A program made the position numbers and the translations under genes. Source: Berberis thunbergii (Eukaryota > Streptophyta > Magnoliopsida > Ranunculales > Berberidaceae). From it: DNA of 64,000 bases. The stretch lies in contig QNQO01000541.1 in NCBI GenBank assembly GCA_003290165.1, positions 248,001-312,000 on the forward strand, read 5' to 3'. Below, in pieces: positions 1 to 64,000 of this stretch. The notes under the pieces were generated by a model, which did no database searches, was not told the origin of the DNA, and was given only the letters and a program-made list of their open reading frames with translations. The first letter of the stretch is position 1; every line of letters starts with the position of its first letter.

Positions 1-909
1 ATCTCTTAAGAACTGGCACATTGCTTCACACAACACAACTAGAAATAAAAAAGGAAAGTGTTGATGAAAATTCATATGACATCCTATCAAAGAACAAAAA
101 AAAAATCTTTGATTAAGACTCCTAGCACCGATCTCTACAACGGTTTAGGGCATCAATTAGTGTACAATAATTCACAAGAATATATTATCATTATGATGCG
201 AGATTCGGATCAACAAAACTGATGAGCGATATTCATCCATTTCCAACTCAATGAACCATGCAAGGATTTTTCTTTACACCTCTAGTATGTAGTCTACATA
301 TAAGCATGAAAACACCAATGAAACCATTCTTTAAAGTAAACCAAAACCAATGATCATCGATGAAGATGTGTAATTGTGAGGTGCTTAAACACCAATTGAC
401 AGATCAGACTAATGATGCTCTCTTACAACTCCACATCCCTAACTGTGGTAACCCAATTAGATCTGGCAAACAACTCGTGTAACGATCTTTTAGCAAAACA
501 ACACAAAAATCATTTTAAAATCAGTTAAATGCTCCTTTCCTGGAAAAGAAAGAGCAGAGTAAGTATGTATTAGCGCATTTAGATTGTCAGGTAATAGATT
601 TTTTTTCTAGTAGTATTCCATGCATAAAGTTCCAAGTCAAATTCAAAACTCCTAACAAAAATATGTCCACCACAACATCAGGGAAAACTTTCGATGTTTA
701 AGAAAATGTGTATGTTGTTAATTACTTAATTTATAATGTGTAACTTTTTCACTTTTTCGGCAGTCAACAATCAATCAAATTGGATGTATGGAAGACGAAT
801 AATGTCAGGTGGAGTAATCGGTTAGGATGCAACAATAAACAATATCTGAATGATTGGTTTGCCTTGAAAAAAGTAACAGAAATACATGATCTATAAGGTT
901 AACACACAC
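1..909. other. Stretch with no recognised gene
   Basis: This AT-rich stretch lies beyond the last recognised clathrin exon, whose donor GTGTGT begins at 909 on the minus strand. In a complete clathrin heavy-chain gene the next exon would start with a peptide close to RPQLVKGNMQLF. I searched both strands by eye and did not find it. The stretch is therefore either a long intron continuing left of the window or unrelated filler inside the CACTA element. No CACTA terminus and no subterminal repeat array is visible here. Confidence 0.5.
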
Positions 910-2892
910 CTCAGCTGAGCCAGGAGCAATTCCAATCAAGACTAACCACTTCTCTGTTGGATCACATCGGTAGTTGATAATTTGATTATTAGCCAAATTA
1001 GCTGTTCTTTCGAATATCTTAGCAGGTTTTGATTCGCCTGGATAAACACCATGCAAACATATATCATGACAGAATTCAATTCAGAATTTGCAAACAAAAC
1101 AAACTAAGAAAAAAAAACTTGGCTATCAAAAGGCAAACCAAATATCTACCTTCAATTGACCAATGATATACTGCCGTTTGAGTGACCAAACCCAACGTCT
1201 TTGGGGTAATCCATTTCCAAAAGACAACCTGGACGAATGACAACAAATAAGCAAAAATTAGCCTTATTCCAACAAAAAAACTAAGATACTTTTATGATGG
1301 AAAAGTAAACAGGATGCAATTATAACCTGCTCAGGCATCTGATGAGACTTCATTTTTGCCTTTGCTTCAATGTTGAATATTTGCAAGTGATCTTGCGCGG
1401 TTCCTTGAAGTTGAGCTTCAAACAAAAACAAAATTTCAACACTTGGAAAGTATAGTAATCTGCTTTTATATGTAATGTGAACAAAATCGATATTATGACT
1501 AGTCATTGCGTTTAGAACGCCTAGTAGATGGCAAATTGAGTCACATCTTCATAAGTTTTCCATCCCTCCCAATTGCAAAGGTCACTTGTCATTTGTGAAT
1601 CTCAATTATTAATTGGACCCTAATGAGCGATATGAAATTAATCGGGATTAATCAAAATTAATCAGCCTATATTTTATAAACATAATTTCTTTATCCTTCT
1701 AACTAATGTGTTTAATTCTAAAAAAATGTGTATTTAAGTAGTGAACATCAGTTGTCACATTTTAAAGCAAATTATAACAAAATAAAGAATTCAATGTCAA
1801 AGGTGCAATATTCTTTAGTTTTGCTTATCATTCGTTTGGTTGTTCTCTCAATGAGGTTATGGGGAAAAACGATTTTTTTACATTGCTATGGACCGATTAA
1901 TTGGTGACTTTTGAAAGAGATTAATCGTGATTAATAGTTGAATTAGCAAATATTCACCGATTACTCGGCCAAGGAATTATTCAAACCATTAGTTCAAAAA
2001 TATAACGCTCTACTAGCAAGAAGAGATTAATCACCAATTTAATATCAGCTAATTAATCAACAACTTACAATCTGCATTACATAAATGGAATATTTTTGTT
2101 TCTTTCACTCTTCTAGCCAAAAAGTTTGCTCATGGTACCACTAACGAGGTGTACATTACAAATCACGTAAATGCTGAGTTTGAAAACAGATTGCAGAGAT
2201 GAACAAGATAAATGCAAGGCATTGTTAATGTAACTAAAATATTGAATCATCTACTAATAATTCGATTAGAGTACCTATTGACTCTATGCATTCATTAGAT
2301 ACCGCGAATTCATAGAAAAATATGGACACTATTAATCGCAATAAGAAACTCCAAACCTTTGAGAGCAAGAATTCTTGAATTTGGGTTCATCAAGGCCGAA
2401 TCGGCAGTGATAGGTCTTCTCAATGGCTGCATAGGCATGTTCATGCCAATTATCACAACACTGTTCTGTGGCGAAGTCTCCCGAACACACATATACTTCT
2501 CAGATTCCATAGTAACATGAGTGAAGGTGATAAACTGCGGATTGATTCCAACGCTCGGAAGCTGCAAACACAATGAATCGGATTACGAAACATCTTTCAG
2601 CATTTAATTGCATAATTGAGTTGAAAAAACTTAGATTGAACTAATCAGATCTTGACTTATACTACAGATCTGTCATGATCGACACAATCACCAAATCTTG
2701 ACTCAAAAATTCACCAAAACTTAACTGAATTCGAAGTTCAAGAGTGAATCAATCGAGAATCAGATCGAATAAAATTATCTTAAACAACTGATACAAAAAA
2801 TAGAGCTACTGAACAATATTCAATAAAAGAATAGAAGAGTCAGTCACCGTGAGAGTCTCTCGCATGGTGATCGGAGCATTTGCGGCCGCCAT
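910..2892 (-). pseudogene. Clathrin heavy chain, 5' gene fragment (exons 1-5)
   Basis: Five exons (2848-2892, 2357-2561, 1327-1415, 1150-1228, 910-1037) join in phase with GT..AG introns. They encode about the first 180 residues of clathrin heavy chain, the triskelion-forming coat protein of vesicle traffic. The start MAAANAPITMRETLT is the family's usual N-terminus, followed by [16 protein letters not shown] and later [28 protein letters not shown] and [13 protein letters not shown]. This is the beginning of the N-terminal beta-propeller; the full protein is about 1,700 residues. No stop or frameshift is seen. Differences from the usual plant sequence include IIGMNMP for IIDMNMP and GSAE for GSPE. 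No exon 6 is found in the next 909 bases, and the fragment sits beside a CACTA terminus exactly as nucleolin does at 48 kb, so I infer a captured fragment. The alternative is a real gene whose remainder lies left of the window. Confidence 0.82.
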
Positions 2893-3362
2893 GACGACTA
2901 GATCGCTGAATCAAATCGGAGAGTCGACTCGAAAACCCTCAAAATCGAGGGTTCAAAATTTAGTTTCGACAGAAAAACAAACTCATTTTTTGCTGTGATC
3001 ATTTGGTTGATTTTGTGGTTGATTAGAAAGATACCCAATGGTTGATAATGAGCATGAGTGAAAGAGAAACTGAGATTTGGAAGAATGGGCCAACCTGGGG
3101 TTCCAACACGATTATTACTAGCTGAAGGGGGTGAGATGCTTAAATGCTTCTTCTACTTGTGATTTGGACAGAGAGAGAAAGAAATCGACTGGAAAGAAGA
3201 AACTGACAATGGAGTTCCAATTTCATGTTCTTCAGTTCGGTTCTCTCAAGATCTAAAGAAGAAGAGGAAGAAGAAAGAAATCGTCCTCTCCTTCTTGAGT
3301 TCTTCTTCTCTGGTTCGAGAATCCGTGCTTCTGGAGCTGTGGAAAGAGTGAGAACCTATTTC
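2893..3362 (-). promoter_or_regulatory. 5' leader/promoter side of the clathrin fragment
   Basis: The sequence between the clathrin ATG (2892) and the conserved CACTA block (3363-3383) should contain the captured gene's 5' UTR. It includes a GA-rich stretch near 3170-3200 and a run of GAAGAA at 3255-3275. No clear TATA box could be placed. Confidence 0.35.
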
Positions 3363-3446
3363 TCCCCAATTTTTTTCGCCAAAGCGCGAAACTACTCCCT
3401 CCAAAGCGCGAAAATATTTTCACCAAATTGCAAAAGTGTAAATTAG

Positions 3447-3830
3447 ATAGCTACGGTTTTAAACCGTTGGCGAGTTTAGCCACGGTTATAAACCGTTGGC
3501 AAGTTTAGCCTCGGTTTAAAACCGTGGCAACCGTTTTGGTGTAATTTTTTTATCCACGGTTTTTAGCCGTTGCTATATACAGCCACGGTTATAAACCGTT
3601 CCTAAATTTTTTTTTTTGCAACGGTTTTGAACCGTTGCTAATAGTACCCACGGTTTGAAGCCGTTGCTAATACTAGCTACGATTTTTAGCCGTTCCAAAT
3701 ATACCAACGGTTTTAAGCCGTGGCCAGGTTTATTTTACCCACGGTTTTAAGCCGTTGGTACTTATAGCTACGGTGTTTGGCCGTGGCAAATAAACCAACG
3801 GTTTAGAACCGTGGCCAGCTCGGCGTAGCT
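3447..3830. repeat. CACTA 1 subterminal palindromic repeat array
   Basis: About twelve copies of a degenerate palindrome of the type ACGGTTTTAAACCGTTGG occur at roughly 30-bp spacing, alternating with short spacers such as CAAGTTTAGC. In CACTA elements such arrays are the usual binding region of the TNPA-type accessory protein. Confidence 0.85.
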
Positions 3831-3852
3831 AAACCGGCCTTTTGGTGTAGTG

Positions 3853-4456
3853 TATGTCTATAGATATATCAGGTGGTACAAGCTCATTATTACAAAATGA
3901 ATTGCACAAATATGATGAGCTAGACATCTCAACAACACCCCCAAACCTGGAATCAACAATATCTATGGGATGTATTCTCTCCAATGAATATTGAGAATCG
4001 GACTTCATGTAGGAGTCACTAGGTGGATATATGTCAAATGGGTCATCATGAAAAGGTGAGAAAGGGAATGGGTCAGAAAGCCCAATAGTATCAGCAGAAG
4101 GGTTCAGTTTTGACTCACTGAGTGGAAGGAGTTCCACTTTAGGCTTCCATGTATAACCCAGATCCATAATAGGGGTTGAATCAAGCAAAGCATTTACTTC
4201 CCTAATGGAATCATCAATATCGAAGTCTAAACCAAAGTGAGTCAAACATGTCGCTAAAGGATCATCTGATGCAGATTGCAATAAGGAATTCTACACCGAA
4301 CTCTCAATCATGTTAACTTCACAAACATCCTCGGACTCAGGAGGTTGTTGGCTTACATTAAAAACATTGAGTTCAACAGTCATGTTGCAAAATAATAGTT
4401 TCATGATTCCATTCCTACAGTTAATAATAGCATTAGATGTGGCAAAAAATGGACGA
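3853..4456 (-). pseudogene. Athila 1 pol: segment between protease and reverse transcriptase
   Basis: Peptides such as SNAIINCRNGIMKLLF (revcomp of about 4390-4440) and DDSIREVNALLDSTPIMD (about 4150-4230) mark the linker that follows protease in Athila-like polyproteins. The same linker occurs in the second element (DDSIREVNDLLDSIPIVD, 47090-47150), which confirms the relationship. A stop near 4290 separates the two parts. The reading frame runs into the CACTA terminus at 3852, so the last residues are transposon-derived. Confidence 0.75.
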
Positions 4457-4801
4457 TAGGGATGAAAACCGAACCGACTTAGGTCGGTTTTAAAATTTTC
4501 AAACCGAAACCAAACCGATTCTAATTATGTAAATCGTAACCGAACCAACTAAAATTGAGCCAAAACCAAACCAACTGACTATTTTAAACATATTGTATTA
4601 TTTATATATAAAATATATATTATTTATTATATATATTCGGTCGGTTCGGCTTGGTCGGTTAAAATAACATAGAAACCGAAAATCGAACTGACCACTTCGA
4701 TTTTGAATTTTTTAAAATCGAAACCAATCCGAACCGAATTTAAACTGAATCAATTGGTTCGGTCGGTTTAATCGGTTTGATCGGTTTTTTTTTCACCACT
4801 A
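4457..4801. mobile_element. hAT-type MITE 1 (345 bp) with 8-bp target duplication
   Basis: The element is flanked by ATGGACGA at 4449-4456 and again at 4802-4809. It begins TAGGGATGAAAACCG and ends with the complement of TAGTGGTGAAAA, so the inverted ends are imperfect. The interior is a low-complexity mix of ACCGAACC/GGTTCGGT motifs around an AT core (about 4595-4640). It interrupts the Athila protease-linker reading frame just after ILGRP. A related copy lies at 32104-32533. No coding capacity. Confidence 0.85.
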
Positions 4802-5162
4802 ATGGACGACCCAAAATAACTGGAATGTGATTGGAGGGGTTGTGAACAAGTTGTGTATCAAAAACTATGAAGTCCACAAAATAGAATTTTTCAACCTTAA
4901 TGATCACATCCTCTATAACACTGCGGGGAACTCTAACTGACCTATCTGCCAATTGTAGTGTTACTTTAGTCGATTTTAGTTCGCCGAGACCTAATTGCTC
5001 ATAAACAGAGTATTGCAACAAATTAACACTCACCCCCAAATCCAATATGATCACCGATAACACAAGAAATAGTCGGGCACCCAGGATCTCTATACTTAGG
5101 CGGGGTTCTATGTTGAATAATTGAGTTGACTTGTTCGGAGAGGAAGGCTCTTTTTTGCACAT
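4802..5162 (-). pseudogene. Athila 1 aspartic protease domain
   Basis: Retroviral-type pepsin-like protease that would cut the gag-pol polyprotein. Visible peptides are the flap-proximal NLLQYSVYEQLGLGELK, then VTLQLADRSVRVPRSVIEDV, then VEKFYFVDFIVFD and the closing VILGRPLV. The catalytic triplet normally written D-[ST]-G or DLGA appears as DLGV, so an active-site neighbour is altered. The domain is cut by the MITE at 4801 directly after ILGRP. Part of the broken Athila 1 polyprotein; not expected to be functional. Confidence 0.85.
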
Positions 5163-5273
5163 GTAGCTTTCACTTCTGTGTGCAAAGGTCCTTCAGAAAT
5201 TTGGCATAGATAGGAACGTGTTTAATAGCATCGAGCAATGGAATATTCATGTGAACTTGTTTAAAATTTTTCA

Positions 5274-6102
5274 TTATATCGTTAGCATTTGTTCCTTTTT
5301 TGTTGTAGGTAACCGTGATGGAAATGGTGCCCTAGGCAAATAAGATGCTTGAGTGGGGTCAGAGTCAAGAGGCATGTCTTTAGAAGGTGAGGCTTTATCA
5401 GCTTCCTTGTCAGATGGAGATGCAACTTGCTTTGACTTAGACGGAGATGCAACGACACTCGAGTTGGGCACTTGTACCCGATTTTCAACCTGTTTTCCAC
5501 TCCTAAGGGTAGTAATAGATTGGACATCTTCATGGCGTGACTCAGATGTATTACCAATTGTGAATTGACCCTTCGGGTTTGGAACAGGTTGATTAGGAAA
5601 TCTCACTGGCTCTTTCTCAGAAGAAGACTGAGAAATCGTACTCACAGCTATCTCAAGTCTATTGAGGGCTTCAGATTGTTGTTGAGTCGTGGCTTTCAAC
5701 TCAGATATGCCCTTAGAATTTTGCTTAATTATACTTTCTGAGCTGCAAAAACCAATTAACCATTTCCTCTAATCTTGATGTGCTGGATGGAAGAACTTGG
5801 TTAAGGTGGGGCCTAATAGGGCTAGAGGCTTGAGGAGTCTGGGAGACAACAACAGGTCCCCCTTGGTGTGGGCCATGGGCATAGGGAAGATTTAGATGTT
5901 TGGCAGACCCTGAATCGTAATAGTTACGCTGCGTATTATTGCCAGGTCGTCTCATCGCATTAAAAGAGTTGACTTGCTCAGCATAGTATGCAGGATAATT
6001 GTTTTGCAAGTCACAATTAGCTATTGAATGACCAAGACTCGAATATGCAGCACAAACTTCAGATGAAGCGTTTGTGGGAAGTGCAGGTTGAGTCAAATTC
6101 AA
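5274..6102 (-). pseudogene. Athila 1 gag C-terminal region with zinc-knuckle remnant
   Basis: Two ORFs (5725-6102 and 5274-5699) separated by a stop give the C-terminal gag region. The first has a degenerate CCHC knuckle (VCAAYSSLGHSIANC; the second cysteine is missing), followed by YPAYYAEQVNSFNAMRRPGN. The second has the typical linker EALNRLEIAVSTISQ and SITTLRSGKQVENRV. The matching region of the second Athila element (46323-46900) reads YPAYFSE and SITILRSGKLVDNQV. Confidence 0.8.
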
Positions 6103-6149
6103 AAGTGCATCTATCTTTTAAGCCATGGTCATAACAATTGTCTTTAACT

Positions 6150-6820
6150 TCGAGGCAGAAGGTGGTGAACAGATGTATCTCTAACCTCATATATACCACC
6201 CTTACGCCTATCAGACTATTTTCTTGAATAATTCCATTGCAGAGATTTTCGGAAAGCGTCTCAAAGAATTCTCATATTTCATTGATGTTTATTTTCATTA
6301 GTGACCCACCACTAGTGGCACCAATCATACGACAGTTTTGAGGAGTTAAACCGTCTTGAAAGTATTGAACTAGTCGCCAATTCTCAAATCTGTGATGGGG
6401 ACACCTGATAATGAGTTCATTGAACCTTTCCCAACATTCATAAAAATGTTCGCCCTCTTTTTTTTACTGAAAATTAGATAAATCTCGTTGGAGGGCATTT
6501 GTTTTATGAATGGGGAAGTACTTTGTCAAGAACTTTCTTGACAACACATCCCACGATGTGATGGATCATGTCTCCAATGCATTTAACCATGATTTCGCCT
6601 TATCTTTCAAAGAAAAGGGAAACAAACTAAGAATGTCCGAATCGTCAGAAAAGTTCTTGTACTTCAGGGCGGCGCAAATGTCAAGAAACTCTTTGACATG
6701 AAGATAAGGGTCTTCTTTCTCAAAACCATAAAAAGAAGGCAGCAGATGAATAATAGATGGTTTGAGTTCGAAATTGTTTGCATTTGTCTCAGGTAAGACA
6801 ATGCAAGACTGACTGAACAC
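6150..6820 (-). pseudogene. Athila 1 gag (capsid region)
   Basis: The N-terminal part (6566-6820) reads NNFELKPSIIHLLPSFYG, then EDPYLHVKEFLDICAALKY and SLKDKAKSWLNAL. This is the Retrotrans_gag-type capsid domain that packages element RNA. The continuation (about 6150-6560) is recognisable only in pieces and shifts frame. Upstream sequence (6821-6901 and 7308-7400) is the short 5' part of gag or leader, split by the SINE. Confidence 0.8.
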
Positions 6821-6901
6821 TACCAGGAAGAAAGGCGAAGTAATCCTTAAAGGCCCTCCCCTCAGCCATTTCAGTGGATAAGGATGATGAACCTAAATAG
6901 G

Positions 6902-7297
6902 AGTCCACCAATTGTAGCTCAGTTGGTCGAACATTCACTCTCCTTGTGAGAGGTCGCGGGTTCGAGACTCACCAGTTAGGATTTTGTGAGTTTTTGCCCG
7001 ATTATTAGGAGCACATTTGCTCCGCAGTTGATAAGCCTTCGGGTATTGAATGCAGCTGCTTAGATGGACTAGACCGCAGTGAAGCGAAAGCGAGTCTTCA
7101 TGCAAGGTGGAGGCGATGGACCGGAGAGAAAGAAAGTCTTTATGCGAGATGGAAGCGACGAGGAAATTAAGTGGCAACAATATTGTAGCCTTCGGGCTTG
7201 GTTTGGTTAACTCTATAGGGTCAGTCATGTAGCCTTCGGGCATGGATTAATAAATAAATAAAAAGGGTCAATGACCCAATTTTTAAGAAAAAAAAAA
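6902..7297 (+). mobile_element. tRNA-derived SINE (about 395 bp) with 12-bp target duplication
   Basis: The insertion is bounded by AACCTAAATAGG at 6890-6901 and 7296-7307. Near its start are a perfect RNA polymerase III A box, TAGCTCAGTTGG (6915-6926), and a B box, GGTTCGAGACT (6959-6969), in tRNA spacing. The body contains a partly repeated motif (GCAAGGTGGAGGCGATGG, then GCGAGATGGAAGCGACG). The 3' end is A-rich (AATAAATAAATAAAAAGGG, then a poly-A run at about 7288-7297). There is no acceptor-stem pairing, so it is a SINE and not a tRNA gene. It was inserted into the Athila 1 gag/leader region. Confidence 0.92.
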
Positions 7298-7307
7298 CCT
7301 AAATAGG

Positions 7308-8292
7308 TAATGAGGACTTCAAAGAACTCCTCGAATTCTTGTCGGACAAGTCTACTCTTAGAATCACGCACCCAGGTATTCATAAACTACTAGATAACAA
7401 AGGTTCAAAGTCAACACTCCTAAACCAGCTTCAAATTTTTTTAATATAATATTTTTTATTTAGTTTTTTTAATGCAAGCCTAACCGCTATATGAAGATGA
7501 CCTAGCTCTAAATATAAAAACAACGGAACCCTAAATGACACCTAAATGATGCACAAACAAAATGAATGGCAGACGACCCTAAAGCTTTTCTTTACTAATG
7601 CAGGGATGAAATTTAATAAAATTTACCTAACTGTGGGAGAGGCACGGTAATTTCTTATTAATCCGCCACTACAGAGTTGTTCCTACCTCTTTTTTCACTT
7701 TCTAGCTCAAAGTAAATGCCAGTTCAAGAACTGTTCTCAAATGGATATGTTCTTTCACTCGACCACTTTAAGTTATCAAATGTCCAAAGAGGGTCCTATG
7801 AGCATCACACATGTCCTAGATAATTATCTTGCTACAAATTTTAAATAGTGAAGGCCTAGGTTCCTAACCCTAAAATAAATGGTGATTAACCTATCCACGG
7901 GAGAGGGCACGGAAGTTTCGACTCAATCCTACCACTATTCAAATTTGCATGCAGTAGTACCTAGAACAAGCTAAACACAAAGTGATCACATAGTAACCGT
8001 GTGCAGATGAGGTGGGTAGAAGTTACCTCAGGCATAAACCTTTTTCGGGTTACTTGCGACGTCGGGTAGAAGTCGATTTCTGAGAGTTTCCTCGCGAATC
8101 GCAATATTTCACTTCATTCCCAGTTGAGCTCCAATGTGTGTGACCGCCTGCAAAATAAATGCAAAAATAATTCAAACTCAAACAAATAAAACAAATAAGA
8201 AAGTGACTCGTAACACTGTTTCTAAAAATAAAATTAAACATAATTTATAAACTAGTAAAAACAACCCTAGATTTCGGTTGTACCGTTACAAT
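7308..8292 (-). other. Athila 1 5' leader, no gene
   Basis: Between the SINE and the primer-binding site lies non-coding leader of the Athila element. Short ORFs here (for example 8050-8241) have no family features. Sequences such as GGGAGAGGCACGG recur (about 7640 and 7900), hinting at old repeats. Confidence 0.5.
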
Positions 8293-8309
8293 CCCCCACA
8301 ACGGTGCCA
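8293..8309 (-). other. Primer-binding site of Athila 1
   Basis: On the minus strand the sequence reads TGGCACCGTTGTGGGGG, close to the TGGCGCCGTTG-type site that Athila-class gypsy elements use to prime reverse transcription. It lies a few bases inside the LTR end near 8317. Confidence 0.75.
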
Positions 8310-8316
8310 AAAACTT

Positions 8317-9303
8317 TGTGGAGTTTTTATTAACCTAAATTAATAAGTTAATAAACCATACTTGTAATACCGCAAGTGCACGGTTGTCTAACTAGTAGAC
8401 AGTGGCAAATACGGGTCGATCCCACGAGGATTGACGAGACAATCGAATTCTAAGAGTTATTTAAACTAATTTAGAGTTGGGGATTGCAGCAGATGAAAAT
8501 TACTAAATTAAGAGAACTAAATTGAAAATTAAGATTAAATTGATAAGATGACGAAAAGAGTGGATTGAGACATCGAATCCACTACAGGTTCTTTGAGATT
8601 CGTGTAATATAAATTATTATTTTCAAGAAACAACACGACTAACTATAGATTAATCTAAGTTCGCAATTGATTTCAGCAAAGGCATAAACCCCCAACATTG
8701 CATATCTTTCTACGGTACACACAATCACAGGTTTATTTTAACTAATTCAAAACTCCTAACATTGCATGTCTTCTAACGGCACACACAATCACAAATTCAG
8801 ATTAATTGATAAAAGCAAGCTTTGAATATTAACAAAGAGAACTTCTAATTACCGATTAGTCTAGATAATTATTCCGGATACAATCGATGAAAGCAAATTA
8901 TTGAAATTCATAAATCAATTGTATTTAACGTTCAAGCATATAGAAAACAATAAATTCAGATACGACAAACTCTAGGAAACCCTGTGGTTTCATCTTCACC
9001 TCGACGTAGAAGATCATGGTGGATGACGTCACAGCACTGGTGTAGATGGAATCCATCTTTGCATGAACACGCATCTCGAGAAAGATATGTTGGTGGACTG
9101 TGGTGGCTCAAACATAAATCGGGGGTTTGAACAGGGCTGATTTGAAATAGTGACTATGCGGTGGTATAGAGCATAATGCTGGGTGCGAATAGCCAACTGA
9201 TTTAAAAATGAGTTGGTTCCCGCCCAAAAGTCATGCGCCTTTTGTCTCCAGCAAGCTGCGTCACTCTGTTGCTTCCTCCGTGCTCCTCGCGAGCTTCTGT
9301 TGA
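8317..9303 (-). repeat. Athila 1 5' LTR, truncated
   Basis: The end next to the primer-binding site (8317-8480) matches the 3' end of the Athila 2 LTR (60990-61116) in reverse: both contain TCGTGGGATCGA, GTGCACTTGCGGT and TTAATTTAGGTTA. The far side is cut by copia LTR sequence at about 9304, so the LTR start and target duplication cannot be seen. Confidence 0.7.
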
Positions 9304-10297
9304 AAATTGTTTTAAAAATCCAAGTGGGGATAGTTGGACCCATGACCTCTCTCCTATTTTGATCTATGGATCACTCTCTAAAATTTAGTCCCATATCTAT
9401 TATACAACTCTTTGTGGTAGATTTTATAAGGAGATAGTTAGGACTTGGGCTTGGACCCCTTGGGGGTACCATTCTTTTATGAGGAGGGGAGAGATAGACT
9501 CTCGCGCCCGCCACCGCAGTCCGTCCGGATCGGGTCAAGTCGGGTCATTAAGAGAGTAACCCATTCTTTTTGCTACAAATTTATTTAAATGAAAATAAAT
9601 TTTGAATCTATGAAGAAGGAATGAATCTAGACGGGATATGTCCATGTATCTAGACGTCTTCCTTTTCACACGTTTTTCCATGAGTTGCGCCGGATTTATT
9701 GCTCCACGTTTTTAATTGCGTCCTTAATGTCAATGAATCTAGACATGATTTTTAGCTTTCTTAAAACCCACATTTTCCACATGTTTTAATTGCATTCTCT
9801 AAGCAATGTATTTAGTTGTGATTTCGTATTTGAACGAATCTATATTCTCACTATAAATACCATATAGATTTAGAGCTCTAATACAAAAGGTGTAGAAAAA
9901 CAAAGAAAATAGATTTTGCAACAAGAGCATTTCGTTTTGCAATTAGAGAGAAAAAATCTTTTCCCTTTTGTAATTAGTTAATTCATTTTGTATTCAAATC
10001 AAAAAAGTGTTTTTAGCTTTGTTAAATTATTTACAATGTATTGATGATTCCGAGCAAAAACAAGTGTTTAAGGGTGATATTATTCCGTTCATCAAATGTG
10101 CAATTGATTGAACGAGACAAAGAAGATTCTGGGCTGTTTTATTCTGGGGACGGCGGGGCTAGTACACTGCTTGCACAATCTTGGGCAGAGCCGCGAAACG
10201 TCTTAAAGAGAGTGACCTAGTCCGCGACTCAACCCAAGAACAAATTGGTACCTTCGTTCCTAACTTTTTATTTGAATCTTATACAGCAGCAACAACA
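9304..10297 (+). repeat. Copia LTR A, with polypurine-tract-like lead-in
   Basis: From 9345 to 10297 this matches the copia LTR at 14093-15047 base for base with few changes (953 versus 955 bp). Both have a TATAAATA promoter element (9852 here) and end in CAACAACA. The first roughly 60 bases of the LTR are missing. In their place stands a segment like the polypurine tract region of the other copy (AAATCCAAGTGGGGAT). No TGGTATCAGAGC primer site follows. It therefore looks more like the 3' LTR of another copy than a 5' LTR. Confidence 0.75.
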
Positions 10298-10799
10298 ATT
10301 GTAAGACGTTTTTTTTAATCTATCATGTCTTCTATTATTGAACTTGCTACCCAATTTTGTTCTCTGTTGATGATACCTAGATTATCAGAAACACTTCAAA
10401 TTCACACCTTGCAAATTAATTCTTCTTCAAGGTCTAAACTTGGGATTTCTGCTTTCAACTATTCGTATTTCTGTTCATGTATTGTGGTTTACATCGTATC
10501 TGTTTATTGATGCAATAGGATTTTTAAAATCTAGCTTGAATAGTTAAATGGTTCTAATGAAATATGCATAGATAATGACATAAAGTCTGAATTGTCAGTG
10601 TGGGAAATCTGAAATTTAATATGTATGGTCTGCAAGGATGAAAAACCATTCCAATTTGTTTTGGGTAATTTTAAGAATAATGATAGAATGGAGTAAGTGA
10701 AAATTTTGGGAGTAAGTTAAATCATCATCCTTATTGAATTATTACAGAAAGGATGTGTTCTTATGGACATGAATTGCATTTGTTATTGTATGGTTTTTG
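10298..10799. other. Unassigned stretch after copia LTR A
   Basis: AT-rich sequence with no recognisable domain; the 61-codon ORF at 10325-10510 has no family features. No gag, protease or primer-binding site of copia is present. Confidence 0.4.
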
Positions 10800-11100
10800 G
10801 TAGAGGAAATGATCATGTGCACAAGCATGTCCCAAATGCCCCGTCATTGGCAGCCGTTTTCCTCATAAAGCAGTTTCATGATTGCTTTGTGAGGGGTGCG
10901 ATGCATGTGTCCTTGTCAATGACACTGTGAATAACCAAGCGGAGAAGGATGTTGTTCCAAATCAAACACTTAGGGGTTTTGGGTTCATAGATGAATAAAG
11001 AGTTTATTAAAAGCAATGTACCCTGTGTTTCTAGGGAGATTTTGATTTCATTACTTGTATGTGATTATTCAATACTGTTGGGTTTGGAAGGATAACCTTT
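10800..11100 (+). pseudogene. Class III peroxidase fragment
   Basis: Class III peroxidases are secreted haem enzymes of plant cell walls. Here one frame reads VHKHVPNAPSLAAV followed by FHDCFVRG, the distal-histidine active-site signature. After a one-base frameshift the sequence continues as CDACVLVNDTVNNQAEKD and LRGFGFID, the expected next segment. Beyond about 10995 only eroded similarity is left, in several frames, to the family's CPGVVSCADIL region. No signal peptide, proximal-histidine region or C-terminal half is found. It is a dead fragment lying between two copia LTRs, either transduced or simply trapped there. Confidence 0.78.
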
Positions 11101-12780
11101 GTAGCTAGGTTGTTGTTTTTATGTATCCTTGGGTAGTAGTGTTTTGTTGTGAAATTGGGTTGGAAGCAATTTTCTCCATTTATTTATTCTATAAATTGGT
11201 AGAATCTATGCAAAGACACAACCCATGGTAACATTTGAAAAGTTTGGAAAGAGGGTTATATTTAAAGATCCACATGATTTAGAGTTTCACAACTACATTT
11301 ACAATTTCAGATATCTTTATCTATAATGGTGGTTTTCCATGTTGTGTATGTTTAAAGATATTTTTTATGGTAACTTTATAACCATATTGTGAAATCATAT
11401 TAGTTTACATTATGATTAACGTAGTTAGAGATTGACATACATGTACACTTGTTGACAAATGAAAATTTTAGTATAGACTCTAAACCCATGCTTCAAAATT
11501 AAATTTCATAGAATTTTAATTAAAGGTGCTGCTCTTTTAGACTTTTTGAGTTGAAATATCATGAAATTTGAATCAAAAAATTCCATTTGAACATTTCGTG
11601 AGAAGTGAATAATATCATCTATGCATGTTACTCTTTAGATAATGAGTATGCAGTTCTATGATAATTATGTTATGCACTTTGGATGATTCAGTCTATTTTG
11701 GTGAGAACAATAATTGATCTATTGTGAAAATTGGGTATGCTTTTATTTCTCAATACTATTGATGGAAAGAAAACTTTGTGATTAATGTTACAGTTGATGT
11801 TAAACTGAAATAAGGAGGCTATAAGGAATCATTTGTATACAGATCGACCTGTGAATTTTGTTCTTGATGTCACTGTTTAAATGATTTTGCTCAGACCATA
11901 AGTTGGCCAAATTTTCACATGGTTTGATTTTTTAACATTTGAAGATTAGGGCATAAGGGAAAGTTGATTTTGATATGGTTGGAGAGCAAAATCCATGGTA
12001 GCTATTTGGTGCCTTACGAGTTGCTAGTTGCTCATTCAATGAATGTTTTTAGGAGTGAAGGGCCACCCACATCTTTATATCTTCTTCATTTAGTATTCAA
12101 TGTTTTACTATTTGGTAGAAGACATGAATTCTTATGGAAAGGATGTGTTTTCATGATGATGATGTTGGTGGATCTAATCTTTTTTGTTGATGGCAATCTA
12201 GAACAATTCAAGTTATTGCTTGGTTTTGCAATGGAACCTTTACCATCTAAGTCTACAACTAAATTCCCAAATGTTGCTTTTATGCACAAATATAGCTTGG
12301 TGATTACATCAAAGTTTGAAAAATTCAGAAGTTGAATTTAAGGTACGTTCTCTAATGATATTTTATGTTGATTCTTGAACTTAAAAGAAAATGAGAATAG
12401 CGAGGTGAATAGAATGGGTATTTTATTCAATATTCTCATTGTGTGGGTCCTTAACATTTGAATGCACGGTCTGCTTCAGCTAGCAAAAGGACCGTCATTT
12501 AATATGCATTCAAAAAGTGGCTAAACCTGCTAATGACAATAGTTAGAGGGACCGAAGTTCAAAAGTCCCTTAATGGAAAGCTTACATATATTTTTATACA
12601 TGCTAAAAATTATTTTGTGGATCCTGATTTTTCGTGAGAAGATTTTTTGTGTTTCTCAAGGAATTATTCATGAAAAGATAAATAGCATTTATTTTCGAGG
12701 CATAGTGGGGGTTATTTCGAGGAATAGTGGGGGTACATCCTCAAATAACGTGCCTATGTAAAGGATGAATGAAACTGATT
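11101..12780. other. Unassigned stretch between peroxidase fragment and copia remnant
   Basis: AT-rich sequence. One ORF of 123 codons at 11964-12335 is seen, but its residues do not let me name a family. The segment VDLIFFVDGNLEQF faintly recalls the FADD motif of LINE reverse transcriptases, too weakly to call. The rest shows nothing. Confidence 0.4.
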
Positions 12781-13460
12781 AAGCCACAGAATCTGAGCCT
12801 TGGAGAAGTAAACGGAAACGAACTTCTAAAAAAACTTTGGATCGGATTACAATGTCTTTTCAGTCGAGGAAGATTAGCTTTCAAGAACCCTTATCCTCTA
12901 TAGATGCAATTGAAAAGGTCATGAGATACCTTAAGAGGACTAAGAACCTCATATTACATAATCAGAAGTTTCCCACTGTCCTTGAAGGATATAGCGATTT
13001 TGATTGGAACACCCTTTCCGATGACTCCAATGCCACCAGTGGCTATATTTTCAATATAGTTGGTGTAGCTGTTTCTTTGAAATCAAAGAAATTTACCATT
13101 CTGACATAGTCCACGATGGAGTCAGAAATGATAGCACTAGCCACGGCTAGTGAAGAAGCAGGTTGGCTAAAAAACCTGCTAGCAGAGATCCATTTATGGG
13201 AAAGACCGATTCCAGCTGTCTTGATCCATTGCGATAGTACCGCAGCTATTGCAAAAAATACAGAACCGTTATTATAATGGCAAGAAACGACAAATACGTC
13301 ATAAGCACAGTACGGTTAGAGAATTCTATCTATTGGTGATGTGAGATTGGATCATGTACGAACTGATGCGAACTTGGCTGATCCTTTGACGAAAGGATTA
13401 GCTAGAGAGAAGGTTTTAAAAACTTCGAAAGGAATGAGACTAAATCCCTTAAATTGATGA
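12780..13460 (+). pseudogene. Copia RNase H remnant
   Basis: The 90-codon ORF at 12837-13109 has VMRYLKRTKNLIL, GYSDFDWNTLSDDSNATSGY and VSLKSKKFTIL. After a stop it continues in frame as TMESEMIALATASEEAGWL, then IHCDSTAAI and LADPLTKGL (to about 13450). These are the Ty1/copia RNase H landmarks in order. A preceding WRSKRKRTSK motif belongs to the spacer before reverse transcriptase, which is deleted. It lies just upstream of a polypurine tract and LTR, so this is the 3' end of a copia element. Confidence 0.85.
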
Positions 13461-14030
13461 GTTATTCATGATGGTAACCCAACCTATAGATTGGAGATCC
13501 CAAGAAATAGGTTCAATGGGTAATAACAAGTCATGAATGATATGATGTGAATCATGCTGACATAATAGCAATCTCATTCCTAGGTTAAAGCATGAATTCC
13601 TGAAGCGATAGTGGATGAGTTAAAAACTCTTAATGAGATCTATACTCTATGTGGAGTGGAGTACCTAGCTACAGGAGTACTCTTGATAGACTCACCTAAG
13701 TGATTGTGGAAGTTTGGCAGCTTCCTATGGAATTTGTGGGCAAAATTCCTAGAGCCTTCACTATACTGAGATATACGTGCATGGCCGTAACGCACGGGCT
13801 TTTTAGACTTCACCCTGGTAAGGTTGTGCGTGCAATGTCTGTTAGAGATAGAGTTCAAAACTACGAGTTACTCTAGTATAATCTAAAGCATGAACACTAC
13901 GCAAGAGTTCAAGTCGAAAGAGACTTTTGTTTATGCACAATCTTATATTTTTAGATTGCTCGATGAAAATTGTTTTTTAAATCCAAGTGGGGGATTGTTG
14001 AATTTTTTTTAAAAAATCCAAGTGGGGGAT
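13460..14030 (+). other. Copia 3' non-coding region with duplicated polypurine tract
   Basis: Non-coding sequence after RNase H. It ends in two copies of the tract AATCCAAGTGGGGGATTGTTG (about 13981-14001 and 14016-14036); the second directly abuts the LTR. Confidence 0.7.
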
Positions 14031-15047
14031 TGTTGGAAATATGGCTTTTTAAAATAAAAGAAAATGGGTGTTTAATAAGTTTTGAACCGTGGACCTCTCT
14101 CCTAATTTGATCTATGGATCACTCTCTAAAATTTAGTCTCATATCTATTATACAACTCTTTGTGGTAGAGTTTATAAGGAGATATTTAGGACTTGGGCTT
14201 GGACCCCTTGGGGGTACCACTCTTTTATGAGGAGCGGAGAGATAGACTCTCGCGCCCGCCGCCGCCATCCGTCCGGATCGGGTCGGGTCGGGTCATTAAG
14301 AGAGCAACCCATTCTTTTTGCTACAAATTTATTTAAATGAAAATAAATTTTGAATTTATGAAGAAGGAATGAATCTAGACGGGATATGTCCATGTATCTA
14401 GACGTCTTCCTTTTCACACGTTTTGCCATGAGTTGTGCCGAATTTATTGCTCCACATTTTTATTTGCGTCCTTAATGTCAATGAATCTAGACATGATTTT
14501 TAGCTTTCTTAAAACCCACATTTTCCACATGTTTTAATTGCATTCTCTAAGCAATGTATTTAGTTGTGATTTCGAATTTGAACGAATCTATATTCTCACT
14601 ATAAATACCATATAGATTTAGAGCTCTAATACAAAAGGTGTTGAAAAACAAAGAAAATAGATTTTTGCAACACGAGCATTTCGTTTTGCAATTAGAGAGA
14701 AAAAAATATTTTCCCTTTTGTAATTAGTTAATTCATTTTGTATTCCAATCAAAGAAGTGTTTTTAGCTTTGTTAAATTATTTACAATGTATTGATGATTC
14801 CGAGCAAAAACAAGTGTTTAAGGGTGATAGTATTCCGTTCATCAAATGTGCAATTGATTGAACGAGACAAAGAAGATTCTAGGCTGTTTTATCCTGGGGA
14901 CGGCGGGGCTAGTACACTGCTTGCACAATCTTGGATAGAGCCGCGAAATGTCTTAAAGAGAGCGAACTAGTCCACGACTCAACCCAAGAACAAATTAGTA
15001 CCTTCGTTCCTAACTTTTTATTTGAATCTTATACAGCAGTAACAACA
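14031..15047 (+). repeat. Copia LTR B (3' LTR, 1,017 bp)
   Basis: It starts TGTTGGAAAT right after the polypurine tract and ends CAACAACA. A TATAAATA box lies at 14600. It is nearly identical to LTR A over 955 bp. No convincing 5-bp target duplication could be paired, because the left boundary is damaged. Confidence 0.85.
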
Positions 15048-15609
15048 ACTTCTTTTTCCTCCGACCGGCTCCGGTACCTGCAATAAACAAAGAGTGGGTG
15101 AGGGAAGAACGAGAGAGAGAAATACGGGAAAGAGGAAGAGAGCAGGGGAATGAAACATAGATCACCTCCCTGTTTCTGCTGCTGCTTGCGTCCTTCTTCT
15201 TCTTCGTTGAACCTGCAAGAGAGAGAGACACTAAAGGGGAACAAGAGAGAGACCGAAGAGACACGAAGGAGGAAGATGGAGAGAACGTAGGAGAGAAACA
15301 GGGGCGGTGGAGCTCTGCCGCGAAGTGGCATGGTGGTGCGCTGGACGGTGTCGTGCGTTAGTTGTTCGGTGTTGGTGGTGTTTTTTTGTGGCTTAATCAA
15401 GAAGAGAAAGAAGAACAGGGACGTGCTCCGATGGTAGTAGTGGTTGTTTGGCGTGATGGAATAAAAAAGAGATAGACGTGCAAAACAGGGAGGTGCCCCC
15501 TGTTTTGTGCGTGAGGATGTGATGGATGATGGTAGTGGACAGTGTTTTTTTTTGCTGAAACGAAGGAACAGAGAGAGGGAGAGGAAAAGGCCGGGGAGGA
15601 CAGGGAGGT
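15048..15609. other. Unassigned GA-rich flank, possibly old retroelement sequence
   Basis: The plus strand is rich in GAGAGAGA and GGAAGA. Long minus-strand ORFs here are low-complexity (S, P, F, K runs) and cross into the TRIM LTR; I do not accept them as genes. The TRIM inserted at its right edge, after GAGGT. Sequence resumes at 16147. Confidence 0.45.
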
Positions 15610-16146
15610 TGTGAGACCCTTGTGTGGGCGGACTTGAGGGGGAGGGTGAGGGTGAGGGTTGGAGCCCAATAGGCCCAACAGGCCCGTGGATCCCAAGAGG
15701 AGTTGGGCGAGCTACCAAGGGGTAACATAGTCCCACATCGCCTGGGTAGGGAAGGATGATGATCTTTATATGTGAAGGGTTATCTCCCCATTGTACAGTG
15801 CGGGAGGCGGGTCGTCACAGTTTGGTATCAGAGCCTGACCCAGCCGGAAGTGTGCCACGTGGAGGTGGGCCCTCGGGCAACGTGGACGTTGTGCCTGTGT
15901 GGCCAACGAGGACGTTGGGCCTTAAGGGGGGTGGACTGTGAGACCCTTGTGTGGGCGGACTTGAGGGGGAGGGTGAGGGTGAGGGTTGGAGCCCAATAGG
16001 CCCAACAGGCCCGTGGATCCCAAGAGGAGTTGGGCGAGCTACCAAGGGGTAACATAGTCCCACATCGCCTGGGTAGGGAAGGATGATGATCTTTATATGT
16101 GAAGGGTTATCTCCCCATTGTACAGTGCGGGAGGCGGGTCGTCACA
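15610..16146 (+). mobile_element. TRIM retrotransposon, complete, 537 bp
   Basis: Two LTRs of 210 bp (15610-15819 and 15937-16146), identical as far as I can read them, start TGTGAGACCC and end GTCGTCACA. After the first LTR is the methionine-tRNA primer site TGGTATCAGAGC (15823-15834). Before the second is a purine tract, TTAAGGGGGGTGGAC (about 15922-15936). The internal part is only 117 bp and encodes nothing. The flanks carry a perfect 5-bp duplication, GAGGT (15605-15609 and 16147-16151). This is a terminal-repeat retrotransposon in miniature that must be moved by proteins supplied in trans. Identical LTRs point to a recent insertion. Confidence 0.96.
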
Positions 16147-16859
16147 GAGGTGATCCCTTTAATGTGTGCGAGGACGTGAGGCTATGTAGGAAGAGTAGGA
16201 GGTGGTGATGGCAGGATGATCGCGCTGCCGGTGCTCCCTGTTTTGTGTGCGAGGACGTGTGGCTATGGAGGAAGAGTAAGATGTGGTGATGGTGGGATGA
16301 TCGCGCTGCCGACCCTCCTATCGAGCAAGGATTTTCGGCAGGGTGGATGTGGTGTGGTGGCTGGAAAAAGAGAGAAGGAGAAGAGAGTCTATAGGGGAGA
16401 GCTTTCCTTCAAAAGGGGAGAGATGAAGACTCTTAAGTAGGTTTTCTCTATTCTCCTAGGTTGGGTTTAGGCTTTAGGTAAACTTTCGGACTTGGACTTA
16501 GGTAATAGGTGAATTTGGTTTATTTGGGTAAGATTTAGGCATGTGATATTCGACTTGTCACCCATTACTTTATACTGCAATTTGAACCAACCAATTGATC
16601 ATTCTTCAAATTGCCGCTTTAATGTGATTTCATCGTTTACGTTCAAATTCCTATAAAAATATGAAAATGAAATAATTAAAATAAAATATAATCACTAACA
16701 TATATAAATTAAAGGATATATTATGTAATAAATACGTGAATATCAGTATGACATACTGAGGTTTCTTCAATCGCTATTAGCTGCAACAACTATCTTCACT
16801 GCTAATGTACTATAAATAGAATTAGGAATTGGAGTGCAACAAGTCAGTGGCATACTACA
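16147..16859. other. No gene; two-copy GC-rich repeat, then AT-rich sequence
   Basis: 16160-16320 contains two imperfect copies of a roughly 85-bp unit (GTGCGAGGACGTG, GGCTATG, AGGAAGAGTA, GGATGATCGCGCTGCCG). Related words also occur at 15485-15530, so this is one old repeated tract split by the TRIM. 16440-16859 is AT-rich with nothing recognised. Confidence 0.5.
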
Positions 16860-17620
16860 TATTTTGAAAATATATCTCCTAATGTTGAAAAACCAAACCC
16901 TTTAGCCTCAGGTCTTGATAATCTTCAACCTGAAGCATCTTCTATGAAAGGATTTCTAAATCTGCCAATGGAGAAGTCATTGGATGCTATTCAGAAATTC
17001 GTTCAAGCCAAGTCACAGCCTTCAAGCTCAGTAGAGCAGTATGGGGGTGGTAGGACAGGCCATGCAGGTAAGACAAAATGTATCCTTCGACAGAAGTCAT
17101 ATCATCTTGAGAAAAACTACAGAGGAGCTCTGAAGACTAGGACACTAAATAGCTTGAGTGGTTTGCTCTTAGATAAGAACCAAAGGGTAGTGGTTCTGCT
17201 GGTATAACTCCTAAAAATTCTTCCTCAAAAGTAAGAAAGGCCGGCATCAATTTCACTCAAGCTGATGGAAAATCCAACCTTGCGAGCTATGCTGGAGTCT
17301 CTAATTCCTCAACATCCAACCAGAATACTGTCAATACCTCAACTGCATTTCCTGTTGCCAACACCAAACTTTCTCTTTCTATGCCCTCTAAAAGCAGTGC
17401 TGCTTCAGATCTTCTCATGTCTACTATGGGGTTTACTAGCTTTAGCTTTTATGGGATTCCATTTGACAAAGCCACAAAGCGATGGGTCCCTAGGGATAAA
17501 TGAGATGAAATAATTTTGAATTGAGTTCCAAGGGTGGAGGAATGGCAAGGCCAGCTTCAAGACTTAAATGGATACGGAGTAGCTATGGCAGTTGGGAAAG
17601 AATTTATAACTCCCTTCCCT
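16860..17620 (+). pseudogene. RF298-like RING E3 ligase (MND1-interacting type) gene fragment
   Basis: Several frames in order match the middle of plant RF298/RF4-type proteins, putative ubiquitin ligases with a long coiled coil and C-terminal RING. They are CILRQKSYHLEKNYRGALK (17080-17140), SLSGLLLDKN (about 17150), then after a frame change VRKAGINFTQADGKSNLASY and PKNSS. There follows a Ser/Thr/Asn-rich stretch, GIPFDKATKRWVPRDK, a stop, and VPRVEEWQGQLQDLNG. The coiled coil and RING are absent. At least two frameshifts and one in-frame stop make it non-functional. It reads without obvious introns over about 750 bp, but that could be one large exon, so a processed origin is not proven. 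Confidence 0.75.
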
Positions 17621-18889
17621 GATCGTACATCACCTCAAAATTTCCATATTTTAATCCTTGAGGACAAGGAATTGGAAAAAGGGGTGGGCAATGCCATGAC
17701 TGAAAAAATGAATGAAAAGAAAAAGGAGCGAAGGAGTAGTAGCGTGAAATTAAGGCGCTAAAATCAATTGTTCAAACAAGAGGTATTTTAGTAATTCAGT
17801 TTATTAGTTAGTTAAGACCATCTGAGACACACACGTGGTGCTCATCACCTGGACCTTTTCACAAGTTGTTATGTTTACTGTAATTAAATAGAAAGGATAA
17901 GAACAGAGATCATTATTGAAGTTGTAAGAACAAACAAGGTTTCTTGCTCACAAAGCTTGGGAAGGGTTGTAACCCAAATTTTTTTATTTTTTCTACTAAT
18001 CCATTCTCATTTCTTCATTGTTCTGAATCTAAAAGTCACGGCCGTGACATTTGGTTAATTAGCTTCTTTACGTTCCCCATGCCGATCCAATCAAAGATTT
18101 TTCTTCTAAAATTGGAGATCGGTAGAGAGAAGAATGGGAGGAATTAGGGTTTGAGGTGAGTTTGGTTTTTGGAGAATCGATTTGCTTTTTTTTTTCAAGG
18201 AAAAGGAATCAATTCCAGATTCCAAGGGGTGGAGGTTTGACGCGTGAGAGAAAGAAGTTGCAAGGTGGATGGAAGAAGAATAAGAAGATATGATTCAAAA
18301 AGAAAAAGAACTCACCTGATGTGATGGAGATGCGGTGGCTGGTGGTGGAGGCAGAAACACAGTTTTTTCTTCTCTGTGATGCGATGAAAAAGATGGGCTG
18401 AGGGGAAATTAAGAATAGAATAAAATTTGGGTTTCTTAGCATCTTAGTACATTAGGGTATTTTAGTAATAATGCTATATAAATGGATATCCGTACGGAAG
18501 ACTTGGTCAAATCTGTATCGGCCCCGAACCCGTGACGGATTCAATTTGAATCCGTAAAATTCGTTAAAAGTACATCCAAATCCGCCCTATTCATGGCAGA
18601 GCGTACCGCATATTTGTGAAAATCTGCCCCACTGCCACCCTTGCGTATTGCTCTACTTATGTATCTATGTGGGTGTTGCACAGAGACAAGTAGATGGTGA
18701 ACCTGGATTTAAGTAGTATCCAATAGCTGAGATTCTTGAAAGAAATCAAGTTAGCCAAACATGACATCGAAGGCTCTATTATATAAATAGAGCAGGTCAC
18801 AGGTAAAGGTACAACCTTCACAAACAGAAAAAAGGCACATAAGTTTTTTTTCCGAGTAGTTATTACTACTTAGAATTTTATTGGAGTGG
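17621..18889. other. No gene recognised
   Basis: Small ORFs without family features. Around 18480-18660 the sequence (GGATATCCG, CCCCGAACCCGTGACGG, then CCCCACTGCCACCCTTG) resembles one end of a common hAT-type MITE, but the other end is not visible, so it is not called. Confidence 0.4.
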
Positions 18890-19395
18890 TAACTAACTTC
18901 AGCATTAGAGGTTCGTCTTGAGCAACCGCCCAATTTGTCTTAAGAGGAGCTTAGTATGAGTTTTGCAGCTGGGTTTCATCCGACTAGTGGTCCCTCAAAA
19001 GAACCAAGAACTTGTCTAGACAACAGTCATATTCTAAGAAAAGTCGAGCCTTGCTCGAGTAGCAACTGAGTAGTCTTCTTGAGTCAGGATCTCATCCTTA
19101 ATGGAGCCACAACCAGTCTGAGTAGTCATCCTGAGCAAAGTTTGGATTTTTCCCAGATTGTAAGCCCATCCTAAATAGAGTCAGCATTCGAGTAGTTATC
19201 TTGAGCATATCATAATTTCATCCAAATATTTGTTTCGTCCCTAGCATCGTCAAAACCCATTCCAGTAGTCATCTTGAACTAGAGTCCTATCCCGAGCAGG
19301 GTTAGAACCCGTTTGAGTAGGCAGCCTGAACCAAAATCTCATTTTGAGTATAGTCAAGACCCCGACATGTAGGCATCACAAGCATAGTCAGGGAC
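18890..19395 (+). repeat. Degenerate tandem repeat, 50-75 bp units
   Basis: The phrase GAGTAGTCATCTTGAGC recurs with changes at about 19068, 19120, 19190, 19264 and 19315. Intervening segments contain CTCATCCTGAG and AGAGTCA-like words. Unit length varies between about 51 and 74 bp, so the array is old. It resembles in style the repeats in the Tat element's 3' region. Confidence 0.6.
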
Positions 19396-19733
19396 TCAAA
19401 TGGAGATATTAGGAAAATATATTTTATTGTTAGGAAAATATATTCCATTGTTAGGAAAATATATCCTATTGTTAGGAACATATATTTCCATTATATTTTA
19501 GCACATTTGTTAGAGTTGTATGGGATAAGAAGTTGTATGGGGTTAGGAGACTTTCTTATGGCTGGGGATCTGTTTCCTTTGTTTGATAGGTCTCCTATTG
19601 TATGGTGGTTTCCTATTGTATTTTGACTACAATATTTATATTGCTGGAGGATGAATGAAAAACACAACTTGGCCTTAATCATGTCATGGTATCAGAGCCT
19701 ACCTAAAAGTTTCTTCTCTATTGATTGCTTGCT

Positions 19734-20700
19734 ATGGCTAATTCACCATTATTTCTAGGCTAATTCACCATTCTTTCTAGGGCCGCAAGATAGGCCTGGG
19801 GATTTTATCACTCCGATTCGCCTCAAACTCGACAACTTTGATGATTGGTCTCACGCAATTCGTCTTGCCCTTACTTCCCGCAGAAATTTGGTTTCCTTGA
19901 TGGCTCCATCAAAGACCTGGTTCCCCCTTGCACGAAGGATGTTTGGATTACGATTCACTGCATGCTTGTTTCTTGGCTCATGAACACGATAGACTCTGAG
20001 GTAAAATCGATGTTATCAAACTATGATGATGCAAAACGATTGTGGGATGATTTGCATGAAAGATTTTGCCTTGTCAATGGTCCAAGAATACAACAACTAA
20101 AATCTGACATAAATCACTGTGAGCAGTCCAAGATTATGCCTGTCGCGGTTTATTTCAGCAAATTGACTATGTTGTGGGATGAATTTGAAAATCACGAACC
20201 CTTAATCTCTTGCAAGTGTGGCAGGTGTACTTGTGGTGTAGGTAAACAACATGCGGAAAGGCGTGAGGGAGATCGATTACATCAAATTCTGCTTGGTTTG
20301 GTTTTTGAATATTATGCTTCTCTGCGCTCTAGTATCTTGTCTCAAGACCCCCTGCCATCACTAAATAGATCTTTCCAAACAATAGCTCAAGAGGAAAGAG
20401 TTAGGGGGATAACACGCATTAAAGACGAGGCATTTGAAGTTGCGAGCTTTGCGGTACGTATGGACAATCGTTCCAAACCACACCTTACTCGAGTCGAGAA
20501 GGCTGCCCTGGTCTGCTCACACTGCCACAAGACGGGTCATAACACACCACCTGCTTTGAGCTGCACGGCACTCCAGACTGGTTCATTGAGAAGTATGGGT
20601 CTAAAGGTGCGACAAAGGGGGTTGTTGCGCGTGACAGACAGGCCACTGCTGCACCACTTGCTGTTGGACGTGGCCACGGAAACGTCAAGGCCAACAAGGC
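19734..20700 (+). pseudogene. Copia 2 gag
   Basis: The main ORF (19845-20720) reads FGFLDGSIKDLVPP, VSWLMNTIDSEV, LWDDLHERFCLVNGPRIQQL and YFSKLTMLWDEF. These are the landmarks of copia gag (UBN2/Retrotran_gag type), which forms the particle. The zinc knuckle starts CSHCHKTGHN at about 20515 and then shifts frame; its continuation, CFELHGTPDWFIEKYG, lies in the frame used by the following protease-integrase ORF. A 21-bp duplication after the likely ATG (19734) brings in a stop, so the N-terminus is also broken. Confidence 0.85.
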
Positions 20701-20716
20701 CACGTTTGACCAGGCC

Positions 20717-21409
20717 GTGAATGCACTGCCAGGTTCCTCGTTGGCTGCACCTCTTCCAGGTTTTTCTGTCGAACAATGCCAGGCTCTCATGGCTTCTTTC
20801 GGCACTCCTCAATCTCCCCCTAATCGGTTGAATGGTAAGTGGATTATTGACACTGGGTGCTCCAATCATGTTACGGGAGATTTGTCGTATTTGTCGGATC
20901 TAAGAAATGTGACTCCCTGTTCTGTTGGCCTCCCGGATGGTCAGAACGTTGTTGCCTTGAAGGAAGGACTTGTCAAGCTTACTGACAAAATTATTCTTAA
21001 CCATGTTCTTTATGTTCCAAAATTAAATTGTAATTTAATTTTGGATTCACAATTGAGTGATGATATAAACTGTGAATTCATAACTAACTCCGACTTGTGT
21101 GCTATCCAGAACCGTTACACGAGGGAGGTGATTGGAACGGGTGACAGAAGGGATGGACTATACTACTTACGGGAGGAGACAAAGGTGAAAGCATTCTCAG
21201 TTGATCCTTCAACTTCTTTGGAGCTATGGCATCGCATATTGGGGCATCCTTCTGAGAAAGTAGTGAAGTTGCTTCCTTTTTTAAGCAATTCTAGTGGTAA
21301 CTTGAATAAAGCATGTGAAGTTTGTCATCGTGCTAAGCATTCTAGGGATAGTTTTAAGTTAAGTGACAATAAATCTACTCAAGTTGCTTCCTTTTTTAAG
21401 CAATTCTAG
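20717..21409 (+). pseudogene. Copia 2 protease and pre-integrase region
   Basis: The protease motif is WIIDTGCSNHVTGD (DTG active site, about 20840-20880), followed by NHVLYVPKLNCNLI. The GAG-pre-integrase zinc region follows: LWHRILGHPSEKV and CEVCHRAKHSRDSF (HHCC type). The frame is destroyed by a 115-bp tandem duplication starting at 21268. Confidence 0.88.
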
Positions 21410-21497
21410 TGGTAACTTGAATAAAGCATGTGAAGTTTGTCATCGTGCTAAGCATTCTAGGGATAGTTTTCAGTTAAGTGACAATAAATCTACTCGC
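21268..21497 (+). repeat. 115-bp tandem duplication inside copia 2
   Basis: 21268-21382 is repeated at 21383-21497 with only a few differences (for example AGTTTTAAG versus AGTTTTCAG). As 115 is not a multiple of three, it shifts the integrase reading frame. Confidence 0.92.
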
Positions 21498-22335
21498 ATT
21501 TTCGAGTTAGTCCATTGTGATTTATGTGGGCCGTATGATACACCCTCGTCTTATGGGGCTCGCTATTTTTTGACACTAGTGGATGACTTCTCCCGCGCTG
21601 TGTGGATCTATCTGTTAGTTGATAAAACGGAAGTTTTTAAAATGTTTATGTCCTTTATAGCTATGATTGATAGACAATTTTCTCAGAAAATTGAAGATTG
21701 TTCGTAGTGATAATGGTACTGAATTTAATTGCTTAAAGGATTATTTTTTGGTCAATGGAATTCTGTTTCAAACTTCTTGTGTGGGGTCTCCTCAACAAAA
21801 TAGCCGGACAGAAAGGAAACATAAACACATTTTGAATGTTGCTCGTTCACTACGATTTCAGGGTGGTCTACCAATTTATTTTTGGGGGGAATGTGCCCTT
21901 GCCACTGCTTATATAATCAATCGGACACCTAGTATTCTTGGCAATAAAATTCCATATGAAGTCTTGTTTGGTAGTCCGCCTTTCTTTAGTGAATTGCGTG
22001 TTTTCGGTTCTTTATGCTTCGCTCATAATCACAAGGCGAAGTGTGATAAGTTTGCCAGTAGGAGTCGTAAATGTGTCTTTGTGGGATATCTGTTTGGCAA
22101 GAAGGGTTGGTATTTGTTTGATTTGGACAAGCAAGATTTTTTTGTGTCAAGGGATGTAAATTTTTATGAGAATGTGTTCCCATATCTTGATGTTGAGGTT
22201 ACTAATTTTGCTCCTCGCAATGACATTCATGGTGATCTGGATGAAGGGGTGGCTGTGGATTTTACGGAGTTTTTAAAACAGGGTGAGGAGGTGCAGCAGG
22301 TACGACCTACCATGCCTAGGTGTGCTCCAAACTAG
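21490..22335 (+). pseudogene. Copia 2 integrase core
   Basis: VHCDLCGPYDTPSSYGARYF and TLVDDFSRAVWIYLL give the first two catalytic aspartates; VRSDNGTEF and SPQQNSRTERKHKHI follow. The final catalytic glutamate motif is usually NG(V)AERKH and is here NSRTERKH. RVFGSLCFAH and KCVFVGYLFGKKGW are the conserved C-terminal part. A frameshift lies near 21700. Integrase would insert the element's DNA into the chromosome. Confidence 0.88.
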
Positions 22336-22514
22336 TAGCCGCAGGCCACCACTCGGTCCACACCCAGAACTGCGTCTGACCAGCAGCCGCGAGCCCCACC
22401 ACAGCCCTCCGCCACGCCGTTGCAACTCGTGCTCACTACACCGATGCCAATGGTTTTGCCTACGCCTTCTCATACGGATGATTCCGAGGAGACAGTGTCG
22501 GGAGATGCTCCGCC

Positions 22515-24390
22515 AATCGAGCAAAACCCAGTCTTCTCATACAATGATTAATTATTTGGATCCACCCGTTAGCAAAACCCAGTCTCTCATAAAGTTGGGA
22601 CAAGAAGGGCCACTCCACTCTGTAATAAGCTTTAGCCATATCAATTTTGATGGTCACCCACCTTTGTTTTTGCTTACAAAAATGTTTCATTTGAAAGGAG
22701 ATTTTATGGGCGAGACTAACATTATCGACAATTGAACGACCACCAAGAAAATCTTTTTGATTTGGAGAAATAATGTTATATAACAAGGGTTCCAAACGGT
22801 TTGCCAAGGTTTTAGAGATAACCTTGTAGCTAACATTACAAAGGCCAATGGGTCAAAATTTATAGGGGGAGCTATAGGGTTGTTTACTTTAGGGATTAGA
22901 AAAATAAAAGTCTCGTTGAGTTTAAGGTCCAATTGTCGGATAGTGAAAAAATGTTTGGCAACATCATAAACGTAATGTTTCCCAATATCCCAATAGTATT
23001 GGAAGAACTAGGCATGAAATATATATATATATTCTTCTTCACTAGGGATGGCGAGGAGAGTTGCATTCTCTTCTGTAGTAATCAAAGGGGTGAAAAGAGA
23101 GAGAATTTCAGGATTTGGAGTGGGACAGGAAGTTTGAAAGATATTGACAAAATAATCGTTCAAAACTTTCCCAACAAAGAATCATTCAAAACTTCAACAG
23201 GAGAATGAGATTATTCTTGCAGCGAAACAACGTCGAAAAATGAAAAAATTAGGTATTCTTATCACCGTCTCTAAGCCAGAAGCGACCAAATTTATTACAC
23301 TAGAAAAGTTCTTCTTTGATCAAAAGTTCATTAAGTTTGTCTTCCAAAATCCCAATCGTGATGGCATTGTCCTTGGAAGAGAGTTCATTTTGGAGGGCAT
23401 CAAAAGCTTTTTGAGTCTCCAAAAAATTAAGATGGATATTCCCGAATTCAATCTTGTTCCATCTGGTGAGACTATGACTAAGCTTTTTGGTTTTCAAATG
23501 GAAGTTGTGTGTAGGGATCTAAGTTATTAATGCGGCATAAAATCACCGATTAATCGCAATTCGGGGTTTGATCGAACATAACCGAATCGGGTGAAAATCA
23601 ATTGGGGTTTAGCGGTCACCAATTAGGTTGTTCATAGTGATAAAAGTGTTGCAACGTGTTAATTAGTAAAGTACTATATGACTATGATTAATTAGTAAAG
23701 TTATATAATTATGATTAATTAATTATTTTTGTAATTTATGATTATGATTAAATTTTAAAAATATATGATTTGAAAAATTGACCGATTAATTCCGCTTAAT
23801 TATAATTCAGTCCTGAACTGCGCTGCGACTGCTTTCTGATTTAACTGCATAGGTAGGGATATCATGATGCCTAGGAGATCAGGAGGAGTTAACCAGTTTC
23901 CTATATTTTGGGTCCACATGTGAAATTTTTTAATGGTTTAGGGTCCCTATGAGTGACGTTGGAGATAAGTTGGAGAGCGAGAGCTCTATGGTCTAACGCT
24001 GAAGTATGGACAGTACAAGCAGTGGCCGAGGGGAACCAATTCACCCAGTTAGTGAATACCAAGACACAATCGAGTTTTGCTTTGATCCAATTTTTATCAT
24101 TCTTTTTATTGTTCCAAGTGAGGTGAGAGTCATTAAGAGAAAAGTCCATGAGGTCATATTTATATACGAAAGTAGGAAGGTGGCTAAAGGTTGAAAGTGT
24201 AGGCCTATTTTCCTCCAATTTTTTCCCACGGTTTAAGGATAGCGTTAAGGTCCTTCATGACAATGCCAGGAAGGTTTTGAAGATTATAAATATTGGACAT
24301 AGTTTCCCAAAATTTAAGTTGGAGAGAAATGTTTGGTTCACCATACATGAAAAGAGCAAACCACACTGCAATAGCAGAATAATTATCTAT
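22515..24390 (-). mobile_element. L1-type LINE fragment (endonuclease to early reverse transcriptase)
   Basis: On the minus strand, in order, are endonuclease pieces: GEPN...W near 24330; VMKDLNAIL near 24250, where GDFN is expected; LNDSHLTWNNKKNDKNWIK; and SALDHRALAL near 23960. The linker LTRWNKIEFGNIHLNFLE (about 23440) follows, and then reverse transcriptase pieces: NETFIFLIPKVNNP, FLGGRSIVDNVSLAH and IKIDMAKAYYRVEWPFL. It ends inside the reverse transcriptase before the FADD motif. Several frameshifts are present. About 23530-23860 has no LINE similarity and looks like a later insertion or decay. Confidence 0.85.
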
Positions 24391-25545
24391 ATGCAGTTGA
24401 AATAATACTTACAAAATAAAAGAATACTAAGGTGAATACCTTCTTTTCAGAAGAAAACAATACCTCCAGATTGACCATTGGCATAATGAATATTAAACAC
24501 TTGAAAATATGCAATTATCATTTGGCTTCTAACTAACCAAACAGTCTCTTCAACTAGTTGGAAGGGTAGCGTGAAGAGTATAACCATTATAGATAGAGCA
24601 GTTCTGGGAACGGTTCCCACCCCGCCACCTCCCTCCCCTCGCTCATTTCCTCGCCCACTTCCTCGACATTTAGAATTTCTGTTATAGATAAGGCTGCATT
24701 CATAAGTTGGTTTCCTCCACATAATTTTTTAATGTTTAGCTTTGGCAAGATGCATACAAATGATGGTTAGGGGTTTGCTACACTTCCACTTTATACAACT
24801 CTAATGTATGTTCTCCAAAAATCCATCAACTTATATCCTGTATCATGAATAAAATAAACACTAGTATCTAATTCCATCTTTTACAAGACATTCTTTGATT
24901 TCAAAATGAAAGACAATTTATTGTGATGCGTTTTATACGACTTGATCAACAAATCAAACAACAATCAAAGCAATTTGAGTAGAAAATAGAGGATATATGA
25001 TCTTCAGGGGTGTGGAAGGTACCAATTCTATCATTGGATCAATGCCTCTACAACTTCCACCACTAAAAAGCAGCCAGCATAACACAATTAAATTATCCAA
25101 CAGCACCTTTTCAGTAGATGAATATTAACCTTAAGGTATGTCACCGATCTCAGGTAACTTGTAGATTACTCAACTCAAGCCCAGTCAAGTATGAAATGGG
25201 TGTAGCCTAAACCAACCAAAGGCGTGGGCAAAGGGAAGCACCCACTGCCACGCCATAATAGCACTGCTTCTACACCGCACATTTAGCTCGTGAACCACAA
25301 ACCCCAATTGCAGAATTTGTGTGGGCATCATTTTGCCAATGATACAAACTAAAAACGAATTATTCTCAAATTTCATCAAAATTTCAAAGCTCCAATAATA
25401 TCCTACAACCTGAATAGGTCAAAATTCGATTCTAGTTTCCTATAACAGTCATAATGATTCTGCCCCATTTTGCAGCTAATGGTGCTACTATGGCCACTTC
25501 GAATATGACCCTTGTCAGATGACACAAGCAGATAAACTCTGAAGT
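24391..25545. other. 3' flank of the RBP47-like gene, no separate gene
   Basis: Between the LINE and the RBP47-like stop codon. The part next to the gene is presumably its 3' UTR. A GC-rich island (ACCCCGCCACCTCCCTCCCC, about 24617-24636) stands out. The ORFs here (24447-24722, 25185-25379) have no family features. Confidence 0.45.
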
Positions 25546-28500
25546 TTAGCTCACTTGCTGCTGGTTTCCATAAATAGGATATGCCCCATAAGTGGCAGCG
25601 GCATACAGTTGTGGATCTGGATGTGGAGCAGCATATCCATACCCATCGTAGACTTGTCCTCCATAATAAGGGCTACTCCACTGACTCCCATAATCCACTC
25701 TTGACTGTAAAAGCAAGACACACAACATTAAGGAAAATTTGGTAAACCAACTACAGAGGATGTGAATTTGCTGAAAGAGACACCCAAAGAAAAATGGTTT
25801 AAGCAAATGTAAAAGATATTCCAACTCCACTTGATGAGCAATTCAGCTTCGATGAGTTACTGAATAAACAAAAAATCAATGAATACCTGTTTGTTTGCTG
25901 GGTTACGACCCCAAGAAAGACGAACTGTCTGCTTGCCAATTACCGTCCCACTCAACTTTGACAAAGCCTCCTCAGCATTGCTTCTGCAACAGGATTTTAG
26001 AGGAATTTTCTCAGTGATAAATATATACTGTTATGTGACAATTCATTCCACTGCATCTGGTGACGAACCACAACTAAACTAAGCGAACACAAATACCTGT
26101 TGGCAAACTGCACAAATCCACATCCTTTACCAGTTGGTATTTTAACAGACACAACCTCACCATATCGGGAAAATGACTGCTTGAGATCTTCATCAGTTAC
26201 ATTGGGGTCTAACCCTCCAACAAATATCTACAGAACATGCATTAATCAGCAAGAAACCAGAGCACTAAAGTCATTCATCCAACACAGAAGATTTCCAACT
26301 TACTGTTGTGTTTGTAGAATCCCCATCAGACTGGGCAGAGGCACCGTTTGATGCATATCCACCTGCAAATACCAAAACTTATCAAGCAATTAATAAAAAA
26401 ATGAAGAAGAAGAAGAAAGACAAAGTGTAATCTATAATTGCTCTCATAGCCTTCATATCTAAAATAGTCACCTGCCTAGATCTCCTCAAACACTGTCATA
26501 GACAGGAAGACATTTGAATAAAAGAAGCTTTCCCTTATTAATTTTATATGAACGTGAACAACAGCAAATGCATAGAGCATCAATGAAGGTCCACAACTTC
26601 AACTCTTCATTTCCATTTTTTCTTTTTCATTTTTTCTTTTGTTGGTGGATTTGATAATCATAATTTACATAAGTGAGCGGTTGCTAATAATTATGCCCAT
26701 GGCTGGGTAAGAAAAAAGGAGTGACATCCCAAACAGCATCTCCATAGAATAGTGGAGAACCTGCCTCAGCTTCATCATGAATCTGAGGCACGATCCTCAG
26801 CTACTTCGGCATGAGCAAAATGCAAGTAATTATGCCTATGGCTGGGTAAGAAAAAAGGAGTGACATCCCAAACAGCCTCTCCATAGAATAGTGGAGAATC
26901 TGCCTCAGCTTCATCATGAATCTGAGGCACGATCCTCAGCTACTTCGGCATGAGTAAAATGCAAGTAATCTGGAACAGGGTTTTATTTCTCGAGTTCTAT
27001 TCAGGCTGATGGATTATGCTATTTTATGAAAATTCAACAAAAAAAGTTCAAGTGTTGGACAGATTGTTTGGGCTTGGGGAGACCACGTTGAATTCATCAT
27101 TGTGTGACTGTGAGAGTCGAACCTAAACTTGATTTGGGTTCGTTGGATAGCCATGCTGCAGCATTGGACTTTTCTAGAGTTAAAGAAGAAAATTTAGTTT
27201 CACAAACACCAGGCAATTCATCAATTTTTTACCAATTATCCCGGAAATCCAGTATGTGAGCAGTCAACAAAGTTGTTGTCCTTTAATTCCGAATGAAGTG
27301 CGCATTATCCTTGAACTTCATCTCCCTCAAAATATAGCCAAGGATTTAAGAGAGATTTGGAAAGACATTATAAGCACAAGAAAAATTTAGTCACTTCTCC
27401 TAATAACTAAGAACCTGGACAAAACCAACAAAAATGAACCTCACAATTTCTAAAGAAGAGTTGAAGGGCAATTATTGCATACCATGTGAAGAATACTGCT
27501 GCTGATATCCTGATGATTTTCTTGGAGTTGCCAGACCAATGCGCATTGGTCTACTACTACAGTATACACCATTCATTTCCGTCATTGCACGTGTTCTCTC
27601 ACTATCATCAGCAAATCTCACAAATCCATAACCCTTTGACCGTCCAGTATTTGCATCAATTACAACTTTTGCACCCTTTACAGAAGGATACTTATTGGCA
27701 AACGTCTCTTGTAGCATAGTATCAGTAACATCAGCAGCTAAATCTCCTACAAAAATAGACCGGTCTGAACCAACATCTGAACGCCTATCGCCCATGCTAA
27801 ATGAGGCCCAATTTAGACGAAACGGTTGGTCTGTGTTAGGCATAATACTGCCATTGTAGCTCTGCAGGATTTTCTCAGCAGATGCATGTGAATAAAATTC
27901 TACAAATCCATAACCTTCTGATTGACACGTCTGCTTATTGCGGATAACCTTTATGGAACATACCTGTATTTAAATGCAGAAAGGTCACAAAGCTTGTACA
28001 AATATGATATTAACTGTTAGCTAAGGAAACTAATTATTACAGCAACAGGAAATCTATGGTTTTCAATTATTCTTTATTTGTTAATTTCAACGTACCTTTA
28101 CATTAATCCACTTATTTGCAATAATAAGGTTCTTGAGCTATAAGAAAAGAAACTCTAAACCTGTAACACATAAATAAGGTTACAGGCTTATGCGTCTAGA
28201 CACAACACATCATAAAAGGGATGATTACCATGGGCTAATGCTTTCTTTCCACACCAAACAAAAGGAAAAAAATTATCAAGAAAGAAAATATTTGTTCGTG
28301 CAATAGAAATGATAAACGATAACAAAAAAGTCCCACAAGGGCATAATATTATGTAAAAACAGATATGACAGTCACCCTGAGAAGCATGTTGTCAGACAAT
28401 ATAAGTAGGAAACCCAAAAGAGCTTTATTCAAATTGACAATTGAGTATGAGATCTTTAGTTTTTATCCAAGAAACTTTTCTTCAAGTACTCCTACTGAAG

Positions 28501-31500
28501 ATTGAAGGTACTATTTAGAGAATCCTTCACATTCAATTTTCATATAACATCCTATCAGTTTTAATGAAATTTGGAGTTTGGCAGTTCAAATCTGAGTAGT
28601 TAGATTCATTTTGAGTAGTTAATAAAGCCTGCAGTCCAAGCACAAGACAAAAAGCATGTGTAATTGAAGTGAGATGCACAAGCATAAAGTAAAAAGGAAA
28701 AAAAAAATTGATCGATAAAATTAGAACGATAAAATAAGGAAATGCACCAGAACTTGTTAAATAATGAACCTAGGGTGCAACAAGTAATGCGTCTTATATA
28801 GATAGGCAGACCTAGTCAACACGCTAACTCCACTGCATGCCTCAAGCTTGATGAGGAAACTTTTTTGTAAAATAATAATTCTTGAAGTATTCATTTCTTA
28901 GGTTGATGGAAAGGAGATGAGCCATGAAACTGTTTGTCCCTTTCCTCAATAGAGAAGAATCCACCTCATTTTCCTGTTCCTTCCATAGGTCAAGTCTAGT
29001 AATGTGTCCTTTACCCTACCTAGTTCCCTCCTATTATTCTAGGAAATGGTAGATTTAGTAGTATAATGATCTGATTAAACACAGTACGGAATATGGCAAG
29101 ACATTCTGTGTACCATTATGATTGTTTACTTTTAAAAGCAGGGATCTAAATCTGTGTAGGATTAGCTTTACTCCTATTGCATTCTATGACAATGTCCATC
29201 CTATTCCGGAAAACACACTAAATAAATTGATGTCGAAAGAGAAAAAAAAATCCAAAGAATTACAATATTGTATGAAACTCACAATGAATATATATAACCA
29301 GACAGAAAATGACCATGCTAAAAAAAATTCTTACCAGCGAGAGACCCAAAAACAATGAAAAGACTGAAAAACAAATGGTCAAAGCGATTGAGAAAATTAA
29401 GAAAATCCCTCAATCCAAATTGATGATAAAATTTTAGTCAACCATCATAGCTGCTGCACTTTTTTTTTTACTACGCATCCAACATGAACAACCTTGGTTG
29501 ATGGAACATGATTAGCTCTAAGGACAAGGATCAAGAGTAAATGTCCTACACCTCGAATGCCCCCCGAAACCGACGGTGTGCCAACAATTGGCTTAGGTCC
29601 ATATCATGTATCAACCTAATTAGGAATTGGCAGGATTGACCCAAAGAGTGCCAAGTAAAAATTTGATTTGCTATCAGTTAATCCTTCCCATTGACAGCCT
29701 TCAGCAAAAATAAATATAGAAAGAACAGACACAGGCAATAAATTTTCCACTCAAATATCAATGATGTATTAACCTATATGACAGAAAATCCTATAATTAC
29801 GTAGTTAACATACTTTTATCTAGCGAATTTACAAACATGTCTCAAATTTAACATGCATTCAATGTGACAGACATGATCACTTATATGGAAAGCCTATTAA
29901 AATATGATGATGGCATGGTAGCATGCACACCAGATGTGATATATGGAAAACTCAGAAAAATGGCCCATTTGTCCGATAGATAGAGATAATTTCATAAAAC
30001 AAAACCTTGAGTAGGATAAATGGGTCAACCAAAACCTCAAAACTAATTTCATACAATTTAAGTATTGAAGGCTGAAATACAAAATTCAAAATGTAAGGTA
30101 GTGTCAAATTTAGGATGCCACCAGATGGGTGCACAAATTCCATCCCTTTACATGCGCTAAAAGGATAACTGTCATGAACAAACGTCAAGGGGCTTCAACC
30201 GATTAAGGCATTGCATTTTTTCATTATTATTCTTGTTACCGTTATACTTTCATAAATTAAATACCAGAACATCCAACTTAATTTGCATTACAAATGGAAA
30301 AGGTTATAAGCTTATGGAATGAACCCCTGATTTTAATGAATCCTTCAAAGTAAAGGAACACCTCATAGCTCTACCAAAGTATATATATAATAATTCCATA
30401 ACAAGGTTTAAACAGTGAAACCACTTTCCGATAAATCACCCTAGATTTTGAATAATGATCCCACTCTTAGGTTTCATTAGATGGTCCGATAGGGATGAAC
30501 CCGTTTACATTAAAACTACCATAAATTTACTAAAGGTCTAAAACTCAACATATATAAAAAAATATATATGAGAAATGCTAGGAAACCATGTTTTGTAAAC
30601 ATGTTTTGCAATCAGGATGACGTGTCATGATCTGGAAAGAATGATGAAATCCCCGAAGATTTATGTGTATCTCAAAATTGTAAAAAAACTCCCCTAACAA
30701 TGCCACATCATCATGGTTACGAAACATGGTTTCCTGGCCTTTCTCAAAAAATATCTCGGCAAGTAATGAGAAAATATATAATTAATTGCACGATCAAACC
30801 AAATTCTACAGATAACCTAGTGCAACAAAAAAGATTATCGTCCGAAATATGGAATTTCTTCAAACAAACAAGGTCATCAGAATCTTAAAACAGACACTAT
30901 AACTCAAGTGAACTGAAAACACTGAATATTCTAAGATAAACCAATAGCATAAAAGAGTGACCACAAAAACAAGACCCCACATGTCAAAAACCCAGATAAG
31001 TACCTTTAAACTGCAAAAACTTGAACGAGAACTATAAGATTCATGAAAAAAATAAAAAGACCCAACTGTATGAAGCCAAGATTTGATTTTTCTGAAGAAG
31101 CAGAGGTAATGATGAACCATCAGAGGAATTTAATTAACGAGATTAGGTTCCTGCACAAAAGGGGTCGAAAACGACAAGTAGCCTAAAATTTACCAAAAAT
31201 AAAGTTAGCCAAAACTACCTATCTATTCAAAAACATCCCTCCTTTAGGTAAAAAGTGAGGAGATTTGACAAGAAACATGCAAATCAAAAAAAAGACCAAA
31301 ACAATAACAGATCGAAAGAAAGAAAAACTGACCTCCCCTGTGTGACCGAAGCAACTGTGCAAGTAACCCTCATCCATCCAATAGATGAGGTCGCCGATCC
31401 AGATGGTCTTGTTCTCCTCAGTCGATCCTTCTTGCTGGGAGTGTTGGTGGTGAAACGGCGGTGGTGGCTGATGGAGATATGGTGGAGGCGGCATGTAGTG

Positions 31501-31674
31501 TGGAGCGAAGTGTTGCGGCATCATCTGGTGTTGCATCATCATCGCCGCTGGTGGGTACTGCATTGGCATCCACTGTGGACGCTGGTGTACTTGCGGTGCT
31601 TGTGTCTGTGCTTGCGGTTGTGCATCCGAAACTCCACCACTACCACTACTTCCACCGTTGTTCGTCGATTGCAT
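25546..31674 (-). CDS. RBP45/47-type RNA-binding protein with three RRMs (intact)
   Basis: Six exons: 31333-31674, 27483-27963, 26304-26362, 26097-26227, 25887-25983, 25546-25704. They splice in phase (342+481+59+131+97+159 nt) to 422 codons plus stop, the usual size for this family of plant nuclear/cytoplasmic poly(A)- or U-rich RNA-binding proteins. The N-terminus is Gln/Met/Pro-rich (residues 1-88). RRM1 spans about 90-168 (KTIWIGDL; EGYGFVEF, split by the 3.4-kb intron 1). RRM2 spans about 182-260 (RSIFVGDL; KGYGFVRF). RRM3 spans about 294-366 (IFVGGL; KGCGFVQF), and the tail is Tyr/Gly/Ala-rich, ending NQQQVS. In RRM1 the usual GDLQYWMDE is GDLIYWMDE. All introns have GT..AG ends. The family is related to TIA-1/Pub1-like stress-granule proteins. 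No defect is seen, so I take it as an active gene; the exact paralogue (RBP45 or RBP47) is not settled. Confidence 0.95.
26690..26967. repeat. 139-bp tandem duplication in intron 2 of the RBP47-like gene
   Basis: 26690-26828 is repeated at 26829-26967 with a handful of differences. Both copies start ATTATGCC and contain GAATCTGAGGCACGATCC. The unit lies wholly within the intron 26363-27482. Confidence 0.93.
27964..31332 (-). other. Intron 1 of the RBP47-like gene (3.4 kb)
   Basis: Donor GTCAGT (31332-31327) and acceptor TACAG (27964-27968 region) are canonical. The intron is AT-rich; I see no embedded gene or clear transposon. The small ORFs inside have no family features. Confidence 0.8.
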
Positions 31675-32103
31675 CTCTGCTCGCTATGTGTTTGATGAAT
31701 TTACTCAGAGATTGGGATTGATTTATAAAGAGCGCCTGAGAAGAGAGGCCGAAGGATAGAGAGAGTTTGGTACAAGACGAGAAACTCTTCTTCTCAGATT
31801 AATAGCGGATGACGGTGTGAGGTTTGCTGTGGGATGTACGATAGACCTCGAGATGCGTACAACCCCTTCTATTGATCGAGGGAGGGTTTTGGACCTTATG
31901 TGGTGTCTCTCATTTCTGCGATCGGCCGCCAGGGAGAGAGTCCTTTGCCTTCCCTTATTATTAGATTTGTTCGTTCAGTCACTGACTCTCTCTCTCTCTC
32001 TTCTATTCGGATTTGCTCACGCGGAAACCTAAGTGTTGAGCTAAGCATATTGTCGATTCGTTGGTGTAGGGTGCCTCTGGATCTGAACTCAGTTAGGATT
32101 GAC
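31675..32103 (-). promoter_or_regulatory. Upstream region of the RBP47-like gene
   Basis: The promoter side of the gene on the minus strand. It holds a TTTATAAA word at about 31721-31728 (54 bases from the ATG, so it may lie in the leader) and a CT/GA dinucleotide run at about 31986-32001. A MITE inserted 430 bases upstream of the start codon bounds it. Confidence 0.45.
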
Positions 32104-32533
32104 TAGGACTGAACAAAAAATCGGTCAAACCGATTAAACTGACCGAACTGATCTAAACCGAACCAATCGATTAGATTTAAATTTGGTTTCGATCGGTTTC
32201 AATTTTAAATCAAAGTGGTCGGTTCGATTTTCGGTTTTATGTGATTTTAACCGACCAAACCGAACCGACCGAATATATATAATAAATAATATATATTTTA
32301 TAAATAAATAATACAATATGTTTAAAATAGTGGGTCGGTTCAGTTTTATTTTGGTTTGATTTTAGTCGGTTCGGTTTGGTTACGGTTTGCATAAATTAGA
32401 ATCGATTCGATTTTCGGATCGGTTTTGTTAATGGTCGGTTCGATTTCGGTTTGAAAATTTTAAAACCGACCTAAATCGATTCGGTTCATGGTTTAGGTGA
32501 AAAACCGAACCGTCGATTCGATTTTCAACCCTA
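32104..32533. mobile_element. hAT-type MITE 2 (430 bp) upstream of the RBP47-like gene
   Basis: It begins TAGGACTGAACAAAAAATCG and ends with the complement of TAGGGTTGAAAATCG. The flanks are GGATTGAC (32096-32103) and GGGTTGAC (32534-32541), an 8-bp duplication with one change. The interior is made of GGTTCGGT/ACCGAACC words around an AT core, as in MITE 1 at 4457-4801, in the opposite orientation. Confidence 0.85.
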
Positions 32534-32721
32534 GGGTTGACTTTGTGGAGATGAAGCCCAACCTAGCTCAAGTTGGGCTTAAACTACCCAAGTGGTTAGA
32601 AATTAGGCAGTGGATTACTCAGGTTGGTGAGCCCTTCTAGGGAGCGAGGGTAAGCTGAAGGTTTAGTTGTAATGTAATTACCATATAATTTTGTTTTCCA
32701 TATATTTTTCACTATTATTAA

Positions 32722-33929
32722 TCACAACGACTACTCTACACCACCAAAATCGCTTTCTCACACCACCAATGAGTTTTTATTTTCTTACTTACTCACACTA
32801 CCAATAAATAAATATGCATAACCTAACAGAGAAACCCAAACTCAAAACGAAAAAAATGCAAAACAGAGTAACTTTCAACCAATGTAAACCCTCAATTGAG
32901 ACCGATTCTCAAGCTCATCAAAACACAAAAATTATAGTACTCTGAATTATCTAATAAACACAACTTGAATCACTTTAAAATGTTTTAAAATGAGCAAGTT
33001 ATGGTCATTTACTATAATTGCGCAAATCTATCTCACAATGAAAACGAGATAGTGTCCTTAACTTTCGGCCAACTTATGTGTTTGATCAAGACCAATTCTC
33101 AAGTTGATTAAACATAAGAATTGTAGTAATATGAATTATCTAATAAATACAACTCGAATCACTTGAAAATGTTTTGAAATGAGCAAGATATGATCATTTT
33201 ACTAAAGTCGTACAAATTTGTCTTGCTATAAAAACGGGATTTTGTCCCTGACTTTCGGCCAAATTATGTGCACGATCCAAACCGATTCTAAAGTTGATCA
33301 AACCACAAAAGTTGTAGTATTGTGAGTTATTTAATAAACACAATTTGGATCACTTGAAAATGTTTTGAAATGAGCAAATTATGGTCATTTTACAAAAGTT
33401 GCACAAATCTGTCCGAAATTGTTTTTTAAATCTCGCTTGGAACAATGCGAGGTTTTTGCAAAAACTTGCATTGTTCTGAGCAAATAGGAAATTTCAGCAA
33501 TTTTTTTTACTGTTTACCCTGATCAATGCGAGGTTTTGCAAAAACCTCACATTTTCTCAGACGAACAATATTTTTTTTGTGATTTTTGAAATTTTTTTTG
33601 AAGTTTACTTTGTTTTTGTGATTGAAAATATTTATGAAATTTCCATGAGATTACTTTGTTTTACCAAAATTTTTTGGGGAGGTTGCGATTTAGGGTTCGA
33701 TTTTGAGAGAGATGGAAAATATTTGCAAGAGATTTGAAGTGAGAGAGTGAAGAGATTCGAATAGGAGAGAGAGGAATCACATTTTGATTTGAATGGAGAG
33801 GAGAAATATGTTGGTTTTTGTTTATATAAGTGGTGTGGAAAGTATGGTAGTGTGGGACAGAAAGTAAGTTGATATGAGAGAATAAATGGTGTGAGAAAGC
33901 ACATATGGTGGTGTGGAGTAATTGCTGCC
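32722..33929. mobile_element. Mutator-like non-autonomous TIR element (about 1.2 kb)
   Basis: The two ends are inverted copies. The left reads TACTCTACACCACCA, GCTTTCTCACACCA and, further in, CTTACTTACTCACACTACCA (32731-32800). The complement of the right end reads TACTCCACACCACCA, GCTTTCTCACACCA, CTTACTT and CACACTACCA (33840-33920). The inverted repeat is thus about 80 bp and imperfect. ATTATTAA flanks both sides (32714-32721, 33930-33937; a ninth base differs). Long TIRs and an 8-9-bp duplication suggest a Mutator-like element. The outermost bases match poorly, so the exact ends are uncertain. No transposase. Confidence 0.7.
32850..33420. repeat. About 190-bp tandem repeat, three copies, inside the TIR element
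   Basis: The phrase TGAGCAAATTATGGTCATTTT recurs with small changes at about 32991, 33180 and 33371, that is at 189- and 191-bp steps. Each unit also carries TTTCGGCCAA, ACCGATTCT.AAG and CACTTGAAAATGTTTT. Confidence 0.9.
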
Positions 33930-34026
33930 ATTATTAAATCATATATGGAGAGCTTGATTTCTTAAGTTGAATTGTATCTTTCTATACTTGATTTTTCCTA
34001 TTGACTAAACTAGTCGGGGTATGGAG

Positions 34027-34729
34027 CAGTGTTCTAAAAATCGGTTTAGGCGGCACCTAGGCGCTAGAAGGTGGAAAACCGCCCAGATTAATGTCTGGGC
34101 GGCTGTCTGGGCGGTTCTGGGCAGTCTGGGAGGTCTGGGCGGGGTCTAGGCGGGCTAGGCGAGGTCTAGGCGGTTTGGGAGATTTTTTATTTTTTTATTT
34201 TTTTTATTTTTTAATAAGGTTGATTGTGTTCTTATTTTATTTTTCTTTCCTATTTTTTAGAAATAAACTATTTAATTGTTTTTTTAAAAAATCTCGGGAA
34301 TGGGCTTTGATGATGATAATGATGATATGTCTAAATGTAGCGAAGGATGATTGCTATTCTCAAAGGATCTGCCGGTACCAATTTTACTAATGTAGATTTT
34401 ATCAAACATAACTGAGGTTATTCATGCAATTTGAAGAAAAATAAAAGAGTACACAAATTCAAATTTATATAAAGTACCCATCATGACCAACTTCAGTCAT
34501 TTGAGTTTTAATAAATTTTGTTCACGATTGTTAATTTTTCATGTTTTTAAATTTTGCATATATATATTGACATTAAATTGGATGTAATTGATAAGGTATT
34601 ATGCTTAACTTTTGTAAATTATTAAAGTTATAATACAAAACCTAAGACCGCCTAGGCACCCGCCTAGGCCCCTGGGCGCTAGGCACCTGCTCGCCGCCCG
34701 CCCAGCGCCTAACAATTTTTAGAACACTG
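34027..34729. mobile_element. Non-autonomous hAT-like element, 703 bp
   Basis: It starts CAGTGTTCTAAAAATCGG and ends ATTTTTAGAACACTG, giving 15-bp inverted termini. A perfect 8-bp duplication GTATGGAG lies on both sides (34019-34026, 34730-34737). Inside each end are GC-rich inverted words (GGCGGCACCTAGGCGC, GCGGTCTAGGCGG; CCGCCTAGGC, GCCGCCCGCCCAGC). The core is AT-rich and codes for nothing. Confidence 0.94.
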
Positions 34730-34737
34730 GTATGGAG

Positions 34738-35450
34738 TGCATTGCGTGTTCTTGATTTGCAAGTCAAGATGAATATAGAGAGATTTATGATAACATTAGT
34801 TTAGGCAATAAGATAATTTATGGATCAAGAGATATATGCTAATGTGGTATTTTATAAAAAAAATTCGTAACTACTAGTGTCTTGATCATGATCCATGACA
34901 TGCATATATATGATGATATTCTTGGTTAACGCACAATTGGAAATAAATGAATTGAAATACTACTCTTAAAAGATGAAGATGGATTTTGCTTAATCAGATG
35001 CATATACGACCAGAACAAAATATTTGTCAACACATATAACCAAATAAAATGATAATGGAGAGGTACACACAGTCCGAAGTAATAGATGTCAACAAGGACT
35101 TCCGGTTAGCCCCACCAATTTGTTCAATAAGAAATACACAATATAGTTAGCAAAATATGCATGTACATAAGCTATAAATAGCCAGATTTACCAATTTTAA
35201 GGTCATCCAACCAGCTCCAATATATGTAGACGTACATTTTTTTTCCTCCAAGTTTTCTTCATGCATCAGTTAAATTGAACATTCCAAATTCATTGGAAGA
35301 ACATGGTGATGAGACATCAAAACAGTTACCCAACCACAACTAGACATGTGGCACAAGTCAGCCCTAATGCAAAAAGGCTTTAGTCTGGTCTCAGACAAAC
35401 CCAAGTCAAGTCCAACCCAGACCCAAACTAATTACTATTCAACCCTTAAG
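34738..35450. other. No gene recognised
   Basis: AT-rich sequence between the hAT-like element and the TED7-like ORF; nothing identifiable. It may include the 3' UTR of the neighbouring ORF. Confidence 0.4.
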
Positions 35451-35858
35451 TTAGGCGCCCAAGCATAACTTACACAAATCGAATTTGGTGCTTATCTTAG
35501 AGTTTAGCCCATGACAATAAGGCCCTTCGTTGACCTGTTCATTTTTCTTGATTTCTTCTTGAATGTGGGTGCCCTCCTCCACAGATAGTGCCACATCTTG
35601 CATACCATGTGGACCAGGTACAATGGCCTCTTGGGCTTTGAAGTGTTCATTGAGGTTTATGATTTCAGTTTCTTGAACCGTGCTTTTCTTGGTCTTCTTC
35701 TTAATGAAACAACTGAAACCAATTGCAAGGAATGCTACGAAAAATAGACTGCCCAACGAGATTAATGTGATTATTACAATGGTATTACCTCCAGAAGATG
35801 CTGGTGTTGGAGTTGGTATTCGCTCTGCCACCAACACTCTCGTCGTTGAGCAAGACAA
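35451..35858 (-). pseudogene. TED7-like (tracheary element differentiation-related) membrane protein, N-terminus missing
   Basis: The ORF reads TPTPASSGGNTIVIITLISL, a hydrophobic segment to IGFSCFIKKK, then KSTVQETEIINLNEHFKAQ, EAIVPGPHG, VALSVEEGTHIQEEIKKNEQ. This order (Pro/Ser-rich lead, one transmembrane helix, Lys cluster, TVQETE and EAIVPGPHG) is that of TED7-type plasma-membrane proteins linked to secondary-wall formation in xylem. There is no ATG in frame before the TM segment; the first codon of the open frame is TTG and the sequence before it is a GAA/AAG-rich microsatellite. A usable upstream exon is not visible, so I treat it as a truncated copy. The usual C-terminal tail is also replaced after NEGPYCHG. 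Confidence 0.7.
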
Positions 35859-37067
35859 GTAATAATCCTTTCTTCTTCTTTTTCTTCTTTTTCTTTTTCT
35901 TCTTCTTCTTCTTCTTCTATTCTCGTGTGTTCATTTCACTTGAGGATCCATTGATTTAATGGTTTAGAACAACTTGTTAGTTTATCCATTTTTTTGTTGA
36001 TTAGGTTCTTAAAAGTTGGATGATCTGATTATGTTTGTGTGTTCAATTCGATCGAATTTGATCTTGAATTAGATTGTAATTGTGTCGTGTTTGCAAGCAT
36101 TTTGAGCCCTTATATATATACACATCCTTATCTCCTGAATCTCTTCATCCAAACTGTTCCATATTCTGATTGCCACTAGTTAAAACTGTGTACCTAAGGG
36201 ACCTCCCTTGATCACCGTATATGTTGGCCAGTTTCCTAAAAACTTTGATCAAACTAGTGAGTAGAAGAGCTAGCTACAAATTATAGGGGTACCATTACAT
36301 TTACATGAGGGTCCCCTAGTATTCCATTAACTTCTTCAATAGCTAGTTAGCAAGGACTCCGTATGCATACATAGTTATCAACTACTGAAGTGTATGGGGA
36401 ACTCCTAGTGCCACATGATAACATACATTCATGAGTTTCTGAGGCTGCAACCCACCTACTATATATACACAAAAGTTTCTTCAGTTATCCTATTTTGTCA
36501 AAATGAGGTTTCTTTGTTAATACACTTGAAAAATCTTATTATCTTTCAAAACTACAAACAAACAAGTTTGAAATGATTTTGATTAAAAAAAAAAGTATAT
36601 GTACAGTGGGGAGAAATGTAGAATAAGGAAACTATTAGCAAGAGAATAGCAAGTAAAATTTGCACTCTGTAAGGTGGGAATTTTTTTTTCTGCAACTTAT
36701 TGAAATAAGAAGAGTTTCATTTGCATACTTCAGAAAACATGGACTTAGTTATTGAAAGAATTACAACGTAATACTATAAGAGTTTCATACTGGATTTTGA
36801 TTCTAAATTCTATTTATGCACAAAGTTTGAAACATGATTTGAATTTGTTCGTAATTCACGATTTGTTTTCTTATAAGCCTGATTATATCCTTTAAGTCTG
36901 TAAGATTTTGTGGGAACTTTATTTGTGTTATAATTGCCTGCAATTTGAAATTCCGTTGACATTGCATTAACTTCAACACAGCTGATAGCTTATGGCTTTT
37001 TATATATTTTTAGATGAACCACTTTGTGACTTGTGAAACTTCTATTTAACCTCACGCATATCGATAG
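35859..37067. other. TTC microsatellite, then no gene recognised
   Basis: 35870-35922 is a TTC/TTTTC run. The rest is AT-rich with no recognisable coding region. Confidence 0.45.
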
Positions 37068-37159
37068 AAAGGTGATGATGAGTTTTTGGCGGATTTGGCA
37101 GAAACAAAAAGGCCACCTAAGAAAAAAGTGGATGACAACACTTTCTCTGGAAAGAAAAA
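37068..37159 (+). pseudogene. Isolated exon-like segment, Lys-rich, function unknown
   Basis: Between an acceptor (ATCGATAG) and a donor (GTAAGTC) lies a 92-base open segment, phase 0 to 2. It reads KGDDEFLADLAETKRPPKKK and then VDDNTFSGKKK. It has the look of an exon from a charged nuclear or translation-related protein, but I cannot name the family. No companion exons are seen nearby, so it is probably a gene relic. Confidence 0.4.
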
Positions 37160-37474
37160 GTAAGTCTTCTATTTAATTTGCCTCATGGTGTCAAAAACAT
37201 TCTATTGCTTTGATAACCTCTCTTATACTTGTTATTTTAGCAAGTATTAACTCAGTGTAATACGTTCTATACTTATATGCCTATTCTCAGCCAGATATTG
37301 TGAGTATGCATTCTGTTACGTCTTTTAGCAAGACAACTAAAGAAGGTCAAGGTGATACTAGTGTAATGGACTAATGCCCCTGCAGACAAGGCACACAAAG
37401 GAAAAATGAGGTGTTTTGATAATCCGTCCTTTTTCAAACACATGACTTTACCATCGGAGTTGGATAAGTCAGTT

Positions 37475-38970
37475 TGGCACCGTCCGTGTGGAGAGACAAT
37501 AGTTTTCCTCAAAGCAAAGCACAAACTTTGTTGAACTAATGGAGTCTCAAAACATGGTCCCTAGCACCATATCCGAAGCTAACAACAATAACGTCAAGCC
37601 TGCCAACATTTAGGCCGAAAAAGCCACCACAGGGTCAAATCAATCCAATTACGGAAGTAAAACAACCACAGGGCCCTGCCACCGAGGCTACCACGACAAA
37701 CCCCCTCATAGATCAAATCCTACTCCACATGAGTCACCTCACGCGGGTGGTCGAGAAACTCACCCAGGATTGACAACCGCCATCAGAAAATGGCGGGAAT
37801 CCTGACAGGTCTCTGGCCCAAGAGGACACTAGGGAGTGTGTTCATGAAAGTGACAATGTCCCCATTGAGGTCCATAAAGTTGGCCATGAGGGGAATCTAA
37901 GAGATGAAGGAGTCTGAGGAGACCATGCACCAAAGACAAACAAGACTATTGTCGAAAACCCACTCCGATTGGGGGCTACCAATCCAAAAGTCCTGTACAG
38001 TTTTATTGTCCTTCCATTATCTGAAAGATCATGGATGCGCCCCTACCAATAAAGTTCATCCCTCAAAGGTTGAGTTCTACGAATACTGATTCGTCGGACC
38101 ACTTGCACCATGTGATGGCGCTAAAGGAAAGTTAAAAAGCCAACCTATGTCGAACTTTTCCTACCATCTTGAAAAAGGCTGCACTGACCTGGTTTGACAT
38201 CCTCTAGCCAAGGGCCATTGATTTGTTTTAGACTCTGGCAAAATTGTTTATCACTCGATTCGTGGGAAGCCAACGGATCATAAAAGGGCCCCATTATCTA
38301 CTCAACCTTATGCACATGCATAACAAGACCCTCAGAAAGTATGTGACTAAGTTCAATGAGGAATTGACTTTGTTCGATGGTGGCAGTGACGACATATCTG
38401 CCACTGTCTTCACTTCTGGCTTCCGAGGAGGTCGATTCTATAATTTCCTCTCTTTGGATCATCCAAAGGACATGGCAGACTTGTTGAAAAAAATGTATAG
38501 AAATACATCGCTCGAGGAGATTTTCGCAGCCAAAAAAGGGAGGTAAGAATGAAACCAAACACTTCTCTAGAAGCCAGGACTAGGGAAAGGAGAAGAAGCG
38601 TGAATAGGAGGAAAAGTCAAAAGAAAGCGGAGTAATAGTAGGACTGGGTATGATAAGGTAAAACCCGACAAATCCATGAACTACGTAAATGCAAAGTACT
38701 ATGTCTATACTTCTCTCAACTAACCACTAATTTGTCCAAAATCCTCATCACCTTGAAGATGTGAGATGATCTCAAATGGCCTTCTAAACACAAAAGCGTT
38801 ACGTCTAAAGTGATAATAACAAATATTGTTCTTACCACAAAGACCACAGTTATGTTACAGGACTAATTACTCTTTTCACGGGCCTAAAAAATTTAAGATG
38901 GAAGTATATAGGGCAAACTTGATATTCTAAAAGGAAAGTGGTGGTTGCTTTTCAATTTGTTGCTTTCGAG
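37475..38970 (+). mobile_element. Tat-lineage gypsy fragment: primer site and gag
   Basis: A gypsy primer-binding site TGGCACCGTCCGTG (37475-37488) is followed by a gag-like stretch. At 38244-38546 it reads SLDHPKDMADLLKKM and SEFNEEL-type residues, as expected for Tat gag (KYVTKFNEELTLFDG, then VFTSGFRGGRFYNF). Further on (about 38830-38870) is a degenerate nucleocapsid motif, NKYCSYHKDHSYVTG. Many stops interrupt it. The left LTR is not recognisable beyond about 37470. The fragment predates the complete Tat LTR at 39167. Confidence 0.75.
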
Positions 38971-39005
38971 AACTATTATAATAGGGTTTCAATGATACTT
39001 ACACT

Positions 39006-39166
39006 GTTCAAAAGCCATCCTATGTCAGACTTTTCATACCAATTTGAAGAAGGCTGCATTTACCTGGTTTAACATCCTCCAACCAAGCGCCATTGATTCG
39101 TTTTAGACTCTTGCGAAAGCGTTTATCACTCGATTCGTGGGAAGCCAACGGACCATAAAAGGGCTC
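39006..39166 (+). repeat. Second copy of a Tat gag segment
   Basis: 39006-39165 repeats 38131-38290 (CCTATGTC.GAC, TTCGTGGGAAGCCAACGGA.C, CATAAAAGGGC) with scattered changes. It abuts the Tat 5' LTR, as if that element inserted into a duplicated gag. Confidence 0.8.
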
Positions 39167-39853
39167 TGATGATACATCGAAACGTCCTCTCTCATACGCT
39201 GTACACGTGTCATGATGATTTCGAGAAATAACAAACCCAAACATCAACCCAACATTCATCCTGACCAAGCGGATTCAAGCTCGCTTAGTGCAGTTCACCA
39301 GACATACCCAAATCACTACAGCCTGCTAAGCCCACACGTCTTACAACTATCCCCAATACCCGTAAGCTCTATTAAGGCAAGTATCTTGGGGATCAACTTC
39401 GGACATGCAAGACAAGAACATTTTGCTTCCAAGTTGGAAGCAAATACCAGAGTACACATCGCACATGAAAACTTTTATCTATGGACAACACTCTAATTGT
39501 GAACTATCTCCCACTTATCTAGGAGCACAAGTCTAACAGGGAAACTTCCCATCACAGCATGACTCCTAATTAGAAAAGGATCTCCACGAAAATCTTCTTC
39601 CCTAAACTACCCTACCGATGGCCTGGTCGAACCAGGACTCCAGCACTATAAATAAGACATGAGGTTGGTAAGTTAAGGTACGCTACAAATTTCAGTTTTA
39701 CAACATTTTGCCTACCTCAAATCCCTGTCTGACTTTAGCATCGGAGTGCCATTGACCACCACAACGGTAGTTCGTGGCCCACATGCGTTCCTTGTGTAGG
39801 TCAGCAGGTTAACAGGTAAAGGTCAAAGCAAGAAGCGAAAATCGACTGCATCA
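39167..39853 (+). repeat. Tat 5' LTR (687 bp)
   Basis: It begins TGATGATACATCG and ends CTGCATCA, right before the primer site. The start resembles the sequence from 63940 (TGATGATAGAT ... CACGTGTCATGATGAT), taken as the 3' LTR. Confidence 0.75.
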
Positions 39854-39856
39854 GTT

Positions 39857-39874
39857 TGGCACCGTCCGTGGGGA
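39857..39874 (+). other. Tat primer-binding site
   Basis: TGGCACCGTCCGTGGGGA, three bases after the LTR end; the usual type for Tat elements. Confidence 0.85.
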
Positions 39875-39926
39875 CGACAATTTCCTAACCAATCACTAGC
39901 ATCATCTCTCTTCAGAATACAAGAAG

Positions 39927-40460
39927 ATGGTGACCACCATATCAAGCAACGATGAAAAACAAAGGGACACGTCAAATGCACAGACTAGCGCTACAACACC
40001 GCTTCCAATGGTGCCGACAACGCAGGGGTGGCAGACTCACGCCCCCGTAACAGCAACAGTAGTGACAGACCCCGAAACGGATGTAAGATCATCATATATA
40101 CAGAAAATACTACTAACAATGAAGACGCTCAGGTCGATGAAGTAGAAGCCTGATGAGGCATTGAGAGCGTACGTTAAGCGCTTCAGTAACGATCTGACTT
40201 CCGTCAACATGTGCAACGACCATCGTAGCCTTTATCGACGGTTTGAGGAATGACAAGTTCTATAACTTCCTAACTCTGGACCCACAAGAAAATATGACGG
40301 ACTTGGTGAAGAAAGCACAAAGTTACATCGCCCTACAAGAGGAACGTACCACCAAGAGAAAAGTCAAGCCCGAATGAAAATCCTCTTACGAAAGGGTAAG
40401 AGGTGAATCGACGAGCACGATACAAGTACTCCATGGGGCCCATTCTGAATCCGAACAATC
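39927..40460 (+). pseudogene. Tat gag remnant
   Basis: The first ORF (39927-40145) is Thr/Pro-rich. After its stop, pieces read EALRAYVKRFSNDL, then FIDGLRNDKFYNFLTL and NMTDLVKKAQSYIALQEER in other frames (about 40150-40350). These are the core of Tat gag, shortened by an internal deletion and frameshifted. Confidence 0.75.
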
Positions 40461-40659
40461 AAACAAGTCTAGGAAAAAAGCTCTCGGAGATATGAGGGTC
40501 CAAGTGGTATGCGGTGAGCAACAAACGACACACACCCAGAGACGTGATCATCCTGTGTCACTGGCCTTTACAGACAAAGACCTTCGTGACGTCCAGCTCT
40601 TGCGTAATGACGCTCTGGTGATAATGATCTCCCTAGCAAGCAAGTAAGGAGATCCTTGG

Positions 40660-41040
40660 TGGACACCGGAAGCTCATTGAATGTTATATTTCTCCGCACG
40701 TTCCACAACATGCACCTAAAGGAATAAGTCCCACCCCTGATAATCATCCAATGATCAATTTCAGCGGCGTAAAGCGCTTTCCGATGGGAAAAACACAAGT
40801 GACAGTAGTCATAGGAGAGCCACCGACTCAAAAAAATTTATTTGAAGAATTCATAGTGATCGATGCACTTTCCACCTATAACGTTGTCCTGGGGAGACCC
40901 TAGGCTACACCAAATGCGAGCAGCAGTCTCCATTCTGCACCAATGCATCAAGTACCCGATAAACTAGATAGTTGCCACCTTATGAGGCGACCACACAGCT
41001 GCCAGAGAATGCCAATACATGACCCCACAGTGACCAGGTA
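40660..41040 (+). pseudogene. Tat aspartic protease remnant
   Basis: SLVDTGSSLNVIF (about 40651-40690) carries the DTG active site. YNVVLGRP and, in another frame, LHQMRAAVSILHQCIKYP (about 40880-40960) are the conserved end of the Tat protease region. Frameshifts and stops lie between. Confidence 0.78.
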
Positions 41041-41299
41041 ACTCTCAATTAACAACTACTCTCGCTGCCAAGATGTCTCTTAATCTTACTAGAAAAGCTG
41101 AGATAAAGCAACCAATCCCAAACAATGAAGCTCATGTGAGTCCCCGGGGTAGGCCCAACAGCATACAACCAGAGGAAAAAACCATCACGGTATACCTAGA
41201 CAACCCTCTCAACAATAGGGCCATTCAAATAGGTTCTTGATTGAGCAAAGAATTGACAAAACAGATGACAAAGCTGCTATAACATAACCAAGATGTCTT

Positions 41300-42592
41300 C
41301 GCTTGGACCATGCGAGACATGGTGGGAATCAACCTGTCAGTAATCACTCATTGCCTAGAGGTGGACCCCATGAGGAAAACTATACGATAGAAGAAGATGC
41401 CCATGGGGCCGGAGGGAAATACGATTTTAAACGAGGAAGTACAATGGTTACTCAATGCAGACATGATCAAATAAGCACAATACCCGAGCTGGCTGGCGAA
41501 CACTGTCTTGGTAAAGAAGAAAAATGGGAAGAGAAGAGTAATCGTAGACTATATGGACCTGAACAAAGCTTGTCTGAAGGACAACTTCCCACTTTCTTGC
41601 ATCGATCAGATCGTGGACGCCACATCTGGGCTCAATCTACTAAGTTTTATGGACACCTATTCAGGCTACAACCATATATTAATGCACCCCCGGATCAAGA
41701 AAAAACCTCTTTCATAACTGAGAGAGGAATAAACTGCTACAGGGTGATGTCGTTCAGTTTTAAGAATGCAGGTGCTATATATCAACGAGTGGTAAACTGA
41801 ATGTTCAAAAACCAAATTGGTAGGAACATGAAGGCCTACATAGATGATATGCTGGTCAAGAGCCTCCGCAGCCTCGACCACATAGGAGACCTCACAAAAA
41901 CATTCAACCAGCTCAGAAAATATCAGATGAAACTCAACCCACAAAAGTGTACGTCCCGAGTTGAGTTTGGAAAATTCCTAGGCTAGATAGTGAACCAAAG
42001 GGGAATCGAAGCTGATCCAAAATAAATTTAGGCCCTTCTCGACATGAAAGCCTCCGCCAACATCAAAGACGTTCAGAGCCTGATTGGGAGGGTGGTAACA
42101 CTCAACAGGTTCATATCTAAATCATTCGACAAATGTCTTCCTTTCTATAAAATACTAAGAGGAAGCAAAGGATTCTCGTGGGACGAAGACTGTGAACAAG
42201 CCTTTCAAAGCCTGAAAGCATACGTGGGGAGCCTCGAGCTACTCACAAAATTGGAAACAAGAAAAACACTCTACTTATACTTATCTGTTTCCAAGCACGT
42301 CGTCAGCTCAGCCCTCATGCGAGATGATCGGGGAATCCAAAGACCAGTGTACTACGCCAGCAAAACCTTTGTGGAAGCAGAAGTTAGCCCTGACACTAGC
42401 TGTATCCTCAAGAAAATTGAGACCTTATTTTCAAGCCCACTTTATAATAGTTTATCCAAGCATCCACTCCACACGGTACTGCACGAGCTAGAGTTATCCA
42501 GCAAGATGGTGAAATGGTTAGTAGAACTCGGGCATAAACTATGCCCCAAGGATTGCCATCAAAGCCCAAGCATTGGCAGACTTCGTCACTGA
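41300..42592 (+). pseudogene. Tat reverse transcriptase and RNase H
   Basis: KNGKRRVIVDYMDLNKACLK (about 41515-41575), then DQIVDATSGLNLLSFMDTYS and, in another frame, TSFITERGINCYRVMSFSFK, give the palm. The catalytic box is YIDDM (41837-41851) in MKAYIDDMLVKS, followed by MKLNPQKCT and FGKFLG. The connection and first RNase H follow at 42044-42592 (LIGRVVTLNRFISKS, CEQAFQSLKAYV, LYLYLSVSKHVVSSALM, RPVYYASKTFVEAE). At least four frameshifts or stops. Confidence 0.88.
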
Positions 42593-43007
42593 GTTCACCG
42601 ACGGAGAAGAACCAAACACAGACCTTCAAGCCCAAGACTCAAGCATTCAGACCTTGCGTTGCAATGTATCATCTATAGGAAAAGCAAGTGGAGTTGGAAT
42701 CACACTCCGCTCTCCAAGCGGCTTCACTCTCGAAAAAGCCATCAGATTCGGTTTTCCCGCTTCAAATAATGAAGCTGAATATGAAGCCTTTTTATCTGAC
42801 CTAAAACTAGCCTTGGGGATTGGGATAGATCACCTAATAACATACAACTACTCAAGGCTAGTAGTCAACCAGGTCAAAGGAGAATTCAACAGCAAGGACC
42901 CCCACATGATAGCCTACCGCGAAAAGGTACTCCATGCTATAAGCAAGTTCAAAAAGTGCAAGCTCTTACAATGCCCCCGAGATATCAATAAAGAGCTGAC
43001 GCGCTAG
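42573..43007 (+). pseudogene. Tat archaeal-type RNase H domain
   Basis: ADFVTEFTDGEE, then ASGVGITLRSPSGFTLEKAI, FPASNNEAEYEAFLSDLKLA, and RLVVNQVKGEFNSKD with MIAYREKV. This second RNase H, between the usual one and integrase, is characteristic of the Tat lineage. The NNEAEYEA helix holds a catalytic glutamate. DG and SDS-type residues are partly altered (YNYSRLVV where SDSQLVV is usual). Confidence 0.85.
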
Positions 43008-43389
43008 CTAGGGAAGCCTCAACTTCTGCCAAAGTCTCAAACGGTCTCATCGAATACCAAGAGCAATCAAACCTTGACGAAGAAGAATCTAGATATGTTT
43101 GTGCTACAAACGTATCATCGAGCTGGATAACTCTGATTCTCAAATATATCGAAAGCGGACCTCTGTCGGATGATTCGAAGCTAGAAAACTCAAAAACATA
43201 GCAGTGCGGTACACTTTCCTAAACAACAAGTGATACAGGAGATCAACGATTGGACCCCTGCTCCGATGCTTGTCACCTTCCGAAGCAGATCAAGTCCTGG
43301 GAAGGATCCACGACGGGATATGTAGAAATCATTCAAATGGGAGAACCCTAGCCCACAAAGCTTTAACCCTAAGGTACTATTGACCAGCG

Positions 43390-44230
43390 ATGCAACGAGA
43401 CACCAAAAATATTGTATGTAAATGCGAAAAATGTCAGAGGTTTGCGCAATACATGCACATGTCTGCCCAATGGGGGATGGACATCGTCGGACCTCTCCCA
43501 ACATCAACCAGCAAAAAGTTCCTTATTGCAGCAGTCGACTACTTCACTAAGTGGGTCGAAGCAGAGCCCCTATCCAAGTTAGGGCAAGTCCAAGTAGATA
43601 AATTCATATGGGCAACCATCGTCTGCAGATTTGGCATTCCCAGTTTATTGGTCAGCGACAACGAAACTCAATTCAAAGGTATCAAGGTTAAAAAAAACTA
43701 TGTGAAAATTTGAACATCAATCACCATTTGTCTTCACCAGGGCACCCATAAACCAACAACCAAGCGAAGGTTACCAACCAAACAATCCTAGAGACAATCA
43801 AAAGGAAACTTGATCCAGCAAAAAAGAAATGGGTTTTAGAGCTACCAGGAATACTTTGGGCGTATCAGACAACCAAAAGACTCCCTACCAGAGAAACTCG
43901 AAGTGCCAACATTCCTAATAGAAAATTTTAAACCAGACGGTAACGATGAAGCCTTGCGCATTGGACTAGACCTTCTGGAAGAGAAGTAATATCTAGCCTC
44001 CACCAAGATAACTGCCTACTAGCAATGAATAGCGCAATACTACAACAAGAAGGTCAAGCCATGCAAATTCAATGTGGGAGACAGGGTACTCAGAAAACCC
44101 AGCAGAACACCAAAGAAGCTGACACAGAAAAGATGAACCCAAACTAGGAAGGACCCTATAGGGTGACCAAGGTGAATAGGCCGGAGACATACTGATTGGA
44201 AGACATTAACGGCAATAGAATTAAACGACC
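43390..44230 (+). pseudogene. Tat integrase
   Basis: CKCEKCQRFA (zinc finger), WGMDIVGPLPTSTSKKFLIA (first Asp), VDYFTKWVEAEPL, CRFGIPSLLVSDNETQF (second Asp). After 43713 the frame breaks, but pieces in other frames (KWVLELPGILWAYQTT-like at 43840-43880; GPYRVTKV-like at 44150-44170) show the C-terminal part up to about 44230. Confidence 0.85.
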
Positions 44231-44304
44231 ATAAAATGTATAACACCTCAAAAAATATTATCAATAAAAGTATTTGCTTTTACTAAACTTCCACTGCTGT
44301 TTGT

Positions 44305-45205
44305 TGATATTCACATAATTATTACATAATATATCCCTTAATTTATACATGTTAGTGTTTCGATTATTATATTTTATAGTAATTATTTCGTTTTCATGTC
44401 TTTGTAGGAATTTCAGTGTAAACGATGAAATCATATTAAGGCGACAAGTTAACGAACGGCAATTATTCGATTCTAACGGTGGTATAAAGCAGATGGTCAC
44501 AAACCTAAACCCAAAACCTAAACCCAAAACCTAATCCATAACCTAAACCCAACCCCAATGCTAAGCCCAATCCTAACCAAAGAATATTCTCCAAATTATA
44601 CATTGATGAATTATCCCTTCATCTCATCCCTATTCATCTTGATCATTTTCTATAAATACAAGAGAATAGGGTGAGAAAAAGGGGAGGAAGAGAAGGGAAA
44701 AGAAAAGAATTAGACAAAAATCAAAATCTTTTTCTCATAAGGTGATTCTCATCACCTTCACTACCTATCCATCTCTCACTCATTCTCTGTCCAGATCACT
44801 CAACAATCACGTCCATCACCCGAGCACCACCGAGCACAGCCACCGTCATCACGCCACCACCACGAAACAGGGGCGTGACAACCCTGTTTCGTGTCAAACT
44901 TTCACTCCGCCACCACTCTCTGTCCCTCTCCCTGTCCATCATCCATCAATCACCATCACTTCCGGACACCACATCGCGAGCCAACACAACCACCGCGAAA
45001 CAGAGCCGCCATCATCGCGACTCTATTTCGCCTCGTGACAGAGCCAGGCAGGCCGTCCTCCTTGCCATCTCGGCCTCTCTTTGTCTCCATCTCCTTCCTG
45101 TTTCCATCTATCATGGTCACCATCACAAAACACCTCGTCCAGCGCCGCTGCTCACTAGAGAAGACGTCCGTCACTGTAGCGCACTGTAGCGAGGGTGGGA
45201 GAGTT
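44305..45205 (+). repeat. Athila 2 5' LTR, 3' half missing
   Basis: It aligns with 59297-60300 at roughly 95% in the first 200 bases by eye; a TATAAATA box lies at 44651. Similarity ends near CTGTAGCGAGGG (45190). The remaining 800 or so bases of the LTR seen at 60300-61116, including its terminal part and primer site, are absent here. Confidence 0.85.
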
Positions 45206-46322
45206 TTAATTTTATTTTCACCTCGTTTTACGAGTGTGTGGTGTAATAATTTTTAAACTCTACTGTTTTCATTTTGTTTAATCACAAAAATTTTTTTCTA
45301 AGTCAAAAGAAATTATAGGGAAACAATTTTAATTGTTACCCAATAATTTTTTATGATTTAGAAATCCGACTTCTAAGACCAAGATTAGTAAATTTATTTG
45401 CATGTCCTTGTGTGTTGAGTGAAACGGATAAAAAGAAGTCGGACATTTTTTTGAATTGTGGTAACTTTTTGTGCAGATTGGAATACGCACACTGTAAGTA
45501 TTTCTATCACACACAATGTATTAGTGACCCGGGTGCTTTGTGTAATTGTTTGAAATTGTGCGATTGGTTGTTTAATTTCTGTAATTGTGGATGCTAAATT
45601 TTAGTAATTCATAATAAGCATACCCAGCTTCTAAATAGAAACTGGTGGGACTTGACATCCCCACCTCATCACTCCAGCTGTGTGCAACCAATAGACAAAC
45701 ATAATTAAAATCAATTAGTAAGTTAGATAGAGCCATCTTTTAGGTACGGTGTTTATAGGACAACCAAGACCAAGGTGAATCCAATAATTTTTGTGTTGAC
45801 CCAAGCTAAAAGTGACGATGGGTTTAATCATTCAATGAACTCCGAGAGGCCACTGCCACAAGGGTAATTTACCCGGTACGCCGAGTCATAAGTAAGCTAC
45901 GGTCCACAAGAAGAATTGGTGTAACCAACAGTTTTTGGTTAGGATTACAAGCCTCAAGTGTGCATTTAACATCACATCGTTTTCACATCTATTGGCTTAC
46001 AGAGCGGTAGCACAAGGAAGTACTTAATTGGACCATTGTGACCTCCTTCTCTCGTACGATAATCCGGTTTCTTTGAAACAAAATTCTAGCCTACTGATTT
46101 TGAACTTTGCGGTGTAAAGTGTACACTCTTAGGATCAACTTGTAGCACCCATTGCTGCATGTCATAAAGATTACATAAGGAATAATTGTCCCCCAAAGAT
46201 AAAAAAGATAATTGATCTCAAAAACGTTGATTTCTTAGGGAGGCATGTTTCTTGTGCATTTATTGGTTGTTGATTGCATGTGAGCCTGTGTATATTTTTA
46301 GAGTTAGTGCTTTCAAAAAAAA
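45206..46322 (+). other. Athila 2 leader region, no gene
   Basis: Non-coding sequence between the cut LTR and gag. Small ORFs (45412-45597 with several Cys) have no recognisable domain. 45600-46320 looks like ordinary Athila leader. Confidence 0.5.
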
Positions 46323-47408
46323 ATGAACACAAGGGATTATCCAGCCTATTTTTCCGAGTAAGTCAATTCATTTTATGACATGCGACGACCTGATTATGAT
46401 CCATATTTAGATTATTACAACCCAGGTCTAGCCTATCATCATGACTTCTCATGGGCTCATGGTCAGTACCATGAAGGCCCTCTAGACACTCCTCAAGCTT
46501 TTATTCCTGATAATGAGTTAAAGGATATCATGAAAATTTTTAAAGAGTGAACAGGAGAAATACTTGTGCAAAATTTTCATGATATCACATAATTGACAAC
46601 TATTTATCAACAAAACTCTCAAGCTATCTGGAAACTTGAGATGACTGTGAGTCAGATAGTTGAGTCTCTTTTTGAGATAGAGTCAAAAAAATTCCCTAGC
46701 CAACCTATTTTCAACCCAAATGGTCAATTTGAACTTAGTGGCACATTTGAGTCGGACAGTGAAGATGACCAATCCATTACTATCCTTAGGAGTGGAAAAT
46801 TGGTTGACAATCAGGTAGGAATGCCTGACATAAGTGTTATTATATCCTCACCCAATTTTACACAGGTTGCATCCTCATCTCATAAGAAGGCTGATAAAGC
46901 CTCATTTATTGATGACCCTGTAGATTCTGAGACACTACAGACACCTCCTTCCCATGTTGACTCATGCCTTCCTAGTGACTCATGCATCAAATCAAACTGT
47001 GAACATTCTTTAGAGTCTCCCCTTGCTTGTTTTCATGATACACATGGCCATTCAAAGGCTTGTTTGACTCATTTGAGTTTAGACTTTGATGTTGATGATT
47101 CCATTAGGGAAGTCAATGATTTGCTTGACTCAATCCCCATTGTGGATCCTAGTTATAAATGGAAGTCTAAAGTGAAGCCTCTTCCACTCAGTGAGTCAAA
47201 ACTAGTCCCATCAGTTGAGCCACCTGAGCTTGACCTTAAACAATTACCTGACACCCTCAGGTATGCATTTTCAGGTGATGACTTGTCTAGACCAATATCT
47301 CTATATGATTCATGTGATGAGCCTGTACCACCTGATATATCCATCATCTCATCTACTTGCATCACATTCCCATTTACTAAGGCTACTTTCACCGATCCCT
47401 TGTGTTGA
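46323..47408 (+). pseudogene. Athila 2 gag C-terminal region and gag-pol linker
   Basis: 46323 onward reads NTRDYPAYFSE, a stop, then VNSFYDMRRPDYDP, matching YPAYYAEQVNSFNAMRRPGN in Athila 1. The 271-codon ORF from 46593 has AIWKLEMTVSQIV, FPSQPIFNPNGQFEL, SITILRSGKLVDNQV, then DDSIREVNDLLDSIPIVD, PLPLSESKL and ELDLKQLPDTLRYAFSGDD. The protease domain that should lie between is deleted. The N-terminal capsid is absent. Confidence 0.82.
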
Positions 47409-47804
47409 AGTGAGGATTTCAATTTTCACCATCCTGTTGTGAAAATTATTCAATCTTCTGATTTGGAACCAGACATAGGATTTTCCCTTTTTGGAGCACG
47501 CAAGGATCATTTGTTGTGTATGACTACTGGTCACTTTTGGAATGTCCTAGTGTATTTGGTGCCCCATGTGATTGTTATATTTGGGTGGGCTGATCCTCAA
47601 CTGTTCAGGTTGTCGATATACGACCATAGACTAAGTGTTTGTCATGTTCTTCCTCTCCACTTTTCGATACACCATTTTTTAGGAAGAATATTTGTCGGGC
47701 TGATGACGGAAAACCAAACACTCCTAGGAGGCAGCCTAGCTTTAGTTGTGTGTCTTTACTGTTAGTCTGGATTGATTTTCAAGTACCCTATTTAGTTGTG
47801 TTTC
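47409..47804 (+). other. Athila 2 sequence up to the CACTA insertion
   Basis: Small ORFs without domains. The CACTA element interrupts it after TTC at 47802-47804; the sequence resumes at 57346. Confidence 0.55.
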
Positions 47805-47829
47805 CACTACACCAAAAGGCCCATTTACC

Positions 47830-48180
47830 CTAAACCGTTGGCTTATTTGCCACGGCCAGAAATCGTGGCTACAGTGGCCAACGGCCTAAAACCGTTGCTA
47901 AAAAAGGCTTGGCCACGGTTCTAAACTGTTGGTGTGTTTGCCACGGCTAAAAACCGTGGCTATAGTGCACAACGGCCTAAAACCGTTGCTAAAATGCATG
48001 TGTGTTGCACGTGAAAGTGTGGAGAAGTGGCCACGGTTCTAAATCGTTGGTTTAATTGTCACGGCTAAAAACCGTGGCTATATCGGCCAACGGTTTAAAA
48101 CCGTGGCTAAAAACAATACACCAAAAAGTTGCAATGGTTTAAAACCGTGGCTATATCTGCCAGCGGTTTAAAACCGTAGC
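47830..48180. repeat. CACTA 2 left subterminal repeat array
   Basis: About eleven palindromic units of the kind CCACGGTTCTAAACCGTTGG alternate with GCCACGG.TAAAAACCGTGGC. The outermost 70 bases match the end of CACTA 1 (CACTACACCAAAAGGCC, then CCGTTGG.TTATTTGCCACGGCC). Confidence 0.9.
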
Positions 48181-48383
48181 TAAAGAAAATAGTTTCACGC
48201 TTTGGGCGAAATATTTTGGGGAAAAACTGACATGGTGAATGCGCTTTGGCAAAAGAAATTGGAGGAAAAACACAGTGGAGAGGGGAGCAGATTTGGCGAA
48301 AAAAATTGGGGAAAAACTAGGGTTTTCACCTTACAGCTCCCTTTCTCTATTTTAGTTTCGATCGTCTTCGCTTCTCTTCCGAG

Positions 48384-51300
48384 ATGGGCAAATCTAGCAA
48401 TAAGTCTCAAGTAACACTTCTTCCCCCTTCTCTTGTATTTTTGATTCAATCGATCAATGTTCATGTTCTCTGTTTCTTAGTCTTGTGTAGGTCGTTGCAG
48501 CCACCCCTGTTTCTGCAAAATCTTCAAAGAAAGGTTTGATTAGAATCTTCAAAATCGATCGATGTTAGGTCCGGACTGATTAATTAATGTTGGTGTTTTG
48601 TGGTTGCTGTTCGGTTTAATAGGCAACAAGAGAGAGGCTGATGTACCAATCGAGGAAATAGTGGCTATCAAGAAGCAGAAGTTGGACGAGAAGGTCGCCA
48701 TCAAGAAGAAGAAGAAGGAAGAGACCAGTAGTTCCGAGGATGAGGATTCTTCTTCTGATGATGTAAGTGTTTTTTGTTAAAACATTGTTAATAACGGCTT
48801 GTTTTATTAGTCTGAAGATTTTTTCAAAAAAAATTAAATCATACCTTTTTTCTATATGGGGTTTTGTTAATTCGGTGTAGGAGCCTGTTGTTCCTTCAAA
48901 TAAAAACCTGTTTTAGTTTCTAAGAACGCTTCTGTTAAAGGAGAGCCTGAAACCAGCGGTTCTGATTCTTCAGATTCTGATTATGATGTGAGTGCTTACT
49001 CATTCTTGATCTAACAATCATAGAAAAAAAAGTGTTTTTAAATTAATTTTTTTCATTATTTTGGATGTTTTAGTGTAGATTTACAAATGAAAATTAGAGT
49101 GTTTTCTATGGGAGTTGTTTCTTGTGTGTGTTGTAGGAGCCTGTTGTTAAGAAACAGCAACCAGTTTCTAAGAAACCTGTAAAGGGAAAGGCGAATACTA
49201 GCAGTTCTGATTCTTCGGATTCTGACAGTTACGATGAATCTGATGACGTGAGTGCTTGGCTATACTTAATATAGTTTTTGCACGTACCATTATTCTCTAA
49301 TGTAACTTTATTCTGTTTGGTTAGATAGCGATGATTCTAATTTTGATGATGTTAGTGCGGATACTCTGGTTAATCACTGTTGATACTTGATTGATTTGAT
49401 ATAATTGCTATATCCATTTTATATCTGCAAATTTGTTAGTTTCTTACTTTAATTTAGTACATGAGCATTTGTCATGCCGTTTTAATTTAACAACTTCCTT
49501 GGATATCCAAACAGTATTGACATACCTTCAAAAGTATTGAATCTAATACCTACCCCATACCTTTATTCCCTTTTCTTTGGATGTTGAACATAATCATTGA
49601 TACTCTTGTGGACCATGTCAGAGTAAATTTCGTCTGCATTTTAAAACCTATTTTATGTGAATGTGTGCTACAAGACTTACTTCAGTGCTGGATCCTTGTA
49701 GTAATTTTCCTTTTGCTCTTTCGATGCCAATTATCATTTTGGAAATTTGATCTTATGATGTGTTGGCTTATTCTTAGGAACCCAAAGCCAAAGTGCCAGC
49801 CAAAAAGTTACATGTGGCTGCAACAAGGAATGGTTCTGTGGCAGCTCCCAAGAAGAAAGAAGAATCAAGTGATGATTCTGATGATAACTCTGATGAAGAG
49901 GAGGTAAGTTCTAGCAGTGTCAAATTATTCTTGTGTGTTTAGCATACTTCTCTAATTAGTGCAAGCTAAACATGTATCTTTAATTTTGACTTGTTATTTT
50001 TTTTGTTTGTTTCTAATAATCGCTTCACTTATGCAGAAAAAATCAGCAAAGGCACCCATAGCTCCTACCAAGAAAGGAGTTGTCTTGGTCTCCAAAAAGA
50101 AAGATGAATCTAGCGATAATTCAGATGATAGCAGCTCTGATGAGGATGAAGTAAGTGCAATTGTTACTAATATTTCTAGTTTGTTTTTGTTCCCTTGTTT
50201 GTAATGCTTTTATGCATTTATATATAATGTCCATATTATCAACAACATTATTTCTTTCTTGCTGTTACTGAGATGATGTAGCATTTATCTGGATGGGAGT
50301 GAACATTCTTGTTAAAAATTTCAAGGTTTTCAATTTTGGTTTCAAAACAATTACATAAGAAAGGCATTCCTGAACCAAATATATTATTACGTTAGTGTTG
50401 GTGTGGAATGCTTTGTTTACCTACCATTGGCATTGTGATTTTTTTTACCTCTATTATTTATTCAATCATGTTTATTTTCGGAACATGCAGAAACCTACTG
50501 CCACCCAAGATATAAAGTTGCCAGTAGCCTCCAAAAAGTAAGATGAGTCAAGTGATGACTCTAAAAGTGAATCTGATGAAGAGGAAGTACATGTTTAATA
50601 TTCTTTGCTTCAAAGCCTTACTTGTTGGATTGGCGTGGCTAAAATGTATATGATGACTTGAAGAGCGCTGATAGTGATAGTTCCTCTGAAAGTGATTCTG
50701 AGGATGACAAGGTTTGATTTCTTCACTATAGTTTGTATTTTTCATGCAAGCAAGTTGGAGTGTTTTTTTTAAATCATCACTCTGATCCTGAAGGCAGGCC
50801 TTTTAGTAATGAGGTTTACACTACCTTTGTGATTGAGATGTTAGTTTTGGATTAATTAACTGTCTTTGAATACAAGATTCTCATCTGCTACATTTATTTT
50901 GTTGTAGCCTGCTGCTAGTAAGAAGAATGCCAAGACTGTCAAAAAGGAAAGTAGTAGTGATGAAGACAGCTCAGATGAGAGCTCTGATAATGAGCCTTCG
51001 AAGGCCCAACCTGTGAAGAAGGTATAAGCTTGCTAAAATGCAACGTCAGTTTGTTTTCGTTCTGTAAGTAATTTTCACAGATTGTGTATATGAAGTTTTT
51101 CTCATTCCTTAGTATTTGATCTATGCATTTTAGCAACCAGCCAATGCTTCCAAAGAAAGATCTGATGAAGAATCATCTGACGAGGAAATGGTAGATGTTG
51201 CATCGCCAAAAACCAATATTAAGCAAGTTGCTACAAAAACTTAGAAGAAAGCAGTAAGTTTCTTTTCTTTCCATCCAATGAAAATAGTCATAAATTTTTT

Positions 51301-51631
51301 TGCTGCAACATTTAAAAAGTTCCCCTTCAAAATTGTACAGCCTCAAACTCCTGCTACACCACAAGAGCAAACCAGTGGATCCAAGACACTTTTTGTTGGG
51401 AACTTGTCTTTCAATATTGAAAGAGCTGATGTGTAAGTGATAGTTTATTGAATCTATTGCAGAACATATTCCTATTATTTTTGTGTACTTATTTTGGTCC
51501 AATTCTGTTACAGGGAGGAGTTCTTCAAGGATGCTGGTGAAGTTGTTGATGTACGTTTTTCATCAGATGAGGATGGGCGGTTTAAAGGATTTGGGCATAT
51601 TGAATTTGCTTCAGTAGAAGCAGCACAGAAG
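48384..51631 (+). pseudogene. Nucleolin, 5' two-thirds of the gene (captured fragment)
   Basis: Exons at 48384-48410, 48491-48533, 48623-48762, 48881-48987, 49137-49247, a small 49326-49350 relic, 49778-49903, 50037-50150, 50491-50586, about 50662-50711, 50908-51021, 51134-51253, 51341-51432 and 51514-51631. All but the relics have GT..AG ends. They encode MGKSSNKSQ, then Lys-rich and acidic Ser/Asp/Glu repeats (EESSDDSDDNSDEEE and similar), then RRM1 with KTLFVGNLSFNIERADV and RFKGFGHIEF. This is plant nucleolin, the nucleolar rRNA-processing protein; RRM2 and the Gly/Arg tail are missing. In-frame stops or a shift in the fourth exon (48916 region), the 50491 exon (KK-stop-DE) and the 51134 exon (KT-stop-KKA) show it cannot make the full protein. 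Confidence 0.9.
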
Positions 51632-53164
51632 GTATAACTAATATCTCATGGGTTTTCCTCATTTAAATATTTAATATCAACTCTTGAAGATAATTTTCCT
51701 CATTTAAAAATTGGGGTATCCTAGCATATATCCAACATAACTCTATATTGAAAAGTTTTCCTCATTTAAAAATTTAATATCAACCCTTGAAGAGAATTTT
51801 CATTAAACATAGAGTTAACTCTTGTTTTCAATTTCCTTTCCCACCATAAATTAGATTATACAACTTTTTTGACTTCTACAAAGTGTCCACCCAATTGTTC
51901 AAAGTCCCAACTTTTCATCTCATTTGTCATCACACTTTCCTTATTGGCATAAAATCAGTTTTATTCTCTTAGAGAATTCAAAAACTATATACATTAAATT
52001 GCTGCAAGGTGAAGAAGAAACACAGTGGTTGTAAACTCACTTTGCAACATTCATGGCTCCACAGACCATCTCAGCCTTCATTTTCATCTTGGTATTCATA
52101 CGCTTCTCTGCTGCCCTGCTCTTCATCGTTTTGCATGGTGAGCTTCTCTTTAATTTCTCTTTTATATTGATTGAATTTAATATTTACAAAAGATGTTCTG
52201 GATTGATTATAGATTGTATGTGTGTGAGCTCCTGTGACTTTTATCTAGGATATTGCATGTGAGCTCCTGTGACTTTTATCTATTTATTTGTTTCTGATGT
52301 TATATTTAATCAAAGGAGCCTTAGGAAATTGATTCAGCAATAATAGATTGAAATATATTTTCTCTGAGATTGCTTGACATGATTAAGTTATATCAAATCC
52401 TGATAATTTCACTTGGATTATATGATTATATAACAGTTTTATTGACACTAGATAAGTGATTAGAATGTATCAAAATTCCAAGCATCGGATTCATTGACCA
52501 TACTACCAAAATAAATCACCATCCCAAGGCATTTTGCATATCATTTCCTGCTGGCACTTTGCATATCATTTCCTGCTTACGTTTCTACTTACCAAAGGCA
52601 TGCCCATCACACAATTTTGCTCTTCAAGTTACGACTATTTAACATGCCTTCTCAGTCTTTGTACTAGTGTTGCATATCCATTGCACTTTTCAATTATTTG
52701 GTTTGGAAAAAAATTTGTTTGTCATGTTCAAGGACATCTCGTGATCCTCATACCACTTAAAATATCTATTATCAGCACACAATTTTTATCATCTCACTGT
52801 TGTAGCTATATTCATATTATACGGTTTCATTTACTAAATTCTCTTTCTTTCACTTGTATTTAAATAAATTTCCAATTGTATTAGTGTATGATATTACCAG
52901 GTACTTTGTTAGTGTATGATATTACCAGGTACTAGCAGTTTTTGTTGTTCTTTTTGGGCTTTGATTTGTTTGTCCAAGATATATTCATGTTGAGACAGTT
53001 ATGACTGTAATATAGTAAGAATATCCAGAAGTTAGACTGCCTAATACACTTGATGATTGATTTTTCATTAATTTGTGCATGTATCTCCATATGACGTTTC
53101 TGTCATTACATAGTTGCTTGCATGGGAAATTTAACTGAAGTGAATTGATGGTTCTGTTGAGTAG
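51632..53164 (+). other. Spacer in CACTA 2 with one exon-like segment
   Basis: Mostly AT-rich. 52053-52139 opens with ATG and reads MAPQTISAFIFILVF, then IRFSAALLFIVLHG, a hydrophobic stretch ending at a GTGAGC donor. It could be the first exon of a captured membrane-protein gene; I cannot name it. Short direct repeats lie at 52226/52260 (GTGAGCTCCTGTGACTTTTA), 52525-52560 and 52885/52910 (TTAGTGTATGATATTACCAG). Confidence 0.5.
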
Positions 53165-53395
53165 AATATTCTTCTATCAACTGCCGACAGCGACGCTGTG
53201 ATAAAAATTGCCGACTTTGGTCTTGCAAGGTAATAAGGCTAAATGGTTTAACTCTCCTATTAAATTAAGCTTTATCCTTCTACAACTTACAATTCCTTTT
53301 TGTTGAATGCAGGTAGATATGTGGAGCTTGGGTGCAATTATTTTTGAGCTTCTGAATGGTAATCCTCTTTTTTCATGGTAGAAACAATGTCCATG
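53165..53395 (+). pseudogene. ATG1-like protein kinase, two exon fragments
   Basis: Exon 53165-53229 reads NILLSTADSDAVIKIADFGL: kinase subdomain VII with the DFG metal-binding motif. After an intron, 53313 onward reads VDMWSLGAIIFELLNGNP (subdomain IX) and, after a one-base shift, FHGRNNVHV. The wording is closest to ATG1/ATG1t autophagy kinases. The exon between them (activation loop, APE) is missing, so the fragment is dead. Confidence 0.8.
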
Positions 53396-53469
53396 TACCT
53401 CCTTCCTTTCACTGCTTTGGTCATAATATGCCAGCCTTCTTTCTGTATTTTATAAAAACAGTTTTGCAG

Positions 53470-53538
53470 GCTTTTATAAGCACAACTGCGACAATCTACA
53501 AGAAGATTCAGGACGGTGTCTTTGATGTATCAAATGAG
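53470..53538 (+). pseudogene. RAB2/RABB1 small GTPase, one exon
   Basis: Acceptor TTTTGCAG, then 69 bases coding AFISTTATIYKKIQDGVFDV plus SNE, and donor GTTTGC. This is the penultimate C-terminal segment of plant RAB2/RABB1 (usual form: AFIKTAATIYKKIQDGVFDV). The GTP-binding part and the prenylated C-terminus are absent. Confidence 0.85.
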
Positions 53539-54431
53539 GTTTGCTCACTAAACATTACTTTTGCTGCTAGACTATGAACTTGATTGTTAAGGGAGAAAGA
53601 ATGGCTCCCTGCTTATGTGATGAAAGAATTTTGTCAACTCGCCAATGTTTTGGCTTCACCTTTTCTTATTCCTTTGATAATCAAATCAGTTTGACTTGTA
53701 TTTTACAGGTTAGAAGAATTTGATTCAAGTCGAATCTCAATTCTCAGGTAAAATTTTCGGATTCAACCAAAATTCAAATATTTGAAACTCACCATCCCAT
53801 TGCATGGTGACACCGTTTGCATTATTGATATCGTCTCAAGCTAAATGTTTGGACATGGTTTAAGATTTTGATTTTAAGTTGTCAGGATTTGAAATCATGA
53901 TCTGCAATTCTGCATTCAACTAAAATATGTAAATTTGTTATGCTATGAATGAGAAAAAATTTACTATTTCCTGGAGTATGTGTTGCCATTTGCAGTTCAG
54001 AATATGTGCATTTAAAAATGATTTTATAGTGCAAAATTAATTACTGAAATAAATGAGATATGTAAGTAGGAGCAGTCCGTCAAGTTGTCTCTACTATTTG
54101 GTTTTATGTCATATCAATGCATGTAAAGATAGATATTGAAGTAATACAGGTAATTCTGTATGATGTTTTAGTGAAGAGAAGCAATCTTCCTTATTTTACT
54201 TTCTTCTTTTCCCATAGAGAAGTTCACCATAATTAGGTTGTAGTCACTCTCTTTCTCTTTTAAGAATTTATCCTATCTATTTTAAGCCTTACTCTATCCC
54301 TTTCTTTTCCTAAAAGTGTTTTGTGAGATTTTTCTGGTTAAGAATTCTCTATAGATCTATGGATTTGGTATGTACTCATTTTGTTTCTAAAATTGGACAT
54401 TATTATGTTTCTAAATGCAAATTTATTACAG

Positions 54432-54571
54432 ATTTTGACTTTTCATCCAACAATCAGTACAATGCTTCATCATCAATGGATAAAACTGTAAGAGTATGGG
54501 AGACATCAAAAGGCCATTGCATGCGAGTGATAGACGGAGTTGCTTCACAATTATGCATACGGTTTCATCCT
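54432..54571 (+). pseudogene. WD40-repeat protein, one exon
   Basis: 140 bases between ATTACAG and GTGAGT code (D)FDFSSNNQYNASSSMDKT, VRVWETSKGHCMRVIDGVAS and QLCIRFHP. The SSMDKTVRVWE words are one WD repeat, and the rest looks like a plant WDR13-type protein. The usual Ile in QYIASSS is Asn. Confidence 0.78.
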
Positions 54572-55177
54572 GTGAGTACGAACTAACGTTGATGTTCTTT
54601 AATTCAGTGATATGGTAAATTCATTTTCCTATGCTGTTTTTTTTTCTCCTAACATTTCTAAACTACATCCATCCATTTTATGATTTACTGATTTGTGTGA
54701 GGCTGCTCCCAGTCAATTGCTTGTGTTAGTTTTGGTGATTTAATGTATCTCAGTGTCATGTGTCTTTGACAAGTCTAGCTTTTGAGAAAAAATATTGGCT
54801 AGTTAATTTTTTTTTTTTAACTATTGCATATTTTTTTCCACTCAAGTGTGAAATGAATCATAACAAATAGAATGTTAATGATTTGAGTTTGAATGTTAGT
54901 TATTTACTTTTCTTCCTGACAGACACAAATTTCTTCTTCTTTTTCTTGAAAGTATGAACTTTGAACATGTGTTCCTGCTAAAGGGTTGAAGCTAGGATGC
55001 ACAAGTCACAAAGCAAAACCAAAAAGTGATTAGGGAATGGTAATGTCTAATGGGGATGTTATAATTGTTGGTGGTCACATTGCTTTGTTGGTGACAGTGG
55101 GGATTAGAAATTGGTATTCCATTCTGGTCATGTTAGAAATTGGGGATGTTATATTTGAATTTCATAATGTTTAATTT

Positions 55178-55348
55178 GTGCAACTTTATGTGGACAACTG
55201 CCTTGCACACTTGGATGAGATGATGGCCTTGAAGGCAATGCTCATGAAAGCCGATCTCTTTCATCTCGTTTCAGGCATGTGGAAGACTCCGGCAGAGCGC
55301 TGCTTTTTGTGGATGGGTGGGTTCAAGCCCTCTGAAATCATCGAGTTT
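55178..55348 (+). pseudogene. TGA-type bZIP transcription factor, DOG1-domain fragment
   Basis: QLYVDNCLAHLDEMMALK, then AMLMKADLFHLVSGMWKTPA and ERCFLWMGGFKPSEIIE belong to the DOG1 domain that follows the bZIP in TGA factors (usual SGMWKTPAERCFLWLGGFR). No bZIP segment is present. After IIE the open frame runs on into the CAG-rich repeat block. Confidence 0.88.
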
Positions 55349-55510
55349 GCGACCAGTAGCAAACTCGCATCATTGCGTCCCTCGCAGAGCAGTAGTTCGT
55401 CCCTCGCAGCAGCAGTAGTAATTCCCTCGCAGCAGTGCGTACCTCGCATCATCAGCAGATCATCCCTTGCAGCAGCAGCATTGCGTCTCTCGCAGCAGCA
55501 GCAGCATCAA
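55349..55510 (+). repeat. CAG-rich block, copy 1
   Basis: It contains GCGTCCCTCGCAGAGCAG, TTCCCTCGCAGCAG and GTACCTCGCATCATCAG; about 90% identical by eye to 56572-56740. It directly follows the TGA fragment in an open frame rich in Ser, Gln and Ala. Confidence 0.85.
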
Positions 55511-56137
55511 CCGCAGTTCGTCCCTGGCCCTGCCCATAGAATCAGACCAAGAGGGAAAACCTGAATCAACACAGGTTAGTCAGCATTGCGTCTCTCATAT
55601 CATATCATATTGCATGAATCTATCATATTTTGTATAAATGACAAGCTTCCATTGGTCAAAAGCCATTTTGCTAGACATATTGGATATTCTTCTTTTGTAT
55701 CCATGAATGTCAAAGTATAACAACTTAGCTTCCATATTGGATATTTTTTTTACTGAAAACTGTTTTGGACAACTGATTTGTAGTGTTTTTGTGTTGCATT
55801 CCTTTGTATGGGATCACTAAATAGGTTTTGCGAGTGAAATTAGATCTGATGAGGCTCAGATAGTAGTTTTATAGGTCTTTTTGAGCTATTATTTAGAGGA
55901 ACTGATGGAATTTGACATTATGAGCTGAAGTTCATTCAATTAGTTGGATTTGCAAACAAATTTTGCTAGGTTTTAGTTAATGCGAGACAATAGAACTTCT
56001 AGTCAGCTATAAGTCTTAGGTAGATTGTATTTCTTGTGATTAATGATGAAATGTGAAGCTGAAGGCTGAAGTGACTAAGATGTATTTGTTTTAGATCCGT
56101 TTCAGTCTGAGGTGATTTAACAGTGAGAGAAATGGAG

Positions 56138-56471
56138 AGGAGAATGAACAAGTACAGGCAAACTAGTCCAGAGAGGTCTATAGTTTGGACAGAGCCATCA
56201 CCGAAGCGGCATAATAGAAAAGTTGTTGTTGTTTATTATCTCTGCATAAATCACCACCTTGAACATCAACATTTCATTGAGGTTGCACTCTCTTCGCTTG
56301 AAGGTCTTCACTTGAGAGGTATGTGTCTGGCTTGTTTGTTACTTTGTTATACTATATTTCTATTTGAATTTGGGAATGCTAAAATTTAGTATGTTTTGTA
56401 GATGTGATTAATCGGCTTAATGTCTTGAGAGGTAGTGGCATGCCTTCGTTGTATCCGTGGTCTTGTAAGAG
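56138..56471 (+). pseudogene. SOSEKI (DUF966) gene fragment, two exons
   Basis: Exon A (about 56138-56319) reads NKYRQTSPERSIVWTEPSPK, VVVVYYLCINHHLEHQHFIE and VALSSLEGLHLR. Exon B (56402-56471) joins in phase: DVINRLNVLRGSGMPSLYP, then WSCKR. Both have proper splice signals. This is the N-terminal DIX-like domain of SOSEKI proteins, which form polarised clusters at plant cell edges. The usual HPHF is HQHF. The rest of the gene is absent. Confidence 0.9.
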
Positions 56472-56571
56472 GTAAGAGTGTTATAAGAACTGGTTTTGCA
56501 TTCAAAAATCCGCAGATCATAACTGCCAGGACAGTGGGTACTCTGCAGTGAAACAGAGCGCACTCTGGTTT

Positions 56572-56740
56572 GTGACCAGCAGCAAGCTCGCATCAGTGCG
56601 TCCCTCGCAGAGCAGCAGTTCGTCCCTCGCAGCAGCATTAGTGATTCCCTCGCAGCAGCAACAACAATGCGTACCTCGCATCATCAGTAGATCGTCTCTT
56701 GCAGCAGCAACATTGCGTCTCTCGCAGCAGCAGCATCATT
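56572..56740 (+). repeat. CAG-rich block, copy 2
   Basis: Second copy of the block at 55349-55510, in the same orientation. It contains GCGTCCCTCGCAGAGCAG and a longer CAGCAGCAACAACAA stretch. The two copies bracket the SOSEKI fragment. Confidence 0.85.
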
Positions 56741-56984
56741 GTTCCACTTTCTTTGTATTTGAGATATTTAAGTTTGTATGTGTGTCATTGTATTTGAGAT
56801 ATTATTTGATAGATTTTGTGACTCAATTAATGTAATACATTATCTTATTAATTACATTACTTTGCCTCCATTCATGGAAATGTTTAAGTTTGGCACATTA
56901 AAATTTTTATTTTCTAGACATAAAACTTATAAGATGTAATAAAAAGTCATTTGACAGCAAAAAAAAAAAAAAAAAAAAATTTGC

Positions 56985-57330
56985 CACGGTTTTAAACTGT
57001 GGCTAATTATTGCAACGGCTAAAAACCGTGGCTACCTTGCCACGGCTTAAAACCGTTGCTAAAGCTATTTCAACGGCTTAAAACCGTGGCCAAACTTGCA
57101 ACGGTTTTAAGCCGTGGCTACTCTTGCCCACGGCTTAGAACCGTGGCTAAGATTTTGGCAACGGTTTATAACCTTGGCTAAATCATCAACCGTCCTCGAG
57201 ATAAAACCATTGCTAATATTTTAGCCACGATTTTTAGCCGTTACTAGGGATTTAGCGGCACCTCTACAGCCCACGGTTCTAACCCGTGCCAATGGGTTAC
57301 CCCCACGGTTTAAAACCGTTGCTAATGGCC
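56985..57330. repeat. CACTA 2 right subterminal repeat array
   Basis: About twelve palindromic units (for example CAACGGCTTAAAACCGTGGC), preceded by a 23-base A run at about 56958-56980. Confidence 0.9.
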
Positions 57331-57345
57331 ATTTTTGGTGTAGTG

Positions 57346-59296
57346 TTCAGTCATACTCGTTAGCTCCATAACAGTTTTGACTTACAACTTGCCTTCTTTT
57401 TAGTTTTCTTTGTTAGTGTCCAGTCTGCATTTTATCGATTTCTAATGAAAACTTCATGATTTTTATGTTGGTGAGCCTCATTGATGGACGACTTCTTGGA
57501 AATTGGTAAAATCTTCACTGCGGTAATACTGTTCTAACCTCCTCTCATGTACTTACTTCATTCATTTGTCAGAATTATTTTGTTAAACATTGAGGACAAT
57601 GTTTGGGTTAGGTTTGGGGGTAGGTTCATGAGTCGGTGAAATTTTCATTTTTTTTCGTAGTGTTTTCTTTTCTTATTCTTAAAAAAAAAAAAAAAAAAAG
57701 CTTTTCTGTCAAGACAACTTGGTCTTTTGTGAAAATGGATTTTAAATGTTTTATGCTCAAGAAAATGCAAACCAACTTGACATATTGGTATATTGATAAA
57801 GACTGAAAGTTTATTAAGATCCTTAAGTTAGATCTAGTTCATAAGATTTTTCAACTCGATTATCTTTGCACCATGAGCCATATTAGCATAACTTGAAGTT
57901 GATGAGTGAAATATGCACTAGAAAACCTTAGAATAATAGTGGAGACTTAACCCTGAAAGTTTTGAACCTTTCTATTTTTCTGAGGGTTATACATAAGCTC
58001 TGATTTTTCTTTAGTCCGTATTATCTCGTTGATGATCTCATTATTCTCATTTTTCTGATCAATTGCTTTGGGAATGACATCAAAATTGAATTATTACACT
58101 AGAACTTCTTGGCTTATTCAATTAAGATATCATAATACTGACCCGAACTTAGGAAATTATCTAGGCATTTTTTTTTCTTTAGACCATTAACTAGTCTTTT
58201 AACTTACCTATAACATTAACCTTTTTGTATCCTTTTGAGCCTTAGAATAATTTTTATTTGTTAACCCATTGACCTTTACCCAACGTTTCTGGGAATGTGT
58301 ATGGATGGATATACTTGGTGTAAAAAAAGCATCAAAAAACAAAATATGAGATATTTCATAAATCCTCTATTGATAAAAAAAAATAGTTATAAAAAAATAA
58401 TAATAAAAAAATAAAATACAAGAAGATTTTTCAATGAGGATAAAGATGTGAGAAAGAAGAAAAAATTGATGGTGCGCAACATTAGTTTATTCTTGATAGC
58501 CCTAATTGTTCGTTGAATGGGTGTATACATTCCTAGAAACTTTTCATAGAATCCTTTGACATTCCTTATTGACCATTACCCAAGCCCCATTACAACCCAA
58601 CAAAGTCCTAGTTGATCTTAGGTAAAGGTTGGTTCTGTAGATGTGGAGATTTAATAGCCAAGACCTATGGTGTTTGATTCAACATTTCCAAAAGTAATTG
58701 ATATTCCTGTCCATGAGATCATGTTTATTCCATTCTTGAAAAATCCATTCATCATATTACTCTATGTGAGATGATTGTTTTCCATTATTTACTCTTTTCC
58801 TCGCATATAATCTGAGTAAAATACCAAATCTCTGAGTGCTTTATTGTGAGTGACATGAGAGGTTTGAAGTCAAAACAAACTTTCTACAAGAGATTTAGTC
58901 ATTGTTTTAATCTGAAATGAAAAGTTATGTTGATAGTGCCATCCACACACACACATAGAGTTGAGGATGATTGTGAATTTGTCTCTAACTTGTGGAGAAT
59001 ATTAAATTATTTGGAAATTTGTTGATACACTAAAATGACACTGTTGGTTTCTTGCATTTCTTGAAGTTTTAAAATGAACACTGCTTGACCAAGTTTGATT
59101 GAGTCAGTAATGTTTGTGGGTAACATTTCTGGAAACCCTCACGAGACTATAACTCGTCCACTAGAGGTAGTCTAGGGGTTTAAAGCCTTGTTGCACGTTT
59201 AAGGTAAGTGCAACCGATGATATCTGTGAAAGTGAGTTAGGATTTTCTTTTTATTGTTTTGCTCGAGGACTAGCAAAATATAGGTTTGGGGGTATT
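57346..59296 (+). other. Athila 2 3' non-coding region and polypurine tract
   Basis: Non-coding. Typical phrases of this element class are ACATTGAGGACAATGT (57590-57605), TTAGGTTTGGGGGT, and finally GCTCGAGGACTAGC followed by the tract TAGGTTTGGGGGTA (59281-59294) directly before the LTR. Confidence 0.75.
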
Positions 59297-61116
59297 TGAT
59301 ATTCACATAATTATTACATAATATATCCCTTAATTTATACATGTTAGTGTTTTGATTATTATATTTTATAGTAATTACTTCGTTTTCATGTCTTTGTAGG
59401 AATTTGAGCGTAAACGATGAAATCATATTAAAGCGACAAGTTAAGGAACGACAATTAGTCGATTCTAACAGTGGTATAAAGCACATGGTCACAAACCTAA
59501 ACCCAAAACCTAATTCATAGCCTAAACCCAAAACCTAATCCATAACCTAAACCCAAACCCAATGCCAAGCCCAATCCTACCCAAAGAATATTCTCCAAAT
59601 TATACATTGATGAATCATCCCCTCATCTCATCCCTATTCATCTTGATCATTTTCTATAAATACAAGAGAATAAGGTGAGAAAAATGGGAGGAAGAGAAGG
59701 GAAAAGAAGAGAATTAGACAAAAATCGAAACCTCTTTCTCACAAGGTGATTCTTACCACCTTCACCACCTATCCATCTCTCACTCATTCTCTGTCCAGAT
59801 CACTCAACAATCACCTCCATCACCTGAGCACCACCTCGCCACCACCGAGCACAGCCAGCGTCATCACGTCACCACCACGAAACTGGGGCGTGACAACCCT
59901 ATTTCGTGTCAAACTTTCACTCCGCCACCACTCTATGTCCCTCTCCCTGTCCATCATCCATCAATCACCATCACCTCCAGACACCACATCACGAGCCACC
60001 ACAACCACCGCGAAACAGAGCCGCCATCACTGCGACATTGTTCTGCCTCGCGACAGAGCCAGGCAGGCCGTCCTCCCCGCCATCTCGGCATCTCTTTGTC
60101 TCCATCTCCTTCCTGTCTCCATCTATCATGGCCACCATCACAAAGCACCTCGTCCAGGGCGTACAACCACCGCTGTGACTGCCACCGAAACAGGTTCTGG
60201 AGACAATTGGAGGACAAGGACCCTCGCGAGGAGCACGAAGGAAGGCAGAGCAACGCCACTGCTCACTGGAGAAGATGACCTTCATTGTAGCGAGGGCGAG
60301 AGACCGAGTCAAATCTGTTTTTTGCTATTCACACCCCTGGTTCTGCTCTGTACCACCATAGAGCGTTTTGGGAACATTTTCTCGGGATTCGTGTTCAGAC
60401 CACCACTGATCTGCTGAGTACCACCACATCGAGTTTGTGAGAAACTAAATGGGTTGCATAATTCATTTTGATTTATGTTACTGAATTGCGTGCTTAATTG
60501 TTAATTACAATTTATTTCTGAATTTTTGATAAATTGCTTTCACCTTTCATTTTCGAGAAATTAATTTTGATATGTTTGGTAGTTAGAATTACCCTTTTTC
60601 AATATTCAAAGCATGTGCTAAAAATATTAAGCTTAAACTTTGATTAAGTGTGCCCTAAAAAGACACTTAATACTTGGTAAGAGCGTATTTGCTTGAAATA
60701 ATTTGTTAATGTTTGATAGAAACATGATATAAGCTGAATTGAATTTTATCGATCACATATTCGGTGTAAGCAAGGGATTCTCATCCCTAACAATTCTTGT
60801 TTAAATTTTCAGTAATTTAGATTTAAATAATTTTGCTAACTCATTGGTGAGTCCAAGCCCACAAAATCCATCTCATCTATCTTTTATTTTATTTTATTTT
60901 TCTTATTTTTAATTTATTTTTAGTTTAGTTTTAAAAACACTGTAACCCCATTTTTCTTTAAATTAGTTTAATTAAATTATTAAATTCAATTGCATCCACT
61001 TTCCTCGTGGGATCGATCCGTACTTGCCGTTGTCTACCAGTTAGGCACCGTGCACTTGCGGTTATTACAAGTGAGTTAAATTAGCCTATTAATTTAGGTT
61101 AGTTAAACCCGCATCA
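59297..61116 (+). repeat. Athila 2 3' LTR, complete (1,820 bp)
   Basis: It runs from TGATATTCAC to CCCGCATCA, with a TATAAATA box at 59655. Its GC-rich CACCACC-type tract (59750-60300) explains the overlapping Ser/His/Pro-rich ORFs, which are not genes. Its last 100 bases match the Athila 1 LTR end near 8317-8480. Confidence 0.85.
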
Positions 61117-62400
61117 TTCGTTACGACCAACGCGACCTCCAATCATCCCCACTAGGACCAAATTTAAGAAATTACACCCGACGCCTAGTCTGCTGCATAG
61201 ATGATGATGGGCGAGGAAGTGAGAGTCTAGTCAGTGCTCTCACCCCCTATGGCAAGGACTAGCCAAGGGATCATTGCTCTTCTACAAACAGTGATCGCCG
61301 AACTTACCAGGTAAGCTTAGTCAGTTCGCGACTGATGACGACAACTTCTGGTGCCCAACACCTAGTTTGCTGCATTTGGATGACGATCGCCGAGGAAGCG
61401 GGAGTCTAGTTAGCGCTATCACGCCTGATGATGATGACTCCCCAAGGTATCATTGCTCTTTTACAGAAAATGATTGCTGAACTTACCAAGTAAGCTTAGT
61501 CAGTTCGCGGTTGATGACGATGGCTTCTGGTGCCCAATGCCTAGTTTCCTGCGCACGGATAATGATGGTCGAGGAAGTCGGAGTCTAGTTAGCGCTCTCA
61601 TGCCTGATGATGATGACTCGCCAAGGGATCATTCCTCTTCTACAGACAATGATCGCCAAACTTACCAAGTAAGCTTAGTTAGTTTGCGATCGATGACGAC
61701 GACTTCTGGTGCCCAATGCCTAGTCTACTGTGCGGATGACAATGACCGAGGAAGTGGGAGTTTAGTCAGCGCTCCCATGCCTGATGACGATGGCTCGCTA
61801 AGGGATCATTGCTCTTCTAAAAACAGTGATCGCCAAACTTACTAGTAAGCTTAGTTAGTTCGCGACTGATGACGATAGCTTCTGGTGCCCAACGCCTAGT
61901 CCACTATGCACGGATGACGATGGACGAGGAAGTGAGAGTCTAGTCAGTGCTCTCACACTGAATGAAGACGACTTGCCATCATTGCTCTTCTATAGATAGT
62001 GATCGTCGAACTTACCAGGTAAGCTTAGTCAATTCGCGATTGGTGACAACGACTTCTGGTGTCCGACATTTAGTCCGCTGTGCGTGGATGACGATGGCTG
62101 AGTCTAGTCAGCGCATTTACGCCTCATGACGACAACTTGCAAAGGGATCATTGCTCTTCTAAAGACAATGATCACCAAACTTACCAGGTAATCTTAGTTA
62201 GCTTGCGGCTAATGATGATGACTTCTGGTGCCCGACGCCTAACCCACTATGCGTGGATAACGCTGGCTGAGGAAATGTGAGTCTAGCCAGTGCTCTCATT
62301 CCTAATGAAGATGACTTGCCAAGGGATAATTGCTCTTTTATAGACAATGACTGCTGAACCTGATCAGACAATCCCAGTTAGTGACAACTGATGAACTGCA
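61117..62400 (+). repeat. Tat 3' region: tandem array of about 176-bp units, seven copies
   Basis: GTAAGCTTAGTCAGTTCGCG or a close variant recurs at 61311, 61490, 61669, 61845, 62019 and 62188, and more weakly near 62365; steps are 179, 179, 176, 174 and 169. Each unit also holds CTTCTGGTGCCCAACGCCTA, GAGTCTAGTCAGCGCTC and AGGGATCATTGCTCTTCT. Frames run open through several units by chance. Confidence 0.93.
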
Positions 62401-62929
62401 GCTTCTGATCAACGCCCAAATCTGTAGCTCGCCATGTGTAGGTGTAGATGATTTGGATGGTGGAAGCCTGATCAACCCCGACTGAAGCTGCAACTTGCCA
62501 CAGGACCACCACTCCTCTACAGTTCATGGTCACCGAATTCAATCAAACCCAATCAACGCCCCTACACATGATGACGACGACTCACCAAACAACCAATAAT
62601 CTCTGAAACACAACGACTTCTGGAGTATCTCAACACCTAGTCTGCAGTGCACGGACAGTGGTGCCACGGCTAGTGGTGGTGACTCGTCAGGGACCGCAGC
62701 CGCTTCCCCTAAAAACAATAGTGGATAAAAGCAGTCAGTTTCAACACAACTCAACTGTCAAACAATGACAATCTGCCAGCGTGTAAGGTCTGAACGTACC
62801 AATTTCGCGGCCTGCAATACTTCTAAAGAAGACACAATGGCACGACAGTATAAGACAAGAGGCAAAGTTACAAAACATGGCTTTCATTAAAATTTTGTCT
62901 TCCTTTGTCCCTAGAAGGACATTACAACT
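62401..62929 (+). other. Tat 3' region between arrays
   Basis: Diverged repeat-like sequence (ATGACGACGACTC, CAACACCTAGTCTGCAGTGC at 62570-62655) fading into unique sequence. No gene. Confidence 0.5.
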
Positions 62930-63305
62930 CAACACTCCTATGTGACCTAGTCCATCTAAAAGACCAAGAAGGCGCACAACAGTCGAATCAAGTCCTATTC
63001 AGGATGATGACAAACTAGCCACACCAAAGTGAGTTAGTCTCGTCTAAAGGACCAAAATCGCACACAGCGGCCGAGTCTAGTCCAATCAAGGATGAAGATA
63101 ACTCCCCATATCTAAGTAACCTAGTCCTTTTAAAGGACCAAGATGGCGTACAACGGTCAAGTCTAGTCATATTTAGGATGCTGACAACTCGTCGCACCTA
63201 AGAGGCCTAGTCCGTTTAGAGGATTAAGATTGCGCACAACGACAGAGTTTAGTCCTATTGGGGTTGATGACTACTCACCGCATCTAAGTGACCTAGTCTG
63301 TACAG
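62930..63305 (+). repeat. Tat 3' region: tandem array of about 87-bp units, five copies
   Basis: CCTAGTCCGTTTAAAGGACC-like words recur at 62946, 63033, 63120, 63206 and 63292. Units also hold GCGCACAACGG, GAGTCTAGTCC and GATGACAACTCGCC. Confidence 0.9.
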
Positions 63306-63840
63306 CTTAACTCCACTTCAGAATTAAGCTTATATGAGTGCAGAAGTCTAGTCCCCTAGGACCAAGACGACTTCTCCGCAGCTAAACTTTTCTTCAGGAT
63401 TTAGCTTACACTATTACATAAAATTAGTGCGTTTGGACCAAGATGGTTTCTCCACATCCTAACTCCTCTTCAAGATTAGGTATACAATGACAAAAATCTA
63501 CTCTGCTTAGACCAAGATGACTTCTCCATAGCTTAACTCCTCTTCAGGATTAAGCTAACATTATAAGAGAAATAACTTAACTCCTCTTTAGGATTAGGTT
63601 TACTATTATAGAAGTCTAGTCCATTATGACCAAGATGACTTTTCCACGACTTAACTCTTCTTCAAAATTAAGCTTACATTAATAAAAAATATAGTCAGTG
63701 CGGGCAAAACAATTTCTTCACCGCTTAACTCCTCTTCCGGATTAAGCTTATATTTTTATAGGTTACAGTTCGTTTGGATAAAGACAACTCTTTTACAATT
63801 TAAGTCTTCTTGAAGATTAAGTTAACATCATTGTCAAGGC
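63305..63840 (+). repeat. Tat 3' region: tandem array of about 75-bp units
   Basis: CCAAGATGACTTCTCCACAG followed by CTTAACTCCTCTTCAGGATT recurs at about 63362, 63439, 63512, 63630 and 63704, with one longer step of 118. It is more degenerate than the two arrays before it. Confidence 0.85.
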
Positions 63841-63939
63841 ATAGTCCATTAAGATTAGAAGGACTTCAGCTCAAACTAAGCCCCACTCGGGATGAAAATG
63901 ACCTCGATAATCCAGTCATAACTGAAAACTATTGGCGAC

Positions 63940-64000
63940 TGATGATAGATAAAAATGGTCACACCTTGGAGCCATACACGTGTCATGATGATCTCGAGGA
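63940..64000 (+). repeat. Tat 3' LTR, first bases
   Basis: TGATGATAGAT ... CACGTGTCATGATGATCTCGA resembles the start of the LTR at 39167 (TGATGATACAT ... CACGTGTCATGATGATTTCGA). It runs off the window. Confidence 0.7.

Follow-up and report, generated by a model that had tools for sequence, protein, structure and literature searches.

A non-autonomous CACTA element of Berberis thunbergii with pieces of six host genes is a member of a mosaic Pack-CACTA family

In the analyzed 64,000-nucleotide stretch of the Berberis thunbergii genome (contig QNQO01000541.1, positions 248,001 to 312,000; hereafter, the window), positions 47805–57345 are occupied by one non-autonomous CACTA transposon, which is one copy of a mosaic Pack-CACTA family in this genome. 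Its cargo consists of pieces of nucleolin, kinase, RABB1c, WD40 protein, TGA factor, and SOSEKI genes, all of them sense and with their introns kept. Very probably, the element is a non-autonomous multi-gene Pack-CACTA of this family that gathered host DNA stepwise between its ends.

The 13-bp terminal inverted repeat CACTACACCAAAA is present at the left and right ends, at 47805 on the plus strand and at 57345 on the minus strand, giving an element length of 9541 bp. Three characters of the CACTA superfamily were found, namely, terminal inverted repeats starting with CACTA, subterminal repeats that occur in both orientations close to each end, and a 3-bp target site duplication, which is TTC in the window (47802–47804 and 57346–57348). 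The subterminal repeats (CCACGG/CAACGG...CCGTGGCTA) are located at approximately 47820–48190 and 56980–57330, and the left and right arrays match by about 72%. Thus, the single complete CACTA element of exactly 9,541 bp described in the first-pass annotation was recovered with its ends, arrays, and TTC duplication. For the main element, no unoccupied target site was found in the window. CACTA transposases are of the TNPD/TNP2 type; a six-frame Pfam scan (E ≤ 0.01) showed no transposase model in the element on either strand. The element is assigned to Pack-CACTA since it is non-autonomous by this Pfam result, contains host-gene sequence, and has cargo that moves with it (the same blocks are found in copies C8141 and C7452). 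The features of the window are as follows:

1–3852, minus strand: second element, whose terminal repeat is the same as that of the main element and whose arrays are related; its left end is at 3852 and it extends beyond the window
47802–47804, no strand: target site duplication TTC, left copy
47805–47817, plus strand: left terminal inverted repeat
47820–48190, plus strand: left subterminal repeat array
48191–48340, plus strand: leader GCGCTTTGG...TTGGGGAAAAA...CAGCTCC, common to other copies and partly to the second element
48384–51631, plus strand: nucleolin fragment extending from the start codon into the first part of an RRM, modelled as 13 exons with introns
53165–53378, plus strand: two exons of a serine/threonine kinase (Pfam Pkinase)
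53470–53538, plus strand: RABB1c (Rab2) exon of 23 aa, found by protein search, both splice sites intact
54432–54571, plus strand: WD40 repeat exon, both splice sites intact
55182–55343, plus strand: DOG1 domain piece of a TGA-type bZIP factor, both ends cut inside the exon, joint at 55181/55182
55345–55540, plus strand: minisatellite-like repeat R1 with a 23-bp period
55541–56471, plus strand: SOSEKI fragment made up of the exon with the start codon and the one after it (DIX-like domain)
56568–56740, plus strand: repeat R2, a second copy 88% like R1
56959–56979, plus strand: run of 21 A adjoining the right array, an A/T-rich tract of varying form in other copies
56980–57330, minus strand: right subterminal repeat array
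57333–57345, minus strand: right terminal inverted repeat
57346–57348, no strand: target site duplication TTC, right copy

According to the six-frame scan at the same threshold, the plus strand of the element contains the Pfam families RRM_1, Pkinase, WD40/beta-propeller models, DOG1, and SOK, and the minus strand contains none. When exons were joined by hand before the search, RRM_1 (6.2e-14), Pkinase (9.8e-9), DOG1 (8.6e-23), and SOK (2.9e-24) passed the Pfam cut-off, and the WD40 score (2.3e-4) fell short of it. In the search with the nucleolin protein, E ≤ 1e-10 was reached by 366 of the 8000 best candidates; the best 120 of these 366 include many named plant nucleolins, the others being unnamed, hypothetical, or RRM proteins. 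As for the RABB1c exon, all 63 of 63 candidates had E ≤ 10, with the best match at 3.5e-7 (unnamed) and the first named RABB1c at 5.5e-5; neither Pfam nor a search of solved structures (PDB) gave a match to these 23 aa. The kinase piece may be ATG1-like, a label that follows the first-pass annotation. Approximately 190 bp between its two exons, present in other copies, are absent from the window element and probably held an exon. The SOSEKI piece may begin with a 5′ UTR exon at 55541–55574. Donor identity is given at the level of protein families, because the native donor genes are not separated from the element copies. The previously proposed set of six donors in one orientation was upheld by Pfam and protein searches, with Pfam matches on the plus strand only. 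The region 52066–52150, which has the look of a first exon (signal anchor followed by GT), was considered as a seventh donor and rejected, with 0 of 44 protein-search candidates at E ≤ 10.

The second element, at the left edge of the window, carries 5′ exons of the clathrin heavy chain gene (2892–912) in sense and no nucleolin. There is a retroelement copy near 47.3 kb, but its similarity is limited to one flank of the site of this second element. Both the second related element and membership in a multi-copy mosaic family are additions to the first-pass annotation.

Copies were sought in the same genome (2.24 Gb, partly searched). The blocks of the six-piece chain were found in the same order at two further sites, C8141 and C7452, where the nucleolin RRM part is 96% identical to that of the window. 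Since these sites have target duplications of their own, the chain moves as a unit. A perfect 3-bp duplication flanks 7/7 distinct insertions with both ends read (TTC in the window, TAT in L011, ACA in L025, AAT in L027, TTA in C8141, CTT in C7452, and TTG in L009); C501 and L037 were left out of the seven, having flanks identical to those of C8141 and L009, respectively. Among 40 scored candidates for each block, window included each time, the kinase and RAB block is whole at 9, the WD-to-TGA block at 11, and the SOSEKI block at 10, and all three are whole at five places (C541, which is the window itself, C8141, C501, C7452, and C1252). In addition, the WD block is matched at 26 places, with matches ending at query positions 800–803, i.e., at the TGA start. 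Other copies share the left end and nucleolin start and carry different cargo, namely, LSD1 zinc finger, ABC transporter, and GDSL lipase sequences. The nucleolin start is common to the fetched copies partly by construction, because this non-random set was picked for matching both the left end and the start of nucleolin.

Short shared words and templated filler were seen at the joints between the pieces, along with internal deletions. L009 lacks 51669–54049, deleted across a 5-base shared word, and in L022 position 52358 is joined to 54105. One filler, matching 54266–54285, is common to 10/10 copies that join 51074 to 54207.

An assembly artefact has next to no probability. Duplicated or allelic contigs are present in the assembly, but the same blocks occur at loci with different flanks, and the wrong join or pair of unrelated ends named earlier as the alternative to a single element is excluded by independent copies, each flanked by a target duplication of its own. 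It is very improbable that the pieces belong to other transposons (Helitrons or Pack-MULEs, for instance) that inserted between CACTA ends, with little captured by CACTA itself. Nested insertions do exist in the family: in L010 and L015, a second CACTA left end stands immediately after window position 50653, and in L030 and L034, a CACTA right end stands immediately ahead of position 54335. However, no further CACTACACCAAAA was found inside the window element, and at two other sites the chain is again enclosed by these ends. Capture via RNA, with a poly(A) tract downstream of AATAAA as the mark of reverse-transcribed pre-mRNA pieces, is most improbable, although sense-only pieces would follow from it naturally. 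The window has two runs of at least 15 A or T, and of these only the 21 A at 56959–56979 have AATAAA upstream; as a trace of reverse transcription, the tract is weakened by its form in other copies, where it varies as an A/T-rich simple repeat, and the identical A-rich joint is found in L027 next to different cargo. Moreover, the introns are retained, and the joints resemble DNA repair.

It is also very improbable that the chain is a new host gene whose chimeric transcript is under selection and encodes a functional protein. Most cargo borders have intact canonical splice sites, as was noted before; the TGA piece has none at either end. If the three damaged nucleolin exons are skipped, 311 open codons result, and their frame continues into either the RABB1c exon or the first exon of the kinase. 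Against this, the nucleolin of the window copy has a frame break in exon 4 and stop codons in frame at 50539 and 51242, the kinase has lost about 190 bp, and a direct join of nucleolin to the WD40 exon or the SOSEKI start exon soon reaches a stop. Judging from the splice-site letters, spliced chimeric RNAs across donors, as put forward in the first-pass annotation, would be plausible.

Under the preferred reading of stepwise capture by a Pack-CACTA, the ends and subterminal repeats would be recognized by a CACTA transposase supplied in trans from another element, and the element would move by a cut-and-paste process that duplicates 3 bp of the target. Between the ends, DNA of the host, including introns, would be collected stepwise through repeated capture and loss at the DNA level. 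In one branch, the nucleolin 5′ end lies behind the left end, and more host pieces would have been added or exchanged downstream, sense in every detected case; the chain would also be trimmed by internal deletions, in which short shared words and templated filler are seen. The leader at 48191–48340 may act as a promoter, and a transcript from the left end or the nucleolin 5′ end could splice across donors.

All donors are sense relative to the left end (10/10), and six-frame scans of ten stretches gave no antisense Pfam match. The scanned parts of L010 and L041 showed no Pfam families on either strand; Pfam overlooks short single exons, having missed RABB1c in the window element and, in the part of L010 that was scanned, the kinase piece. 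The literature searched, chiefly open-access papers, yielded no description of a CACTA family with cargo in sense only. A possible, if doubtful, reading is that one branch of the family is a mobile exon cassette, in which the captured nucleolin leader, start codon, and first splice donor stay behind the left end and interchangeable downstream pieces are kept in sense only, as antisense cargo is removed or capture is directional. Removal would occur, for instance, because antisense cargo would silence essential donor genes. This reading is weakened by the way the copies were picked, which partly accounts for their common nucleolin start. Sense-only cargo is a point worth following: if the pattern holds genome-wide, it allows directional capture to be tested against selection against antisense cargo.

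The first-pass annotation considered this many donors in one co-directional chain unusual. This was not supported, since according to the available part of its description, the soybean element Tgm-Express1 of the wp allele (PMC1947982) is a 5.7 kb CACTA with five host-gene fragments, exons of which are spliced into chimeric RNAs. Six co-directional donors are therefore not new in kind. Both elements are non-autonomous CACTA with several unrelated host fragments, introns, and canonical splice sites. Tgm-Express1 lies inside a gene intron and its RNAs start at that gene, whereas the Berberis element has 9.5 kb, six donors, a nucleolin 5′ end behind its left end, repeat-rich surroundings, and relatives with other cargo. 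Pack-CACTA are also described in Arabidopsis (PMC6379663, as cited in PMC13317346 and PMC8903248). According to the portions available of PMC8903248, Pack-TYPE elements, like the Berberis element, have CACTA ends enclosing host coding DNA, and several loci per element occur, most of all in maize Pack-CACTA; no description of family-wide orientation of captured pieces was found in these portions. The capture proposal given there is neighbouring insertions with joint excision, whereas the Berberis copies have gained or exchanged pieces and bear templated filler and deletions. A 2026 review (PMC13317346, in part) allows that an undiscovered capture mechanism may exist beside the neighbouring-insertion model. 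The available text on grapevine Cactavine-5 (PMC2528002) likewise describes a CACTA with captured host sequence, a PPR fragment, but it is antisense and downstream of the transposase gene, unlike the sense cargo in Berberis. As in maize Helitrons (PMC3288121, in part), relatives share some fragments and differ in others, consistent with stepwise gain; Helitrons are a different transposon class with different ends and mechanism. The kind of element is thus already known, and the Berberis family adds a readable series of capture steps, which bears on how cut-and-paste transposons collect pieces of several unlinked genes: because related copies differ in cargo, have precise joints, and represent several deletion states of one site, these steps can be ordered and dated.

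Inverted copies of CACTACACCAAAA bound the non-autonomous CACTA element of the window at 47805–57345 (9541 bp), and TTC flanks it at both sides. Arrays of CCACGG/CAACGG...CCGTGGCTA units sit within both ends, the two arrays being similar, and no further CACTACACCAAAA was found inside the element. The single element with exact limits proposed in the first-pass annotation is borne out. The cargo begins with the following fragment:

48384 (start codon) to 51631 (first part of the RRM), plus strand: nucleolin fragment, 13 modelled exons

The window is nuclear DNA of a plant: named matches in the protein searches (nucleolin, RABB1c) came from plants, and the best structure matches of the TGA and SOSEKI pieces were plant structures. 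The nucleolin search covered the 8000 best candidates, of which 366 proteins reached E ≤ 1e-10, and many of the 120 matches listed were named as plant nucleolin; identity of the RRM piece to fetched nucleolins was at most 81%. Two kinase exons come after nucleolin. When joined, they match Pfam Pkinase (9.8e-9) and 1428 solved structures, CHK2 and ULK3 among them; it may be of the ATG1 type, as labelled in the first-pass annotation. The RABB1c exon (23 aa) was identified by protein search only, in which 63 of 63 candidates had E ≤ 10 (best 3.5e-7; first match named RABB1c, 5.5e-5). Five of the eight matches listed continue with different text at both sides of the exon, as though its borders were native. 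The weakest donor by Pfam is the WD40 exon (2.3e-4, below cut-off; best single repeat in WDR5, 6.5e-4). The TGA piece matches DOG1 (8.6e-23, Pfam) and the TGA3 structure (2.3e-14), and the SOSEKI piece is found by Pfam at 2.9e-24 and by a solved relative at 1.7e-18.

The claim that all donor pieces run in one direction held as well: every Pfam match of the window element at E ≤ 0.01 is on the plus strand and none is on the minus strand. The claim of canonical splice sites on most pieces stood too. In nucleolin, a GT donor is present on 13 of 13 modelled exons and an AG acceptor on all 12 exons after the first. The same two sites flank RABB1c, WD40, the first of the kinase exons and both coding exons of SOSEKI. 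On the second kinase exon there is an acceptor only, and on the TGA piece neither site. Three nucleolin exons are damaged: exon 4 by a frame break and two others by in-frame stops. Once these three are skipped, 311 open codons remain, which stay in frame when joined to the first kinase exon or to RABB1c and reach a stop when joined to WD40 or the SOSEKI start exon.

Copies of the chain were sought in the same genome assembly; each DNA search scored 40 candidates, and the counts are lower bounds that include the window. For the left end with the nucleolin start (5531 first-look candidates), at least 20 of 40 matched from query position ≤25 to ≥988, copies other than the window being 82–90% identical. 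All 40 places scored for the SOSEKI block (1281 candidates) matched at 96–100%, at least 10 of them whole, and 30 stopped at query 957–958, i.e., at about 56498. In the two of these 30 that were read (L039 and L040), 894 additional bases stand at about 56498, which may be a longer stretch of the SOSEKI gene or an insertion. The kinase and RABB1c block (315 candidates) was whole in at least 9 of 40 (94–100%), and the WD-to-TGA block (860 candidates) in at least 11 of 40, with 27 further places ending at query 783–803 (26 of them at 800–803). In contigs C63 and C5494, a RABB1c exon (aa 14–63) lies about 4 kb before a kinase block on the same strand; therefore, more than one piece of RABB1c may have been captured. 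Many matches appear twice, on paired contigs whose flanks or scores are identical, and copy counts may be inflated by such pairs up to about twofold.

The three blocks are all whole in the window contig and in C8141, C501, C7452 and C1252; in C1252, the WD block follows the kinase at about 9 kb, with another CACTA in between. Reading of both ends gave the duplications TTA (C8141) and CTT (C7452). The flanks of C501 are those of C8141, so it is an allele or duplicated contig of the latter. Base-by-base reading of C8141 and C7452 covered the ends and the nucleolin RRM part, the latter at 96%. With TTC in the window, these are three independent insertions: the chain moves.

Twenty stretches were fetched at left-end matches. 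Because the query combined the left end with the nucleolin start, sharing of these two is expected. Nineteen stretches had the exact left end, which was not found in L028, and represented 13 distinct sites by left flank, since some contigs of the assembly are duplicates or alleles of one another. Related elements with other cargo include:

Window 1–3852, minus strand: second element, same terminal repeat, other end beyond the window edge
L025: complete, 8834 bp, duplication ACA
L027: complete, 7689 bp, duplication AAT
L011: complete, 6495 bp, duplication TAT

In the second element, clathrin heavy chain is represented by its 5' exons, which lie in sense (PDB 7.7e-57; also Pfam), and no nucleolin was seen in the part of this element within the window. 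According to Pfam, the nucleolin start is followed by an ABC transporter in L025 and L026, a GDSL lipase in L027 and an LSD1 zinc finger in L011 and L012; L011 and L012 have the same flank, L011 being a form of the L012 site with a deletion. L028 gave weak matches to ribonucleotide reductase and DBINO, both below cut-off. Ends of nested CACTA elements were seen immediately after window position 50653 (L010, 6836; L015, 6895) and immediately before 54335 (L030, 276; L034, 274).

Pfam scans of both strands covered ten stretches: the window element, the second element and parts of L011, L027, L012, L025, L026, L010, L028 and L041. Matches occurred in eight, all in sense to the left end, and no antisense match was found in the ten; the L010 and L041 parts had no match on either strand. 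Pfam overlooks short exons equally on both strands: it reported neither RABB1c in the window element nor the L010 kinase piece, which is also sense. Counted once each, 10 of 10 donors (nucleolin, kinase, RABB1c, WD40, TGA, SOSEKI, clathrin, LSD1, ABC, GDSL) are sense, eight above the Pfam cut-off, RABB1c by protein search and WD40 below cut-off; the two weak L028 matches make it 12 of 12. A sign test on 10/10 gives 0.002 (two-sided), but any co-captured pieces would not be independent and the loci are no random sample; for these reasons the sense bias across the family is taken as a lead.

Several joints bear on how the chain was assembled. L009 resembles the window element without 51669–54049, its joint having the shared word TAAAT, its right end one changed base and its duplication being TTG; in L022, 52358 is joined to 54105. 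L012, L013, L016–L021, L023 and L024 have in common a joint between nucleolin (51074) and the WD block (54207), with identical filler (10 of 10 loci), which matches 54266–54285; this is one inherited joint, not ten events. At 16 other places, the distance between the two kinase parts exceeds that in the window by about 190 bp; in the window, they overlap in the query by 4 bases (203–206), in agreement with deletion across a short shared word. The marks at the joints are consistent with DNA repair during or after transposition. The donors were presumably captured in steps.

Elsewhere in the window, related retroelement-like stretches (3860–5770, minus strand; 46593–47408, plus strand) adjoin both CACTA insertions; the second CACTA is absent from the stretch near 47.3 kb. 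Tandem repeats, with a period of about 177 bp and about 77% likeness between units, occupy 61177–62407, and open frames with RRM-like text lie at 27472–31683 (minus strand), probably a poly(A)-binding RBP45/47-type gene.

In the literature searched, no description was found of a nucleolin head common to one branch or of sense-only cargo. A grapevine PPR fragment in antisense is a published counter-example from outside this element family (PMC2528002). Among the cases described in the literature searched, the closest to the window element is Tgm-Express1, of 5.7 kb with five fragments, from which 12 different transcripts were cloned (PMC1947982). Of the Pack-TYPE elements, those of the Pack-CACTA class in maize contain the largest number of distinct loci (PMC8903248), and for maize Helitrons a gain of fragments in steps has been described (PMC3288121). 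The kind of element found here is therefore already known.
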